From Aporhodopirellula rubra (lineage in GTDB: Bacteria; Planctomycetota; Planctomycetia; Pirellulales; Pirellulaceae): a DNA stretch of 64,000 nucleotides. Positions 1-64,000 of this stretch are shown here, piece by piece (position 1 is the first letter of the stretch; each line of letters begins with the position of its first letter). The stretch lies in the NCBI RefSeq assembly GCF_014192335.1, contig NZ_JACHXU010000015.1, positions 167,156 to 231,155 on the forward strand. Direction: 5' to 3'. Made by a program: the position numbers and the translations under genes. Below the pieces are notes generated by a model, which did not search any database, was not told where the DNA came from, and saw nothing but the letters and a program-made list of their open reading frames with translations.

Positions 1-76
1 GAACCAGCTAAATTGTACTCATCGGATCATCGCTGCTCCGATTGCCAACACCCCCAAATGTTCGACGAAGCCCAAC

Positions 77-1669
77 ATGAATTCTTACAAGACGAACGCG
101 ATGATTTACTCAACGATCGTCGCGATGGGAGGCTTTCTGTTCGGGCTCGATGCAGCTCTCATTTCAGGAACGATCGATTACATCACGGCCGAGTTCTCGT
201 TAACGCCCGAGCAACTCGGAACCGCCGTCAGCGCTCCCGCGTTGGGTGTTCTGGTCGCTCTGCCGTTTGCGGGCTACATCTGCAATCAGTTCGGGCGCAA
301 AAAAGCGATCCTCTTGATCGCAATCCTCTACCTGGTCTCCGCAATCTGTTCGTCACTGGCCCCGAGTTACTGGACTTTGGTTGCCGCTCGTTTCTTAGGT
401 GGTCTCGCATTCAGCTCCATCTCACTGGCGTCCATGTACATCGGCGAGATCGCACCACCCAAACTACGAGGAAAACTCGTTTCGATGACCCAAATCAATA
501 TCGTGATCGGGTTATCGGGCGCTTACTTCGTCAACTACCTGATCAATCACTGGGCGACGTCCGGTGCACCCTGGGTGGTCAACATGGGACTCGACACCAG
601 CACGTGGCGTTGGATGCTGGGGTCTGAAGTACCGTTCGCCGTACTCTGGTTCGGGCTCCTATTGTTCATCCCGGAAAGCCCATCGTGGTTTGTGTTTCAA
701 CATCGGGACGAAGACGCAAAGCAGACCTTGCGCAAACTGATGCCCGAGGATGAGATCGATGCCCACGTGGCCGAGGTTCGTGAAAGTATCCACAAAACCA
801 CCGATGACCATTCCATCCAAGCACAGTTACGGGGGATCTTTGGCAAACCGATGCGATTGACGTTTGTGATAGCATTGACGATTGCGATTGCACAACAATC
901 CACGGGCATCAACGCGGTCTTGTTCTACGCTCAAACAATTTTCAAACAACTCGGTATTGGCTCAGACGCCGCGTTCGTGCAAGCCATATGGGTTGGTCTG
1001 ACCAGCATCGTATTTACGGTCATGGGGCTACTACTCGTTGATCGACTCGGCCGTCGCCCGCTGATTATCTGGGGAATGGTTTGGATCATTGCGAGCCTGG
1101 GCATCTGTGCCTACGCGTTCCACAACGCTCGCTACGTCGTCAGCGAACAAACAATTGCTGCCATCGAAGCCGACGAACAAAACGCTCTCAGCGAAGTAAG
1201 CCGACTTCAATCCATCGCGGGAGTCCAACATACCAGCGACATCGAATTCAAACAGGCGATTCGCGACACATTGGGCCCCGACGATGCGAACAAACACATG
1301 GGAACGATCCTGGACGCCTCGATCCAAATCGACGCAAAACTGGTCCTATTCGGCATCCTCAGCTTCATCGCCGCGTTCCACTTTTCCGTCGGCCCGGTGA
1401 TGTGGGTTCTGTTCTCAGAGATCTTCCCCGTTTCGCTTCGTGGCATCGCGATTCCCTTCTTCACGATTGTGACCAGTCTGACGAGTTGGCTCGTTCAGTT
1501 TTTTTTCCCGCGACAACTTGAGAGCATGGGAATGACGTCCGTGTTCCTTTTTTACGCCGGAACCGTATTCGCCGGGTTGGTGATTTTGTTCTTCACACTA
1601 AAAGAAACCAAGAACATGAGCATCGAGGAAATCGAAACAACACTGCGAACGAACGGAGCAACCACGTAA
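77..1669 (+). CDS. MFS sugar porter (sugar:H+ symporter type)
   Basis: Inner-membrane transporter of the major facilitator superfamily, sugar porter family, probably importing a mono- or oligosaccharide released by the neighbouring hydrolases. The N-terminus runs straight into TM1 with the sugar-porter pattern GGFLFGLDAALISG. The family signatures PESPSWF (before the central loop) and DRLGRRPL (cytoplasmic loop after TM8) are present, as is the QQSTGINAVLFY motif of TM7 that lines the sugar site. At 530 residues it is longer than the usual 460-480. The extra length is a hydrophilic insertion of about 75 residues between the segments that should be TM9 and TM10 (roughly residues 345-425), predicted to face the periplasm. 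The first ATG is used; the preceding bases have only a weak purine stretch. GH127 follows 87 bp downstream on the same strand. Substrate not determinable. Confidence 0.93.
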   Translation: MNSYKTNAMIYSTIVAMGGFLFGLDAALISGTIDYITAEFSLTPEQLGTAVSAPALGVLVALPFAGYICNQFGRKKAILLIAILYLVSAICSSLAPSYWTLVAARFLGGLAFSSISLASMYIGEIAPPKLRGKLVSMTQINIVIGLSGAYFVNYLINHWATSGAPWVVNMGLDTSTWRWMLGSEVPFAVLWFGLLLFIPESPSWFVFQHRDEDAKQTLRKLMPEDEIDAHVAEVRESIHKTTDDHSIQAQLRGIFGKPMRLTFVIALTIAIAQQSTGINAVLFYAQTIFKQLGIGSDAAFVQAIWVGLTSIVFTVMGLLLVDRLGRRPLIIWGMVWIIASLGICAYAFHNARYVVSEQTIAAIEADEQNALSEVSRLQSIAGVQHTSDIEFKQAIRDTLGPDDANKHMGTILDASIQIDAKLVLFGILSFIAAFHFSVGPVMWVLFSEIFPVSLRGIAIPFFTIVTSLTSWLVQFFFPRQLESMGMTSVFLFYAGTVFAGLVILFFTLKETKNMSIEEIETTLRTNGATT

Positions 1670-1756
1670 ACTCATCCTGAACATCATTTCCTTGCTGTAA
1701 TTCAGAATTTCAGTGACGCCCGTCGCGTTCAATACTTCCACGATTCGTTAAGAGTT

Positions 1757-3709
1757 ATGATCGACACATCCAACAGTCCTCACGTCAAACTTAAGAACAT
1801 CGGCATCGGTGAATGCCAATGGACGGAGGGATTCTGGGCAGACAAATTCCGGCAATGTGAAGAGATCATGGTGCCCCACATGGGCACCCTACTCAAAGGC
1901 GATATTGGACACGGCTACAACAACTTCAAAATTGCGGCAGGTCTAAAAGAGGGCAAACATCAGGGTTTTGCTTGGCACGACGGAGACTTTTTCAAATGGA
2001 TGGAGGCGGCGGTCTACATCTACGCCGTCAACCAGGACTCTAAAATTGTCGACGAACTTGACGAAATTATCGAAGTCATCGGGAAGGCACAGGAGGGCGA
2101 TGGCTACCTGCACACCAACATCCAGATCGATGGTATCGCTCACTTTTCTAATCGCAAATATCACGAGATGTACAATTGCGGTCACCTCTACACCAGCGCC
2201 TGCGTCCATCATCGCGTGACAGGCAAGACCAACTTTCTCGATATTGCGATCAAGAACGCCGACCTGCTTTACAAACGATTCCACCCCCAACCCAAAGAGC
2301 TCTCTCGGTTCGGTTTCAATCAATCTCAGATCATGGGTTTGACCGAACTCTATCGCACGACCAAAGACAAACGCTATCTCGAACTTGCCGAGATTTTCAT
2401 TAACAACCGCGGCAAATCCGAAGTTGTCGAAGACTCCAGTACGGAAGGGTATCCGATCGGCGACATGGTCCAGGAACGCGTTCCGCTGCGAGAAGAAACC
2501 GAAGCAGTTGGACACGCCGTGTTGGCACTCTACTACTACGCGGGTGCCGCGGATGTGTATGCCGAAACCGGTGAACAGGCATTGATCGATGCCCTCGATC
2601 GACTGTGGGACAACGTCGCCAATCAAAAGATGTACGTCACCGGTGCAGTCGGCCAAGCACATTTCGGCGCGTCAACTCGCCGCGACAAAATCGAGGAAGG
2701 TTTCCTCGACGCGTATCTGATGCCCAACGCAACGGCATACAACGAGACCTGTGCCAACATCGCTAATGCCATGTTCAATTACCGGTTACTCGGCATCAAA
2801 GGCGATTCCAAATATGCCGACATCATGGAATTGGTGGCCTACAACAGCGCGTTGGTGGGTATCAGCGCCGACGGCAAACACTACTTCTACGCCAATCCAC
2901 TGCGGTACAACCACGGGCAACGCGAATACCAGGACAATCGAGACTGCACCGAATCGGCCAACCGAGAACCATACATCGAATGCTTCTGTTGCCCACCAAA
3001 CTTGGTTCGCACCATCGCTAAAATTTCGGGGTGGGCCTACAGCCTGACACCCAACGGTGTGACCGTAAATCTATTCGGCGGTAATCGTTTGACAACGAAA
3101 CTTCTTGACGGCACCGAGATCAAGCTACACCAAGACTCCTGTTTTCCATGGGACGGAGATATCAAAATTACGATCGATGCGTGCAAGCCCGATCCGTTTG
3201 AATTATTGGTACGAATCCCCGGATGGGCTGAACACTGCACATTGCTCGTCAACGGGAAAGAATCCCGTGTCGAGACCAAACCGGGAACTTTTGCGAAAAT
3301 CCTTCGTGCATGGCATGCCGGTGATACCATCGAACTCAAACTACCGATGGATGTCAAACTGATGAAAGGGCATCCCTTCATCGAAGAAACTCGCAACCAG
3401 ACGGCGATCAAAGTGGGGCCATTGGTTTACTGCCTCGAGTCGCCAGATTTACCCGAAGGTGTTCGCACGTTGGATGTCTATGTCCCCAGTGACATTCTAC
3501 TCAGGAAGCAAAACGATCCCGATGTTCTCGATGGAATCACGACTCTCGTCGGAAACGTGCGGGTCAAGACGGATGAGCGAACATCGATGTACGGACCGAT
3601 TGGCAACCCCGAATGGAAGAGTACGTCGGTTCGATTTGTTCCGTATTACGCATGGTCTAACCGCGGCAATGCAGAGATGACGGTCTGGCTTCCCGTCGTC
3701 TGGAAGTAG
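1757..3709 (+). CDS. Glycoside hydrolase family 127 (beta-L-arabinofuranosidase-like, DUF1680)
   Basis: 650-residue protein with the (alpha/alpha)6-barrel layout of GH127 followed by beta domains. The family cleaves terminal beta-L-arabinofuranosides using a zinc-coordinated Cys nucleophile. The expected Cys3-Glu site is visible: Glu330 and Cys332 in NETCAN, and Cys411-Cys412 in FCCPPN, matching the arrangement known from HypBA1. The conserved KWMEAAVY and GHLYTSACVHH stretches are also typical. I see no convincing signal peptide, so it may act in the cytoplasm on imported oligosaccharides, which fits the sugar porter just upstream. GH127 also includes relatives with other sugar specificities, so arabinose is a family-level guess. 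Start ATG is preceded by a weak TAAGAG purine stretch. Confidence 0.92.
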   Translation: MIDTSNSPHVKLKNIGIGECQWTEGFWADKFRQCEEIMVPHMGTLLKGDIGHGYNNFKIAAGLKEGKHQGFAWHDGDFFKWMEAAVYIYAVNQDSKIVDELDEIIEVIGKAQEGDGYLHTNIQIDGIAHFSNRKYHEMYNCGHLYTSACVHHRVTGKTNFLDIAIKNADLLYKRFHPQPKELSRFGFNQSQIMGLTELYRTTKDKRYLELAEIFINNRGKSEVVEDSSTEGYPIGDMVQERVPLREETEAVGHAVLALYYYAGAADVYAETGEQALIDALDRLWDNVANQKMYVTGAVGQAHFGASTRRDKIEEGFLDAYLMPNATAYNETCANIANAMFNYRLLGIKGDSKYADIMELVAYNSALVGISADGKHYFYANPLRYNHGQREYQDNRDCTESANREPYIECFCCPPNLVRTIAKISGWAYSLTPNGVTVNLFGGNRLTTKLLDGTEIKLHQDSCFPWDGDIKITIDACKPDPFELLVRIPGWAEHCTLLVNGKESRVETKPGTFAKILRAWHAGDTIELKLPMDVKLMKGHPFIEETRNQTAIKVGPLVYCLESPDLPEGVRTLDVYVPSDILLRKQNDPDVLDGITTLVGNVRVKTDERTSMYGPIGNPEWKSTSVRFVPYYAWSNRGNAEMTVWLPVVWK

Positions 3710-3823
3710 CCGTTCAGAATCCAACGATTGCAACTTACTCTTCGTAAACGCAGCGAATCTTCGAAATCAATGAATCCCTGGCATGATCTGCCGACACCGT
3801 CCTACGAAAGAATGTCACATCAA

Positions 3824-5539
3824 ATGAATACTGCGTGGCTACCGATTTGGATTCTGATTCCTTTCATTGCATCAAACGTCGTTGCAGAATCGTCTTCTCG
3901 CCCAAACATCGTGGTCATCATGTGCGATGACTTGGGATATTCGGACGTCGGCTTTAGCGGTGCCCCCGACATTCGCACTCCCAATTTGGATTCGCTCGCC
4001 AAGGCGGGCACGATTTGCACGTCAGGCTACGTTGCCCATCCGTTCTGTGGCCCCAGCCGCATGGGGATGATGTCGGGACGATACCCGCACGCATTCGGCG
4101 GCCAATACAATTTGCCACCAACGCATATCGGGATGGACGATTACAACAAACTCGGAATTCCCCGAGAAGAAACGATGATCAGCACCGTGCTTCAAAATGC
4201 GGGGTATACCACCGGTGCGATTGGAAAATGGCACCTAGGAGAAGAAGCTGATTACCACCCGAACAATCGTGGCTTCGACGACTTCTACGGATTCCTCGGC
4301 GGCGGTCACAACTATTTCCCTGAGCAATACTCCGCCGCCTACGACCGACAAAAACGAGCGGGCAAGGTACGCATCAATGACTATCTGTTGCCACTCCAAC
4401 ACAACGGCAAACGAACCGCGGAAGACGAATACCTGACTGACGCCCTTTCCAAACAAGCTGTCCGCTTTATCAACGAAGCATCCGCGAAAGACAAACCGTT
4501 TTTTATGTACCTCGCATACAACGCACCACACTCGCCGATGGAAGCGAAGGAGGAAGATCTCGCGGCAAACTCGCACATCAAGAATCAAAAACGACGGGTG
4601 GTTGCCGGCATGGTAACGGCGGTCGACCGTGGAGTCGGTCTCGTCACTCAAACGCTGAAACAGCAAGGCAAATTCGACAACACGCTGGTGATTTTCCTGA
4701 GCGACAATGGTGGCAAGTCGGTTTTCGGATCTTCCAACGCCCCCTTTCGTGGAGTGAAGGGTGATACATGGGAAGGCGGTTTTCGGGTTCCAATGTTCTT
4801 CCACTGGCCGGATAAAATCCCTGCCCAGAAATTCGACTATCCCGTTTCGGCACTGGACTTCTATCCCACCTTCGCCGCACTCGCAGACGCCGAAATACCG
4901 AACAGCAAAAAACTAGATGGAAAAAACATCCTCGCTGACATGAGCAATGGAACCAACCCACGGCCAAACGATGTAATTTTCGCGATGCGGCATCGCGCCG
5001 GTTATAGCGACGTCAGTGCACGGCGCGGCGATTGGAAAGCAGTCCGATACTCTAACCAACCTTGGCGGCTGTTCAACATTACGGAAGACCTTGGGGAACT
5101 CAATGACTTGGCTTCCAGTAATCCCGAACGACTCCAAGAGTTGGTCGCTGCCGCAGAAAAATGGAGCCAAACGCACGCGGAGCCTCTATTCTTCGATTCA
5201 CCGGTCGCTCGTGACAAATGGCATGAATCAGACATGCCTCACTTTGACAAAGCGTTTGAGATCGAAGTCGGTGCACCACCGCTTCGTCCGGTCACCCACG
5301 TGACGGATAGCGACGTCGCCGAACCAGTTGTCAATATTCCCCAGAAAACCGAAGCGGGCGTCAAACTGAAACGCGGTGACAGCACGCTAGAACACTTCAT
5401 CGCTTTGGAAAAAGCGAAGTGGAAAAAGAACGGGTGGAATTGGAACCAGGAAAAAGTGGAAGCAACCTTCCAACAAATCGACGCCGACCAAGACGGCATC
5501 GCATCGGGCAAAGAGAAGAAAGCTTATTGGGCCAAATAG
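3824..5539 (+). CDS. Secreted sulfatase (arylsulfatase family S1) with C-terminal EF-hand-like loop
   Basis: Hydrolyses sulfate esters, here probably on a polysaccharide. The family signature CGPSRMGMMSGRY gives the Cys that is converted to formylglycine (Cys75 from the chosen start). The N-terminal metal-site pattern PNIVVIMCDDLGYSD and the downstream GAIGKWHLG are present. The ATG at 3824 is chosen because it gives a clean signal peptide (MNTAWLPIWILIPFIASNVVA); the reading frame stays open upstream to 3728, and an ATG at 3812 is the alternative. The extreme C-terminus carries DADQDGIASGKE, which resembles an EF-hand calcium loop and is followed by an aromatic end. Probable location is periplasmic or surface. 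It sits in line with GH127 and a second sulfatase. A formylglycine-generating enzyme is not in the window. Confidence 0.93.
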   Translation: MNTAWLPIWILIPFIASNVVAESSSRPNIVVIMCDDLGYSDVGFSGAPDIRTPNLDSLAKAGTICTSGYVAHPFCGPSRMGMMSGRYPHAFGGQYNLPPTHIGMDDYNKLGIPREETMISTVLQNAGYTTGAIGKWHLGEEADYHPNNRGFDDFYGFLGGGHNYFPEQYSAAYDRQKRAGKVRINDYLLPLQHNGKRTAEDEYLTDALSKQAVRFINEASAKDKPFFMYLAYNAPHSPMEAKEEDLAANSHIKNQKRRVVAGMVTAVDRGVGLVTQTLKQQGKFDNTLVIFLSDNGGKSVFGSSNAPFRGVKGDTWEGGFRVPMFFHWPDKIPAQKFDYPVSALDFYPTFAALADAEIPNSKKLDGKNILADMSNGTNPRPNDVIFAMRHRAGYSDVSARRGDWKAVRYSNQPWRLFNITEDLGELNDLASSNPERLQELVAAAEKWSQTHAEPLFFDSPVARDKWHESDMPHFDKAFEIEVGAPPLRPVTHVTDSDVAEPVVNIPQKTEAGVKLKRGDSTLEHFIALEKAKWKKNGWNWNQEKVEATFQQIDADQDGIASGKEKKAYWAK

Positions 5540-5645
5540 CCTGACAGGCTGTTCCTTCCACCAGAACCACGCAGACATTCATGTAGGTCAGTCTCTGCAA
5601 GACTGCCACCATGACAATCGCATCCTTCTCCTCCGAATTTCGGAG
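5538..5645. repeat. Three small palindromes between the sulfatase genes
   Basis: Three perfect inverted repeats lie in the gap: AGCCTG-A-CAGGCT (5538-5550, overlapping the upstream stop codon), CAGTCT-CTGCA-AGACTG (5589-5605), and CTCCGAA-T-TTCGGAG (5631-5645). None is followed by a T tract, so they are not typical intrinsic terminators. They resemble short REP-like palindromes and could stabilise mRNA ends. Confidence 0.5.
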
Positions 5646-5722
5646 AGACGCGGCTACGTGGTTAGCACCTTTTCGACAGACTCCTTTTGAAATCCGCGAA
5701 GACGCTCTCAGGAATCATGCTG

Positions 5723-7354
5723 ATGAAGATCATCCCCAAACTGTGCCTGTTGCTGCTCTTTATCTCCGCAACCAGCCAAGCTGCTGATCGTCCAAATGTT
5801 CTGTTTCTGGCCATCGATGACTTACGACCAGAACTCGGTTGCTACGGTTCTGAGATCGCGATCACTCCCAACCTCGACAAGTTGGCATTGCAAGGTTTGT
5901 TATTCAACCGCGCCTATTGCCAGCAGGCGATCTGCAGCCCTTCCCGCGCGAGTCTGATGACCGGAGCACGGCCGGACACGATCGGCGTGGTCGAAAACTA
6001 CGCGTACTTCCGGGATCTCAATCCGGACATCGTAACCCTCCCGCAACACTTCATCGCAAACGGATACGAAGCCGTTTACGCCGGAAAAATCTTTCACAAC
6101 GATCCGACTGCCGATCGCGGAACGTCATGGAGTCGCCAACCGACGAGACCAAAGGTCAAACGAATCCAAACGGCAGGCGGTTACGCACTGCCTGAAAACC
6201 AAGCGATCTGGCGTAAGAACAAAGAAATCCTTGACGCGAAATACGGCAGAGCGATCGCCGGCAACGGGCTGATCCACGGCCCCGCCTACGAAGCGGCTGA
6301 TGTTCCTGACAACACCTATGAAGACGGTTACAACACCGACTCCGCGATCGCCACGCTGAAAGAGTTAGTCGCCGACAACGCCAAGCCATTTTTCCTCGGC
6401 CTTGGAATGAAGAAACCGCACCTCGAATTCATTGCACCCAAACGATACTGGGACCTCTACGACCCCAACGACATCCCACTTGCTGCACACACCGCGCCAC
6501 CGAAGAACGGAGCGGCCATGGGCCTGCATCCTTCGTTCGAACTACGCGTTCGCGACGGTATCCCCAAGAGCGGCCCGATTGACCCACAGATGTCTCGCAC
6601 ACTCAAGCACGCGTATCTGGCATGCGTCAGCTACGTCGACGCTCAGCTCGGCCGAATGATTGCCGCTCTGGAGGATGCGGGCGTCCGCGACAACACGATC
6701 ATCATCGTCTGGGGAGACCATGGCTGGCACCTCGGTGACATGGGAATCTGGGGCAAAGCGACCAATTACGAAATTGCAACACGCGTTCCATTGATGATCT
6801 GGACTCCCGATATGCCCGAGGCCGTTCGCGGATCCAAGACCGATGCGTTGGTAGAGCTGGTCGACATGTACCCTACCTTTTGCGAATTGGCTGGCATCGC
6901 TCAACCCGATCACTTGGAAGGACAAAGCTTCCTACCGCTCTTGCAAGCTCCTCATCGATCATGGAAGTCAGCCGTGTTTAGCCAATTCCCCAACCCCGCA
7001 CTCCGCGAATGGGCGGCAAATCCGTTGTCGGCCGGGATGCGTGAAACGTTCTTTGGCCCACTGATTCAAGAGGTCGAAGGCCGCATCATTCGTCAACAAG
7101 GCGACAAGTGGGATCGAGACTTATTCGAGAAGCATTTGATGGGTTATACGATGCGGACGGATCGCTATCGGCTCGTGGTGTGGCAAGACTACCGTGACGC
7201 GTCGGCAGATCCGGTCGACGTCGAATTGTACGATCACCAACTGGATCCGTCAGAAACGATCAACGTCGCAGACGCTCAGCCCGAACTCGTTGCCGAATTA
7301 TTGGCTCAGTTTAAGGCAGGATGGAAGGCACAATTGGCTACGACCAGTAACTAG
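5723..7354 (+). CDS. Secreted sulfatase (iduronate-2-sulfatase-like)
   Basis: Second formylglycine sulfatase. CSPSRASLMTG carries the modified Cys (Cys71 from the start used). The opening PNVLFLAIDDLRPELGCYGS is the iduronate-2-sulfatase-like variant of the metal site, and WGDHGWHLGDMGIWGK supplies the later metal and active-site residues. An AGGA at 5710-5713 is 9 bases from the ATG at 5723 and only 3 from the ATG at 5717, so 5723 is preferred; a signal peptide (MKIIPKLCLLLLFISATSQA) then starts at residue 1. The frame is open upstream from a TTG at 5687. Relatives include desulfation enzymes for uronate-rich polysaccharides, but the substrate cannot be read from sequence. It is last in the carbohydrate block and faces gatC tail to tail. 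Confidence 0.92.
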   Translation: MKIIPKLCLLLLFISATSQAADRPNVLFLAIDDLRPELGCYGSEIAITPNLDKLALQGLLFNRAYCQQAICSPSRASLMTGARPDTIGVVENYAYFRDLNPDIVTLPQHFIANGYEAVYAGKIFHNDPTADRGTSWSRQPTRPKVKRIQTAGGYALPENQAIWRKNKEILDAKYGRAIAGNGLIHGPAYEAADVPDNTYEDGYNTDSAIATLKELVADNAKPFFLGLGMKKPHLEFIAPKRYWDLYDPNDIPLAAHTAPPKNGAAMGLHPSFELRVRDGIPKSGPIDPQMSRTLKHAYLACVSYVDAQLGRMIAALEDAGVRDNTIIIVWGDHGWHLGDMGIWGKATNYEIATRVPLMIWTPDMPEAVRGSKTDALVELVDMYPTFCELAGIAQPDHLEGQSFLPLLQAPHRSWKSAVFSQFPNPALREWAANPLSAGMRETFFGPLIQEVEGRIIRQQGDKWDRDLFEKHLMGYTMRTDRYRLVVWQDYRDASADPVDVELYDHQLDPSETINVADAQPELVAELLAQFKAGWKAQLATTSN

Positions 7355-7529
7355 CAGCGAAATCCTCACACGCCGGCTCTCGAACCCAACCCAGACGTGT
7401 TCAACACGACAAGATGCAAAAGAAACGTCCGTCTCGAGAGCATTTCAAAGAAGGACTTGCCCGAACACAGAACCTGGATTCGTCAGAATTCAGTCGCCCG
7501 AAAGTAAGGCGACATCATTCCAGGAAATT

Positions 7530-7838
7530 CTAGCTGTCTTTGCCTGTTGCGGCGGCGCCGAGAACAGGTGGGACTAAAAAGAAGCCGTCCTGAGAAGCAG
7601 GAGCGGAAGCAGTCGCGACTTCGGGAGTAAAACTCTCACCGGGGACGTCATCGCGAAACCGGTTTTGGACATCCAGCGCACTGGTCATCGGCTCGACACC
7701 CTCGGTATCGAGCTGAGAGAGTTGTTCGACGAACGTCAAAATCTCGCCCACTTGGCGGCCGAAACTCTCTCTCTCCTGTTCGGTGAGATCGAGTTTGGCC
7801 AATCGAGCGAGTTTATCGATATCGACGTTGCCTGACAC
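7530..7838 (-). CDS. gatC: Asp-tRNA(Asn)/Glu-tRNA(Gln) amidotransferase subunit C
   Basis: 102-residue small subunit of the GatCAB complex that amidates mischarged Glu-tRNA(Gln) or Asp-tRNA(Asn); it stabilises GatA. The N-terminal helix IDKLARLAKLDLTEQE and the middle stretch TEGVEPMTSALD are typical of the family. The start is GTG, and its first G is the last base of the rpmB stop codon (TAGTG), so translation is probably coupled to rpmB. gatA and gatB are not in the window. Confidence 0.93.
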   Translation of the reverse strand: MSGNVDIDKLARLAKLDLTEQERESFGRQVGEILTFVEQLSQLDTEGVEPMTSALDVQNRFRDDVPGESFTPEVATASAPASQDGFFLVPPVLGAAATGKDS

Positions 7839-8107
7839 TATTTCTTCGCGCCGCTGACGTCAAAAGGCTTGGTCTTGACCGTTTTGCGAACGACACCGCT
7901 GCGGATGCACTGCACGCAAACTCGAACGGTCTTGTTTTCGCCACTGGGCAGGGTGACGTGAACACGTTGCAGGTTCGGGACAAATTTACGGCGAGTACAA
8001 CCGGTGATTTTGGTACCGACACCACCGAGATATTTCGCTTTCCCGCGTGTTTCGACCCGATTGCCCACCTGTACTTTTTTGCCGCACGCTTCGCATTGTC
8101 GTGCCAT
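7838..8107 (-). CDS. rpmB: 50S ribosomal protein L28
   Basis: 89-residue L28. MARQCEACGKKVQVGN is the conserved start, with a CxxC pair, and a second CVQC pair lies in the C-terminal part, so this looks like a zinc-binding form. The basic stretch TRRKFVPNLQRVHV is typical. The reading frame is open further upstream, but the ATG at 8107 follows a GGAG ribosome-binding site and matches the family start. It is first of a two-gene unit with gatC. Confidence 0.95.
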   Translation of the reverse strand: MARQCEACGKKVQVGNRVETRGKAKYLGGVGTKITGCTRRKFVPNLQRVHVTLPSGENKTVRVCVQCIRSGVVRKTVKTKPFDVSGAKK

Positions 8108-8798
8108 CGAATTCTCCGCCGCCGTAAATAAATGTGATGTGATCGTGAAAAGCACCGGGCGAACAGACGCACCGGGGCAAGTTTTTTTGTTTGGAAGCCC
8201 GGTAGAATAGCGACTTTCGGCTTTGAAGGAAAGCAGGATTCGCTTTCGGATGATATCCCCGGCTGGCGCGGCCTCATGGTCGGTGGGATCGACGGGAATA
8301 TTCCACCAAGGGGAGCTAAAACACCCCAGGTGTGGAGCGCCGCATGATAGGCGTTCCAATTACCTGCAAATGGCCTTTAGGTACACAGGACCGCCGCAAA
8401 TCCCGTTCTCTGTACGGCCTATCTGCCAAACCACCACTGACCGTCAAAGTCAACGCAGCTTTTGTGACCGTTGTCTTGTGGATGTTAGGAACACGATTTG
8501 GCCGATCGTTTCGTTTTACAGCAGCTAGACCGTGGGATTTCGCCTCAGGACACCGATGAAGTTTGCGACGACCCGGTGTGGAACCGGAAACAGCCTTTTA
8601 GTCTCAAACACGATCGCCAGTGGCGGCAGGCGCAGTGGGAGAGTCCGGCAGGTCCGAAAAAATGCTTTTTCGGCTGCGGAGGTTCGAAACGTAATGCACT
8701 CACGTGAGTGTGTCGCTTCGATCGTCTGGCCACACCGACATTTACCTTGGTGCCACAAAAATCGACCCAATTGGATTGGGACAAACACGGAGAAAGCA
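8108..8798. promoter_or_regulatory. 691-bp divergent intergenic region with three inverted repeats before the porin gene
   Basis: Separates rpmB (-) from the porin gene (+). No convincing gene is seen. The porin-proximal part holds three perfect inverted repeats: CCGAAAAA-ATGC-TTTTTCGG (8654-8673), the 14-bp palindrome CACTCACGTGAGTG (8697-8710), and CCCAAT-TGG-ATTGGG (8766-8780). The last ends 8 bases before the GGAGA ribosome-binding site at 8789-8793. This could be a regulated promoter or leader for the porin; no -35/-10 pair was clear enough to call. Confidence 0.45.
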
Positions 8799-10142
8799 AT
8801 GAAGCTTAGTAAATTAGCCCTGATCGCAGCCGTTGCATGCGGAATCAACGCACACAACCTGACCACTGCGACTGCAAACGATATCAACATGGTTTCCTTC
8901 TGCGAAACCAGCTGCGACTGCGGCGAGCCAGTATGCGGGTGCGAACCAGTATGCTGCGATCCAGGTTGCGACGACGGCTCGTGCTGCGAACCAGAATGCG
9001 GCTGCGAAATCGCATGCTGCGACGACACCTCCTGCTGCGATGGCGGATGTGACAGCGGTTGTGCTGCCACTAGCTGCCTCGATGACCTCGCAGGCGGTTG
9101 CCTCGACGACCCATGCTCGCTCTTCGGCGACATCGGACACGGAATCACCGTCGGTGGATGGGCCAGCATCGGCTATCACAGCAAAGCAGTGCCTTTGTTC
9201 AACAGCCGTGCAGATGAAGTTCAACTCCACCAAGCATGGTTGTACGCAGAGAAAGCCATCGACACCTCGAACGGTTTCGACATCGGTGGTCGCCTCGACT
9301 ACATCTATGGTACCGACGGACCTGACACTCAGTCGTTCGGTATCAACAACGACCACTGGGACAACGGCTGGGACAACGGTGGTGACTACGGTCACGCCCT
9401 TCCTCAAGCCTACGTCGAAGCCGGTTACGGAGACCTGTCGGTCAAACTCGGACACTTCTACACCATCATCGGATGGGAAGTTGTTGGAGCTCCTGACAAC
9501 TTCTTCTACAGCCACGCTTACACGATGTACAACAGCGAGCCCTTCACCCACACCGGTGCATTGGCAACCTACAACGCATCGGACGATCTGTCGGTCTACG
9601 GCGGATGGGTCACTGGCTGGGACAGCGGCTTCGAAAACAACGGCGACGCGTTCCTCGGTGGTGCGTCGATGGGTCTGTGTGACGGTTTGACGATGACCTA
9701 CGCAACCGTCTTCGGTCGCTTCGGCGAAGACAAGACTGGTGGCGGAGACTCCGAACGCGGCTACATGCACTCGATCGTGTTCGACTATGCCGTCAGCGAC
9801 AACTTGGAATACATCTTCCAAAGCGACTACCTCGACACCGAAGACGCCGCTGGTGCAACCTCACGCAGCACGTTCGGCATCAACCAGTACCTCCTTTACA
9901 CCCTCAGCGACAAATTGGCGCTGGGCGGACGTTTCGAATGGTACGACGCCAACGAAGGCATCTACAACTCCGACAACGACATCTACGCATTGACGACTGG
10001 CTTGAACATCAAGCCTCACTCGAACGTCATCATGCGTCCTGAAATCCGCTGGGATTGGGTCGATGGCGACTCCACCGGAATTCTGGAAGATGACGCCGAC
10101 GATCAGTTCACCTTCGGATTCGACACGATCTTCTTGTTCTAA
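8799..10142 (+). CDS. Outer-membrane beta-barrel porin with Cys-rich N-terminal domain
   Basis: 447-residue exported protein. A signal peptide (MKLSKLALIAAVACGINA) is followed by about 60 residues packed with Cys, Gly, Asp and Glu, including many CC and CxC patterns (for example CDCGEPVCGCEPVCC). From about residue 115 the protein becomes a repetitive beta-strand pattern rich in Gly, Tyr, Trp and Asp (HGITVGGWASIGYHSK, EAGYGDLSVKLGHFYTIIGWE) and ends in FGFDTIFLF with a terminal Phe, as outer-membrane barrels do. It resembles the planctomycete putative beta-barrel porin-2 family (BBP2). The ATG at 8799 is chosen because it has GGAGA six bases upstream and starts the signal peptide; the frame is open upstream to 8532. 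Likely general diffusion porin. The Cys head could form disulfides or bind metal at the cell surface (inference). A strong terminator follows, so it is probably monocistronic. Confidence 0.85.
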   Translation: MKLSKLALIAAVACGINAHNLTTATANDINMVSFCETSCDCGEPVCGCEPVCCDPGCDDGSCCEPECGCEIACCDDTSCCDGGCDSGCAATSCLDDLAGGCLDDPCSLFGDIGHGITVGGWASIGYHSKAVPLFNSRADEVQLHQAWLYAEKAIDTSNGFDIGGRLDYIYGTDGPDTQSFGINNDHWDNGWDNGGDYGHALPQAYVEAGYGDLSVKLGHFYTIIGWEVVGAPDNFFYSHAYTMYNSEPFTHTGALATYNASDDLSVYGGWVTGWDSGFENNGDAFLGGASMGLCDGLTMTYATVFGRFGEDKTGGGDSERGYMHSIVFDYAVSDNLEYIFQSDYLDTEDAAGATSRSTFGINQYLLYTLSDKLALGGRFEWYDANEGIYNSDNDIYALTTGLNIKPHSNVIMRPEIRWDWVDGDSTGILEDDADDQFTFGFDTIFLF

Positions 10143-10171
10143 TCGATCCGCAGATCTCTAGAACCCGCTTG

Positions 10172-10207
10172 CCGTCCGGTTGCTCTCGAGCGACCGGACG
10201 GTTTTTT
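10172..10207 (+). terminator. Rho-independent terminator of the porin gene
   Basis: Perfect 9-bp stem CCGTCCGGT/ACCGGACGG with a 12-base loop, followed directly by TTTTTT, 30 bases after the porin stop codon. Textbook intrinsic terminator. Confidence 0.93.
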
Positions 10208-10614
10208 CATGCGCGGTCGCACTTCGTACGAAATGCTCTCCACCCCCTTGGGGCAGCCCGCTCGTCGAGAGCCCGCTTGTCGAGAGCCAGTCCGCTGCGG
10301 AAACCGGCGTGTAGCGGAAACACGCGTCCGATGGACCGGACATGATTGCCGCGTCGAGCGATGAACACCGTGTTTTGCGTTATTTTCCGCTTCTTCGCTG
10401 GTTCGGTGATGCTGAATTTGCCGGTCGAGCCAGGCTCGCTGTCCGCCTGCCGGCTGTAAAAAGCATATAAGCGATACATCACGTCTTCTGGGCGTCGTCC
10501 CCTCCCTGCGACAGTCGATCGTAGCGAGAAAACAATCCTATACGGTGAGCTACACTAGGGGGTCTGGGGAATTGATACCTAGACGAATTGGTTGCTTGCG
10601 GCTAAGAACTCGTT
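10208..10614. other. Intergenic region upstream of the lipopeptide synthetase locus
   Basis: About 400 bp between the porin terminator and the first synthetase, so the promoter of the lipopeptide locus should lie here. I see no confident -35/-10 pair. It contains a tandem 15-bp direct repeat with one mismatch, CCCGCTCGTCGAGAG (10257-10271) and CCCGCTTGTCGAGAG (10272-10286), and a small hairpin GCGTGT...ACACGC (10307-10325). No gene supported. Confidence 0.4.
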
Positions 10615-13600
10615 TTGGTCGCACCGGATAGCCCCCTCAATAAACAATGGCTCGTGGACTACGAAACTGGAATCCAATCGTCGACTCAAGTGTCCGGAAT
10701 ATGGACGCGTGGTGGTCCTCCACCGACGGAATCGTCGACGCTGATTCATTTCTGCCGATTTCACGCGTGCGGTAAATCCGCCGATTCGCCTGCGTTCACG
10801 CATGTCCTGGGCGAACCCGGCGACCACGACCGATTGAGTTTCGCTCAACTGGATGAACGTGCCCGCGCGATCGCGTCTGAAATTCAGGCTCGAGGCGGAG
10901 TGGGAAAGCCCGTCCTGATCGTACTGGACCCAGGGTCCGACTATGCCGCGTCGTTGTTCGCATGCATGTACGCCCGCGCGATCGCCGTGCCGATCTACCC
11001 TCCACAAATGCTGCGGCTGCAACACACGCTGCCACGCCTCAAAGCGGTCATCGAAAATACCGGCGCCAAATTGATGTTGAGCGACCGAGCCACGATCGGC
11101 GAATCGCTCAGCAGCCTTTGGCAAATGCCCGAAAGCGGCGCAATCGCGGTCGATGAAATCTCACCAGAGGCCGCTTCCCTGTGGGATGGACGATTACCCG
11201 AACCCGATGATGTCGCAGTATTGCAATACACCTCGGGATCGACGGGAAACCCTCGCGGCGTCGTCCTGACGCATCGAATCCTGCTCAGCAATCTGCATGC
11301 GATTGTCGAGCACATTCACTTTGAGGGTGCCCGCAGCGTCCAGTGGGTGCCCCCCTATCACGATATGGGACTGATCGGCGGCATCTTGTTGCCGATTTAT
11401 CGCGGTGTCGAAACCGTGATCATCTCGCCGACCGATTTCGTCCGCAGCCCGTTACTGTGGCTTCGCTGCATCGACTACTACAACGGTTCGAGTAACGGCG
11501 CTCCTAATTTCGGGTACGAACTCTGCGTTCGACGAATCGACCACTCCGAGTGCGAAGGTCTCGATCTGAGTTCATGGAAGGTTGCCGTTGCCGGGGCCGA
11601 ACCCGTGCGTGCGTCGACTCTCCGTCGTTTCGAAGAAAAGTTTGCACGATACGGATTCGATTCGACCACGTTCAGCCCCGCGTTTGGAATGGCTGAAACT
11701 ACCGTGATGATGACGGGTTCACCGTTGGGCGAACGCTACAAAACGTTTGATGTCGATGCGCAGGCGTTGCGTTTGGGTCACGTCATTACAAACCCAGTCT
11801 CCGCCGATCGCACCAGCCAATCCAAACCGTTCACTCAGGAACTCGTCAGCTCGGGAATCCCGGTCGAAGGGATGGAATACGAGATCGTCGATCCCGAAAC
11901 CTACCACGCTCTGCCCGACGGCCAAATCGGAGAAATATGGGCTCGAGGTGGTTCGGTTGCCGCAGGTTACTGGAACGACGCAGAGGCAACCGAAAGAACC
12001 TTTCACGCTAAACTCGCATCGACCACGCATTGCCACGGCAAACCCTCCGCCGTCGGCCAAACTCGTTACCTCCGAACCGGAGATCTCGCCGCTCGAGTTG
12101 ACGGACAACTCATCGTCACCGGCCGGCTCAAAGAACTGATCATTGTCGCGGGAAGAAACTTCTACCCGCACGACATCGAACAGATCGTCCAATCGACCAG
12201 TGAAGCGTTCAAGCCTGACACGGGCACTGCGATCGGTATCGATATCGACGACAGCGAAGAAATGGTGGTCATCCAGGAACTGTGGAGGCCGCGAAAGTTC
12301 TCTCCCGAAGAGCTCCTCAAGAACGTTGTCGCGGCAATCGCTGAAAAGGCGCAAGTCACCCCACATGCAATCGTCTTGGTCCGCAGCGGCTCGTTACCCA
12401 AAACCTCCAGCGGCAAGCTTCAACGCACCGATACGAAGGAGATGTTCCTTAAAGGGGAACTGACTGAGATCGCACGATGGCAAGCGGGCAACACGGCAAC
12501 CTCAACACCCAAACCGTTTGAGGCACCCGCGACCGAATCCGAAAAAACGATCGCATCGATTTGGTCCTCAATCCTTGGAGTAGAGTCCGTCAGCGGCAAC
12601 GATGACTTCTTCCATCTCGGTGGAAGCTCGCTGCTGATCGCACAAATGCTGACCGAAGTCGGCGAACGCTACTCCGTTTCGATCCCGATGACAGCGATCT
12701 TCCGCAACCCGACTCTCAAAGAGTTCGCTGCTGTTGTTGACGCCGAAGAGGACCGTGACCGCTCGGCACTCGAAATCAGTCGCACGAACACGGCGCCCGA
12801 CGAACCGCACTCGCTCTCGTCTGCCCAACAACGTTTCTGGTTGCTCGATCAACTCGGCCAGACCAACGCGTTCGTCCATGTCCCGGTCACCATCCATCTC
12901 GAGCAAGCGATCGACCGCGACCGCCTCGCCGAGGCGTGCCACCGTGTGATCAGTAAACACGCGATGCTGAGAATGCGGTTCGTTGACTCGGATCAAGAAC
13001 CAACCCAATTCATCGGCGAATCGAACAGTATCGAGATTCACGACTTGAATGTGATGTGCTCCAACGCATCCGATCTGAAATCATTCGACGAAGCGTTGGA
13101 TCGTTTCATTCGTGAGCCGATGGATCTGACTCAAGCACCTCTGATGCGTGTCGCGTTGTCCCAATGTCCGGATGGCCGAAGCCGCATCGACCTCGTGCTG
13201 CACCATCTTGTTTGTGACGCGAGCAGTCTGCAAACACTGATCAGTGATCTAGCCCGTTCGTTTGACACGACCACCGAATCAGTAGCCTGCGAGACCGACG
13301 ATACGGCTCTTCGTTACGTGGATTTTGCGGAATGGGATCGCGGTTCAGCGCATCGCGAATTGATGCAAACGCGAGTCGCCTACTGGCAACAACGACTCGC
13401 CGCGATGCCCCCGGAGTTGAATCTCCCGCGTGCAGAAACACGTCACAGCGATGAACGATCAACAACCGCGTCACCCGCATCAACCAAAGTCGCCGCATCG
13501 GTCGCCGCCAAAATCGAACAGATTGCGATTGAACGCGGACTGACGCCGTCGATGGTCTATCTCACTGCGTTTCAATCAGTGCTCGCTCGATATGGCGGAA

Positions 13601-15954
13601 GCAACGATTTTGGGATTACGATCCCAACATCCAATCGTCCGTCTTCACGTCTCAACGAGATTGTCGGATGCTTCGTCAATCCGATCATCTATCGTGCCCA
13701 GGTCGACCAGAACGAGTCTGTAGCGAACGCACTGGAGCAAACTCGCGAACACCTGTTGTCCGATCTCGAGCACGCTGACGTGCCGTTTCAAGACGTTGTC
13801 TCGGCTATCGATCAAGTCCGCGACATATCGCGGATGCCGCTGTCGCAGGTGATGTTCCTCTATCAACCGCCTTTTGATTCGATCGAACGTTTGGGTGACG
13901 CTGCCGTTGCCTCGGTTCGTCCCGGCTACTCCGCGGTGACCGCTTATGATGTGTCGCTAGTCGTTCATCCAGGCGACGAAACCGAAATGTCGATGGTTGC
14001 CGGAGAGAACGTATCGACGGACCTCGTGCAACGGATGCTCACTTCACTCAACGAAGTTCTCGAACAGATCACCGACGCTTCGCTCGCCAAACAATCGATT
14101 GCCGGCCTAACAATTCCTTCGAGCACCGAACGTGATTTGATCGAGGCTGCCTCGCACGCAAAGGCACTCACCGAGGCGACGACGGACAATCTGATCCAGC
14201 GACTCCGCTCGCACGCTGAACGCACTCCCGATCGCATCGCCATCAGCGACGATCACGCCTCGTTCAGCTATCGAGAGATTGATCGTAAAAGCGACCACAT
14301 CGCAATGGCGTTGATCGCGGACGGCCTAGAGACCGGATCCCTCGTCGGCGTTGGAATGTCTCGCAGTGCGGACGCCATCACCGCGATTCTTGGGATTTGG
14401 AAAGCGGGTGCCGGATACGTGCCGGTGGATCCTTCGCTGCCGATCCATCGACGTGAACAAATCAAATCAGGCGCCGATCTTACCTTCATCATTGACGACA
14501 CAACCTTCGAACGACTCGCGAAATCGTCACTTAAACCATCAACGTCGATCAGCGAACGGCAGCCCGCCCCGAGCGATCTCGCATACGTGATGTTCACATC
14601 CGGTTCGACGGGCACGCCCAAAGGGGTCGCGATCGAACACGGCAGCGTCGCAAACCTACTCGCCTCGTTCGCGGATGAACCGGGATTCACATCGGCAGAT
14701 TCGATGTTGGCGGTGACGACAATGTCATTCGACATCTCGGTCCTTGAGATGTTCCTTCCGATCTGGTGCGGCGGGAAGGTCGATATCACTGCAAACCGAA
14801 TCGGCGAAGATCCCGAATCGGTCATTCGCACGATCACAACGACTCGACCTTCGGTCATTCAGTCGACGCCTTCCGCATTTCGGATGCTGATGTCGGCCGG
14901 TTGGCGTCCCGATCCGATGACACGATTGTTGTGTGGCGGCGAACCGTTAATGCCCGATCTGGCTTTCGATTTGCTCTCGACGGGTTGCGAGCTTTGGAAC
15001 GTCTACGGACCGACCGAAACGACCGTTTGGTCAACAATTACTCGTATCGAGTCCCCCGACGAAATCAGCATCGGGCGTCCGATCGCGGGCACAACCTGCC
15101 GCGTCGTTGACCGCGACGGAAACGTAGTTCCGATCGGGGTTGCGGGTGAACTGCAAATTGGCGGACTCGGGGTCGCTCGTGGTTACTTCGGGGATGCAGA
15201 GCAAACGCGTTCCCGATTCATCAGTATCGACGAGGAACGTTTTTACCAAACTGGCGACCAAGTCCGACGTTCACTCAACGGTAACCTAGAGTTTCTCGCG
15301 AGGAATGATCGACAGGTCAAACTCCGTGGGTTCCGGGTTGAGCTAGACGAAATCGAATCCGCACTTCAGCGGTGCCATGGGATCGATCGAGCTGCCGTGG
15401 TGCTCTGTTGTAACGATTCTACCGGTGGTGATCGACTGATCGCGTTTTGCTCGGGCTCGAGCGATGACGCGGCCGTACGTTCCGAACTGGCAGATCGACT
15501 ACCTGACTACATGATCCCGGCGACGATCCAGTGGCTCGATGAGTTACCGCAAACGCCCGCCGGGAAAACGGACTACCGATCACTCCCAACGAATTCGATC
15601 GAACCACTCGAATCCCAAACATCTCCACCCCAGACGCCATTGGAATCCGCCTTGGCCGAAGTGTGGTGCGAAGTCCTCGAATGCGAAGCGATTGGTCGCG
15701 ATGACCACTTTTTCGACCTCGGTGGGAACTCATTGATGGCGGCACAGTTGTTCGCACGGCTTCGCCAGCGGTTGGACATTAACTTACCACTTCGAGAAAT
15801 TTACACACGACCGACAATTGCGATGATGGCCAGCGCTATCGTCATGCATCAAGCAGAAACGGACGCTGATGACCTATCGGACATGCTCGCAACGATTGAC
15901 TCACTTTCGGATGACGAGGTGATGCGGGCACTCGACGGCAATAACCAATCCTGA
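10615..15954 (+). CDS. Lipopeptide synthetase 1: FAAL-ACP-C-A-PCP
   Basis: 1779-residue hybrid initiation module. Order: fatty acyl-AMP ligase (about 45-600; YTSGSTGNPRG, PPYHDMGLIGGILLP, and the late IIVAGRNFYPHDIE typical of FAALs); acyl carrier (FFHLGGSSLL, phosphopantetheine Ser672); condensation domain (about 725-1155) with HHLVCDA at His863-His864, where Ala replaces the usual Gly of HHxxxDG; adenylation domain (about 1185-1660; FTSGSTGTPKG, NVYGPTETT, YQTGD); and peptidyl carrier (FFDLGGNSL, Ser1706). It should activate a fatty acid as acyl-adenylate, load it on the ACP and condense it with an amino acid. My manual specificity code, DILQLGVVWK, is close to the glycine signature DILQLGLIWK that I recall. 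The start is uncertain: TTG at 10615 follows an in-frame stop, with GTG at 10654 or 10690 as alternatives. The flavoprotein gene starts 21 bases after the stop. Confidence 0.93.
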   Translation: MVAPDSPLNKQWLVDYETGIQSSTQVSGIWTRGGPPPTESSTLIHFCRFHACGKSADSPAFTHVLGEPGDHDRLSFAQLDERARAIASEIQARGGVGKPVLIVLDPGSDYAASLFACMYARAIAVPIYPPQMLRLQHTLPRLKAVIENTGAKLMLSDRATIGESLSSLWQMPESGAIAVDEISPEAASLWDGRLPEPDDVAVLQYTSGSTGNPRGVVLTHRILLSNLHAIVEHIHFEGARSVQWVPPYHDMGLIGGILLPIYRGVETVIISPTDFVRSPLLWLRCIDYYNGSSNGAPNFGYELCVRRIDHSECEGLDLSSWKVAVAGAEPVRASTLRRFEEKFARYGFDSTTFSPAFGMAETTVMMTGSPLGERYKTFDVDAQALRLGHVITNPVSADRTSQSKPFTQELVSSGIPVEGMEYEIVDPETYHALPDGQIGEIWARGGSVAAGYWNDAEATERTFHAKLASTTHCHGKPSAVGQTRYLRTGDLAARVDGQLIVTGRLKELIIVAGRNFYPHDIEQIVQSTSEAFKPDTGTAIGIDIDDSEEMVVIQELWRPRKFSPEELLKNVVAAIAEKAQVTPHAIVLVRSGSLPKTSSGKLQRTDTKEMFLKGELTEIARWQAGNTATSTPKPFEAPATESEKTIASIWSSILGVESVSGNDDFFHLGGSSLLIAQMLTEVGERYSVSIPMTAIFRNPTLKEFAAVVDAEEDRDRSALEISRTNTAPDEPHSLSSAQQRFWLLDQLGQTNAFVHVPVTIHLEQAIDRDRLAEACHRVISKHAMLRMRFVDSDQEPTQFIGESNSIEIHDLNVMCSNASDLKSFDEALDRFIREPMDLTQAPLMRVALSQCPDGRSRIDLVLHHLVCDASSLQTLISDLARSFDTTTESVACETDDTALRYVDFAEWDRGSAHRELMQTRVAYWQQRLAAMPPELNLPRAETRHSDERSTTASPASTKVAASVAAKIEQIAIERGLTPSMVYLTAFQSVLARYGGSNDFGITIPTSNRPSSRLNEIVGCFVNPIIYRAQVDQNESVANALEQTREHLLSDLEHADVPFQDVVSAIDQVRDISRMPLSQVMFLYQPPFDSIERLGDAAVASVRPGYSAVTAYDVSLVVHPGDETEMSMVAGENVSTDLVQRMLTSLNEVLEQITDASLAKQSIAGLTIPSSTERDLIEAASHAKALTEATTDNLIQRLRSHAERTPDRIAISDDHASFSYREIDRKSDHIAMALIADGLETGSLVGVGMSRSADAITAILGIWKAGAGYVPVDPSLPIHRREQIKSGADLTFIIDDTTFERLAKSSLKPSTSISERQPAPSDLAYVMFTSGSTGTPKGVAIEHGSVANLLASFADEPGFTSADSMLAVTTMSFDISVLEMFLPIWCGGKVDITANRIGEDPESVIRTITTTRPSVIQSTPSAFRMLMSAGWRPDPMTRLLCGGEPLMPDLAFDLLSTGCELWNVYGPTETTVWSTITRIESPDEISIGRPIAGTTCRVVDRDGNVVPIGVAGELQIGGLGVARGYFGDAEQTRSRFISIDEERFYQTGDQVRRSLNGNLEFLARNDRQVKLRGFRVELDEIESALQRCHGIDRAAVVLCCNDSTGGDRLIAFCSGSSDDAAVRSELADRLPDYMIPATIQWLDELPQTPAGKTDYRSLPTNSIEPLESQTSPPQTPLESALAEVWCEVLECEAIGRDDHFFDLGGNSLMAAQLFARLRQRLDINLPLREIYTRPTIAMMASAIVMHQAETDADDLSDMLATIDSLSDDEVMRALDGNNQS

Positions 15955-15975
15955 TTCTTAAACTCGACCTGTGTC

Positions 15976-17733
15976 ATGATCACGCCTTGTAAAGAACGCG
16001 AAATCGACTTCCTCATCATCGGCGCCGGACCGGCCGGGGTGCAGTTGGGCTATTTCATGAAGCGTGCCGGATACGATCATTTGATACTCGAGGCTCATGA
16101 TCGACCGGGCACCTTTCTGGAAAAGTACCCGCGTCACGGCAAACTGTTATCAATCAACAAGATCCACACCGGCTACAGCGACCGCGAGTCACAACTCCGC
16201 TACGACTGGAATTCGCTGTTATGCGACGATGACGAGATGGCATTCGGAAAATACTCCAAAGAGTATTTCCCCAGCACGGAAGACTACGCCCGCTACACTC
16301 GAGACTTCGTTGAACGATTCGATCTCGACATTCAATTCAACACCCGCGTCGAGTCGGTCGAAAAGAAGGACAACGGAGCGGAAGGATATGTCGTTCGCGA
16401 CAATCACGGCACCGTGTATCACGTGCGATGTCTTGTCGTTGCCGTCGGCGTGCAGAAGCCGTACATCCCCGAAATTCCCGGCATCGAACTGACCGAAAAC
16501 TACGCGGAAATGTCGATCGATCCCGACGACTTCGCGGGCCAACGGGTGCTGATTTTGGGCAAAGGCAACTCGGCGTTCGAAACCGCAAACCATCTCATTT
16601 CGGCGACCCGTGTCACTCACTTGTGTAGTCCCAGTCCGATCAAGATGGCCTGGCAAACTCACTTTTTCGGGCACCTCCGCGCCGTTAACAATGACTTCCT
16701 CGACACCTATATCCTCAAGGGTCAGAACTCCGTCCTCGACGCTACCGTGGACAGCATCAAGAAAGTGGACGGAGAGTATCACGTCGAGATCACGTTCACT
16801 CACGCTGAAGGCCAACGCGCTTCGTTAGCCTATGACCGCGTGCTGTGCTGCACCGGATTCAGTTGGGATCCAACCTTCTTTTCCGACAACTGCCGCCCAG
16901 ACATGGCATGCGAAGATCGTTTGCCCGCAATGACGAGCGGATGGGAATCAACCAACTTGCCCGGCGTTTTCTACGCCGGAACGATCACGCAGATCCGTGA
17001 CCTCAAGAAAACCATGTCGAGCGTACTGCACGGATTTCGATTCAACACCGCCGCATTGTTCAACCTGCTGGCCGAACGTTACATGGATGTCCCTTGGCCG
17101 GCGGATTCGTTCGAGTCCACGCCAGAAAACATCGCCGACAAGATTACCGCTCAAGTCAGCTCCGCCGCCGGATTGATGCATCAACCCGGTTTCCTCGGCG
17201 ATTGCCTCGTCGTTGACGACGAAACCGGCACTGCGAACTATCACGCCAATCTCGCCGTCGATTACATCCAAGACAGTCATTTCGCTGACAACCCACATTA
17301 CTACATCATCACGATGGAATATGGCGAGTTTGAAGGCGACATCTTTAACAAACACCGCATTCCTGATGCTGCAAAGGGCTACGACGATGCCTACCTGCAT
17401 CCACGCATACGGCGAATGTGTCGTGGACAACTGATTTCGGAACATCACATTTCGGAGTCTCTCGAAAACGATTGGCGTGTAAACGAACATCCCGGCGAAC
17501 GTCCTCTGATTCGAGCGATTGACTTCATCGGCCAAACCGACGCGACTCGCTATCAGCAAACGCACCGCGATCAATTGCTTCGCTTTCTCAGCGAACAGCT
17601 CGCCGTCGGATCACCGTCAGAATCAGAGATGCCTGCTATCGTCTGCCCCTCTTCCTCCTCAAACGCTTCGGCCAGTCTCCCATCGGCCATACATTCGACA
17701 GGAAACTCATGTCCGATCTCGAGAAACGGCTAG
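15976..17733 (+). CDS. FAD-dependent oxidoreductase, FOXRED2-like, in the lipopeptide locus
   Basis: 585-residue two-dinucleotide-binding flavoprotein. FLIIGAGPAGVQLGYF (about residues 12-27) is the FAD-binding Rossmann motif; VLILGKGNSAFETANHL (about 190-206) is the NAD(P)H-binding motif. The block NKIHTGYSDRESQLRYDWNSLL (given in part: NKIHTGY and RYDWNSLL) recalls eukaryotic FOXRED2 and related flavin monooxygenase-like proteins. In this setting it could hydroxylate, dehydrogenate or otherwise oxidise the acyl-peptide on its carrier or after release; the chemistry is not deducible. The last 25 bases overlap the next synthetase's start (17709), so the two are translationally coupled. The final 45 residues are Ser-rich and look like a linker forced by that overlap. 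Confidence 0.85.
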   Translation: MITPCKEREIDFLIIGAGPAGVQLGYFMKRAGYDHLILEAHDRPGTFLEKYPRHGKLLSINKIHTGYSDRESQLRYDWNSLLCDDDEMAFGKYSKEYFPSTEDYARYTRDFVERFDLDIQFNTRVESVEKKDNGAEGYVVRDNHGTVYHVRCLVVAVGVQKPYIPEIPGIELTENYAEMSIDPDDFAGQRVLILGKGNSAFETANHLISATRVTHLCSPSPIKMAWQTHFFGHLRAVNNDFLDTYILKGQNSVLDATVDSIKKVDGEYHVEITFTHAEGQRASLAYDRVLCCTGFSWDPTFFSDNCRPDMACEDRLPAMTSGWESTNLPGVFYAGTITQIRDLKKTMSSVLHGFRFNTAALFNLLAERYMDVPWPADSFESTPENIADKITAQVSSAAGLMHQPGFLGDCLVVDDETGTANYHANLAVDYIQDSHFADNPHYYIITMEYGEFEGDIFNKHRIPDAAKGYDDAYLHPRIRRMCRGQLISEHHISESLENDWRVNEHPGERPLIRAIDFIGQTDATRYQQTHRDQLLRFLSEQLAVGSPSESEMPAIVCPSSSSNASASLPSAIHSTGNSCPISRNG

Positions 17734-20700
17734 CCTCTCTTTCGCCCGCCAAACGCGCGCTCTTAGAAAGAATGTTGCTGGAACGTGCGGAGACTCGAGG
17801 CTCGAAGATTCCCGTTCGTCCTTCCGATTGCGATGATGATCTCTCGGGTGCCGAACGACGTTTATGGTTTGTCGATCAGATCGCAAAAGACGATCCGTTC
17901 TACAACATGCCGCTCGCTGCGCGGTTGCATGGCCCCTTGGATCGTGAATCACTCGATGTCGCGGTCGAACAACTGGTCCACCGACATGAATCACTCCGAA
18001 CGACTTATCATCTCGTCGACGGAGAACCTCGCCGCACGATTCACGAATCACAACCGATTCATTGTGCATGGATCGACGTTTCAGCGAGCCGAGACGTAGA
18101 GTCAGACCTGCGCCGCCGAATGCGTGTCGCGAGCCGAGCACCGTTCGATCTAGAAAACGGACCTCTGCTGCGGATCACGGTCTACCGCATTAGCGATAAC
18201 GAACACGTGATCTTGCTGGTGATGCATCACATCATCTCCGACGGTTGGTCCATGATTGTCATGTTGCGAGAACTCACGCTCGCATACGAAATGAATCGAT
18301 CCCGAGACTCATCGCTCAATGGGGATTCAAACGCGTTGCCACCACTGCCAATCCAGTACGCTGATTTCGCGCATTGGCAGAACGAACAGATGTCCGATCA
18401 ACGCGTCGAGAAACAAATGGAGTATTGGCGGCGATCACTCGAGAACGCGCCCGCCGTACTCGACCTGCCCACCGATCGTCCTCGACCCGCGATCCAGGAC
18501 TTCATTGGTGCGACAGTCGAAATGGAATTGCCCGCAGATCTAACGTCCGCCATCAATCGACTCGCGTCGACATTGCATACGACGCCGTTCGCCGTATTGA
18601 TGGCCGCCGAAGCGATCTTGCTGGGCCGGTTTTCACGACAAAACGACCTCGTACTCGGCACCGCCTCCGCCGGACGCGTCCACCCCGAGATCGAACCGCT
18701 GATCGGTTTCTTCGTTAATACACTCGCTTTACGAGTTCGGTTAGAAGACAACTTGACGTTCGAAGATCTCGTCCGCCAGGTACACCAAACCACGACGGAA
18801 GCCCACGAACACGCGGACGTCCCGTTTGAGCGATTGGTCGAAGAGCTCGCGCCAACGCGTGACCGCAGTTTCTCGCCGATCTTCCAATCCGCCCTCGTTA
18901 TGCAAAACTTGCCTCGCGACATCAGTGAAAAAGGCAGCATCCAAGTCGATCCGATCCTTGTCGACAACGGCACCGCCAAATATGACCTGACGTTTTTCCT
19001 ATGGGAAGAATCGGAAAGGCTGATCGGCCATATCGAGTATCGTTCAACGCTGTTCAATCGAGACACAATCGAACGACTGATCGACTCTTATCGTACGCTG
19101 CTTACTGCCGCTACCAACGATCCTCAATTACTGATTGATCGGTTGCCGATTCTTTCAGCCGAGCAAAGGTCACAAGTCGTTGACAATTTCAACCAAACAT
19201 CTGTCACGAATCCGGCACCGTTTTTGTTGCACGAACTGGTTGAAGAAAACGCGACGCGAACACCCAACAAAACCGCCGTGGTGCACGGCGACAGCGAAGT
19301 CAGCTACCACGAATTAATCCAGCGAGCCGAAGGCATCGCCGCCAACCTGATCGACGCAGGTATCGACCGCGAATCCGCGGTTGTCATCAAACTTCCTCGT
19401 TCCATCGATCTCATCGCGACCATACTCGGCGTCCTCAAAGCAGGTGGATCCTTCGTTCCGGTCGACCCGGAATTTCCTGACGCCCGCATCGAACGTATCG
19501 TATCGGACACCGGTGCAAAGATCATGGTTGATCCACAATGGATCGCGAACCACCAAACCTCTCCCGCCGACATCTCGTTTCCGACCGTCGCCCCACACGA
19601 TCGCGCCTACGTGATCTTCACATCGGGATCGACTGGAACCGCCAAAGGCGTTGAAATCGAACATCGAGGGATCGTCAATTTTGTGCGGGCTCAGATCGAT
19701 CGCATGCAAGTCTCGGCCGAGGACCGATTCAGCTTCAGTTTCTCACCCTCGTTCGATGGAGCCATCTCCGAAATCTTCTACGCTTTGGGCAGCGGTGGAA
19801 CGAGCGTCGTTGTTGACAAACCAACACTCCTTGTCCCCGAGGAACTGACGCACCTCCTCAACAAACATCACGTTACGGTCGGAAAATTCCCGCCCGCACT
19901 GTTGTCCACGCTCGATCCGTCGACGCTACCAAATTTACGCACAGTGGCTTCGGCAGGCGACAAACTGACCGGCGAACTCGCTCGAAGATGGCTTACCGGA
20001 GAGCGCCGGATGTTCAACGGATATGGGCCCACCGAAGTTTCAGTCGGCTGCAGCATGATGCTGCTCAACAACGAATGGACCGGCGACAAGCCACCCATCG
20101 GACCGCCAATGAACAACATGCGAATGTACGTTCTTGACGAGCACCGCGAACCATTGCCGATCGGCGCCGCAGGCGAAATCTACGTCGGAGGAAAAGGCGT
20201 AGGCCGGGGCTACCTCGGACAGCCCGAGTTGTCCGATTCGGTCTTCTTACCTGACCCATTCGCACCCCAAGACACAACTTCAGACGCTGCTGCTCCACGG
20301 ATGTATCGCACCGGTGACCTCGGACGATGGCTCGCCAACGGTGTGGTTGAGTTCGTCGGCCGTGTCGATGATCAAGTCAGCCTCCGCGGATTTCGTATCG
20401 AACCCGGTGAAATCGCCGCAACGCTGGAAACACTTGGCGGCGTCCGACAAGCCACAGTGATCGAGCGTACCGAAAACGAAACATCACAACTCGTTGCCTA
20501 CGTGGTTCCCCAAAACGAAAACGAGACTACGGCACTTTCATCACATCTCGAATCCAACCACGTTACACAGTGGCGAAACCTTTTCGAACAAACCCATCGG
20601 ATTGCTCCCCCTGTCCTGGATCCCTCGTTCAACATCACAGGATGGATCAGCACTTACACCGGAAAGCCGATTCCGAGCGAAGAAATGCGTCAATGGACCG

Positions 20701-23024
20701 ACGGTGCAGTCCAACGAATCCTTGATTTGCAACCTCGAAACGTCTTGGAGATCGGCTGCGGGACGGGACTGTTGCTGCTGCGAATCGCCGAACATTGCGA
20801 TCGATACGTTGGATCGGATCTACTCGTATCGTCATTGCAAAACATCGAAAGCGAATTGCAACGACGTCCCGAATTAAAGAACATCGTGTCTCTCGCTCAG
20901 GCCGACGCTGACCAATTCGATCACCTCGGTGATGAGATGTTTGATTGCATCGTGCTGAACTCCGTCGTGCAATACTTCCCCGGTGTCGACTACCTGCTTC
21001 GCGTGCTCGAAGGAGCGATTGCCCACCTTGCGCCAGGCGGTTTGCTCTTTATCGGCGACGTACGCAATCTGAAGTTGCAATCGGCAATGGCAACCTCAGT
21101 GGAACTGGCGAATGCGGATACTGACTTGTCGATTGGCGAGTTGAAGCACCGTGTTGCCGCTCGGATCGAACACGAGGAAGAATTGCTGCTCGATCCCGCT
21201 TTGTTCGTGCATCTAAAATCCAGTCAACCGCGAATTACGAACATCCGGGTCTTGCTGAAAGACACTGCCGAGAACAACGAACTCGGGCGTTTTCGCTATG
21301 ATGTGGTGATCGACGTCGACGGTCAAACATCGCCTGGTCACTGCCGCGAAGTCGGGTACTCCGCCGATGAAGAACGAGACAAAGCCGATGACACGCCGGT
21401 TCGATACACCGGGATCACAAACGCTCGCGTTGCATTGGATTGTCATGCAACACGATTAGCCGATTCGATGGCGGATACTGACACGGTTGCCGATCTCAAC
21501 GATCAACTCGATTCGATCAAACCATCTCTCGCGATGCGAGACCCCAACGACTTCACACTGACTCGCCCCGGCGCAACCGTTGCCACATGGAACGACCAGG
21601 ACCCTAGCAAATTCGACATCATCGAATTCTGCGATTCCTCCACCGAGCCACAAGGCGCAAACATCCGAAACGTTTCAGTTGATAACCCGGCAGCCACCGA
21701 ACAAGTCCCGACCGACATCAGCCGTTTGGCCAATGACCCCATCGGCACCGAACGCGTTCGAGAATTCACGAAACAACTTCGCGATGAACTCACCGCTCGT
21801 CTGCCCGCTTACATGATCCCCTCCGCGTTCGTGGTACTCGACGAACTGCCACGCACCATCAACGGCAAAATCGATCGGTCGCGTCTGCCGCGTCCCGCCG
21901 GACGTCCTGCTTGGGCGGGAAATTTCGAAGCCCCCACCACACCCACGCAGAAAGCACTTGTCAAAATTTGGGAAGACCTGCTCGACACGCGTCCGATCGG
22001 CATCCAGGACGACTTTTTCGAACTCGGCGGCCACTCCATGTTAGCGGTTCGGATGACGAGTGATATCGAACGCGTATTAGGCAAACGCCTTCCGCTGGTC
22101 GCACTGTTTCAAAACGCGACCGTCGCACACCTTGCAGAGCGGATTGATGAAGGTGAATTGTCCACGATCGGCTCGACGCTCGTTCCACTGAAAACGGTTG
22201 AGCGGAGCAAAGAATCAGCGGACTCCCGTCCCCCACTGTTTTGCATCCATCCCGCCGGCGGAACCGTTTTCTGTTACATGGAAATGGCATCGCATTTGAG
22301 TGGTGGTCGCGCAGTCTACGGCATTCAAGCCAACGGCGTCGACGGAACCCAACCACCTCATGAAACGCTCGCCGAAATGGCGGCGCATTACGCCAGAGCA
22401 ATCCGCGAGATCCAACCCGAGGGCACAGTACACTTGGCCGGGTGGTCGCTCGGCGGAAACATCGCCTTCGAGGTTGCCCGCCAATTGCAATCGCGGGGCA
22501 CTCGTGTCGGAGTCGTGGCGTTGTTAGATTCCGGATTGCTCTCCCCGGACACGCAACTCCGTGAAGAAGACTTCTTGCCTCTCCTGACTGCTTTGTTCCC
22601 AGGAGCCATGAATCTCGATCTAGAACAGATTCGACAAAAAAGTCCCGCCGATCAATTGCAGTTTTTCGTTGACCGAGCCTCTCAGGCAGGCATCGTTCCC
22701 GACGAACTCAACGACATTGTCGCGACCAAAGACACACCAAACGCGGCACACGTTTTCGGCGTGTTTCAATCCAACGTCAAAGCCGTGCACGAATACGTTG
22801 CCGAGCCTTTCGAAGGCGAGGTGCATCTATTTCGACCCGCCGACCAAGGAAAAACCAACTCTCTCTTCGACGACCCGGTGCTTGGATGGCGTGAAGTCAC
22901 CGAACATGTTCACGTCCTCGAAGTCCCGGGCGATCACGCCCATATGCTTCAGTCGCCCGCGGCCGAATCAATCGCGCAACAACTCGATGAACTGATGCAA
23001 AACTCGGGTGTCGTTCACGCGTAA
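17709..23024 (+). CDS. Lipopeptide synthetase 2: C-A-MT-PCP-TE (termination module)
   Basis: 1771 residues. A short N-terminal helix (MSDLEKRLASLSPAKRALLE) may dock to the upstream PCP. Condensation domain with intact HHIISDG (His173-His174). Adenylation domain with FTSGSTGTAKG, NGYGPTE and YRTGD. A methyltransferase is inserted between motifs A8 (VSLRGFRIEPGE) and A9 (LPAYMIPSAFV), the canonical N-methyltransferase site, with SAM motif VLEIGCGTGLLL near residue 1013 and an upstream GWISTYTGKPIP stretch as in cyanobacterial A-MT domains. Then peptidyl carrier (FFELGGHSML, Ser1443) and type I thioesterase (GWSLGG, Ser1580; late His in GDHAHML). It should add and N-methylate a second residue and release the product. 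Manual code DGSKAAGVGK matches no signature I know; Lys at the fourth position and the VGK end recall Asp/Asn codes. AGGAA precedes the ATG. It ends 16 bp from nadD on the opposite strand. Confidence 0.93.
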   Translation: MSDLEKRLASLSPAKRALLERMLLERAETRGSKIPVRPSDCDDDLSGAERRLWFVDQIAKDDPFYNMPLAARLHGPLDRESLDVAVEQLVHRHESLRTTYHLVDGEPRRTIHESQPIHCAWIDVSASRDVESDLRRRMRVASRAPFDLENGPLLRITVYRISDNEHVILLVMHHIISDGWSMIVMLRELTLAYEMNRSRDSSLNGDSNALPPLPIQYADFAHWQNEQMSDQRVEKQMEYWRRSLENAPAVLDLPTDRPRPAIQDFIGATVEMELPADLTSAINRLASTLHTTPFAVLMAAEAILLGRFSRQNDLVLGTASAGRVHPEIEPLIGFFVNTLALRVRLEDNLTFEDLVRQVHQTTTEAHEHADVPFERLVEELAPTRDRSFSPIFQSALVMQNLPRDISEKGSIQVDPILVDNGTAKYDLTFFLWEESERLIGHIEYRSTLFNRDTIERLIDSYRTLLTAATNDPQLLIDRLPILSAEQRSQVVDNFNQTSVTNPAPFLLHELVEENATRTPNKTAVVHGDSEVSYHELIQRAEGIAANLIDAGIDRESAVVIKLPRSIDLIATILGVLKAGGSFVPVDPEFPDARIERIVSDTGAKIMVDPQWIANHQTSPADISFPTVAPHDRAYVIFTSGSTGTAKGVEIEHRGIVNFVRAQIDRMQVSAEDRFSFSFSPSFDGAISEIFYALGSGGTSVVVDKPTLLVPEELTHLLNKHHVTVGKFPPALLSTLDPSTLPNLRTVASAGDKLTGELARRWLTGERRMFNGYGPTEVSVGCSMMLLNNEWTGDKPPIGPPMNNMRMYVLDEHREPLPIGAAGEIYVGGKGVGRGYLGQPELSDSVFLPDPFAPQDTTSDAAAPRMYRTGDLGRWLANGVVEFVGRVDDQVSLRGFRIEPGEIAATLETLGGVRQATVIERTENETSQLVAYVVPQNENETTALSSHLESNHVTQWRNLFEQTHRIAPPVLDPSFNITGWISTYTGKPIPSEEMRQWTDGAVQRILDLQPRNVLEIGCGTGLLLLRIAEHCDRYVGSDLLVSSLQNIESELQRRPELKNIVSLAQADADQFDHLGDEMFDCIVLNSVVQYFPGVDYLLRVLEGAIAHLAPGGLLFIGDVRNLKLQSAMATSVELANADTDLSIGELKHRVAARIEHEEELLLDPALFVHLKSSQPRITNIRVLLKDTAENNELGRFRYDVVIDVDGQTSPGHCREVGYSADEERDKADDTPVRYTGITNARVALDCHATRLADSMADTDTVADLNDQLDSIKPSLAMRDPNDFTLTRPGATVATWNDQDPSKFDIIEFCDSSTEPQGANIRNVSVDNPAATEQVPTDISRLANDPIGTERVREFTKQLRDELTARLPAYMIPSAFVVLDELPRTINGKIDRSRLPRPAGRPAWAGNFEAPTTPTQKALVKIWEDLLDTRPIGIQDDFFELGGHSMLAVRMTSDIERVLGKRLPLVALFQNATVAHLAERIDEGELSTIGSTLVPLKTVERSKESADSRPPLFCIHPAGGTVFCYMEMASHLSGGRAVYGIQANGVDGTQPPHETLAEMAAHYARAIREIQPEGTVHLAGWSLGGNIAFEVARQLQSRGTRVGVVALLDSGLLSPDTQLREEDFLPLLTALFPGAMNLDLEQIRQKSPADQLQFFVDRASQAGIVPDELNDIVATKDTPNAAHVFGVFQSNVKAVHEYVAEPFEGEVHLFRPADQGKTNSLFDDPVLGWREVTEHVHVLEVPGDHAHMLQSPAAESIAQQLDELMQNSGVVHA

Positions 23025-23040
23025 TGCTTGATCCGCCGCG

Positions 23041-23676
23041 TTACGACGACTTGCGTTCTTCAGACGAACGGTAAAGCGATTCCTGCCGAATGTATGCTGC
23101 GACAGCGTGCGGCACCCGAAACCGAATTGATCGGGAACGTTTCACGCGATCTCGCATGTCGCGACTACTAATCTCAATCACGGGCATTGCGATTTCAGCG
23201 TCGGCACACTGGCGAACTTTTTCTTCGGAAGCAAAGCCGTCCAGAATGCGGTAGTCCGGCGGTGCCATTCCACCTCGTGCGACCACCGCCAACGTGCAAA
23301 GTTCCAGAATTCTCGCGGGAGTTTTCCAACGATCAAATGAAGCGAGTGAATCTGCACCGATAATCAAAAACAATCTCTGCTCAGCAAACTGTTTGCTGAG
23401 TTGTTCGAGGGTATCGACGGTAAAACTAATCCCGTCGCGATCGAGTTCACGCGTATCAATCACGTGCCCCGTCTGACCTGACAAAGCCAATCTCAACATT
23501 CGCAATCGCTGAGAGTCACTCGCCACCGCACCTGATTCTTTGAGCGGACTGGTCGCGGCAGGAATCCACCGAACCTCTTCGATCGGCAATTGCTCCAGCG
23601 CTGACTCGGCGATCCAAAGATGCCCGAGATGGACAGGGTCAAACGAACCGCCGTAGATTCCAATCGCATTACTCAA
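23041..23676 (-). CDS. nadD: Nicotinate-nucleotide adenylyltransferase
   Basis: Makes deamido-NAD from nicotinate mononucleotide and ATP, in cytoplasmic NAD synthesis. GGSFDPVHLGHL is the nucleotidyltransferase start with the HxGH motif, LFLIIGADSLASFDRWK is the conserved centre, and ISSRDMRDR corresponds to the C-terminal ISSTxIR motif. There is no in-frame ATG. TTG at 23676, eight bases before the upstream stop and preceded by GGAG, is preferred; TTG at 23688 is the alternative. Either way it overlaps the UPF0489 gene and is probably translated by coupling. Length (211) is normal. Confidence 0.93.
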   Translation of the reverse strand: MSNAIGIYGGSFDPVHLGHLWIAESALEQLPIEEVRWIPAATSPLKESGAVASDSQRLRMLRLALSGQTGHVIDTRELDRDGISFTVDTLEQLSKQFAEQRLFLIIGADSLASFDRWKTPARILELCTLAVVARGGMAPPDYRILDGFASEEKVRQCADAEIAMPVIEISSRDMRDRVKRSRSIRFRVPHAVAAYIRQESLYRSSEERKSS

Positions 23677-25069
23677 ACCACTCTCCAATCACTCCAAACA
23701 TTCTCCCATCGGTCACGCTCGGATCAACGTTCCCAACTTTGGCATCCGTGATTTCCGCCAAACACGCCCGATACCGATCGGCGGCCACATGATCTCCGCG
23801 TAGGCAATGAACATGCACGAGACTTTCGACGACAGGTTCCCACGCGGGAGTTCGATCGCGTGCATTCTGCAAGTGCGTAATCGCTTCCTCAACGAAGCCG
23901 CCATCCCCCGACGAACGAGCAAACTCAATCGCGAGTTGACCGAGATAAAAGTGAGCTGACGCACGTGTCTTGTCATCGTGAAGAGCATCCAGAAGATATC
24001 CCCTCGCCTCTCCGAATCGCCTCATCTCCATGCATCCCCTTGCCAACTCCAGTGCCAACTCCGGGTGACCACCGAAGACTTCGACGGCCGTCTGATAACA
24101 TCTCGCTGCTGCATCAATGTCACCGACATGACACCAGAGGATCCCCAAAGCGGCCTCGATCAACCCTCGCTTCTGATCGAGTGGTTCAAACGAGGCGAGT
24201 TCGCTGTGCAATTGGATAATCTGTTGTCCATCAATTTCCAATCCGCGTGCGGGATATTCACAGGCGCGACGCAGTAAGTCATCACGTTGTGATTCCCGAC
24301 ACACCGAGCTTGCGTTTACTCGCGAAGTTTGATTTACATCGTCCAACGTCAAACCGCGAAAACAGCTCGCCAACTCTTCCGCGATCTGCCGAAAACGCAA
24401 GGGTGTGAAGCCGCTCTCCACCGAACGGGAAATCGTCACCTCCGTTAGATCGAGAGGCAAGTTAACAAGATCGTTGACGACATCCGCAGGGGAAACGCCG
24501 ATCTGTTCACTCGGCAACTCAACGAAATAATCGATATCAATGTCGACCAACGTCTCCGACGGCAGTTCCAGAAACGGCAACGCCTCACGATGACAGACCG
24601 TCAGATCGATCCCCAACAAACTGCCACGGATCCAACGAACCGCCCCCGCAGGTTCACCACACACCTTCAAACTCGCGAGATCTTCCACCGTGACGCCTTC
24701 GGATTGTCGCAACTGGTCCGTGGCAACCTCCATATCGAAGATAGGGATGTGAGCAGGTGCGACCCAAACCAATCGACGAATTACGCCGAGGCGAGACGCT
24801 GCAAACAGAAAATCCTCGATACCGAAACTCAACTCCGCCGAAGTCGCATTATTACGATCGGGCATCAGATGATGCGGCTTCATCCGAGCGAGGACATCGC
24901 TGGAGGTTCGGCACTGTCGCAACCGAGCGAGACGCTGGTCAGAGATATACTGCACATCAAGATGGGCATCGAAACAAACCACGACTGCCTCCTTCACACC
25001 GCGTCCGATCCAGTGTGCGAGCACTTCAGCGTGTTCTTCAAAAATGGTTGCCTCGATCGAACAGGTCAC
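23669..25069 (-). CDS. UPF0489-family arginase-fold domain with C-terminal TPR-like repeats
   Basis: 466 residues in two parts. The N-terminal half carries VVCFDAHLDVQY (Asp34, His36, Asp38) and, near residue 180, LVDIDIDYF; these DxHxD and DxDxF motifs are the metal-binding pattern of the ureohydrolase/arginase fold as found in UPF0489 proteins. The family includes human C5orf22 and the bacterial peptide arginases that convert Arg to Orn in ribosomal peptides. The C-terminal half has helical repeats (ALGILWCHVGDIDAAARCYQTA, read in part; YLLDALHDDKTRASAHFYLGQLA) of TPR type. The GTG start overlaps the upstream stop as GTGA, and nadD overlaps its end, so the three genes form one coupled unit. 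Substrate unknown; a protein-modifying role is possible but unproven. Confidence 0.75.
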   Translation of the reverse strand: MTCSIEATIFEEHAEVLAHWIGRGVKEAVVVCFDAHLDVQYISDQRLARLRQCRTSSDVLARMKPHHLMPDRNNATSAELSFGIEDFLFAASRLGVIRRLVWVAPAHIPIFDMEVATDQLRQSEGVTVEDLASLKVCGEPAGAVRWIRGSLLGIDLTVCHREALPFLELPSETLVDIDIDYFVELPSEQIGVSPADVVNDLVNLPLDLTEVTISRSVESGFTPLRFRQIAEELASCFRGLTLDDVNQTSRVNASSVCRESQRDDLLRRACEYPARGLEIDGQQIIQLHSELASFEPLDQKRGLIEAALGILWCHVGDIDAAARCYQTAVEVFGGHPELALELARGCMEMRRFGEARGYLLDALHDDKTRASAHFYLGQLAIEFARSSGDGGFVEEAITHLQNARDRTPAWEPVVESLVHVHCLRGDHVAADRYRACLAEITDAKVGNVDPSVTDGRMFGVIGEWFE

Positions 25070-28000
25070 GGCGTTTCGACTTCGGCATCTGCCTTGATTT
25101 CGTCAGAAAACGTGTAGGTCAACAACTCACTCTGAATCGTTGCAATGATCTGATCCCGGTGCGGCAATAATCGCACGTGCGTTTCGATTCGATTGTTTCG
25201 GCTGCCGATATTCTTGCCCAACAATTCATGCAAAACGTGACCGTCCGCAATATCCAGCCCCCAAACATCGAGTTCACGGCGTCGCGAAGCACCACTTTGA
25301 CTCTCAAAATGGGAATGACCACGAACCAACATCAACATTGGGGTCAACCATGGTTGATAGGTCGTCACACCTCTCGCCTGATCAAACGAAACCGACCAAG
25401 CCAACTTAGCTCCGCTTTCGTTTTGAGATTCCGTCGCCTCACCGTCGCTCGCAGTGTCGCCGGTATCGTCCTCAGACGCTGCCAATTTCTCATCATCGGC
25501 TTCAGCAGCATCTGAATCGGAACCAGCATCTTCAAATTCAGCAGACACAGCATCCGCTGAAGACACAACCTCTCGTTCGTGTGGTTCCTGCCATTCGATG
25601 CATTGCACACTCGTGGCACCTTGCACCGACAAACCACTCGCGACCGTGACCGTACTCGTCGTGCTCACGGTCGGTTGCGGCAATCGACAACGTGGCATCA
25701 AGAGAAATCGATTCTTCACCTGCACGACCGACAATCCAAAAAGGTTCGGACGCACCGGAACCGAGACGTCGGCGAGTTCATGACCTGAGAACACATCCCA
25801 AATCGTAGTACGACCAACATTATCGAGTAGCACGAAATATCGACCATTCACTAGCTCGCCATAGGCCGCCGAGCGATCTTGATCAGTCAAGTTCACCGGC
25901 GAAGCGACTCGGCTTTGGACTCGCTCCATCGACAAACAATCAACGATCTCGACGATGTGAGGATCAAACAAATCGACCTGCCCCTCACGTTCGTCGTAGT
26001 CCGACACTAACAATGCATGCCTGCCGAGCGTCGCTAAAACAGAATCGATCGGCATCGATTTCGTTTCCACAAGGCCACCGTCAAACGTATCGAAGTACAC
26101 AATCTGATCCGCCCGTTCACTGAGCACTCCGACACGGCTGTCACCGGCGATCACGCCACTGCCCGCGATCCCCGTGTTACTTCGCCACAATTGCTCGCCG
26201 GTCACAGCGTGATAACAAATCAGGTCTTCGCCTTGCAGCAAAAACAATCGATCACCCAAAACCGGCCCGAGTCGCAACTGTGCATCATCAGCATTCGCAG
26301 TCGGCGAGTTGGAAACGTACCGGTATACCTGATCGCCGAACTTGGATGTTTCACTGCGTCGTTTCGCAACAGGTTGCCCGTCCGGATGCAAACTCTGCCG
26401 CCAGCGTACGATCTCATTGACACCGCCGGTAAACACTCGGAACAGATCGATCGCGATCAATTCCGATGGTGTCAAAACCAACATCAAACCGCCACTGATC
26501 GTGACTTCTTTGTCACTCGAGTTGCGATTGGTGAGGCCTTCCACAACAACCGGCCTCGAAATTCCGTCATGATCTAAGAGAGCTAACGGGTTGTTGTCGC
26601 TGATCGCTTGCCAACCCAACAATTGCCGCCCCATCAACCGGGTTGTCCGAGCGTACCGGCGATCTGATATCAAGGGTTGTGTCTGCGGCAACCGCGTCGA
26701 TTGCCATTGCAAATCAACTTCGCTTGGCCACATGTCCGGCGAAATACGTCCCACGCCTAGAACCTGATAGTCATCGAGGGTCTTCGCGATTTCCTCAATT
26801 GTTTCCGGTGTCGCGTCAGGTTCCTGGATTCGCGTCTGCAGAACTTCACCGACACGACGCCGGTCTTGATTCCAACCCGAAACACTGTAGACCTGCGCGA
26901 GCGACATGAGGCTGGATGTATCGAGTCCTTCCACTGCATCATCCGAAGGCAACCGAATCCCCCATGTCAAACGCTCCGTCGCCAACGCATCGCCTTGTCC
27001 CTGATACTGTTTTAAGAGACTTTGTCTCGAAGACGCGATAACGTCTTCCAGTGGTGAGAAGTGCTCCACAATTTGGTCGAGCGTCATTCGGTTCGGTCGA
27101 ACTCGGTTCACCAGATAATCGAGTAACTTGTCAGCAACGACCGCACGCGTGGATTCATCGGCTTCGTCGGAGATTTCGGCAACACGAGCGGTGACCCACG
27201 CCGACAAAGTAAACTGACGCGACGCACCAGGAAAAATCATCGATTGCTGGCTCGCGATTGTCGGACGCTCAATCATCAAAGCGGACAACTCCAACAAGAG
27301 ATCAAACGCGGCAAGCAAGTCGTCCTGAGTCGCGGTAGTTTCAACCTCTACTGCGTCGTCGGCCTCCAATTGCCTTAGAATTTGCAGCACCAGCAATTCC
27401 GCCTGCTGTTCGGGTCGATCAATCAATCGACGCAGCGTATCAAGGTCGGTTTGAGAGATCTCATGTTGCTCACGCAGGCTGCCCAACATTGCTTCGACCG
27501 ACAACGAAATGACATCGTCGTTATCGGGATCGATTTCGCGGGCCTTGCCGAGCAGCGCCAACGCTTCGGCACGACGGTTCTCCTCCATCAAGAGTTCCGC
27601 CTTGTGAACGATCGCGACCAAGTCGTCGGGGTCATCGGCCAAGATACGATCGACTTGCGGACGCAATGATTCTTCCCCGTAGGCAACCGCAATCGTCGTG
27701 GTCGCTTGAGAAATAATCTCGCCATCGACTGCAATCAGATTACCGAGCGGATAGCGTACATTTCGTCGCGAGAGAACACGTCCCGACGCCAAACCGATCT
27801 CAATCAATTCATCGCTGGTCGTGGGCAAGAAATAACTTGAGTCCCCAAACACACCGCGTCCGGAAACCCGTTGCCCCGGATGCATCATGTCACCAGGTGT
27901 TGCCCATAGTTCCGACCCCGTATTCAAATCGTAGGCCATCATGCGATCAGCACGCACGATGTAGTATTGGTTGTCCCGAATACCCGCGAGATAAAAATTC

Positions 28001-29964
28001 TTCCCTCGCGGTTGAGGGCGAAACCGATCCTCCCCGGTGACCACATCCGCCACAATCATGCGATCGGATTCGACAGGCGTCAGTGCAACGCTGGTTCCGT
28101 GACCGATCGCGACGGAAGTCATCCAACGCTGACTCAATTGGTTCATCGACATGTCGGACGGTTGTCGCAGTGCGTTCTGAGCAAAGTTCGCGTTTCGTTG
28201 ATGATGCTTGGCCCAACGCAACGTGCGGTCGATCAAGTCAACGGCGATCGTGACACCTGTTCCCGTTGGACAAATCAACAACCCCTCGTGATACGTCGGC
28301 ATCGCGCCCGCAACACGGCGAACCGGATCGGTTGTGATTCCGCTGGATTCAATCGAAACCAGAACCTGCCTCCACTCTTCGCTGCCGTCCTGCGGATTCA
28401 AGCAAACCAGTACGATCTCGCCAGACATCTCTGCCATGACGTACAACCGACCTCGAAACGGTAACGGAGGGCCCAAAAAGAAAGCCTCCGAAAAACGAGA
28501 CGGTGTCGTTTCGTTCGATCCCAATCGCCAGAGCAACTTTCCTTCGGTGGCGAGGTCCAACGCCACGAGGGTATTCTTGCTCGCTTTGACCGATCGCATT
28601 CCACGCATCCCGAACGGGTTAAACCGCTCGACTTCGACCAACCTAAGATCGTCGATCATGTAGACGCGTTCGCCATCGCTGGCGATCTGGCCGTACGGCA
28701 CGTCATTCCAAACCCTTTGCACCAAAATGTCTTTGGGGTCTTCTTCGCCGCGACGATCCATTGAATCATCATCCGACGTCGGAATGGCTTCCGGTGGCGC
28801 GAACCATGGATATTGCCAAACTCGTTTACCGGTTCGGTAATCGACGCCGAGCAATCGTTCCGTCGTTCGCATCAACAATTGCTCACCCACACGCAGCGGC
28901 ATCCATGAAGGCGGCGGCAACTGACTGGTTGCTTTGAGTTGAGCCGTTTCCGCTTCGAGCATGCGTTCCTGTCGCGGACTTCCGGAAGACTCCACAACCC
29001 ATCTCGGGTTACTCAACGGCATTTGGCCACCGGAATTTCCGCTGCGGTTAGGACGACCGCCCAAATAAGCATAGTCATCAGCCTCGGCGTCGATCGTGAA
29101 CGCCATCGACGCGAAACGCGATCGGACCGCCACTTCCCAAGCCACAGCATCGAAGTCGCTGGCTTGGGTTGTTGCGGTAGTTCGAAAATCCGACGGAAGC
29201 CGAGTCGGTTGCGGCAATGAACGCCCCGACATCGCGCAGGCACCGGCGTGTAACCAAATCACTTCGTCGCCAAGTTGGTCGATCGCACGCGGCAAATCAA
29301 CCACATCATCGAGCAACAACGAAACCGTCAATGGGTTTCCCAGTAACCACTCACGCATCGCGAGCAGATACGTCGCCCGATAACCAGCCTCGGTGTGAAA
29401 AAACTCGCGCCGGACCTGTTCCACCGCATTCCAATCGCGGCTCGGTTGGGCATCCTGGAGGAGCTTCGACGCGAGCGGACCGTAACGAAGTTCATAAATC
29501 TCGAACGCCCGCTCCGGCAAATTCCCGATCATCTCACGGACTTGACGAAAAACCGTAGTCGGCCCGTCCTCATCAAATTCATCGTTGTCCTCATCTTCAT
29601 CGAGAAGCCGTTCGATACGCTGCTCTATCATTCCGTTTCGCAACTGCTGCACCGAACGGGCCGGACGCAAGAAGTAGTCCTGCGTGCTCTCCGATAGGTC
29701 ATCGTTGGCAACTCGCCGCATCAGATCACCCAACCGAACAACCGCGTCGCTGTATCGCTCTTGGTCGAGTGCTTCCTTCGCTTCGCGAATTTGTTGACGC
29801 ACGCTTCGCGGAGGCGGCAATAACTCAGATGCGCCAGTGTCAATCGTCGCGCGAAACAACCCCTGGGCGTTGCAGTCCGTCACGCCGATCGATAGACCGA
29901 TCCACGACAGAAGCACAAGCTCCACCAGTAGCGTTGGCACTGCCAAATTCACAGAACGTTTCAC
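25066..29964 (-). CDS. Giant exported PQQ-like beta-propeller/TPR protein
   Basis: 1632 residues from the chosen start. A signal peptide (VPTLLVELVLLSWIGLSIGV core) directs export. The protein contains many PQQ/BamB-like propeller repeats of the form YDLNTGSELWATPGD, LDLATEGKLLWRLGS and CLNPQDGSEEWRQVL in two groups separated by a helical TPR-like stretch (ILADDPDDLVAIVHKAELLM, AREIDPDNDDV). Near residues 1480-1530 is a strongly acidic Asp/Glu/Ser/Ala tract. GTG at 29964 is preferred over the in-frame TTG at 29982 because AAAGG lies seven bases upstream and the signal peptide then starts with Lys-Arg. Such proteins are common in planctomycetes and probably scaffold periplasmic or surface complexes; no catalytic motif is seen. 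First gene of the unit with UPF0489 and nadD. Confidence 0.8.
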   Translation of the reverse strand: MKRSVNLAVPTLLVELVLLSWIGLSIGVTDCNAQGLFRATIDTGASELLPPPRSVRQQIREAKEALDQERYSDAVVRLGDLMRRVANDDLSESTQDYFLRPARSVQQLRNGMIEQRIERLLDEDEDNDEFDEDGPTTVFRQVREMIGNLPERAFEIYELRYGPLASKLLQDAQPSRDWNAVEQVRREFFHTEAGYRATYLLAMREWLLGNPLTVSLLLDDVVDLPRAIDQLGDEVIWLHAGACAMSGRSLPQPTRLPSDFRTTATTQASDFDAVAWEVAVRSRFASMAFTIDAEADDYAYLGGRPNRSGNSGGQMPLSNPRWVVESSGSPRQERMLEAETAQLKATSQLPPPSWMPLRVGEQLLMRTTERLLGVDYRTGKRVWQYPWFAPPEAIPTSDDDSMDRRGEEDPKDILVQRVWNDVPYGQIASDGERVYMIDDLRLVEVERFNPFGMRGMRSVKASKNTLVALDLATEGKLLWRLGSNETTPSRFSEAFFLGPPLPFRGRLYVMAEMSGEIVLVCLNPQDGSEEWRQVLVSIESSGITTDPVRRVAGAMPTYHEGLLICPTGTGVTIAVDLIDRTLRWAKHHQRNANFAQNALRQPSDMSMNQLSQRWMTSVAIGHGTSVALTPVESDRMIVADVVTGEDRFRPQPRGKNFYLAGIRDNQYYIVRADRMMAYDLNTGSELWATPGDMMHPGQRVSGRGVFGDSSYFLPTTSDELIEIGLASGRVLSRRNVRYPLGNLIAVDGEIISQATTTIAVAYGEESLRPQVDRILADDPDDLVAIVHKAELLMEENRRAEALALLGKAREIDPDNDDVISLSVEAMLGSLREQHEISQTDLDTLRRLIDRPEQQAELLVLQILRQLEADDAVEVETTATQDDLLAAFDLLLELSALMIERPTIASQQSMIFPGASRQFTLSAWVTARVAEISDEADESTRAVVADKLLDYLVNRVRPNRMTLDQIVEHFSPLEDVIASSRQSLLKQYQGQGDALATERLTWGIRLPSDDAVEGLDTSSLMSLAQVYSVSGWNQDRRRVGEVLQTRIQEPDATPETIEEIAKTLDDYQVLGVGRISPDMWPSEVDLQWQSTRLPQTQPLISDRRYARTTRLMGRQLLGWQAISDNNPLALLDHDGISRPVVVEGLTNRNSSDKEVTISGGLMLVLTPSELIAIDLFRVFTGGVNEIVRWRQSLHPDGQPVAKRRSETSKFGDQVYRYVSNSPTANADDAQLRLGPVLGDRLFLLQGEDLICYHAVTGEQLWRSNTGIAGSGVIAGDSRVGVLSERADQIVYFDTFDGGLVETKSMPIDSVLATLGRHALLVSDYDEREGQVDLFDPHIVEIVDCLSMERVQSRVASPVNLTDQDRSAAYGELVNGRYFVLLDNVGRTTIWDVFSGHELADVSVPVRPNLFGLSVVQVKNRFLLMPRCRLPQPTVSTTSTVTVASGLSVQGATSVQCIEWQEPHEREVVSSADAVSAEFEDAGSDSDAAEADDEKLAASEDDTGDTASDGEATESQNESGAKLAWSVSFDQARGVTTYQPWLTPMLMLVRGHSHFESQSGASRRRELDVWGLDIADGHVLHELLGKNIGSRNNRIETHVRLLPHRDQIIATIQSELLTYTFSDEIKADAEVETP

Positions 29965-30037
29965 ATCAATGCCTTTGAACAACGAATCAGCGTTTCAGAG
30001 CGGAAATGATATTAATTGTAGGGTTTGTTTCAGAACG

Positions 30038-30060
30038 AAAAGCAATTCCGGAGTGCTTTT
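30038..30060 (-). terminator. Possible terminator downstream of the permease gene
   Basis: Inverted repeat AAAAGCA-ATTCCGGAG-TGCTTTT, with A-rich and T-rich ends on both strands, between the permease stop codon (30132) and the PQQ/TPR gene. The GC part of the stem is only three pairs, so it is weak. It could end the nrdR-permease transcript. Confidence 0.35.
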
Positions 30061-30131
30061 TTCGGTCCGTCGGGTCGGCGCCCCCGCCTGAGCGTTATCA
30101 CCTCGCTCGGTAGACGTGCACGAGCACTGCG

Positions 30132-31292
30132 TCAAAAGAGACTCGCCGGATCGGCACGCAGCAATTTACGAAGTGCCAACAGACCGCTGATCAGACACAT
30201 CGATGTCGTCAGCCCGAGAACCAACAACCCTCGCGGTATGGTCAATCGCATCGGCAGACCCGAAAAATGCTCCAGTCCCCAAAACAATCCCCATGTCACA
30301 ATGACGGCGGGGATAAAGCCAAACAAAGACAAGTAGACTGACTGCTGCGTCACCAGACCGATGAAATAACGGTTCGGATATCCCATCGCCTTGAGAGTCG
30401 CAAACTCCGGCATCGCATCCTGCAAGCTGGTAAACAAAATCTGGTAGCAAATGATCACGCCGACGACGAATCCCATCACTGTTCCAATCAAAAAAATCTT
30501 TCCGACGGGCGTTTGTCCTTTCCAGAAATCGGTCTCTTGCCGCTGCAAATCTTCTCGACTCAGAACCCGCCACATCCGCGGTGCTAGCTCCGTCAAACGG
30601 GCCGCAACCTTGGCTGGGTCCTCACCCTCATGAATGCGAATCATTCCGACGTCCACGACTTCGAGCGGCCTTCCATTGCCACGAATCGGAAAGTACTCCG
30701 CGAACTCGCGTTCTTGAACCATCAACGTGCCTTCGTTGGCAAAGTCGGTCCCGATCGTGACCCTGCCGACAACATGAATCCGTTTGCCCGCCAACTCAAT
30801 AACCTGTGAGGCGAGTTCAGCGTCATCGTTGGCGAACCCATATTCGCTGCGCGTCTTGCTATCGATCAACGTTGCACCAGGCGGCTGCAATTTATGCCGG
30901 ACCTCGCTCAATCCTCGGATTTTCAACCACCCCGGTTCGGGCACCGAGACAACGCGAATCGGCCTGGATTTTTTGCCCGCGACACGGACCTGTGCCAACC
31001 ACAACTCGATCAATAACGGTTCGACCTCACTGACCGCGGGATCCGACATTGCTCGACGCAGTAGATCTTTTGGAAACCGCTGATCCACCGGCAACATGTA
31101 TCTCGCGGGACTGATCGCAACCAAGTCGCACTCCATCAATTCGATCAACTGGACCGGACTGTCGAGCAACGCGTTTCGGAAACCGTTCTGCGTGAACATC
31201 AAAACGGCGGCAAAGCCGACGCCGGCTGCAGCTAAAAAGAGTCGTCGGGGTTCGTTGACGAGATTCTTCCAAGCCAGCGGTGTACGTCTCAT
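30132..31292 (-). CDS. ABC transporter permease, DevC/MacB (FtsX-fold) type
   Basis: 386-residue inner-membrane permease. An N-terminal TM (LFLAAAGVGFAAVLMFTQNG) follows the short cytoplasmic MRRTPLAWKNLVNEPRR typical of DevC proteins. About 200 periplasmic residues then lead to three C-terminal TMs containing FATLKAMGYPNRYFIGLV, the FtsX-domain coupling helix. DevC-type permeases work with a DevA ATPase and a DevB adaptor to move lipids or peptides outward; neither partner is adjacent. The ATG overlaps the nrdR stop as ATGA, so it is co-translated with nrdR, an odd pairing functionally. Substrate unknown. Confidence 0.85.
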   Translation of the reverse strand: MRRTPLAWKNLVNEPRRLFLAAAGVGFAAVLMFTQNGFRNALLDSPVQLIELMECDLVAISPARYMLPVDQRFPKDLLRRAMSDPAVSEVEPLLIELWLAQVRVAGKKSRPIRVVSVPEPGWLKIRGLSEVRHKLQPPGATLIDSKTRSEYGFANDDAELASQVIELAGKRIHVVGRVTIGTDFANEGTLMVQEREFAEYFPIRGNGRPLEVVDVGMIRIHEGEDPAKVAARLTELAPRMWRVLSREDLQRQETDFWKGQTPVGKIFLIGTVMGFVVGVIICYQILFTSLQDAMPEFATLKAMGYPNRYFIGLVTQQSVYLSLFGFIPAVIVTWGLFWGLEHFSGLPMRLTIPRGLLVLGLTTSMCLISGLLALRKLLRADPASLF

Positions 31293-31930
31293 GAACGTTC
31301 CCCGGCGGCACGTGATTTCTTCTTCAATTTCGATCGCTTCTCTTTGTCAGGCGATTTGTTATTTCCCGAATCACCTCCGCTGGCCTTCGTCGCGGTAGCC
31401 CGAGAACGTTCAGACGGGACTGACGTGCCAGACACGGAGGGTGATTTTGACGTCGCGATCGGTTCCCTGCTCTCTTCCCGACTCTTGTCCAAAACGGAAA
31501 TGATTCTCAAGAAATCCTTCGCATCAGAAAACTCACGATAAACACTCGCGAACCGAATGTAAGCAACTTCGTCGACAGTCGCGAGAAATCGCAGAACGAC
31601 CTCACCAATCTTTTCCGCCGGGATCTCAAAATCGAACTCGGCATAAATCGCCGCTTCGATACTTTGAACGGTGGCTTCGATCGTCTCGCTCGGCACCGAC
31701 CGCTTCGAACAGGCTCGTTCGATCCCCCGTCGAATCTTCTCTCGATCGAACGGTTCCCGGGTTTCGTCACTCTTCACCACGCGAACATTCAACGCCTCGA
31801 TGTGCTCCATCGTCACAAACCGACGCCCGCATTCTTGGCAAACCCGTTTGCGACGCACCCGATATCCGGCCTGGGCAGATCGCGAATCGAGCACTTTGTC
31901 GTTATCGGAATGACAGAACGGACAACGCAT
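31289..31930 (-). CDS. nrdR: Transcriptional repressor NrdR with a long basic C-terminal tail
   Basis: Regulator of ribonucleotide reductase genes. The ATG at 31930 gives the exact family start MRCPFCHSDNDKVLDSR; the frame is open upstream but lacks family sequence. The zinc ribbon uses CPFC and CQEC, and the ATP-cone domain follows (VVKSDETREPFDREKI, SVYREFSDAKDFL). NrdR is normally about 150 residues; this one is 213, with a 60-residue Ser/Lys/Arg-rich low-complexity tail after VLDK. The stop codon overlaps the permease start. Confidence 0.95.
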   Translation of the reverse strand: MRCPFCHSDNDKVLDSRSAQAGYRVRRKRVCQECGRRFVTMEHIEALNVRVVKSDETREPFDREKIRRGIERACSKRSVPSETIEATVQSIEAAIYAEFDFEIPAEKIGEVVLRFLATVDEVAYIRFASVYREFSDAKDFLRIISVLDKSREESREPIATSKSPSVSGTSVPSERSRATATKASGGDSGNNKSPDKEKRSKLKKKSRAAGERS

Positions 31931-32156
31931 GACGGGGGTTTGATTCCAAAAAAGCGAACGGGGACGACGGATCGGGAGAAAATACAAGACTCTCACGAGA
32001 TTCTGAGCCCTGTGTTATATTCCATCGGGCCCTATTACCCCATGGCAACCGATGCGTTCCCTGACACAATTCGGTCCCTGACTCGCCAACGCCCCTCCGC
32101 GTTGTTCGCGGAGTCGGTCACTTTTTCGATCATCCTGACGCCCCAAGCACCCTCCC

Positions 32157-32864
32157 ATGAGCGAATCTGAGCATCCCGACGACGCCCCTGCTAACGATCA
32201 ACGCCCCATGGCGGATCCCACAGGCACCGCGGAGAAGTCCCCCCACGCGGAAACGTCCTCGACCGAAAAACGCCCCGAGACGACAGGCAAGGGTACGGTG
32301 GATCCGAGCCTAAATCGAAACCGCTCACCACGGGAACGATTCGAACAGGAAGTCGCCAGCCGACGTGAATCCCTCGAAGATCACGATCCCGAAGAATCCC
32401 TTTGGAGTGGCGGATACAGCCCCAAAGCCATGGTTGGATGGTGGATCGGGCTAACCGTAGTCTCCGTCGGCCTGCTAATTGGGGCCTTCATGGTCCCCCA
32501 ACTGTCCCTCTCCGTCGCGTTGGGTATTATCGTAATTCTGTGGCTTTTGGTCGCGGCAAATTACGCTCGTATGCGTTTGGGGTTCCACTACGAATTGACC
32601 AGCCAGCGTTTCATTCATAAAACGGGATTGCTAACCCGGCGTACCGACCGTATCGAAGTCATCGATATTGACGATGTCAGCTACGAACAGGGCCCCGTCC
32701 AGAGGCTCTTCGGTGTTGGCTCCATCAACATCACGAGTTCGGACCGTTCGGATCCCGAATTGCGTCTCATCGGTATCGATAAGGTGAGTGAGGTTTCTGG
32801 ATTGATCGATGATGTGCGTCGAACCGAACGCCGTCGACGTAGCCTCCATATCGAATCCATCTGA
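32157..32864 (+). CDS. Membrane protein with bacterial PH domain (bPH2, YdbS-like)
   Basis: 235 residues. The first 85 are hydrophilic, Pro/Thr/Glu-rich and probably disordered. Two TM segments follow (GWWIGLTVVSVGLLIGAFMV and LSVALGIIVILWLLVAA) and then a cytoplasmic bPH2 domain with YELTSQRFIHKTGLLTRRTDRIEV and INITSSDRSDPEL, typical of DUF304/PF03703. The function of the family is poorly defined. A GYF_2 protein gene starts 31 bases after the stop, suggesting an operon. Divergent from nrdR. Confidence 0.85.
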   Translation: MSESEHPDDAPANDQRPMADPTGTAEKSPHAETSSTEKRPETTGKGTVDPSLNRNRSPRERFEQEVASRRESLEDHDPEESLWSGGYSPKAMVGWWIGLTVVSVGLLIGAFMVPQLSLSVALGIIVILWLLVAANYARMRLGFHYELTSQRFIHKTGLLTRRTDRIEVIDIDDVSYEQGPVQRLFGVGSINITSSDRSDPELRLIGIDKVSEVSGLIDDVRRTERRRRSLHIESI

Positions 32865-32895
32865 CGTCCTTTTTTCAATTGCCCCGATCATCCCG

Positions 32896-33285
32896 ATGAC
32901 CGCTTGGTACGTACAACGAGAACACGAGGAACTCGGCCCGCTCAAACCGGCCGAGTTGCTTTCGTTAGTACGTGACGGCAACGTTTTGGCAGAAACGATG
33001 GTCCGCAAAGATGACTCGCCGTGGTTCGCTGCGAGCGAAGTCGGTGGCCTTTTTGAGGCGGCGAGACGCCCGACCATCGAACACTACTGCCCGCACTGCG
33101 AAGACGTCCGTGTGGCCAGCCCACCGGCGACGTGCCCCAAGTGTGATCGCATTCTCGCCAAAACACGGCAACGGATTATCGAGCATTCCGTCGGGACATC
33201 AAAATCGAGCTTAGGCGTCTCAAACGGCCCCACCGCATCAGCACGGCGGTGGTTGCAACGACGCATGGGACGCGACCTGTCCTAA
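32896..33285 (+). CDS. GYF_2-domain protein with zinc ribbon
   Basis: 129 residues. The N-terminal half is a GYF_2 domain (WYVQREHEELGPLKPAEL, then VRKDDSPWFAASEV), a small fold that binds proline-rich peptides. It is followed by CPHC and CPKC, a probable zinc ribbon, and a basic end. The ATG at 32896 is chosen because the domain begins at residue 3; the frame is open upstream to 32809 but overlaps the bPH2 gene without family sequence. Its stop codon abuts the stop of ogt on the other strand (33285/33286). The Pro-rich head of the adjacent bPH2 protein is a conceivable partner (speculation). Confidence 0.8.
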   Translation: MTAWYVQREHEELGPLKPAELLSLVRDGNVLAETMVRKDDSPWFAASEVGGLFEAARRPTIEHYCPHCEDVRVASPPATCPKCDRILAKTRQRIIEHSVGTSKSSLGVSNGPTASARRWLQRRMGRDLS

Positions 33286-33852
33286 TCAAACGCTCGCGTG
33301 CGATAGCAGCGAGTCTTGGCCAAATGCGACCGCTTCATGGTCCAACAAGAAACGCTTGCGGTCCAATCCCCCGGCAAATCCAGCCAACCCGCCCCCCCGC
33401 GATACCACGCGGTGACAGGGAACCATGATCGAAATCGGATTTCGGGCGATTGCCGCCCCAACGGCTCGAACCGCCGCTGGTCGCCCGATCGATTCCGCGA
33501 TTTGGCTGTAGCTGCGAGTTTCTCCCGGAGGAATCAATTGGAGCTGCCTCCAAACTTGCAACTGAAACTCGGTCCCTGAAAATTCGCAATGCGTGCGAAA
33601 GGTGCTACTCGCACCATCGAAATACGCCTGCAACTGCTCAACAATTCGTCTTGTGGCGTCGCGTTGATCCCACTCGAGGCTGCTCATCTCGGATCGCCAA
33701 TTCTTCGGCTCCGGATGATGGTCGCAAAAGTACAAACCAATGCACCGGGCATGACCATCGGGATTTTCGCTGACGCTGATCCTCAACAAGCCCACCGGGC
33801 TTTCCCATTGCGTTTGCAGCCACTCGATCGCCGGCGACGTCACTTTTTTCAC
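33286..33852 (-). CDS. ogt: Methylated-DNA-[protein]-cysteine S-methyltransferase
   Basis: 188-residue DNA-repair protein that removes O6-alkyl groups from guanine onto its own Cys. The active-site motif IMVPCHRVV is intact, with the upstream Tyr-containing GETRSYSQIAESIGRPAAVRA helix-turn-helix segment (read in part) and the downstream GGLAGFAGGLDRKRFLL. The GTG start overlaps the stop of the acyl-CoA dehydrogenase gene as GTGA, so the two are coupled. No Ada-type regulatory domain is attached. Confidence 0.95.
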   Translation of the reverse strand: MKKVTSPAIEWLQTQWESPVGLLRISVSENPDGHARCIGLYFCDHHPEPKNWRSEMSSLEWDQRDATRRIVEQLQAYFDGASSTFRTHCEFSGTEFQLQVWRQLQLIPPGETRSYSQIAESIGRPAAVRAVGAAIARNPISIMVPCHRVVSRGGGLAGFAGGLDRKRFLLDHEAVAFGQDSLLSHASV

Positions 33853-35015
33853 GAAGCCATTCCTGATAATTCACATACATGCGACATAGTCAACTCATTC
33901 GGACAAGACCATACCAGAAAGAACAACGCCTCGCGGCACCAGCGTCCGACGCTGTGATTCTGCACATATCCCGTCCCCTTAGCGGCAACCAACGCAGCCT
34001 GCGTCGAACGAATGACCAAATCGTTGGCATGGCTACGAATCTGCGTGGCATCTAAACCAGGTTCTCCCTCGGCCGCTGACAACAGTTGCCGTTCGAGGTC
34101 CTGCAATTCAGCTTCGAAAGCTTCGGTAGGTCCCAGCAACGAGGCCCGCTGCTCTGCATTTCGGCGTAGATAACCTATCGCTGAACGAGACAAACCGATC
34201 GCCAATGCTGACGTCTGCAGAGACCCGGTCCCGCCGTTGGGTGCTGCACTGCTGCTCACACGATTCGCCGGATCGCGAGGCCCCGAAACGATCCACTCGC
34301 TGCCGATCGTAACGCGATTGAACTCCAATTGATCAGTACCACTGCCAGAGAGCGCCACCAACGAAGCGCCCTCACCGCACTGGATCCCCGGTAAGTCGAC
34401 CGGAACGGCGAACAAGATTTCCTGGCCATCATCACAAACCGCTCCCACGACGACGACATCGGCAACACCGACTCCGGTCACCCACGGAGCGATTCCGTCG
34501 AGTTGGTATGCGTGAGGCTCACCCGCCCACTCTTCCGATGTCGCGTGAACCGGTTCCGCCCGCAAAACGGGACGGCTCAAATGCTGCCGGCTCGTCGCTA
34601 AATGACTAATACCAACCGTTGCAAATTGTTCGCCGGTCATCAGTTCCGGTAACACTTGTTCATGCAGTAAAGTATTGTCGCTCTCGACCATCCGGCTGAT
34701 CGCCGCCACGAACTGAGTCAGCACAAAAGCGGTCGTCAAATCCGCCGATGCAATCGCCATCAATCCCTTGAGTCGCTCCGCAGGAGTCCAGCCCCAACCG
34801 CCAAGTCCGATCTCGCCCTTCGACGCCGGAGTAAACCAGCGTGGCACCCCCGCTTGCATGCAGTGGTACCAGGCCCCCGCAGGCCAGTAGTCTTCACAGC
34901 GGCTCAATCTTGATTCACGACCAACATCCTCGACCAATTTATCGAGCGGAAAATCAGCGAAACTGACATTAGTCGCAACCTCGCAGGGTTCAGATTCAGA
35001 GTGCATAGTAGACAT
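33849..35015 (-). CDS. Acyl-CoA dehydrogenase family protein (divergent)
   Basis: 388 residues with the layout of the acyl-CoA dehydrogenase fold: an N-terminal helical part, a middle beta domain (YQLDGIAPWVTGVGVADVVVVG resembles the usual G.K.WIT...AD segment; read in part), and a C-terminal helical part. The middle region has FNRVTIGSEWIV, comparable to the F..V.VP family stretch. I could not place a catalytic Glu with confidence, so the reaction is uncertain; it may be an FAD-dependent oxidoreductase on a non-standard substrate. It is upstream of and overlaps ogt. The ATG at 35015 is used, with a second in-frame ATG three codons later; no ribosome-binding site is obvious. Confidence 0.75.
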   Translation of the reverse strand: MSTMHSESEPCEVATNVSFADFPLDKLVEDVGRESRLSRCEDYWPAGAWYHCMQAGVPRWFTPASKGEIGLGGWGWTPAERLKGLMAIASADLTTAFVLTQFVAAISRMVESDNTLLHEQVLPELMTGEQFATVGISHLATSRQHLSRPVLRAEPVHATSEEWAGEPHAYQLDGIAPWVTGVGVADVVVVGAVCDDGQEILFAVPVDLPGIQCGEGASLVALSGSGTDQLEFNRVTIGSEWIVSGPRDPANRVSSSAAPNGGTGSLQTSALAIGLSRSAIGYLRRNAEQRASLLGPTEAFEAELQDLERQLLSAAEGEPGLDATQIRSHANDLVIRSTQAALVAAKGTGYVQNHSVGRWCREALFFLVWSCPNELTMSHVCELSGMAS

Positions 35016-35174
35016 AGTGAAAAGTACTCATAAAGAAAGGAAGATAACGCCTCAATCCAAAGGACGCGAAATCGAATTCGTATTACCGCCCCCTTTCGCA
35101 TTCGATTAACTCAGTCAGTTAAAATACGCCCGAACCCAACCAATCCCCCGTTAAAGAAACACTTTTAATTCAGC

Positions 35175-36488
35175 ATGAATACATCAATCTACCGCTCAAT
35201 CATCTCGTCGACCCGCACGGCGGTGATCGTTTGTATAACCACCGGTACAACCCTCACCACAGAACATGCAAACAACAATGCCTGTGCCGAAGATGTCCAA
35301 CCGTCCACTCAAACCATCAACCTGGCCGATCCACCTGCTCATTTGAATACCGAGCCGATGCCGATCGAAGTCGTTGAAGCCTATCCCAACCTTCGCATCA
35401 GTCGCCCAATCATGATGACCGGTGCAGGCGATGGTAGCGGGCGACTGTTCGTCGCCAGCCAAACAGGTGAGATTTACTATTTCGATCAGGACGATACGCA
35501 GGTCGAAGAACCGAATCTGTTCCTCGACCTAAGCGACCGGGTCATCTACAAAGACCGCGAGAATGAAGAAGGCTTTCTCGGCCTCACGTTCCATCCGCAA
35601 TTCAGCCAAAACGGTCGACTCTACGTCTACTACACCACTTCCGCACGTCCGCACGTTTCCGTCCTGAGTGAATTCCACACCACCGACGGATCACAAAACC
35701 GAATGGGTGACCCCAAAAGCGAACGGATATTGATGGAAATCCAACAGCCGTTTTGGAACCACAATGGAGGCACCGTCACCTTCGGACCTGATGGCTATTT
35801 GTATATCGCCTTGGGCGATGGCGGCAAAGCAAACGACCCACTGAATTCGGCTCAAGACATGAGCAAGGTTCTCGGATCTGTCCTGCGAATCGATGTCGAC
35901 TCGCGCGATGAAAACCTTCCCTATGGAATTCCTAAGGACAACCCTCTGGTCGGTCGGTCGAACGTTTGGCCGGAAATTTACGCGTGGGGAATTCGCAACA
36001 TTTGGCGGATGGCATTCGACCCCGTGACCAACGAACTCTGGGCCGCCGACGTTGGACAAAACGAATGGGAAGAAATCAACATCATTCGCAAAGGCGGCAA
36101 CTACGGTTGGAGCCTACGCGAGGCTGCTCATTCGTTTACGCAAGGCGGCAAGGGGTCCGGCCCCAGCGATCGATTGATCGAACCATTGATCGAATACCCA
36201 CACACGGACGATTGGGGTAAATCGGTAACAGGTGGACTCGTTTATCGAGGCAAGCAAACACCAGATCTTCAAGGTTACTACCTGTATGGTGACTACGTCA
36301 GCGGTCGACTGTGGGCGATGAAAATCGATCCAGAAACGAAAGCAGTTACTGAGAACCGACCGATCGCGTGGCAACAACTTCCCGTATTCACATTCGGTCA
36401 AACCGAATCCGGAGAAGCCCTCATGAGCACCATGATGGGCGGAGGAAGAATTTACCGATTCGTCGCCAAGAAAACCGAATCGCAATAA
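35175..36488 (+). CDS. Secreted PQQ-dependent sugar dehydrogenase (glucose/sorbosone dehydrogenase family)
   Basis: 437 residues. An N-terminal export signal precedes a six-bladed propeller of the GSDH family. Conserved stretches include EGFLGLTFHPQF with the His that acts as base in soluble glucose dehydrogenase, NHNGGTVTFGPDGYLYIALG, EIYAWGIRNIWRMAFD, ADVGQNEWEEIN and GNYGW. It probably oxidises an aldose or sorbosone-like sugar in the periplasm using PQQ and calcium; the electron acceptor is not apparent, and no cytochrome domain is fused. Transcribed alone, convergent with adk. Confidence 0.9.
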   Translation: MNTSIYRSIISSTRTAVIVCITTGTTLTTEHANNNACAEDVQPSTQTINLADPPAHLNTEPMPIEVVEAYPNLRISRPIMMTGAGDGSGRLFVASQTGEIYYFDQDDTQVEEPNLFLDLSDRVIYKDRENEEGFLGLTFHPQFSQNGRLYVYYTTSARPHVSVLSEFHTTDGSQNRMGDPKSERILMEIQQPFWNHNGGTVTFGPDGYLYIALGDGGKANDPLNSAQDMSKVLGSVLRIDVDSRDENLPYGIPKDNPLVGRSNVWPEIYAWGIRNIWRMAFDPVTNELWAADVGQNEWEEINIIRKGGNYGWSLREAAHSFTQGGKGSGPSDRLIEPLIEYPHTDDWGKSVTGGLVYRGKQTPDLQGYYLYGDYVSGRLWAMKIDPETKAVTENRPIAWQQLPVFTFGQTESGEALMSTMMGGGRIYRFVAKKTESQ

Positions 36489-36687
36489 CCGCTGGCTTGA
36501 CCGCCAATCAGATCATGCCGTTGGATTCCATGACGTTGTGGGATCCGGCGGCAAATGACTCACGAATCGGTCATCAACACCCAGCGCTGACTCTGCGGTC
36601 CCTTGAATCGCAAGCGTTTACTGACCGATTCTTAACAGACACGTGCCGAGCCGAACCCACGATTATCGCCGCACGTCGCCAGATCGC

Positions 36688-37248
36688 TCACCGACCAACG
36701 TTGATGGCATCACAGACGCGGTCGAAAACGACTTCCGGCATCGACATCGCATCGACCGCCCGGACGAGCCCCTGAGCGCCGTAGTGCTCGAGCAGCGGTG
36801 CAGTTCGCTCTTCATAAATCCGAAATCGCTCTTGGATGAACTCCGCGGAATCATCCGATCGAGCGCCAGTCTTTGACCGCTGGGCTAGGCGATACACCAA
36901 TTCATTCGCATCAACGATCAGATGTACCACATGATCGATCTTCTGCGATGGCTCGCTCATTGCCTCATCAAATGCCTTCGCCTGCACGAGAGTCCGTGGG
37001 AACCCGTCAAGAAGGAAGCCACGTCGACAGTCATCTTTCGATAACCGTTCGGCTACCATTTTGAGGATAAAGTCGTCGGGCGCGAAATGCCCGCGATCGA
37101 TACGGAGATGAATCTCCCCGCCTGTCTCCGCATCGAGAGACCGTAACATCTCTCCCGTACTGATATGCGGAACGCCGAGATGCTTGCTCAGCAAATTACA
37201 CTGCGTCCCTTTTCCAGCTCCGGGTGGACCGATAAAGACGATCTTCAC
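36688..37248 (-). CDS. adk: Adenylate kinase (short-lid form)
   Basis: 186 residues. P-loop GPPGAGKGTQ at the N-terminus, RRGFLLDGFPRT in the core, and no long zinc-binding LID insert, so this is the short type. It interconverts ATP+AMP and 2 ADP. Last gene of the ribosomal cluster as in many bacteria, where secY-adk is conserved, but 283 bp separate it from secY. ATG start. Confidence 0.96.
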   Translation of the reverse strand: MKIVFIGPPGAGKGTQCNLLSKHLGVPHISTGEMLRSLDAETGGEIHLRIDRGHFAPDDFILKMVAERLSKDDCRRGFLLDGFPRTLVQAKAFDEAMSEPSQKIDHVVHLIVDANELVYRLAQRSKTGARSDDSAEFIQERFRIYEERTAPLLEHYGAQGLVRAVDAMSMPEVVFDRVCDAINVGR

Positions 37249-37377
37249 TGCTCAGGACCGCTGGACGAAACGAATCTTACCAAGACGCTCAAGTAATCAG
37301 ACATCGATCACGCCCTGGTACCTTCTTTAACTAAAACGTCCAGGCTAATCCAACCTGAGCATTCTCAGTCCGCCGCT

Positions 37378-37426
37378 CAAAAAGCCAATGGAACAGGGCG
37401 AGCCGACTCGGCTCATCCAACGTTCC
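37378..37426 (-). terminator. Candidate terminator/structured element between secY and adk
   Basis: On the minus strand an inner hairpin GAGCCG-AGT-CGGCTC (37400-37414) is enclosed by a GGAAC/GTTCC outer stem (37390-37394 with 37422-37426) and followed after eight bases by TTTTT (37378-37382). It may attenuate transcription between secY and adk or form part of the adk leader. The distance to the T tract makes it atypical. Confidence 0.35.
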
Positions 37427-37531
37427 GTTGCGGACAATCAATCAGCAGATTGTACTGAATGTTTTCCTACGTCCCTGATATCTGCAAGCCCAATTGCACC
37501 GCAGATTAAGGACCTAGGACCAACTCCGACA

Positions 37532-38926
37532 CTAAACCACAGGAGCGGTGCCGCCGCCGGCACCTTCGAGCAGCCCACGGTAATTTCGCATCACCAGGTG
37601 GCTATCAATTTTCTGCACCAAATCGAATGCAACGCTCACTGCGATCAACAGCCCCGTACCACCGTAAAATCCAGCGATGGAGTAAGGCACACCGAGTGAT
37701 CCGTAAACAATCGTTGGTACGATCGCGATCAATCCGAGGAATGCGGCACCGACATAAGTGATTCGAACCATCACCTTCTCAAGGTAATCGGTCGTTCGAC
37801 GGCCAGGGCGATAGCCTGGAATGAACGTCCCGCTCTCCTTCAAGTTATCGCTCATTTCCTTCGGGTTGAACGTGATCGCCGTCCAGAAGTAGCAGAAGAA
37901 GAAAATCAAACCGACATACAGAAGGTTAAAAAAGTAGGAGGTTTGATCGCCCATCGTGAGGCTGATCAGATTCAGACCGCGGAACAGTGGTCCCGACGAA
38001 TCGAACTGTCCTGCCAGGAAGCCGAAGAACACGCCTGGAATCATCAACAAACTGCTAGCGAAAATGATCGGCATCACACCGGCTTGGTTGATACGCAGCG
38101 GCAAGTGCTGGCGGGTTCCGCCGTAAACGCGGCGTCCACGTGTAAATTTCGCCGATTGCGTTGGAATCTTACGCTGGCCGAGCGTGATGAACACCACTCC
38201 GAACACCACAACGACGAACAAGACCACCAGGATGATCAGCGTTTCAATTCCCACCTGACCCTTTGCCAGACCGGTCAATTCGGGCTTCATCCCCAACACC
38301 AACTCGTAAAGTGCCTTCGGCATTTGCGCCAGGATCCCAGCCATGATCAGCAAACTGATCCCATTGCCGATCCCGTATTCGTCGATCTGCTCCCCGAGCC
38401 ACATGAGGAACACCGTCCCCGTGGTCATCGTCAACACAGCGACGATTTGCCAGCCGAAGTAGAGTTGCTGGTCCGCGTTCATAAAGAACGGGTTGATATT
38501 ACTTTGACCACCGGCACCGGTCATCAACATGAATTTCAAATACATGTAACTCTGCACGAGGCAGATCACGACGGTCAGATACCGTGTGTACTCATTGAGT
38601 TTTTTACGTCCGGCTTCACCTTCCTTCTTCAACTCTTCGAGCGGCTTGTAAACGCTGCCGAGCAGTTGGAAGATAATCGATGCCGAAATGTAGGGCATGA
38701 TTCCGAGGCCGAAGATCGTCGCCTGACGCAAATCGCTGGCGGCAAAAACACTGACCTTCTCGAAGAAGTCAGCCGCTCCACCACCCGCAGCGTCCTCTAG
38801 ATTGGTAGCAATCATCGGCAACGGGATGTGAAACCCGATTCGATAAACCGCTAGGAGTCCAATCGTTAGAAAGACCTTCTTGCGTAATTCAGGAATCGAA
38901 AAAATGATTCGAAGCTTTTCCAACAT
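37532..38926 (-). CDS. secY: Protein translocase subunit SecY
   Basis: 464 residues with ten TM segments, forming the SecYEG channel. The N-terminus MLEKLRIIFSIPELRKKVFLT, read in part (ELRKKVFLTI), TM1 YRIGFHIPLP, LGIMPYISASIIFQLL in TM2, and the late loop NPKEMSDNLKESGTFIPGYRPG are all SecY hallmarks. It follows rplO as in the standard spc operon, but 415 bp downstream of it. Confidence 0.97.
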   Translation of the reverse strand: MLEKLRIIFSIPELRKKVFLTIGLLAVYRIGFHIPLPMIATNLEDAAGGGAADFFEKVSVFAASDLRQATIFGLGIMPYISASIIFQLLGSVYKPLEELKKEGEAGRKKLNEYTRYLTVVICLVQSYMYLKFMLMTGAGGQSNINPFFMNADQQLYFGWQIVAVLTMTTGTVFLMWLGEQIDEYGIGNGISLLIMAGILAQMPKALYELVLGMKPELTGLAKGQVGIETLIILVVLFVVVVFGVVFITLGQRKIPTQSAKFTRGRRVYGGTRQHLPLRINQAGVMPIIFASSLLMIPGVFFGFLAGQFDSSGPLFRGLNLISLTMGDQTSYFFNLLYVGLIFFFCYFWTAITFNPKEMSDNLKESGTFIPGYRPGRRTTDYLEKVMVRITYVGAAFLGLIAIVPTIVYGSLGVPYSIAGFYGGTGLLIAVSVAFDLVQKIDSHLVMRNYRGLLEGAGGGTAPVV

Positions 38927-39341
38927 CGATCTGTCCGTCGTCGATCGGTTAAAGGTGAGGCCAGTAGTGGCAAGACGGGCAGTCTAGCGATCCCGGAGCC
39001 TCACCACGAGAGTGATTTATAAACTGTTTGGATGAAACTACCACCGACTAGGCCGATTGACGACTGGGCACCGTCTCGCCGTCCGGTTGTTCGCGATCGT
39101 TGGGGCACGAGTGCCTCGCCGACGTCACGACGCTTTTGCGTGTGGGGCTTCCTCGGCGTCTCCGACACCGGTCATTCGCTATCCCATCGATGCGGCTGAG
39201 ATCCGTTATGAAACCGCCTTGGCTCAAACCGCCAGGACAGCTCAAACACGAATGTCCAACCGTCGCGAGCGACCTTGCTCATCTCATCAATGTCAGCTCG
39301 GCCGGAAAATCATCCCATGCCAAGCCGGCAATCGAACTTGA
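38927..39341 (-). promoter_or_regulatory. 415-bp rplO-secY intergenic region with leader inverted repeat
   Basis: Longest gap in the ribosomal cluster. Close to secY it has a perfect 8-bp inverted repeat, GGTGAGGC (38954-38961) and GCCTCACC (38998-39005), enclosing 36 bases that contain smaller potential stems (AGAC...GTCT). This could be a structured secY leader or a processing site; a secondary promoter for secY-adk is plausible. No gene seen. Confidence 0.4.
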
Positions 39342-39839
39342 TTAGGCTTTTGCCTTCTTCAGATCAGCGACGCGCTCATCTGGAGTTCGCTTCGCGGCGA
39401 TCTTATCAATCGTTCCGCCGGCAGCAGTGATCTTTTCCTCAGCCGACTTGCTGAAACGGTGTGCTTGCACGGTCAGCTTCTTGCTGATTTCGCCGTCACC
39501 GAGGATCTTCACTTCATCGAAGGTGCCCTTGGCAAGGTTCTTGTCCGACAACGTTTGCAGTGTCACGGTATCACCATCGTTGAACGCATCGTTCAGACGG
39601 CTGACGTTCACTGCGAAGACGGTGACTGACCACTTGTTATTGAAACCACGTTTCGGCACGCGGCGGAACATCGGCATTGCTCCACCCTGGAAGTTTGGCT
39701 TCCGGCTGTAGCCGCTGCGGCTCTTGTGTCCCTTGTGACCGCGACCGGAGGTTTTACCCGTGCCGCTACCAGGACCCCGACCAATTCGTTTGCGTTTGCG
39801 GTGCTTCGTAATGCCGCGATGAACGTCGTTGAGTTGCAT
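39342..39839 (-). CDS. rplO: 50S ribosomal protein L15
   Basis: 165 residues. The N-terminal [22 protein letters not shown] stretch (read in part: [14 protein letters not shown]) and [15 protein letters not shown] are diagnostic. A long C-terminal tail is present. rpmD (L30), normally between rpsE and rplO, is missing: only 105 bp separate the two genes. Confidence 0.97.
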
Positions 39840-39944
39840 AGTAAAAGATCTACTTTTGAAAGGACTTCAGGGCCGAGAAAATCTCTCGCTCGCAATCCTT
39901 CTGATGGTTGTTCAAAATTGGACGGTTGGGCTCACCAAAAGCGA

Positions 39945-40481
39945 CTACGCTTCGATGAGGTCTTCAGGGGCGATGCCACGCAGCGCGGCAATCTGCTCAC
40001 GGGTTCGCAACTTGCTCATCGCGTCGAGCGTTGCTTTCACCAACGTAACTGGATTGTTGGTGCCGTAGGATTTCGTCAGGATGTCGTGGATACCACATGC
40101 TTCGCACACAGCACGCACAGCTTGTCCGGCGATGATACCGGTACCGGCACCAGCGGGAATCAAGACAACCTTGGCCGCACCGAAGTGACCCCAAACTTGG
40201 TGAGGGATCGAACCTTCAACCAATGGAACGTGGATCATGCTACGCGATGCCTGCTTAGTCGCTTTCTGAACACTCGGTGGCACTTCGTTGGCTTTTCCGT
40301 ATCCCCAACCGACTTGACCGTTGGTATTTCCAACAACCACCATCGCGGCAAAGCTAAATCGGCGACCGCCTTTAACCACGGCCGCACAACGCTTGATCTT
40401 CACGACGCGATCAATCAAATCACTGGGCAAACCCGGTTCTTCGTTCTTGTTACGTCGGCTGTTGCTGCGTGAATTACTCAT
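39945..40481 (-). CDS. rpsE: 30S ribosomal protein S5
   Basis: 178 residues. The double-stranded RNA-binding core (DRVVKIKRCAAVVKGGRRF, FAAMVVVGNTNGQVGWGYGKA in part) and the GAAKVVLIPAGAGTGIIAG segment are typical. A 20-residue hydrophilic N-terminal extension precedes the core. ATG start. Confidence 0.97.
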   Translation of the reverse strand: MSNSRSNSRRNKNEEPGLPSDLIDRVVKIKRCAAVVKGGRRFSFAAMVVVGNTNGQVGWGYGKANEVPPSVQKATKQASRSMIHVPLVEGSIPHQVWGHFGAAKVVLIPAGAGTGIIAGQAVRAVCEACGIHDILTKSYGTNNPVTLVKATLDAMSKLRTREQIAALRGIAPEDLIEA

Positions 40482-40569
40482 GTGTGCAATTTGTCTGCTG
40501 GAAGGGTTGCAGAGGGCAATCGATTAGGCCACTGCGATTGTTGTGTACGTGGGATGGAGGTTGCTTAAC

Positions 40570-40938
40570 CTAAAACTGCAGTCCGGCTTCACGGGCGGCG
40601 TCCGCGAACGCTTTCACACGACCGTGGTACTTATTGTGACCCCGATCGAGCTGCGCCAACTTGATACCGGCTTCGCTGGCACGCTCAGCAACCAGCTTAC
40701 CAACCAAGGCCGCTGCGTCACAGTTGCCGCCCTGCTTGACTTGATCGCGTACGCTCTTGTCACGTGTGCTGGCACTCACGAGAGTCTTGCCTTGCTCGTC
40801 ATCGATCACTTGGCAGGCGAAGTGCTTCAGCGACCGTTGGATGCACAGACGTGGTTTCGTCGCATCGCCACGCAATTTATTGCGAACGTGACGGCGGCGT
40901 CGAAGACGCTTCGACTGAATTTTCTTGTTCTTATCCAT
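40570..40938 (-). CDS. rplR: 50S ribosomal protein L18
   Basis: 122 residues; binds 5S rRNA. The ATG at 40938 gives the basic N-terminus MDKNKKIQSKRLRRRRHVR; the upstream open frame is not family sequence. RPRL-like KPRLCIQRSLKHFACQVID and FDRGH-like QLDRGHNKYHGRVKAFADAAREAGL (in part) are diagnostic. Confidence 0.96.
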   Translation of the reverse strand: MDKNKKIQSKRLRRRRHVRNKLRGDATKPRLCIQRSLKHFACQVIDDEQGKTLVSASTRDKSVRDQVKQGGNCDAAALVGKLVAERASEAGIKLAQLDRGHNKYHGRVKAFADAAREAGLQF

Positions 40939-41002
40939 GACAGTAAACCGTTCGGGGAAAAGGTTCCTTCTCGAACCATTATCCCAGGTGATGGTGGGGT
41001 GA

Positions 41003-41548
41003 TTATTTGGTTGCCGACTTGCCGGGCTTGATCTTGACGTATTCGCCTTGGTAACGCACACCCTTGCCCTTGTATGGCTCTGGCTTGCGAAGTGAGCGGA
41101 TGTCTGCGGCGAACTGGCCTACTTTTTGCTTGTCACATCCCTGAACCACAACGTGCGTTTGGTCAGGACAGGTAACAGTCAGATCGGCAGGGATCTTCTT
41201 GTGCAATTCGTTAGCGAAACCGACACGGAGTTGCAGTGTGTCGCCACTGATCGCAGCGAGATAACCGACACCGACGATTTCGAGTTTCTTCTCGTATCCC
41301 TGCGTCACTCCGACGATCATGTTCGCCAGAATCGCCCGGGTCAGACCGTGGAACTCGCGGGAAGGACGACTGTCATCCACACGCGAAACGTTGGCTTCCT
41401 TGGCGTCCGCATCGACTTCAACGCTGACTTCGGGACGGTGCGTGAACGATAACTTGCCCTTGGGGCCTTCAACGTCGAGCGTACGATCGTTAACCGTGAT
41501 CGACACGCCGGCGGGGATCGCGACGGGCTTTTTACCGATGCGGCTCAT
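41003..41548 (-). CDS. rplF: 50S ribosomal protein L6
   Basis: 181 residues. MSRIGKKPVAIPAGV and DVEGPKGKLSF are the standard start; RKPEPYKGKGVRYQGEYV is the conserved C-terminal motif. ATG start, 64 bp before rplR. Confidence 0.97.
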   Translation of the reverse strand: MSRIGKKPVAIPAGVSITVNDRTLDVEGPKGKLSFTHRPEVSVEVDADAKEANVSRVDDSRPSREFHGLTRAILANMIVGVTQGYEKKLEIVGVGYLAAISGDTLQLRVGFANELHKKIPADLTVTCPDQTHVVVQGCDKQKVGQFAADIRSLRKPEPYKGKGVRYQGEYVKIKPGKSATK

Positions 41549-41627
41549 GGCTGATTCGCTTGATGAAACAGGAGGGTGTTTGAAACCGACCTCACATTGG
41601 TGAGGTCATGAAAGGACTAACGCAGGA

Positions 41628-42023
41628 TCAGGAAACTTCGCAAAGAACTTCGCCGCCGATCTTATCTCGGCGAGCTTCCCGGTCGCTAACGACGCCCTTA
41701 CTGGTACTGATAATTCGGATGCCAAGACCGCCGAGCACTGGACGCAACTCTTTGCTGCGAGAGTACAACCGACGACCAGGCTTGCTGACTCGTTTGATCG
41801 TTTGAATAACGCGTTCGCCATTGGGGCCGTATTTCAGCTCCAATCGCAGCGTCTTGACTGGTTCGGTGTCTTCTTCTTTCCAGTCCCAGATGAAGCCTTC
41901 ACGCTTCAGGACGTCGGCCAAACCACGTTTAACGCGGCTAGCAGGAATATCAACATAGGGCCGTTCTACACGAACCGCGTTACGGATTCGTGTGAGCATG
42001 TCGGCAATGGGGTCGGTCATCAT
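41628..42023 (-). CDS. rpsH: 30S ribosomal protein S8
   Basis: 131 residues. DPIADMLTRIRNAVRVE at the start and the C-terminal ISTSKGVVSDREARR are typical. Two ATG codons stand in tandem (42023 and 42020), either of which could be used. Confidence 0.97.
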   Translation of the reverse strand: MMTDPIADMLTRIRNAVRVERPYVDIPASRVKRGLADVLKREGFIWDWKEEDTEPVKTLRLELKYGPNGERVIQTIKRVSKPGRRLYSRSKELRPVLGGLGIRIISTSKGVVSDREARRDKIGGEVLCEVS

Positions 42024-42054
42024 AGCTGTGGGTTCCCTTTAATTGTTTCCAAAC

Positions 42055-42240
42055 TCACCAACTGGCCTTACGCACACCAGGAATCAACCCGGCGTTCGCA
42101 TTCAAGCGAAAACAAATGCGGCACAAACCGAATTTGCGATAGACCGACCGCGGACGACCACAATAGTTGCAACGGTTTTCTTTCCGTGAGGAAAACTTGG
42201 GCGTACGAGACGCCTTGGCGATTTTGGATTTGCTTGCCAC
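42055..42240 (-). CDS. rpsN: 30S ribosomal protein S14, zinc-binding short form
   Basis: 61 residues. CNYC and CRIC give a zinc ribbon, so this is the short C+ form (sometimes named rpsZ). GTG at 42240 is chosen because it yields the family length and [10 protein letters not shown] start and has AGG about ten bases upstream; the frame remains open to 42273. [11 protein letters not shown] and the end IPGVRKASW are diagnostic. Confidence 0.94.
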
Positions 42241-42336
42241 GAAAGGACCTGCGGTGAACGGAGCGGGCAACAAAGCCCAACTGGGAAACGTAACGGTGAT
42301 GTGTATTAAACTAAATAATTCACGAGGACATCGGCA

Positions 42337-42912
42337 CTAAGCCGCGCCCGACTTCTCTTTCGGCTGCTTGAACGGCATTCCGAATTGCTCGAGCAACGCC
42401 CGGCCTTCGTCGTTGTTCTTGGCCGAAGTGATGAAGCTGATGTTCATCCCTTGTGGCCGAACAAACTTGTCAGGGTTGAGTTCGGGGAACACCAGTTGTT
42501 CATTCAAACCCAAGGTGTAGTTGCCACGACCATCGAACGCCGTGCGACTGATTCCGCGAAAGTCACGCACCCGTGGCAACGCGACCGAAATGATCCGATC
42601 GAGAAACTCATACATGCGTTGTCGACGCAGGGTGACCATGCAACCGATCGGCATGCCTTCACGCAAGCGGAAGGTCGCGATCGATTTGCGGGCCAACGTC
42701 AATACCGGCTTTTGGCCAGCGATCTGTGTCATCGAGTCGACAGCCATGTCGAGCACCTTCTTGTCCGCAACCGCAGCACCAATCCCCATGTTCATGGTGA
42801 TCTTTTCAAGCCGAGGGATCTGGTGAGGGTTTTTGAACCCGAACTGTTCCTTCAAAGCTGCGCGGACTTGTTCCTCGTAGCGGATCTGCAATCGTGGTTT
42901 CGTGTTGGACAT
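42337..42912 (-). CDS. rplE: 50S ribosomal protein L5
   Basis: 191 residues. [20 protein letters not shown], read in part, [21 protein letters not shown] and DFRGIS are diagnostic. The ATG at 42912 ([14 protein letters not shown]) is preferred over the TTG at 42924. Binds 5S rRNA. Confidence 0.96.
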
Positions 42913-42991
42913 GAGAGGCAACAAGCCGATTTATAAAACTGTGGGACTTAAAATTTGATGTCGTCGCCGGATAATTCGGCAACCAAGAACT

Positions 42992-43339
42992 TTACTTCGA
43001 CGCCCGGGTCGCTTTGGCGGGGGCAACTTGGCCGAGGCTCGTTCCACTTCTTTTGGCAAATCGTTCTTTGCTACCGTCGGGGAGGTAACGCAAACCGATA
43101 CGGCTTGGCTTACCATCGGTTGGGTCGACGATAAGAACATTGCTCGCACTGATCGGCATCTCTTTGCTGAGACGCCCACCCTGCGGGTTCTTTTGGCTTT
43201 GGCGAACGTGCTTCCAAACCTTGGCGGCACCTTCGACGATCACTTTCTTCGCGTCGCGATCGATCTTGATAATCTTCCCGCGATGACCTTTGTCAGCACC
43301 GGCAATCACGATCACTTCGTCGTCAATTCGGAAATTCAT
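42992..43339 (-). CDS. rplX: 50S ribosomal protein L24
   Basis: 115 residues. The KOW motif DEVIVIAGADKGHRGKI and NVLIVDPTDGKPSRIG are diagnostic. The ATG at 43339 (MNFRIDDEV) is preferred; the frame is open six codons upstream. A short Lys/Arg/Ala tail ends the protein. Confidence 0.95.
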   Translation of the reverse strand: MNFRIDDEVIVIAGADKGHRGKIIKIDRDAKKVIVEGAAKVWKHVRQSQKNPQGGRLSKEMPISASNVLIVDPTDGKPSRIGLRYLPDGSKERFAKRSGTSLGQVAPAKATRASK

Positions 43340-43447
43340 GTTAGTAGCTTTTAGCAATTAGCGTTGAGCGTTTAGCTGTTGTGTTTTGTTCGATGTCTTT
43401 GTTGAGGCTCGGGTCGATAGCGGTTCGCTACCGGCGAGAGCCCTAGC

Positions 43448-43816
43448 TCACACGACTTCGTTGGCCAGGCTGACGATCTTGGTAAATTTCTGTTCGCGAA
43501 GCTCTCTTGCAACCGCACCGAAGATCCGCGTACCACGTGGATTACGATCCTTGTCGACCAACACCACGGCGTTGGAATCGAAACGGATGTAACTGCCGTC
43601 GGCACGACGGGTTGGCGTCTTGGTGCGAACGATCACCGCACGCACGACGGACTTCTTCTTGACTTCGCTACCGGGAATGACGCTTTTGACACTGCAAACG
43701 ATCACATCGCCGACCGTCGCAAAACGTCGACGACTTCCGCCGAGCACCTTGATGCACATCACTTGACGAGCACCGGTGTTGTCCGCAACGTCGAGTCGAG
43801 ATTCTTGTTGGATCAT
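43448..43816 (-). CDS. rplN: 50S ribosomal protein L14
   Basis: 122 residues, exactly the family length. [34 protein letters not shown] and the end [16 protein letters not shown] are diagnostic. ATG start. Opens the spc-type segment. Confidence 0.97.
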
Positions 43817-43906
43817 TTAATTTACTTCAACGACAAAATATGTTTTTACTGGCGTCTGGCCCTCGTTGCGGAGCAACCAGGGCGACACGGAATAGGACTC
43901 GATTGC

Positions 43907-44263
43907 CTACGACGCATTGTCCGAAGAACCTTCACCCGCGTGGGTGACCTCGATCGTTTCGCTCTCGGCGGCGTTCATGGCCTCTTTACGAGCGGCACGA
44001 AGCGCGACCACGTCAACGGCGGTGCTCTTCTCGAGAACACGCACCAATCGCCAACGTTTCAGCTTGCTCAATGGCTCTGATTCGATGATCTCGACACGAT
44101 CACCCACACCCGATGCATTGTCTTCGTCATGGACATGACAGACCGTGCGACGGCGGAGGTATTTCTTGTACTTCGGATGCTTGACCACGCGATTGATTTC
44201 GACGCGGCGCGTCTTGTTCATCTTGTCGCTGGTGACGACTCCGGCTAACACGCGTTTAGGCAT
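43907..44263 (-). CDS. rpsQ: 30S ribosomal protein S17 with acidic C-terminal extension
   Basis: 118 residues against the usual 80-90. The core (MPKRVLAGVVTSDKMNKTR, VKHPKYKKYLRRR, GDRVEIIESEPLSKLKRWRL) is standard. The last 30 or so residues are an Ala/Glu/Ser-rich tail (EAMNAAESETIEVTHAGEGS) not found in E. coli S17. Confidence 0.96.
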   Translation of the reverse strand: MPKRVLAGVVTSDKMNKTRRVEINRVVKHPKYKKYLRRRTVCHVHDEDNASGVGDRVEIIESEPLSKLKRWRLVRVLEKSTAVDVVALRAARKEAMNAAESETIEVTHAGEGSSDNAS

Positions 44264-44349
44264 GACGTTTCGGACAATTCATTGGGAGGGTATTACAGGT
44301 GAAGCCGCGGACGGCTTCAATGAGTTACTAGTTCAATTCGACAGGATGC

Positions 44350-44556
44350 TTACGCGTTTTGCGTCGCACGCTCTCGTTGGGTTTGGATCGTTTTGATCCG
44401 AGCGATCAACCGTCGGTTCTTGCGAATCTCGCTCGGCGTATTGAGCCGCTCGGACTGCGATTGAAAACGCAGCCGAAACAGTGTCTCCGCCGCTTCTTTC
44501 GCAGTCGCATCGAGCTGCTCATCGCTCATTTCGTGAAGTTCAGTCAATGATGTCAT
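44350..44556 (-). CDS. rpmC: 50S ribosomal protein L29
   Basis: 68-residue helical-hairpin protein; LHEMSDEQLDATAKEAAETL, read in part, ETLFRLRFQ and RKNRRLIARIKTI match the family. ATG start. Sits between rplP and rpsQ as usual. Confidence 0.94.
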   Translation of the reverse strand: MTSLTELHEMSDEQLDATAKEAAETLFRLRFQSQSERLNTPSEIRKNRRLIARIKTIQTQRERATQNA

Positions 44557-44622
44557 CGGTTCAACAAACGAAAAAAGGGAATGAGGTTATTGGTTGGGTC
44601 GTGTCGCCTGCTGGCCCGCCAC

Positions 44623-45039
44623 CTAGGCAGGACGCCGAGCGACAAACCGAACCTTGACGGGCATCTTGCTGGCCAAACGAGCGAAACAAACTTTTGCTTG
44701 CTGTTCGGTCACGCCACTGAGTTCGTACAAAATGGTTCCCGGCTTGACGACCGCGGCCCAGAAGTCAGGCTCACCTTTCCCCTTACCCATTCGAGTTTCC
44801 AACGGTGTGCTGGTCACTGACTTGTCTGGGAAGATTCGAATGTAGAGCTTGCCTTCGCCGCGAACGTATTGCTGGGCTGCGATCCGGCCGGCTTCGATCG
44901 TTGTAGCTTTGATCCATCCGGCGTCCAGGGACTGAATTCCGAAATCGCCAAAAACGACCGTATTGCCGCGAGTCGCGTTACCTTTTATACGACCTCTTTG
45001 GCTTTTTCGATGCTTGACCCGTTTGGGCATCAACGCCAT
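44623..45039 (-). CDS. rplP: 50S ribosomal protein L16
   Basis: 138 residues. MPKRVKHRKSQRGRIKGNA, the FGDFGIQSLD stretch, and VKPGTILYELSGV are diagnostic. ATG at 45039 (MALMPKRV) is used; ATG at 45030 is possible. The 5' end overlaps the 3' end of rpsC by 62 bases in another frame (53 if the later ATG is used). Confidence 0.97.
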   Translation of the reverse strand: MALMPKRVKHRKSQRGRIKGNATRGNTVVFGDFGIQSLDAGWIKATTIEAGRIAAQQYVRGEGKLYIRIFPDKSVTSTPLETRMGKGKGEPDFWAAVVKPGTILYELSGVTEQQAKVCFARLASKMPVKVRFVARRPA

Positions 45040-45688
45040 CGTTGTCGTCTCCGTAAGTACCTTGGTTAATCCACACCTGAATCCCGATGTGCCCCTGTGG
45101 CGTCATCGCTTCGGTGAATCCGTAATCGATCTTTGCTTGCAGTGTGCTGAGCGGAATCGAGCCGGCAATTTGTTTTTCACGCCGGGCCATTTCAGCTCCA
45201 CCGAGCCGACCCGCCATTTGAATTTTGATGCCCTTGGCACCAGCATCCATCGTCTGCTCAAGAGAGCGTTTCATCGTCCGGCGAAAACTCGATCGTTTCG
45301 CCAGTTGTTGAGCGATGTCTTCGGCAACCAGTTGAGCTTGCAACTCGGGACGGCCGACTTCTTCCACCTTCAGGTTGATACGACGACCGACCAGGTTCTG
45401 AAGCTCAGCCTGAAGGATCTCAATTTCTTGACCCTTCTTACCGATAATCAAACCAGGACGTGCGACGAACATCATCACGCGGACTTCGTCACGGGTACGT
45501 TCGATCTCAATACGATCGATACCCGCAGCTTTGTATTGTGTTTTCTTGGGGTGCTTCGTGATGAAATCACGAATCTTCTTGTCTTCGACCAGCAAAGCCG
45601 CGTAGTCCTGCTTGGACGCGTACCAACGACTGCTCCAACCGCGTGTTACGCCGGTTCGAAATGCGATCGGGTTGACTTTTTGACCCAT
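44978..45688 (-). CDS. rpsC: 30S ribosomal protein S3
   Basis: 236 residues. MGQKVNPIAFRTGVTRGW is the family start and fixes the ATG at 45688 within a longer open frame. The KH domain has VMMFVARPGLIIGKKGQEIE, read in part, and the C domain ends with GHIGIQVWINQGTYG. A tail of about 20 residues (ending SKKPKRSYKR) is encoded in the region that also encodes the N-terminus of L16. Confidence 0.97.
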   Translation of the reverse strand: MGQKVNPIAFRTGVTRGWSSRWYASKQDYAALLVEDKKIRDFITKHPKKTQYKAAGIDRIEIERTRDEVRVMMFVARPGLIIGKKGQEIEILQAELQNLVGRRINLKVEEVGRPELQAQLVAEDIAQQLAKRSSFRRTMKRSLEQTMDAGAKGIKIQMAGRLGGAEMARREKQIAGSIPLSTLQAKIDYGFTEAMTPQGHIGIQVWINQGTYGDDNDGVDAQTGQASKKPKRSYKR

Positions 45689-45805
45689 GGTGAAAATTCT
45701 GTGGGCTAAGGACTGAGGACTGTGTAAATGTTTTGCAATTTTCGTAATTGACGTCGACCGAGAGACACAGGCCAGTTCGACCCGCGTCCCCACAGTGGCA
45801 TCACT

Positions 45806-46165
45806 TTATATTTCGTCGACGTGTGTCAATCCGACCCGGATGTGACTCGAACGTTTCTTGATCATGAACGCCATCCCACGAGCACGAGGGCGGATTCGTT
45901 TGAACATTGGGCCGCCATCGACGCGAACGTCGGTGACCACCAACTCTTCAATCTTGAACCCACGACCGTTGTTTTGGTCGGGATCCTGAGCGTTTCCGAC
46001 CGCACTCTTGATAACCTTCTCGAGCATCCGGGCACCGCGTTGCGGTTGATACTTGAGAGTATCGAGCGCTTCGTCGGCATACATGCCACGGACCATGTTG
46101 GCCACCAGACGCACTTTCTGTGCGCTGATACGGGCGTTTTTGTGATATGCGTTGAATTGTGACAT
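45806..46165 (-). CDS. rplV: 50S ribosomal protein L22
   Basis: 119 residues. AYHKNARISAQKVRLVANMVRG, read in part, ALDTLKYQPQRGARMLEK and the exit-tunnel hairpin GPMFKRIRPRARGMAFMI are diagnostic. ATG start, 17 bp after rpsS. Confidence 0.97.
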   Translation of the reverse strand: MSQFNAYHKNARISAQKVRLVANMVRGMYADEALDTLKYQPQRGARMLEKVIKSAVGNAQDPDQNNGRGFKIEELVVTDVRVDGGPMFKRIRPRARGMAFMIKKRSSHIRVGLTHVDEI

Positions 46166-46182
46166 GTTTACCGATTCCTACC

Positions 46183-46452
46183 TTATCGCTTGCCTTTGCC
46201 ACCGTGTCCGCGGAAAGTCCGCGTCGGTGAAAACTCGCCGAGCTTGTGACCGACCATGTCTTCGGTAACCAACACCTTCACGTGTTGGCGACCGTTGTGA
46301 ACCATGAAGGTCACGTTGACAAATTCAGGCACGATCGTGCAGGCGCGGGACCAAGTCTTGATCGGCTCACTCGAACCGGCCTCGGCCGCCTTTTGGACCT
46401 TGAAAAATAACTTCGGGTCTACAAAAGGACCCTTTTTACTACTTCGACTCAT
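46183..46452 (-). CDS. rpsS: 30S ribosomal protein S19
   Basis: 89 residues. [39 protein letters not shown], read in part, and [11 protein letters not shown] are diagnostic. ATG start. Confidence 0.97.
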
Positions 46453-46481
46453 GATTGATTCTCAGACGTTTGCTGGTCGGC

Positions 46482-47342
46482 CTACTTGTGAAGTTTCAAT
46501 TGACCATAACGACGACTCTTACGCCGGCGAACGATCGACGAGTTGCTCGGCTTACGCTTCTGACGCGTTGCTCCGCCCTTGGCACTCTTACCTTGCGGAC
46601 TTACCGGATGGCGACCGCCCTTCGTACGACCTTCACCACCACCGTGCGGGTGATCGATCGGGTTCATCGCAGTACCGCGAACGTGCGGCCGGCGACCGAG
46701 CCAACGTGCCCGACCGGCTTTACCGAGGCGGACATTCATGTGATCGTTGTTACCGACTTGGCCAATCGTTGCACGACAGGCACTTGGCACACGACGAACT
46801 TCACCGCTTGGCAACAACAACTGTGCCCAGTCGGCCTCACGTGCTTGCAAGGTCGCCTGTGTTCCTGCCGAACGGCACATCACTGCACCACGACCGGCTC
46901 GCATCTCGATACAACAAACTGCTGTACCCAGTGGGATATTCTTCAGCGGCAAGCAATTACCAACGGTCGGCGATGCGTCCGGACCATTTTCCAACCGGTC
47001 GCCCGCTTTGACGCCTTGGGGAGCGATCACGTAAAGCTTTTCGCCATCGCTGTATTTGAGCAATGCGATTCGAGCCGAACGGTTCGGGTCATACTGCACC
47101 GAGTCAACCACGCCGACAGCACCATCTTTGATGCGACGGAAGTCGATGACGCGATACATCTGCTTGTGACCACCACCACGATGCCGTGCGGTAATCTTGC
47201 CTTGGTTATTTCGACCGCCCGTCTTCTTCTTTGGACGCAACAAGGATCGCTCAGGCTTGTAGCCCTTCGTCAAGTCCTTGAAGTCGCTGACCGACGCATT
47301 GCGTCGACCGGCGCTGGTCGGCTTGTAGATTCGGATGCCCAT
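46482..47342 (-). CDS. rplB: 50S ribosomal protein L2
   Basis: 286 residues. [19 protein letters not shown], the LRRPK-like [11 protein letters not shown], and the peptidyl-transferase-proximal [19 protein letters not shown] are diagnostic, including the conserved His of HPHGGGEG. The C-terminus ends in basic [22 protein letters not shown] start. Confidence 0.97.
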
Positions 47343-47454
47343 GAGACAGTACTGAGATCTGAGTTTTAAGTTTTAAGTGTTTACGTCGCGTCTACTTTTG
47401 CCGGCTCTCAAACCAGGACTGCTTCGAGAGCCCTCGGCCCGAACCGCACATCGC

Positions 47455-47778
47455 TTAAAAGAAGTCGATGCGGTGATCTTCGTGCAGTTGAACAATCGCC
47501 TTCTTCCAGTCTGCCGTGCGGCCCATTTTATTGCGGAAGCGGCGGAACTTACCCTTGCGAGTCTGAGTTCGCACCGCCGTCACTTTGACGTCGAACAAAC
47601 TTTCGACGGCGGCACGCACGTCGATTTTGGTTGCATCACGGTGAATCTGAAATGCGTACTGGTTATTTCGCGATGCACGGTGTACACCTTTTTCCGTCAC
47701 GAGTGGACGAAGCAGAACCTGGTGAGGCTCAAGCTTGATCGTTCGCTCGGCTGGCTGAGGAGGTTTAATAGCTGACAT
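47455..47778 (-). CDS. rplW: 50S ribosomal protein L23
   Basis: 107 residues. LRPLVTEKGVHRASRNNQYAF (in part), the AVESLFDVKVTAVRTQ stretch and GKFRRFRNKMGRTADWKKAIV (in part) match L23, the docking site of trigger factor and SRP at the tunnel exit. A 20-residue N-terminal extension precedes the core. ATG start. Confidence 0.96.
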   Translation of the reverse strand: MSAIKPPQPAERTIKLEPHQVLLRPLVTEKGVHRASRNNQYAFQIHRDATKIDVRAAVESLFDVKVTAVRTQTRKGKFRRFRNKMGRTADWKKAIVQLHEDHRIDFF

Positions 47779-47833
47779 AATTTTCTCCCGACTAGGAACC
47801 TGAGATTAAGAGAACACTCTTACTCAAACCCAA

Positions 47834-48505
47834 CTAGGCGACGGTCTCCTCTTGGCTGGAATCCGATGACGAGGCACTCGCAAAAGTACCGTCTTTAATT
47901 TTGTCCAATGCGGCAGTCGTGAAGAGAACCTTCTTAGGTGTCAGCAACGACAACGCGTTGAGCTGACGAACGGGCTCAACACAAACGCCGGCGATATTAC
48001 GACCGCTCTTGTAAACAACTGAATCATCTTCAGAGGTCGCGATCAAGGTCGTCACGCCTTCGAGGCCGAGACTACGAAGAACCGACGCCATTTGGCTCGT
48101 CTTCGGCGACTCGATACCAAAACCGTCGATCAACACCACTTCACCGTCATCGATCCGCGAGCGAATCGCCATGCGGGTCGCCAACTTAATGGCCTTCTTC
48201 GGGTGACGATAGCTGTAGTCACGTGGCTTCACGGTCCGAGCAACACCACCACCACGACGGACGTTCGTCCGCTTCGAACCGGCACGTGCGTTACCCGTCC
48301 CTTTTTGGCGGTACATCTTCTTGTTTGTGCCACTTACTTGACCGCGAGTCCGCGTGTTGTGGGAACCTTGACGCTTATTAGCTTGGTACATCACAACGAC
48401 GTCGTGAAGCAATTGCTTACTGATTCGATCCGCAATCTGAGCGGTATCGATCTCGTAAGTGCCGACTTCTTTGCCGGACGCATTCAATACTGGAATAGTT
48501 GCCAT
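47834..48505 (-). CDS. rplD: 50S ribosomal protein L4
   Basis: 223 residues. The tunnel loop SGTNKKMYRQKGTGNARAGS and the following GGGVARTVKPRDYSYRHPKK are diagnostic. The last 20 residues are a Ser/Asp/Glu-rich tail. ATG start, 11 bp after rplC. In E. coli L4 represses the S10 operon; whether it does here is unknown. Confidence 0.97.
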   Translation of the reverse strand: MATIPVLNASGKEVGTYEIDTAQIADRISKQLLHDVVVMYQANKRQGSHNTRTRGQVSGTNKKMYRQKGTGNARAGSKRTNVRRGGGVARTVKPRDYSYRHPKKAIKLATRMAIRSRIDDGEVVLIDGFGIESPKTSQMASVLRSLGLEGVTTLIATSEDDSVVYKSGRNIAGVCVEPVRQLNALSLLTPKKVLFTTAALDKIKDGTFASASSSDSSQEETVA

Positions 48506-48516
48506 TATCTCCGCCC

Positions 48517-49200
48517 TCAGACTTTGTTGGTTTGACGGATAGAAATGAACCCGCCATTGGGGCCGGGAACCGCTCCGCGAAGGAGCAACAAGTTGTTTTC
48601 AGTGTCAACACTGACAACTTCGAGATTACGAGTGGTCACACGGGCATTCCCGTACTGCCCAGGCATCTTCTTGCCCTTGAACACGCGACTTGGCGAGGCA
48701 CTCATTCCGGTACCCCCGGCGTGGCGGTGACACTTCTTCACACCGTGCGATGCACGCTGCCCGGCGAAGTTATGCCGCTTCATAACACCTGAGAAACCGC
48801 GACCCTTGCTCGTGCCGGTAACGTCAACCTTCTTAACATCGGCAAATTGCTCGACGGTCAACGCTTCACCGACACTGACACCGGCGGGACCACGGAACTC
48901 GCGAATGAACCGCTGTGGTTCACAATCAGCCTTGGCGGAAAGCTCAACGCCTGCTGCTGCACGAACCTTCGATCGCTTGCTCTCGATCGCCGCAACTTGA
49001 CCACGCTCACTTCGCGAAGCCAAACGACGAGGCTTGTCCTCGAACCCTAACTGAACCGCTTCGTAGCCGTCTCGCTCGACACTGCGAACCTGCAACACAT
49101 GACAGGGACCGGCCTGCACGACAGTGACCGGGACAGCAGTGCCGTCCTCGAGGAAGACCTGAGTCATCCCCACTTTTCGGCCTAAAATAGATGGTAACAT
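48517..49200 (-). CDS. rplC: 50S ribosomal protein L3
   Basis: 227 residues. The ATG at 49200 gives MLPSILGRKVGMTQVFLEDG, the family start; the much longer open frame upstream is leader sequence. GTSKGRGFSGVMKRHNFAGQ and the ASHG and MPGQYGN motifs are diagnostic. AGGA lies six bases before the ATG, directly after an 8-bp hairpin (49211-49232). Confidence 0.97.
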   Translation of the reverse strand: MLPSILGRKVGMTQVFLEDGTAVPVTVVQAGPCHVLQVRSVERDGYEAVQLGFEDKPRRLASRSERGQVAAIESKRSKVRAAAGVELSAKADCEPQRFIREFRGPAGVSVGEALTVEQFADVKKVDVTGTSKGRGFSGVMKRHNFAGQRASHGVKKCHRHAGGTGMSASPSRVFKGKKMPGQYGNARVTTRNLEVVSVDTENNLLLLRGAVPGPNGGFISIRQTNKV

Positions 49201-49550
49201 AACAATTCCTGCCCGCCGTTTAAGCGGCGAGCTACCTGCGATTTCGTTAGGAGTTCCGGGACTGCCCGACGATCCAACCGAACCAACTCGCTCAGCGAGC
49301 AACTCGACTGGTATCGCCGCAGCTTCCGACCATACGGAAAACCGTGACTGCAAAAAGTAATGAACGAACTCACCACCAACGATTGGCGACAAGCCTGACT
49401 CAAACGAACTCTCACCACTGAACAGCAGCGGAAGAGGACCGGCTAAACAACACCCACTCTTGACCGAGCGAGCAAACTGGCAACAAGACGGCTCAGACCC
49501 CCGGGAGAGTAAACTCAACCGAACGCGGCGTCCATGTCACGAGGACCAGA
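49201..49550 (-). promoter_or_regulatory. 350-bp rpsJ-rplC leader with hairpin next to the rplC ribosome-binding site
   Basis: Unusually long gap inside the S10 segment. On the minus strand the sequence GCTCGCCG-CTTAAA-CGGCGGGC (49232-49211) folds into an 8-bp stem with one T-G pair, ending at the base next to the AGGA ribosome-binding site of rplC. The rest shows no gene or clear motif. It could control translation of rplC or mark an RNA-processing site. Confidence 0.5.
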
Positions 49551-49877
49551 TCAGCGGGCGGACGCCTTAATCTTGATGTCGACCCCAGCCGGCAGACTGA
49601 GTTTATTCAACGCTTCAATTGTCTTGGCCGAAGCCTGGACGATATCAACCAAACGCTTGTGCGTTCGGATCTCAAATTGCTGCCGTGCTTTCTTGTTCAC
49701 AAACGGACTCGACAAAACCGTGTACCGCTCGATGCGGGTCGGTAATGGAATCGGACCGTGAACGATACTCGCAGTAGCCTTGACGGTATCAACGATATCG
49801 CGTGCGCTCTGATCCAGAACAGCATGGTCGTATGCTTCCATACGAATGCGGATTACTTCGCTGGCACCAGTTGACAC
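49551..49877 (-). CDS. rpsJ: 30S ribosomal protein S10
   Basis: 108 residues. [21 protein letters not shown], read in part, [20 protein letters not shown] (in part) and the C-terminal [10 protein letters not shown] are diagnostic. The GTG at 49877 gives a short MSTGASEV leader before the core. First gene of the cluster, about 65 bases downstream of a predicted transcription start. Confidence 0.96.
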
Positions 49878-49948
49878 GATCGAAACCTAACTTCAATGAC
49901 GACGGACAGAGACCCCACGTCACAAACCATTTGTTGTGGGGAGGCGAG

Positions 49949-49977
49949 AATGTAGGGGCGAGTCGCGAAAGCGTCAA
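49949..49977 (-). promoter_or_regulatory. Sigma-70-type promoter of the S10-spc ribosomal cluster
   Basis: On the minus strand TTGACG (49977-49972) and TACATT (49954-49949) are separated by exactly 17 bases. The -35 matches the consensus in five of six positions and the -10 in four of six. Its position upstream of rpsJ and after the lutC stop is where the cluster promoter is expected. Confidence 0.65.
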
Positions 49978-49997
49978 CGGCTTTTGAACATTTGATG

Positions 49998-50020
49998 AAA
50001 AAATTATGCCGAAAACAGCA
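49998..50020 (-). terminator. Candidate intrinsic terminator of the lut operon
   Basis: On the minus strand, 2 bases after the lutC stop codon, TGCTG-TTTT-CGGCA forms a 5-bp stem (one T-G pair) and is followed by TAA and a run of six T. The stem is short but the layout is right, and it would shield the S10 promoter from read-through. Confidence 0.5.
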
Positions 50021-50022
50021 GT

Positions 50023-50649
50023 TCAAGGCGTCAAGAACACTTGCAATTTGCGACAACCGTGTGCCCCAAGCACCAGCGATTGCTCGATATCGGCGGTTTT
50101 GCTCGGCCCGGATACGAAAACACCGAACCCCGGTCTAGGCGCCCCAATCCGCGCATACGCATCATGCATGTGATCGACGATTTGACTCCTCGACACAACG
50201 ATCGCCAAATACTGCGCGATAAAAATCATCACACGATGCGGCAACGTTGCACCGTCGATCCAGATGGCACCATTCTCGGCGATGGCAAATTCGCCGCGAG
50301 CGATTGTCCAGCCGAGAGATGATAGCAAATGAGGATCACTCACCTTCGCCAAATCGACGGTGGGTTCGATCGCCTCAGGGTAGGTTGATGCAATCCGATC
50401 GGCACTCGAGAACGCGTCGATGCCTTCGAGAATCTCTCGCACCTGTTCGGGCGAGTCGACGAGATGGCTCTCACCACCAACGAATTCGAGCGTTTCCTGA
50501 AATTGGCGGATACGGTCATCAAACTTGATCAACCTCCCCGGATCGACTTCAGGCAGCCCATCGGACGGCACCGCGCGACCTCGCAGACGATCGAGTATCA
50601 ACTGTTTGCTGCCCTGCGGTTCTCTATTCTCAAACGCTTCGGCGATCAT
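50023..50649 (-). CDS. lutC: Lactate utilization protein C (LUD domain)
   Basis: 208-residue LUD-domain protein, third part of the LutABC iron-sulfur L-lactate dehydrogenase complex that oxidises lactate to pyruvate. The C-terminal half has ENGAIWIDGATLPHRVMIFI (in part), PRPGFGVFVSGPSKTADIEQ (in part) and GAHGCRKLQVFLT, all typical of LutC/YkgG. The ATG overlaps the lutB stop by four bases. A candidate terminator follows. Confidence 0.93.
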   Translation of the reverse strand: MIAEAFENREPQGSKQLILDRLRGRAVPSDGLPEVDPGRLIKFDDRIRQFQETLEFVGGESHLVDSPEQVREILEGIDAFSSADRIASTYPEAIEPTVDLAKVSDPHLLSSLGWTIARGEFAIAENGAIWIDGATLPHRVMIFIAQYLAIVVSRSQIVDHMHDAYARIGAPRPGFGVFVSGPSKTADIEQSLVLGAHGCRKLQVFLTP

Positions 50650-52055
50650 TCAGGTTGCTCCGGTTTAGCCACGTTTCGATTCTGTGCGTACCACGCTCGA
50701 AAGCTCTGTTTAGGGGGATCTGGCAGGTCGCGATCGATCGCCCATTCATTGAGCCTGTTGTGCGTGAGAGATTTCGGCAGGTATTTCAGCGCTACGCGAG
50801 CGGTATACCCTGCGGTGAAAAACAGCCTCGGGTGCCTAAACAGCCACGACGCCGCCTTCATCCCAACTCGCTTATTCCACGCCAACAAACGCTTCCCGAC
50901 TAGCTCGCTTCGCCAAGCGAGCAATTGGTGATGCAGCGGAATCTTGACCGGACAAACATCGGTGCAGGATCCGCACAAACTACAGGCGTAAGGCAAACTC
51001 TTGTGTGCCTTCATGTCTTTCGTGGGCCCCAGCACGCTACCGATAGGCCCTGGAACGGTCGCCTGGTAACTGTGTCCACCGCTGCGTCGATAGACCGGGC
51101 ACGTGTTCATGCATGCCCCGCAACGGATGCAGTTCAACGCATCCCGGAACGTATCGCTGTCACGGATTCGCGACCGACCGTTGTCGACCAGCACAATGTG
51201 CAGTTCGCTGTTCTCGTCGCGGGGTCCGTGGAAATGCGACGTGTAGCTGGTGATCGGCTGGCCGGTCGCACTGCGAGCGAGCAAACGGGTGAACACCGCG
51301 AGATTCTCAAATCGCGGCACTAATTTCTCGATCCCCATGCAGGCGATGTGGATCCGCGGCAGAGACACGCCCAGATCGGCGTTGCCCTCATTGGTGCAAA
51401 CGACGATCCCCCCGGTTTCAGCGATCCCGAAATTGACTCCGGTGATGCCGACTTCGCCTTCCAAAAATTTCCCCCTCAAATGGCCCCGAGCCGCTTCCGT
51501 CAAGACTTGCGGGTCAGCCTCTCCTTTGCGAGTGCCGAGGTGCTGGTGAAACGTTTCGCCGACCTCTTCCTTTTTGATATGAATTGCTGGCAAAACGATG
51601 TGGCTGGGCGTTTCACCTCTTAATTGCACGATTCGCTCGCCGAGGTCGGTGTCGACAACATCGATGCCGTTATCGATCAGAAATTCGTTGAGACCGCACT
51701 CTTCGGTCAGCATCGATTTACTTTTGATGATCCGGTGCGTTTTGTTTTTTCGCAGCAGACCGAGCACGATTTCGTTGTGCTCAGCGGCGTCAGCGGCCCA
51801 GTGCACGACCGCGCCCATTCGAATCGCGTTGGCCTCGAATTCCTGCAAATAGTCGGGCAAATTGGCGATAGTGTGCCGCTTGATCGCGGACGCGGTCTCT
51901 CTCAAATACTCCCACTCGGGCAGCGATTGGGCCTGTCGATCGCGTTTCGTGCGAACGAACCAAAGGGAATCGTCGTGCCAATGCGATCGAGGCACGTTGT
52001 TAACGAAATCCTTGGCCGCTTGGGGGTGATCAACGATCGGTAGTGCGATGGACAT
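50646..52055 (-). CDS. lutB: Lactate utilization protein B (LUD plus ferredoxin-type iron-sulfur protein)
   Basis: 469 residues. The N-terminal LUD domain contains the conserved KSKSMLTEECGLNEFLIDNG (in part) and ETGGIVVCTNEGNADL. Two 4Fe-4S clusters are formed by CIRCGACMNTCPVYR and CSLCGSCTDVCPVKIPLH. It passes electrons from lactate oxidation in LutABC. The end overlaps lutC; lutA lies 141 bp upstream on the same strand. ATG start. Confidence 0.95.
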   Translation of the reverse strand: MSIALPIVDHPQAAKDFVNNVPRSHWHDDSLWFVRTKRDRQAQSLPEWEYLRETASAIKRHTIANLPDYLQEFEANAIRMGAVVHWAADAAEHNEIVLGLLRKNKTHRIIKSKSMLTEECGLNEFLIDNGIDVVDTDLGERIVQLRGETPSHIVLPAIHIKKEEVGETFHQHLGTRKGEADPQVLTEAARGHLRGKFLEGEVGITGVNFGIAETGGIVVCTNEGNADLGVSLPRIHIACMGIEKLVPRFENLAVFTRLLARSATGQPITSYTSHFHGPRDENSELHIVLVDNGRSRIRDSDTFRDALNCIRCGACMNTCPVYRRSGGHSYQATVPGPIGSVLGPTKDMKAHKSLPYACSLCGSCTDVCPVKIPLHHQLLAWRSELVGKRLLAWNKRVGMKAASWLFRHPRLFFTAGYTARVALKYLPKSLTHNRLNEWAIDRDLPDPPKQSFRAWYAQNRNVAKPEQPE

Positions 52056-52196
52056 AAAGCTTTATCGCTAGGTGATTAAAACAGGAAATAAGGAGGGACA
52101 GGGGAAACAGTGTCTGCGCCGGGTTGCTTCACGAAGATCGACCTCAACCGAAACACGCAGCCCAACAACGACCAACAAACCGCATCCTCCGGATGG

Positions 52197-52973
52197 TCAG
52201 CGGGCCGCCGATGCCGTCTGTTTCGTCGGCAGCGGTCTTCCCGCGAGCACTTCGGCAATGTGCATGACTTGCATCGGCATTTCGCGGCGTCGAATCAGTC
52301 CCTGCATGTGCATCAAACAGCTCATGTCACCGGCGACCAACACTTCGCTGCCCGATTGCACATGATCCTGAACCCGGTCCACGCCCATTGCGACGCTCGT
52401 CTCTCGCTCAGTAACCGCAAAAGTGCCGCCGAAACCACAGCATTCGTCTTGCCGGCTGATCGGAACCACTTCCACTCCCTCGAGCGATTCGAGCAGGATA
52501 CGCAATTTGTTCTCGCGAGGAACCATCTGTTCACTACACGCACCGAGCCTCAACTCCCGCAACCCGTGACAACTGGAATGGACACTCACCCGATGTGGAA
52601 AACGACCTTTGATCGTGCGAACTCCCAATCGATCAACTAAAAACTCGCATAATTCGAACGTGGAATCCCGCAACTTGATGAACCGCTGATCATCGTCGGC
52701 GAAATACTCGGAATAGTGATTGCGGATCATCGATGTGCAGCTGCCCGACGGACACACGACCGCGTCATACCCCGAAAACATCTCAACAAATTGCCTTGCG
52801 ACAGGCGCCGCGTCGGCGGTGCATCCGGTGTTGGCCATCGGCTGACCACAACACGTCTGCATTTCGGGAAAGGCAACCGAAAGCCCCTGCGACTCCAGCA
52901 ATTCCAGGGTGGAAATCGCGACATCGGGGAAAAATTGATCGATGTAGCAGGGAACGAACAGTGCGACGTTCAT
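52197..52973 (-). CDS. lutA: Lactate utilization protein A (CCG-domain iron-sulfur protein)
   Basis: 258 residues. Two Cys-rich CCG motifs are visible: CCGQPMANTGC with the upstream PCYIDQFFPD, and ECCGFGGTFAV with HSSCHGLRELRLG. They resemble the heterodisulfide-reductase/GlpC type and bind iron-sulfur clusters. The ATG at 52973 gives MNVALFVPCYIDQFFP, the family start; the frame is open upstream. First gene of lutABC. A promoter was not called in the 260-bp gap to the divergent permease gene. Confidence 0.94.
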   Translation of the reverse strand: MNVALFVPCYIDQFFPDVAISTLELLESQGLSVAFPEMQTCCGQPMANTGCTADAAPVARQFVEMFSGYDAVVCPSGSCTSMIRNHYSEYFADDDQRFIKLRDSTFELCEFLVDRLGVRTIKGRFPHRVSVHSSCHGLRELRLGACSEQMVPRENKLRILLESLEGVEVVPISRQDECCGFGGTFAVTERETSVAMGVDRVQDHVQSGSEVLVAGDMSCLMHMQGLIRRREMPMQVMHIAEVLAGRPLPTKQTASAAR

Positions 52974-53233
52974 GATTGTTTTTAGATAAGGGCAAGGGGA
53001 GGCAGCAGTGTAGGCATCCGCTAAACGCAACCTCTATATCGGCTGCAAATCATCCATGATAGGCGATCGATGGCAGAATCGGATCGAGAAGCCGGCGCAA
53101 AGTGTATACATTTCACACCCGATCATGAACGGAGATTGACGTTGTTGCAAGCGACGCCTGCCGCGTAGACTCCGCCGAAGATCGAAATTCCCGGTCTCGT
53201 TAGAGTTGCCTACTGTCGTATCAAGGGACACGG

Positions 53234-54853
53234 ATGTACCGCTTGCTGCTTTGTTTCCGCTATCTACGCACCCGCTACATCGCGTTGGCGTCGATTATCA
53301 GCGTCACCCTCGGCGTCGCGACGCTGATCGTGGTGAACAGCGTGATGGCAGGTTTTTCTGCAGAAATGCACGAAAGGCTTCATGGATTGGCTTCGGACAT
53401 CTTGATCGAGTGTCATGCCAGCGGTGGCATGCCCGACCCGGACGCGCACCTCGCAGAAATCCACCGCGTTGTCGGCGACGATATCGAAGGGGCCTCCGTC
53501 AGCGTTCACGTGCCTAGCATGTTGGGCATCGACTTCAATGGACAACTGATCACACGGCACGTCAATCTCGTCGGGATTGATGCGGAGACCTACGATACGG
53601 TCAGCCATTTCGGGCGATATCTGATTCACCCGGAAAACCAAAAACAAGTCGACTTTGATTTACGTGAAGCCGGCTTTGCCGAAACACGCGAAAACTTCCC
53701 CGCGTCGGGATGGCACTACCGCCGCGCCCGCGTCGCCTACGAGCGTGCTCTCGATGAAGAACGTGCCCGCGTCGAAGCGATGGACCGTGAAGTCGCAAAA
53801 CTCAGCACCACCCTGCCCCAGCATCCCAACGACTCTTCCGCATCCGAAGACGGCCTGATCGATGAGGACTCTCCCGAGAGCCTCGCCTCGGCGGGCCCTT
53901 CGCTCGGCCCGCTCTTGCCTCCTGAACTCAACGGTGGAGACACCAGTGGCGTGGCAGCGACTTTCGATCCAGCCACCGAACAATACCCCGGCATCATTCT
54001 GGGGATTTCAACCTGTTCCAACAAACTCCGCGATGACGCGGGCAACGTCCGCGACCATTATTATTGTCGCCCCGGTGATGACATCCGGATGATGTTCCCG
54101 AGTGCTTCAGAGAACCCGAAGGTCCTCAATCAAAAGTTCACCGTTGTCGATCTCTATGAATCAGGAATGAGCGAATACGACAGCACGTTTGCTTTCGTAC
54201 GGTTGGACCAACTCCAAGAATTTCGTGGGATGATTGATCCGATCTCGGGCGTGAAGAGCGTCACAACGATTCAACTCAAACTGATCGAAGGTGCCGACCT
54301 GAATGCGGTCCGCGACGCCCTGCGAAAACGATTCCCGCCCGACCAATTTGCATACAGCATTCAAACCTGGCGCGACATGCAGGGGCCACTGCTCGCCGCG
54401 GTTCGATTGGAAACGACCATTCTGAACATCTTGCTGTTCCTAATTATCGCGGTCGCAGGCTTTGGAATTTTGGCGACGTTCTTCATGATCGTTGTGGAAA
54501 AAACACGCGACATCGGCACCCTTAAAGCCCTGGGTGCGAGCGGCAGCGGCGTGATGAGCATCTTCCTCAGTTACGGATTGCTACTGGGCATCGTCGGCAG
54601 TGGTGTCGGTCTGCTCGGGGGCATCCTGTTTGTCGACAACATTAACGAAGTCGCCGGTGTGATCGAACGCGTCACCGGCCAAGAAGTGTTCGACCCGACG
54701 GTCTATTACTTCACCGAAATCCCCACCATCCTGAACCCATTCACACTCGCGTGGGTGATGGCGGGTGCGGTTGCCATTGCAACGGCCGCCTCTGTGTTGC
54801 CTGCCATGCGGGCCGCACGTATGCATCCCGTCACCGCCCTCCGATTCGAGTAG
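53234..54853 (+). CDS. ABC transporter permease, LolC/LolE type
   Basis: 539-residue inner-membrane permease with FtsX fold. An N-terminal TM (IALASIISVTLGVATLIVV) is followed by a large periplasmic region and three C-terminal TMs with FFMIVVEKTRDIGTLKALGA, read in part. Inside the periplasmic part is a hydrophilic insertion with a coiled-coil-like stretch (ALDEERARVEAMDREVAK) and an acidic/Ser-rich linker, longer than in E. coli LolC (about 400 residues). It probably extracts lipoproteins from the inner membrane with the ATPase encoded 5 bases downstream. A single permease gene suggests a homodimer. AAGGGA precedes the ATG. Confidence 0.88.
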   Translation: MYRLLLCFRYLRTRYIALASIISVTLGVATLIVVNSVMAGFSAEMHERLHGLASDILIECHASGGMPDPDAHLAEIHRVVGDDIEGASVSVHVPSMLGIDFNGQLITRHVNLVGIDAETYDTVSHFGRYLIHPENQKQVDFDLREAGFAETRENFPASGWHYRRARVAYERALDEERARVEAMDREVAKLSTTLPQHPNDSSASEDGLIDEDSPESLASAGPSLGPLLPPELNGGDTSGVAATFDPATEQYPGIILGISTCSNKLRDDAGNVRDHYYCRPGDDIRMMFPSASENPKVLNQKFTVVDLYESGMSEYDSTFAFVRLDQLQEFRGMIDPISGVKSVTTIQLKLIEGADLNAVRDALRKRFPPDQFAYSIQTWRDMQGPLLAAVRLETTILNILLFLIIAVAGFGILATFFMIVVEKTRDIGTLKALGASGSGVMSIFLSYGLLLGIVGSGVGLLGGILFVDNINEVAGVIERVTGQEVFDPTVYYFTEIPTILNPFTLAWVMAGAVAIATAASVLPAMRAARMHPVTALRFE

Positions 54854-54858
54854 CCCTC

Positions 54859-55653
54859 ATGAATAATTCATCCAACACTCCGATCCTACAGGCGCGTGGG
54901 ATCCGAAAGAGCTACTACAAGAATCAAATCGAACTGCCGGTTCTTCGCGGCGTCGATGTGGCATTTGCCCGTGGCGAGATGTCGGCCTTGGTCGGTCGCA
55001 GCGGCAGTGGCAAGAGCACGCTGATGCATCTCCTGGCAACGCTCGACCAACCCGATGAAGGTGAAGTTTGGTTCGACGGAAACCGCGTGGACAATCTTTC
55101 GCGCCGTGGCCGTGACCAATATCGCAACCGCGAAATCGGAATCATCTTTCAGTTCTATCACCTGTTGCCCGAATTGTCGGCTCTGGAAAACGTGCTCGCT
55201 CCTGCAATGATCTCGCGCAGCGTGCTCGGCTATTTTCGTCAGCGTAAATCGCTCACCGCTCGGGCCGAAGCGATGCTCGACCGCGTCGGACTCCTCGACC
55301 GAAAGACGCACAAGCCGTGCGAAATGTCGGGAGGTGAAATGCAGCGTGTCGCCATCGCACGATCGCTGATGAGCGAACCACAACTCTTGCTCGCCGACGA
55401 ACCCACCGGCAACCTGGACACCGAAACGGGGGAGTCGATCCTGCAATTGCTACGACAGCTCAACACCGAAGACGGTCTCACCGTTGTCATGATCACTCAC
55501 GACGACGCCATCGCTGAACGGGCTGATCGATGCTACCGCATGCAGGACGGTTTGCTAGTCGACCGGTTTGAGAACGAACCGGCCAACCCTGCGTCCGCCT
55601 CACGCGGTAACATCGCGACGAAGCCTCTGGCCCGCGCGGTCAGCGCCGCCTGA
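54859..55653 (+). CDS. lolD: ABC transporter ATP-binding protein, LolD type
   Basis: 264 residues. Walker A GRSGSGKST, ABC signature MSGGEMQRVAIARSL, Walker B LLLADEP and the H-loop in VVMITHDD are intact. It belongs to the LolD/MacB ATPase group. The ATG at 54859 follows the permease stop by five bases; a longer open frame upstream overlaps the permease. A 40-residue C-terminal extension is not typical. The lol assignment is inferred from the permease pairing; a MacB-like efflux role is the alternative. Confidence 0.88.
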   Translation: MNNSSNTPILQARGIRKSYYKNQIELPVLRGVDVAFARGEMSALVGRSGSGKSTLMHLLATLDQPDEGEVWFDGNRVDNLSRRGRDQYRNREIGIIFQFYHLLPELSALENVLAPAMISRSVLGYFRQRKSLTARAEAMLDRVGLLDRKTHKPCEMSGGEMQRVAIARSLMSEPQLLLADEPTGNLDTETGESILQLLRQLNTEDGLTVVMITHDDAIAERADRCYRMQDGLLVDRFENEPANPASASRGNIATKPLARAVSAA

Positions 55654-56061
55654 CGCTCGCAGCCGAGATCAACGGGATCGAAAGTACGACGGGACTGAAT
55701 AACATCTCGGCCGCAGAGTTGGCAGGACGGAGAGATTGGCGGCAGGCGGATCTCGCCCGACAACTCTCCCGCGGGGCGTAACGGCCGTCGCAAGAGAAAC
55801 GGCCGTCGCAAGAACCGTTAGTCGCGTCCGCCCTGATCGAACACCGGCGTGACGCGACCTCATCGCAATCCGGCAACTGAGCAGATAGAGTAGTGCCTTC
55901 GCACGAGCCGTCGGCGCGTCGAGAGGATGAACGATCAAACGCCCTCTCTATTCGTCGTTGATCTCTGCTTCAAAAACTGTCCACGCGTGCCTGCTCGCCA
56001 CCGGACGTTTGCTCTCGAGCATCTGTCCTTGCCTGAACCGATTTGAGGGAACCTTCCTAAA
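55654..56061. other. 408-bp intergenic region with an 18-bp-period tandem repeat
   Basis: Between lolD and the prepilin-peptidase-like gene. Sixteen identical bases, AACGGCCGTCGCAAGA, occur at 55780-55795 and again at 55798-55813. No convincing gene, terminator or promoter otherwise. Confidence 0.4.
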
Positions 56062-57438
56062 TTGTCCCGCCAGCGTCGTCCTTATCGATCGGTCGCGTTC
56101 TTAGTGCTACTCGGATACATCGCGGTCGCGGCGTTGTATGTCCTCGTCGCCGGCTGGGCGGTCGCGTCGGGACACCTGCGAACGACTGGACACTGGCACG
56201 GGTCGTTTGGACAAACGTTGCTACCGCGGATCAACGACGTGGTTGTGTTCACTTTCTTTCTGGTCTGCGGTGCCAGCGTCGGCAGTTTTTTGAACGTCGT
56301 CGTTTGGCGGATGCCACAGGGGCTGAGCGTGAACGGGCATTCCTTTTGCCCGCGATGCCGCAACACACTCCGCGCTCGAGATAACGTTCCCGTGTTCGGA
56401 TGGCTGTGGTTGGGGGGCCGTTGTCGCGATTGTCGATTGCCGATCTCGCCCCGCTACCCGATCGTCGAAGCAGCCGTTGCCATCACATTTGCGACCATCG
56501 GAACCGCCGAAATCTACGCATGGAATTTGCCTTATCGGTCGTACGGCTTTCAATTGGCGATGGCGTCACCGTGGGTCGACGGTGGACAACTCATCATCGT
56601 TCTCTATCACCTTGTTGCGATGGGAATCATGTGGGCGATGGCGTTGATTCGCTACGACCGCAATCGCATTCCGGGACGTTTGGTGCTGTTCGCTGCCGTT
56701 TGGTTGATTGGAGGCATGCTGGTGGTCCCATCGGCGGCCGTCGTGCCGTGGCAACTCAAACTTCCTGCCGGTTGGCCTCCTTCGGATTGGCTGTTCGCCG
56801 GCGGTCGGCCCTTCGATCCGGCCACATTGGTCCAATCGTTCGTACGAGTTTTGACGGCATTGGTGGCCGCAGGTTTCTATGCCCGGGTTTTGGCGAGAGC
56901 CTTTTGTCCTCGAGCGGATTTGAAGCTCGATCCGTTAGGTGATCAGACGTCGAGGCTGCTCGATTTGGTGCTGCTAATCGCGGTGGTTTCGATCTTGATC
57001 GGTTGGCAGGCGACCAGCGGTGTTCTGCTTTTCGCCTCGCTTCTGGCGTGCGGAGTGGGAGTCTTTTTCTCAAAACCCACTAATAAAACTCCGACTGCAA
57101 CGAATACCGGAATAGACAGTGAGATCACCGGGCCCGAAATCTCGCACGTGTCACCTTCTTCACAATCATCGACCGGATTTGTGTCCGCGGACACTGACGC
57201 GCTGGGACGATTTTCGCTGTGTTTGCCAGTGGCTCTGCTGTTGCAGATTTTGCTATGGCGATCGCTGGCTCTCTCGGGTTGGTGGCCGAGTGAACAGGCA
57301 CCTCGTGGCGTTTTACTGGGCTTCGCACTGGCCACGCTTTTCATTCCGCTATGGCTTCGCGAACCGCGACAATTCGGCCAATCCGATTTTCCGTCAGACG
57401 ATTCGCCCGAGGAGTTAAACTCGGGGGCTCCCGAATGA
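56062..57438 (+). CDS. Prepilin peptidase (A24) homologue lacking canonical catalytic Asp
   Basis: 458-residue polytopic membrane protein. The N-terminal module is typical of bifunctional prepilin peptidases: GASVGSFLNVVVWRMPQG, two Cys pairs (Cys96/Cys99 in CPRC, Cys121/Cys124 in CRDC) and NVPVFGWL. The peptidase half is divergent. Where the family has I-D-x-x-x-x-x-I-P, this protein has ALIRYDRNRIP with Arg197 at the Asp position and Asp199 two residues later; the second GxGD motif is not visible, and only LLDLVLL before GWQ could correspond. It may be an inactive peptidase, a methylase-only form or a divergent enzyme. It is also longer than usual, with a Ser/Thr-rich linker near residues 330-375. 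TTG start, with GAGGGA 11 bases upstream. Confidence 0.75.
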   Translation: MSRQRRPYRSVAFLVLLGYIAVAALYVLVAGWAVASGHLRTTGHWHGSFGQTLLPRINDVVVFTFFLVCGASVGSFLNVVVWRMPQGLSVNGHSFCPRCRNTLRARDNVPVFGWLWLGGRCRDCRLPISPRYPIVEAAVAITFATIGTAEIYAWNLPYRSYGFQLAMASPWVDGGQLIIVLYHLVAMGIMWAMALIRYDRNRIPGRLVLFAAVWLIGGMLVVPSAAVVPWQLKLPAGWPPSDWLFAGGRPFDPATLVQSFVRVLTALVAAGFYARVLARAFCPRADLKLDPLGDQTSRLLDLVLLIAVVSILIGWQATSGVLLFASLLACGVGVFFSKPTNKTPTATNTGIDSEITGPEISHVSPSSQSSTGFVSADTDALGRFSLCLPVALLLQILLWRSLALSGWWPSEQAPRGVLLGFALATLFIPLWLREPRQFGQSDFPSDDSPEELNSGAPE

Positions 57439-57480
57439 ACACTCGGCCGGTTTTCGGCGTCCCATTGAAAAACTCCACCT

Positions 57481-58098
57481 TTGGTTCCGAGCAACGAATT
57501 GACCGAGAGCGACGAAGTCGAACTGATTCGCCGAGCCTTGGCAGGCGAAGAGCAGGCGTTCGAGTCGTTGGTTCTCGAGCATCAGGACCGGCTTTATAAC
57601 GCCATGATCCAGGTCACCGGCTCGGTCCATGATGCCGAAGAGGTGACGCAGGAAGCCTTCATTCGGGCATTCCTGAAACTGAATACGTTCCAGCAAAACA
57701 GCCAATTCTTTACCTGGCTGTACCGCGTCGCGTTCAACATCGCGCTCTCGCGAAAGCGTCGCAAACGAGCCAAAATTTCGCTCGACCAACAGCGTGAAGA
57801 TATCGGCAACGATGTCGTCGACCATGGCGAAGCCGTTGACGCTGGCATGATTCGCCAAGACCAAGTCAGCCTAGTGCAAACCGCGATGAGCCGGCTCAGC
57901 GAGCAACATCGTGGAATTCTGGTCTTGCGGGAAATGAACGAAGCTTCTTACGAGGAAATCTCTGAGATCCTCGAGTTGTCGATCGGAACGGTTCGCAGCC
58001 GCCTCAACCGGGCCCGCAAGCAACTGCGGATTTCGATCGAAGAACTCCAATCCGATGCTACTGCGGACGATGTTGCCGCGACCGACGACGAGGGCTGA
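57481..58098 (+). CDS. ECF-type RNA polymerase sigma factor (RpoE-like)
   Basis: 205 residues. Region 2 has AFESLVLEHQDRLYNAMIQV (in part), VTQEAFIRAFLKLNTFQ and FFTWLYRVAFNIAL; region 4 has MSRLSEQHRGILVLREM and the helix-turn-helix YEEISEILELSIGTVRSRL. The start appears to be TTG at 57481, with no strong ribosome-binding site. An acidic tail ends the protein. A tiny gene follows after five bases and may encode its partner; no membrane anti-sigma factor of the usual kind is adjacent. Confidence 0.93.
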   Translation: MVPSNELTESDEVELIRRALAGEEQAFESLVLEHQDRLYNAMIQVTGSVHDAEEVTQEAFIRAFLKLNTFQQNSQFFTWLYRVAFNIALSRKRRKRAKISLDQQREDIGNDVVDHGEAVDAGMIRQDQVSLVQTAMSRLSEQHRGILVLREMNEASYEEISEILELSIGTVRSRLNRARKQLRISIEELQSDATADDVAATDDEG

Positions 58099-58103
58099 GC
58101 CTC

Positions 58104-58358
58104 ATGAACTCACGAAACGATTCTCGACCTGGTGAATTTTTCGACGCCTCGAGCGATCCGGTGCCTCCCGATCCGCACACCGGTCGCGAGAGCCGCCCGT
58201 TCCTGGGCATTCAGTTTCGCTGCTGCCGCACTTACGGACGAATCTACCGTGATTCTGGACGGACTCAATACAAAGGCAGTTGCCCGCGGTGCGGTTCTCG
58301 GGTGAGTGTCCCGATCGGCCCCGGCGGCCAGGGATCGCGTTTCTTCTCTGCCGGTTGA
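58104..58358 (+). CDS. Small Cys-containing protein downstream of the sigma factor
   Basis: 84 residues, not recognised. Contains FRCCRTYGRIYRDSGRT and CPRCGSRVSVPIG, giving two Cys pairs that could form a zinc ribbon. The N-terminus is hydrophilic and Pro/Asp-rich, and the C-terminus Gly-rich. It starts five bases after the sigma factor stop, so the two are very likely co-expressed. The position is typical of an anti-sigma or accessory factor, and zinc-binding anti-sigma proteins exist, but there is no direct evidence. It could also simply be a conserved planctomycete zinc-ribbon protein. Confidence 0.75.
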   Translation: MNSRNDSRPGEFFDASSDPVPPDPHTGRESRPFLGIQFRCCRTYGRIYRDSGRTQYKGSCPRCGSRVSVPIGPGGQGSRFFSAG

Positions 58359-58534
58359 TCGGTCGCGGCGTAGTTTTACCGACAAAATCGGAAAAAACCT
58401 GCCGTTAGTGCCCCCTCACAACCGAAACAGTCCATAGCACCGTTTGATTCAACAGGCGATTACAGCGATTCCGCCGCGCCGTTTGGCGTACATCTAGGAA
58501 ATATCGCAGTGCGACAACCACATATAGGGCCGTA

Positions 58535-58540
58535 GGGAGG
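58535..58540 (+). promoter_or_regulatory. Strong ribosome-binding site of the BON-domain gene
   Basis: GGGAGG ends seven bases before the ATG at 58548. Most genes in this window have weak or no Shine-Dalgarno sequence, so this one suggests high expression. Confidence 0.8.
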
Positions 58541-58547
58541 CATTTCA

Positions 58548-60029
58548 ATGCGACGCAAATATTTTGGACTGGCGATGGCTGCCGTTGCCACCCTGGGCCC
58601 TGCTCAGGCATTTGGAGGCGACCGAGAAATCGCGCAGTCCATCATCGAACGACTCAAGGTGAGCCGTGACGCTGGTGACTTAAAAGGTTTTTCACTCGAC
58701 ATGAAAGTCGACGAGGGCGTGGTCCTGTTCCGAGGCAAAGTCTCGGGCGACCAACAACGTGCTCTCGTGTTGGCAACATCGGAAGGAATCGACGGCGTCC
58801 GTGACATCGTCGACGAACTCGAAGTCGCCTCGACTGAAGTCGTGACCACGAAGCCCGCCAAGATCTACAAGCCAAAAACGGCAGCGATCGCAATTGCTCC
58901 TGAGCAATCGGCACCTGCCCAAGAAAATGGCTTTGACTTCGCCGAAGCACTCGCCGAAGACAAACAAGCCAGCCCGGCACCGGCAATGTCGCTGCCTGCG
59001 GAAATGATCGCCGAAGCCACCGCCGAACCGGTTGAAACCGTTTCAAACGTCGAACTGGCCGTCACCAACCCGGTCGAAAACATCGCACCAGTTTCCGTAC
59101 CAGCACCGGTCAATATCCCGGCACCTGTTACCGTACCTGCACCAAAAGTTGCTGCTCAGGAAGTTGCAGCTCAGGAAGTCGTGCCCGGCACGGTTCTTCC
59201 CGCAGCGGCATTCGAGGACGACGCGGTCAACCTCGCCACTCCGTTGCCACAGCCCGTGGTCAACGCTGAGGCTCAACCGCAACCAATGGCACCGGCTCAG
59301 GTCAACGACGAACAACTGACCGCATCGGTCGTTCGTGCGATCGGTCGGGCTCAATCCGAAGGTCACTTGAAGAACTTCGGTGTCGACGTCAACGCCTACA
59401 ACGGCGTCATCGAACTCGAGGGCAAAGCCGCTTCGAACCAACAACGCGAATTCATCGAAATGGTCGCCCAACATGCTCCTGGAGCACGTGGCGTCCGTAA
59501 CATGATCGAAGTGACCGCTCCATCGAACGGCGGCGTTCCTGCTCGTCAGGTCGGCCATCGCACCTCGATGCCAACCCTGGCTCCTGCGATGCCGCAGCAT
59601 GCTCAAGGATTGCAGCCGATGCCACGTCACATGCAAGCCGGCGTGCCTGCTCGCCCCGCATCGTACGGCGGTCAGCAAATGATCAACGGCGAAATGGTCG
59701 TCCCCGGCAGCATCGTCAACCATGGCCCAACCATGGGCGGTCAAGTCGTCGGCGGTGGAGCCCCTATGATGGGCCAACCCGTCCCGATGGCCCCTGCTGC
59801 TCCAGCAGGTGCTCCTCGATACGACTCACCAAACCTGCCTAACTACGCATGGCCAGGCTACGCCGCTCACCCGAACTACGCTGCTCTGTCGTACCCACAA
59901 CAGTACAGTCCTTCGGCATTCCCATTCATCGGCCCGTTCTATCCTTACCCACAAGTCCCATTGGGATGGCGGAAGGTCAGCTTGGAATGGGACGACGGTT
60001 GGTGGCAACTCGACTTCACAGACAAATAG
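58548..60029 (+). CDS. Exported protein with two BON domains and Tyr/Pro-rich C-terminus
   Basis: 493 residues. A signal peptide (MRRKYFGLAMAAVATLGPAQAFG) precedes a first BON domain (about 27-100; FSLDMKVDEGVVLFRGKVSG and VRDIVDELEV) and, after a long Ala/Pro/Val/Glu-rich linker, a second (about 260-325; NFGVDVNAYNGVIELEGKAA in part, VRNMIEV). BON domains bind phospholipid or other envelope surfaces. The rest is Gly/Met/Pro-rich and ends in NLPNYAWPGY...YPYPQVPLGWRKVSLEW plus DDGWWQLDF, a terminal motif that I recall from other planctomycete surface proteins. Likely an abundant periplasmic or envelope structural protein; the strong ribosome-binding site and terminator support a single highly expressed gene. 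Confidence 0.85.
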   Translation: MRRKYFGLAMAAVATLGPAQAFGGDREIAQSIIERLKVSRDAGDLKGFSLDMKVDEGVVLFRGKVSGDQQRALVLATSEGIDGVRDIVDELEVASTEVVTTKPAKIYKPKTAAIAIAPEQSAPAQENGFDFAEALAEDKQASPAPAMSLPAEMIAEATAEPVETVSNVELAVTNPVENIAPVSVPAPVNIPAPVTVPAPKVAAQEVAAQEVVPGTVLPAAAFEDDAVNLATPLPQPVVNAEAQPQPMAPAQVNDEQLTASVVRAIGRAQSEGHLKNFGVDVNAYNGVIELEGKAASNQQREFIEMVAQHAPGARGVRNMIEVTAPSNGGVPARQVGHRTSMPTLAPAMPQHAQGLQPMPRHMQAGVPARPASYGGQQMINGEMVVPGSIVNHGPTMGGQVVGGGAPMMGQPVPMAPAAPAGAPRYDSPNLPNYAWPGYAAHPNYAALSYPQQYSPSAFPFIGPFYPYPQVPLGWRKVSLEWDDGWWQLDFTDK

Positions 60030-60073
60030 TCCTGTGAGTCGTAACTAACCCTTCCGAGGGAAACGATCTATCG

Positions 60074-60107
60074 AACGCGGTGTTTTGAAAGAAACACCGC
60101 GTTTTTT
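60074..60107 (+). terminator. Rho-independent terminator of the BON-domain gene
   Basis: Perfect 12-bp stem AACGCGGTGTTT/AAACACCGCGTT with a 6-base loop, running into TTTTTT, 45 bases after the stop codon. Confidence 0.93.
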
Positions 60108-60309
60108 GCATTCCAACTCCGCTTTATGCAGAAACGGGAATTCGCCTGCGTCCGTCTCGCGGGGGGAACCTGCAGTGCCCGCCGCGATTTTTCGCCTCAG
60201 GCGGATCGCCCACTTTGCTAAGGACAATTCTTACCCAAATTGCTATGCTGGGAGCCCGAAAGCCGAATTCTCGGACCAGTCAGCCATCCGCCAACTGTTT
60301 ATCTGTTTC

Positions 60310-60810
60310 ATGTCTAGCGCCGAATCCCTCGAACGTCTTGAAGTCGCACTGACACCTCAGGAACGATTCGAAGAATACCTGCAGAGTCGCGGCCAACGTC
60401 AAACGAAACCCCGGAAATTCCTGGTCGAGACGATCTTCGCACAACACGCGCACTTCGACGCTGACGAATTGATCGAGAAACTACCCCGCAAGGGCGAACC
60501 CGACTATGTCAGCTCGGCGACCGTCTACCGATCGCTGCGTGAATTCGTCGACGCGGGCCTGCTCAACAGCTTTCAGCTCGACGGACGGACGGTCTACGAA
60601 CTCGATTACGGCTACCCGCAACACGACCATCTGTACTGCACTCGCTGTCGCAAATTGATCGAATTCCGCAGCGAATCGCTGGTGGAAACCCGCGATGCCG
60701 CTGCCGCTGAACACGGCTTTCGCGTCACCGGACACCGACTGATCGTCCAGGGCGTGTGCCGTGAATGTGCGGGCAGTCGCCGGAAAAAACGCAAACAAGA
60801 CCTCGTCTAA
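60310..60810 (+). CDS. Fur-family metal-responsive regulator
   Basis: 166 residues. The N-terminal winged helix has RQTKPRKFLVETIFAQHAHF and SSATVYRSLREFVDAGLL; the dimerisation part has HDHLYCTRCRKLIEF with a CxxC pair, and a second pair CREC near the end, together forming the structural zinc site. ATG at 60310 is chosen because the family sequence begins about 15 residues later; the frame is open upstream to 60085 through the BON terminator, which argues against the longer form. Whether it is Fur, Zur or PerR cannot be told. gpmI follows 210 bp downstream. Confidence 0.92.
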   Translation: MSSAESLERLEVALTPQERFEEYLQSRGQRQTKPRKFLVETIFAQHAHFDADELIEKLPRKGEPDYVSSATVYRSLREFVDAGLLNSFQLDGRTVYELDYGYPQHDHLYCTRCRKLIEFRSESLVETRDAAAAEHGFRVTGHRLIVQGVCRECAGSRRKKRKQDLV

Positions 60811-61020
60811 GCCCAAGAAGATCGACAGCCGATTCCAAATCTGCCTCGGTTCCGGGTCCGACCAACGCGGCACAACGGACACGCCACTGCGGCGAGGAGT
60901 CACCCTGGGATTGCGGGCCGCCTGACGGTCGATATGGTGTGGGCTGCGAGTCGTCGGTGCAGCCGCCGCTTACTCGTTCATACGCTCTTTTGACCCTCAC
61001 CCGCTGACTCGAGTACTGAC

Positions 61021-62631
61021 GTGACTCAACTACGCCGCCGCCCTGTCGTCCTGATCGTTCGTGATGGATGGGGCCAAAATCCAGACCCGAAATGGAACGA
61101 CTCCAACGCCGTTTACCTCGCCAACACGCCCGTCGATGAAAAACTCACCGCCGAATATCCCTCGGTACTGATCGCGACTTCGGGTGAAGACGTTGGGTTG
61201 CCCGACGGAGTGATGGGCAACAGCGAAGTCGGCCACCAAAACATCGGCGCCGGACGCATCGTCGACCAAGAAGTGATGCGGATCACCCGGGCGATCCGCG
61301 ATGAGTCATTCTTCTCCAACCCCGTCGTCACCGGCGCGGTCAAACACATCGAAAAGTCCGGCGGTCGGCTTCACTTGCTCGGACTGATGTCCGACGGGCG
61401 TGTGCACAGCGACCTGCAACACGCGATGGCAATCATCGATCTGGCCAAACGCAGCGGGCTGACCGGCGACCGATTGGCAATCCATGCGATCACTGACGGC
61501 CGAGACACCTCGCCTCACGGCGGGTTGGGTTTTGTTAAGAGCATCGAAGACAAATGTGCCGAAGCCGGTGTCGGCGTGGTCGCATCGGTCATCGGTCGCT
61601 TCTACGCGATGGACCGTGACCTCCGTTGGGAACGCGTCCAAACCGCCTACGACATGCTGACCAAGGGCGCCGAACGAACCGCCGCCTCCGCGTCCCAAGC
61701 GATCCAAGACTATTACGACAATCCGACCGATTCCAACCGTACCGGCGATGAATTCATCGTCGCTACCTCCGTGGTCGATGAAGGTAAGTCACCAATCGTG
61801 ATCGCTCCCGGTGATGCGGTGATCTTCATGAACTACCGCGGCGACCGGACTCGCGAAATCACCAAAGCGTTCACGTTTGACGATGACGCGTGGAAGGACA
61901 TCCCGGGCGGTGGATTTGATCGCGGCGGCAAACTTTCAGACTTGTACTTCGCGACCATGACCGGATACGAGACCGGCCTGCCCGTCGAAGTCATCTTCGA
62001 GAAACCACCGAAGATGCCACACATCCTCGGCGAAGTTGTCGCGTCGGCAGGACTGAAACAATTCCGCTGCGCCGAAACCGAAAAATATCCGCACGTTACG
62101 TTCTTCTTCAACGACTACCGTGATAATCCGTTCGGTGGCGAAGATTGGGGAATGGCGCAATCGCCACGCGACGTTTCGACATACGACCAAAAACCGGAAA
62201 TGTCCGCCGAAGGAATTACCGAACAGGTGCTCAAACACCTCGAAGCCGGTGACGAAGATCTGTACATCGTCAACTTCGCCAACGGTGACATGGTCGGACA
62301 CACCGGCGTGCTCGCCGCAGCGATCAAAGCGGTCGAGAAAGTCGACAACTGCGTCGGCCGAATCGTCGAGGCAACCTTAGCGGCCGGCGGCAGCTTGGTC
62401 GTGACCGCAGACCACGGCAACTGCGAACAAATGATCGATCCGGAAACGGGCGGCCCTCACACCGCACACACGACCTACACGGTTCCGTTGATCGTGGTCG
62501 ATCCGGATTCGAAGGGCAAAACCCTCCGCACCGGTGGTCGGCTGGCCGACATCGCACCAACCGTGTTGGCTCTGATGGGACTCGAAAAACCGAAGGAAAT
62601 GACGGGCGAATCCCTAGTCGAAATTTCTTAG
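61021..62631 (+). CDS. gpmI: 2,3-bisphosphoglycerate-independent phosphoglycerate mutase
   Basis: 536 residues. Glycolytic interconversion of 3- and 2-phosphoglycerate using two Mn ions and a phosphoserine. LIVRDGWGQNPD supplies the first metal ligand, MGNSEVGHQNIGAGRIV the catalytic Ser68, and the later metal sites are in NGDMVGHTGVL and VVTADHGNCEQM. GTG start at 61021, two bases after an in-frame stop. Length is normal to slightly long. Confidence 0.96.
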   Translation: MTQLRRRPVVLIVRDGWGQNPDPKWNDSNAVYLANTPVDEKLTAEYPSVLIATSGEDVGLPDGVMGNSEVGHQNIGAGRIVDQEVMRITRAIRDESFFSNPVVTGAVKHIEKSGGRLHLLGLMSDGRVHSDLQHAMAIIDLAKRSGLTGDRLAIHAITDGRDTSPHGGLGFVKSIEDKCAEAGVGVVASVIGRFYAMDRDLRWERVQTAYDMLTKGAERTAASASQAIQDYYDNPTDSNRTGDEFIVATSVVDEGKSPIVIAPGDAVIFMNYRGDRTREITKAFTFDDDAWKDIPGGGFDRGGKLSDLYFATMTGYETGLPVEVIFEKPPKMPHILGEVVASAGLKQFRCAETEKYPHVTFFFNDYRDNPFGGEDWGMAQSPRDVSTYDQKPEMSAEGITEQVLKHLEAGDEDLYIVNFANGDMVGHTGVLAAAIKAVEKVDNCVGRIVEATLAAGGSLVVTADHGNCEQMIDPETGGPHTAHTTYTVPLIVVDPDSKGKTLRTGGRLADIAPTVLALMGLEKPKEMTGESLVEIS

Positions 62632-62658
62632 GCCCGCGAGCCTCTCACCAACTGCAAA

Positions 62659-62697
62659 CTGCCCATCGCCAAAACCGTTCGCCGGCGGCGATGGCAG
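62659..62697 (+). terminator. Hairpin after gpmI, possible terminator without T tract
   Basis: CTGCC-C-ATCGCC pairs with GGCGATGGCAG as an 11-bp stem with one bulged C and a 16-base loop, 28 bases past the gpmI stop. No U-rich tail follows, so a rho-independent role is doubtful. Confidence 0.3.
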
Positions 62698-62869
62698 TTC
62701 GCTGCCGCCAGGAAGCTCCCGAGCAACCTGAATTCGCTCGCAACATTCACACGCCATTGCAGGCGGCGAATTACACTAGACGCGTCTTTCGAATTCACGC
62801 CGAATTTGTGCGTCGCTCTTTTCTCATGTCGCCCCAAACCTGCTCCCGCTCGCCTCTCCGTCCGCTTTC

Positions 62870-64000
62870 ATGCCCGCTGCCGATATCGCTACTGAAACGA
62901 ACACGGCAGCCGACTCCTCCGAGGTGATGTCTGACCGCGATGACGAACGGGCTGGCGTTGCTCACCAACGATGGCATGTCGGCAACCGAACGCTCGCGAT
63001 CGTGGCGGCGTTGATGCTGACGATCGGAATCGGCGGGACGGTTTTCCGGACAGTAAAAAAGTATCAGGTCCCTGGTCCTTTCACTCCGGATAAACAAGGT
63101 CTGTGCGATTTCCACAACGGCATCTACTTCCCGACGCGAGCTGTCCTGGCTGGCGAAAGCCCGTACAGCGACGCGTATGCAGCGAAGTATCCGGTCGCTC
63201 GCCAGATCCCTTTCTTTTCGCCCGTAATCCTGTTGCTGCATTCGCCGCTCGCGTTGATGCCGCTGCATCTCGGTGAAGCACTCAACATGCTGCTGCAGAT
63301 CATGATGCTGTTTGCCATCGCAGCAGTTTCGGCGCACGCGGCGGGTTTTCGATACCGGTTGGATGTCGCGTTGATGATTGCCGCCGGAATGATTTTTACC
63401 CGTGGCGGCCACATCACTTTGTTCAACGGTTACTTCACTTTCCAACTCGTCCTGGCGACCTTCCTCGCCGTCGCGTGGGCTGATCGCCGACCGATCTCGT
63501 CGGGATGGATGTTGATGATTGTTTCCGCTAAACCTACCTACATACTCCCACTTGGGTTCTTAATGCTCGCTCGAGGCAACGTACGAGCGTTGATCATCGG
63601 TGCGATTCTTAGCATTGCTGCGGCAGTGCTTCCTCTTGGATGGATCGCCTACCATGAAGGCGGCGGAAACCTCAGTGAAGGCATCTCCATCTTGGCCGGT
63701 CAAATTGTCGACACCCAAGAAGTCCATCGTTCGATGGAAGACGAGTCCCCCGTGTTTTCTTGGACGCGTTTGGACCTGTTCGCCATTGCTGCAAAATGGA
63801 CGGGCAACGACCCCGGCGATTTGCCACACCTGCTTGCCATGTTCGGCCTGCTGGCAGCACCGATGCTCGTCCTCTTTCGACGCATGCGAAACGGCATCGA
63901 TGACGGCATCGCGGGGTGGACGGGCACACTCCTGATGCTCGGCCTGTTAGTAAGTCTCTATCACCAATCCTACGACTCGCTGTTGCTGACCGCCCCGATC
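62870..64000 (+). CDS. GT87-like (DUF2029) polytopic membrane glycosyltransferase, 3' end beyond window
   Basis: Open from the ATG at 62870 through the window end (377 codons, no stop). After a 35-residue hydrophilic head and TM1 (TLAIVAALMLTIGIGGTVF) comes CDFHNGIYFPTRAVLAGESP, which with Asp80 resembles the GT87 pattern D-F-x-x-Y-x-x-A-R-A-x-L-x-G-x-x-P-Y in the first periplasmic loop of GT-C enzymes. FFSPVILLLHSPLALMPL is the usual following stretch, and at least eight hydrophobic segments follow. GT87 members use polyprenyl-phosphate sugars (for example mannose) as donors. Probably makes an envelope glycan or lipid. Acceptor unknown. Confidence 0.8.
   Translation, partial: MPAADIATETNTAADSSEVMSDRDDERAGVAHQRWHVGNRTLAIVAALMLTIGIGGTVFRTVKKYQVPGPFTPDKQGLCDFHNGIYFPTRAVLAGESPYSDAYAAKYPVARQIPFFSPVILLLHSPLALMPLHLGEALNMLLQIMMLFAIAAVSAHAAGFRYRLDVALMIAAGMIFTRGGHITLFNGYFTFQLVLATFLAVAWADRRPISSGWMLMIVSAKPTYILPLGFLMLARGNVRALIIGAILSIAAAVLPLGWIAYHEGGGNLSEGISILAGQIVDTQEVHRSMEDESPVFSWTRLDLFAIAAKWTGNDPGDLPHLLAMFGLLAAPMLVLFRRMRNGIDDGIAGWTGTLLMLGLLVSLYHQSYDSLLLTAPI

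Follow-up and report, generated by a model that had tools for sequence, protein, structure and literature searches.

A three-gene locus of Aporhodopirellula rubra predicted to form a FAAL-initiated lipodipeptide assembly line with an FMO-like flavoprotein

The locus

The window, i.e., the whole stretch of 64,000 nucleotides that was analysed (G000:C15:167156-231155), belongs to the genome of Aporhodopirellula rubra (8.55 Mb, 75 contigs, 99.98% complete). Positions 10615-23024 of the window hold a three-gene locus of the composition FAAL-ACP-C-A-PCP / flavoprotein / C-A(MT)-PCP-TE, which confirms an earlier observation. All three genes lie on the forward strand. The first (10615..15954) encodes synthetase 1, FAAL-ACP-C-A-PCP, of 1779 residues if read from TTG. 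The second (15976..17733, ATG start) encodes an FMO-like FAD/NAD(P) flavoprotein of 585 residues, with GxGxxG at residues 16-21 and GKGNSA at 195; the third (17709..23024, ATG start) encodes synthetase 2, C-A(MT)-PCP-TE, of 1771 residues. Both synthetases were delimited by their open reading frames and by Pfam and NCBIfam matches.

The preliminary description presented these genes as coupled, and the reading frames, the spacing of 21 nt between genes 1 and 2 and the overlap of 25 nt between genes 2 and 3 confirm this. The domain order that it gave is borne out by the Pfam and NCBIfam matches, and the residues that it cited (Ser672 and Ser1706 of protein 1; His173-174, Ser1443 and Ser1580 of protein 3) are all in place. 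All three frames of the window are open and the inspected motifs are intact. Besides the host, 14 genomes carry synthetase 1 with its motifs and 15 carry synthetase 2 (one of these copies partial); thus the locus is not a product of chance. Concerning the start of synthetase 1, GTG at 10654 appears more likely than TTG at 10615, because the close relatives L005 and L007 carry an in-frame stop directly upstream of the common CTC-GTG-GAC-TAC.

Domains of the synthetases

In synthetase 1, Pfam finds two AMP-binding stretches, one Condensation and two PP-binding domains. The N-terminal adenylating domain (10780..12474; Pfam, NCBIfam and PDB sequence matches) is matched by the NCBIfam FAAL models below their cut-offs. 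Its PDB sequence matches include proteins named as fatty-acyl-adenylate or fatty-acid--AMP ligases (3pbk, FadD32, FadD23); the top entries, 7r7g and 3kxw, carry other labels, and we take both to be FAALs. Since named FAALs are among these matches and Pfam finds a DIP2-like C-terminal domain, we consider the domain to be FAAL-like rather than a CoA ligase. It is followed by an ACP (12520..12750, ends approximate) with the motif LGGSS at Ser672, and by the condensation domain C1 (12811..14133) with HHLVCDA; both were assigned by Pfam and motif, as were the other condensation and carrier domains described here. The form HHxxxDA is found in 11 of 15 orthologues, and HHxxxDG in the four more distant ones (L037, L039, L119, L120). 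This change sits beside the catalytic histidines.

The adenylation domain A1 (14206..15585, Pfam) has the code DILQLGVVWK, where the ten pocket positions were read by motif, as they were for A2. The usual glycine code is DILQLGLIWK. The pattern DILQ[LFV]GV[VI]WK holds in all 15 full-length synthetase 1 sequences; a partial sixteenth (L062, from G502) reads DILQLGMVWK. The glycine specificity first proposed for A1 is therefore supported by a glycine-like code. PCP1 (15649..15840) has LGGNS at Ser1706, and the carrier serines of synthetase 1 are kept in 15/15.

Synthetase 2 matches the Pfam families Condensation, AMP-binding, methyltransferase, PP-binding and Thioesterase. Its condensation domain C2 (17841..19175) has HHIISDG at residue 173; HHxxxDG is present in all 15 readable sequences, and the motif is absent from the partial sequence L078. 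The main part of A2 (19242..20549, Pfam and motif reading) is separated from its remainder (21765..21869; AMP-binding_C with the equivalent of Lys517, Pfam) by a methyltransferase (20556..21758, ends approximate; Pfam and PDB match) with the SAM motif VLEIGCGTG. Pfam thus places the methyltransferase between the A2 core and AMP-binding_C, with a variable linker; the methyltransferase and the terminal thioesterase named in the preliminary description are both supported. The pattern E[IV]GCGTG is found in 16/16 synthetase 2 sequences, with Val for Ile in L037. The nearest solved relative of this region is 5wmm (labelled "NRPS", E 3.4e-46), which we take to be the interrupted A domain (A-M-A) of TioS. 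Judging by its insertion site in A2, the methyltransferase presumably acts on the amino nitrogen. PCP2 (21954..22145) has LGGHS at Ser1443, and the thioesterase (22230..22985, Pfam and motif) has GWSLGG at Ser1580 and GDHAHM near its end. Both serines are kept in 16/16 sequences.

The code of A2 is DGSKAAGVGK, and DGSK[ALS][AG]GVGK holds in 16/16 synthetase 2 sequences, one of them partial. We know of no exact match to it. Lysine at position 278 and a terminal VGK occur in codes for Asn and Asp, e.g., DLTKxGEVGK for Asn. The pocket of A2 appears wider (Gly236, Gly322), which suggests a larger polar residue; this reading of the code is a lead only.

The flavoprotein

Pfam assigns the flavoprotein to Pyr_redox_3 and also matches it to the Lys/Orn N-oxygenase family PF13434 (4.9e-12). 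Twenty-eight flavoproteins were aligned, of which 13 are of the trio type and the other 15 more distant; the alignment leaves out the split L005 copy, duplicates under G handles, two Nonomuraea places, G824, G882, the second G603 copy and the other places from the Streptomyces hoynatensis family. Two nucleotide-binding motifs (GxGxx[GA]) are both present in 28/28, as is the signature AW.[ST]H[FY].G.[LV]RA.NN. The FMO/BVMO fingerprint FxGxxxHxxx[FYW] is found in 0/28, and the loose form [FILV]xGxxxH occurs somewhere in 9/28; because the fingerprint is absent, we call the protein FMO-like and not a member of class B FMO/BVMO.

In the AlphaFold2 model (mean pLDDT 81, pTM 0.84), residues 221-238, which lie within the signature, fall below 50. 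The model is closest to 3d1c (a putative flavin monooxygenase), YpdA and FNR folds. With 1324 PDB matches at E <= 0.001, and with no TM score (by query length) above 0.48 in the best 50 of these 1324, the matches name a broad class only. A profile search places flavin monooxygenases and YpdA first, then 8odw, then phenylacetone monooxygenase, and in both the structure and the profile searches reductase-type relatives score like monooxygenases. The modelled protein is, then, of an FMO/reductase-type fold with two nucleotide-binding motifs. We presume that it resembles the FOXRED2 family.

A redox CxxC is found in one of the 28 sequences and an invariant cysteine in none of them; the best conserved is C306 (24/28), and C579 is present in 6/6 flavoproteins having that tail. 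Thiol-disulfide chemistry is unlikely for this reason, and a role as dithiol oxidase or thioredoxin reductase was judged unlikely on the CxxC count. Our literature search found no reaction of this flavoprotein family, no bacterial FOXRED2 homologue in the titles and abstract openings covered, no link of FOXRED2 to nonribosomal peptides, and no link of diatretol to a flavin enzyme.

Conservation of the three genes

The flavoprotein was sought in 60 relatives and by one contig scan (9 loci), as well as in genome draws that overlap one another. At E <= 1e-60, the family draw (199 genomes) has 18 genomes with a match, own included, five of them at only 44-49% identity; the phylum draw (391 other genomes) adds none. 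The order draw (396 genomes) has 12 with a flavoprotein match, own included. At an identity of at least 53% the flavoprotein is present in 16 genomes of two families, own included (G000, G001, G005, G007, G008, G010, G012, G018, G020, G059, G474, G491, G502, G519, G824, G882), and all 16 encode both synthetases; G059, G824 and G882 belong to another family than the other trio genomes.

The trio is contiguous in 12 of the 16 (own included), has an unlinked synthetase 2 in three and lies on broken contigs in one. In the three (G018, G491, G519), the flavoprotein adjoins synthetase 1, and a full-length synthetase 2 (55-56%, residues 1-1766) is encoded elsewhere. This rules out a monomodular pathway of flavoprotein and synthetase 1 alone in these genomes, which are close kin, so that the split is probably one event. 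In the fragmented genome G502, one short contig carries the A-PCP end of synthetase 1 together with a flavoprotein gene that is truncated where the contig ends; a partial synthetase 2 is found on a separate contig. In G020, synthetase 1 and the flavoprotein are separated by another ORF, which has up to 412 residues. In Rhodopirellula sallentina SM41 (L005:9779-11550) the flavoprotein gene reads as two overlapping ORFs, through a draft error or a recent break.

In the genus sample, all three genes are present in 7/13 genomes and none in 6/13 (limits of 1e-120 for synthetase 1 and 1e-150 for synthetase 2; flavoprotein matches in the six lacking genomes have E 1.5e-7 or weaker). Synthetases without the flavoprotein were sought in these 13 genomes and in three genomes of the family, of which the three have only module-level matches; therefore flavoprotein-free pairs of synthetases may occur elsewhere. 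In 12 genomes, pairwise distances were compared among the three proteins and correlate with r = 0.93, 0.95 and 0.99, as would also be expected from shared species history alone. The trio is inherited as a unit, which supports its reading as one assembly line.

More distant relatives of the flavoprotein have other surroundings. One adjoins a PKS KS-AT gene (L060:182-3858), one has an NRPS gene nearby, from which an aminotransferase separates it (L061:5897-14282), and others (L055-L059) adjoin unrelated genes or a protein that matches no Pfam family; in Nonomuraea, a relative has an AMP-ligase, a P450 and a Na/H exchanger as neighbours. L009 and L010 have two flavoprotein copies each, together with an aromatic amino acid lyase. 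In the family of Streptomyces hoynatensis, 35 of 200 genomes have a relative at E <= 1e-60. The 20 loci read there (L099-L118, out of 42 places; L104 is a 6-kb contig) have the flavoprotein followed by an FMN-dependent dehydrogenase in 20/20, with a P450 and a Na/H exchanger in 19/20 each; an AMP-ligase is near in 12/20, and an A-domain match occurs at the far edge in one (L112). No NRPS stands beside the flavoprotein relative in this operon type, and to our knowledge no product has been described for its conserved gene order.

We also considered whether FOXRED2-like proteins are general partners of NRPS. This is ruled out by the relatives of 40-49% identity, which are mostly found in other contexts (counted for relatives whose neighbours were read, with L038 left out). 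An apparent flavoprotein fusion in G603 (an ORF of 1864 residues) was set aside: its first ~1330 residues have no Pfam match at 1e-5, and it is probably a false frame in high-GC DNA. Thus, the subfamily of at least 53% identity accompanies the assembly line in every genome where it was found, whereas the family at large does not.

Neighbourhood and helper genes

Among the annotated proteins of the locus and its neighbours, no PPTase, MbtH protein or obvious exporter lies directly beside the trio, in agreement with the preliminary description. The conclusion drawn there, that the locus depends on genes elsewhere, is consistent with a PPTase, as two PF01648 proteins are encoded elsewhere in the host genome; it does not fit MbtH, which has no match in the host genome at E <= 0.001. 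Four condensation domains are found in the genome, two of them at the locus. The other two (G000:C34:15983-17332 and G000:C2:107148-108467) lie in other long frames.

Directly upstream of the trio is an outer-membrane porin-2 gene. The part of the window at 77-10142, on the same strand, contains a sugar transporter, a GH127 arabinofuranosidase, two sulfatases and this porin-2, and resembles a locus for the use of polysaccharides. In L005 and L007, too, a sulfatase and the porin precede the trio, and in the trio loci searched (~4-5 kb per side) the flanking genes of the window adjoin the trio in these two only. The 12 annotated window ORFs beside the trio include no gene for metal-siderophore uptake.

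Proposed pathway and alternative explanations

The observed domains and motifs, the conserved codes and the fact that the three proteins are inherited jointly make it probable, in our view, that the locus encodes a single dimodular assembly line for a lipopeptide, in which the flavoprotein acts as a tailoring enzyme in trans. In the presumed order of reactions, the FAAL would convert a fatty acid to acyl-AMP and load it onto the ACP; C1 would condense the fatty acyl group with glycine on PCP1; and C2 would transfer the acyl-Gly to the second amino acid, X, on PCP2. X is perhaps polar (Asn-, Asp- or Glu-like) and may be N-methylated by the methyltransferase embedded in A2. The thioesterase would release N-fatty-acyl-Gly-(N-methyl)X as an acid or a ring. 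The flavoprotein would be dedicated to this line, as an NAD(P)H/FAD oxygenase or oxidoreductase acting on the carrier-bound chain or on its glycine. Several observations count against this scheme: the HHxxxDA form of C1 in 11/15 orthologues, the A2 code without an exact known match, the missing fingerprint of the flavoprotein (0/28), its broad fold matches, the other contexts of the 40-49% relatives and the additional ORF in G020.

The target of the flavoprotein admits other readings. It is quite possible that the enzyme oxidises another site (the fatty chain, the alpha carbon of glycine or the side chain of X) or catalyses a Baeyer-Villiger-type reaction, considering that phenylacetone monooxygenase and flavin monooxygenases of unknown substrate are among its matches; the class B FMO/BVMO fingerprint, however, is absent in 28/28.

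It seems rather unlikely that the protein serves as a reductase or redox partner (YpdA- or FNR-like) or as a self-protection enzyme and takes no part in tailoring of the product. Bacillithiol reductase YpdA and FNR folds are indeed among the top structural and profile matches, but the cysteine pattern (none invariant, CxxC in 1/28) and the joint inheritance with the synthetases disagree with such a role.

A further, unlikely reading makes the flavoprotein an N-oxygenase of carrier-bound glycine, which would hydroxylate Gly-S-PCP1 before or after acylation; this would yield N-acyl-N-hydroxy-Gly-X, a fatty-acyl hydroxamate that might bind metals as an amphiphile. A profile built from the 28 flavoproteins finds 8odw_A (labelled "Polyketide synthase modules-related protein", E 2.8e-15), presumably the Ox-ACP didomain of LbmA from the lobatamide pathway. 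The Lys/Orn N-oxygenase match points in the same direction, and so does the position of the flavoprotein beside the Gly-module synthetase in the three split genomes, although these are close kin and probably represent one event. For necroxime, the passages available from the source propose a glycine primer that is modified by oxygenase, DH and MT domains (PMC7318616). The 8odw match and this proposal make oxidation of glycine a real possibility, and we go no further: the match spans the FAD/NADPH half common to many FMOs, 8odw ranks below six other matched sequences from FMOs and YpdA-type reductases, and the 12 annotated flanking ORFs show no uptake gene for a metal siderophore.

It would be of more general interest, and in our opinion is improbable, that the flavoprotein represents a new class of assembly-line oxygenases outside the FMO/BVMO fingerprint, oxidising carrier-bound glycine or acyl-glycine by N-hydroxylation or alpha-oxidation. 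If so, lipid hydroxamates or oxidised acyl-glycyl peptides would be produced in at least two planctomycete families, and the locus would give the first biochemical handle on the FOXRED2-like family. Finally, that the lipopeptide locus is a decaying cluster without function in the host strain is very improbable, since the frames of the window are all open and the inspected motifs intact, even if R. sallentina (L005) has its flavoprotein in two ORFs and the trio is missing from six genomes of the genus.

Comparison with known systems

Planctomycete genomes contain many biosynthetic loci with few known products. The locus considered here is small, complete and conserved (16 genomes of two families), and it comes with a definite structural prediction. 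Our literature search, with most subscription journals outside its scope, found no planctomycete product of this layout; in the available parts of the paper on alkylresorcinols FAAL is named only in the references, and the available passages of other planctomycete papers include none on FAAL. A cultured strain, Aporhodopirellula aestuarii ICT_H3.1 (L007), has the trio (its flavoprotein is 91% identical, its synthetases 76% and 81%). According to the accessible passages of the source, its extracts inhibit several Gram-positive bacteria and alter the growth of A. fumigatus, and no peak of the extracts analysed matched a known bioactive product, where the inclusion of ICT_H3.1 is not stated (PMC10805854). 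This activity is a place to test the prediction and not evidence for the function of the locus.

Acylated amino acids are known from planctomycetes as stieleriacine-type N-acyl tyrosines, which the passages available attribute to a route by the N-acyl amino acid synthase NasY (PMC12479983). No NasY-type gene set is found among the annotated proteins of the locus and its neighbours.

In 5wmm (E 3.4e-46) a methyltransferase is likewise inserted in an A domain, with an A code that we take to differ from that of A2. The human orphan flavoprotein FOXRED2/ERFAD presumably shares the overall layout and the long signature of the locus flavoprotein; the latter is bacterial and linked to NRPS. The oxygenase domains of the necroxime and lobatamide PKS, so far as the accessible part of the source describes them, similarly combine an FMO-type flavin enzyme with a glycine-loading carrier module (PMC7318616). 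Here, in contrast, the flavoprotein is free-standing and of another subfamily, the glycine is probably acylated, and there is no oxime-forming DH partner.

A parallel is also provided by the FAAL-initiated lipopeptide NRPS of the puwainaphycin and daptomycin type, where, in the passages available, a FAAL and an ACP likewise feed C-A-PCP. Compared with these descriptions, the present system has only two modules, a fused FAAL-ACP-C-A-PCP, a short lipodipeptide as its predicted product, a constant FMO-like partner gene and a planctomycete host. As far as the literature searches reached, the locus is an uncharacterised variant of the FAAL-initiated lipopeptide NRPS.
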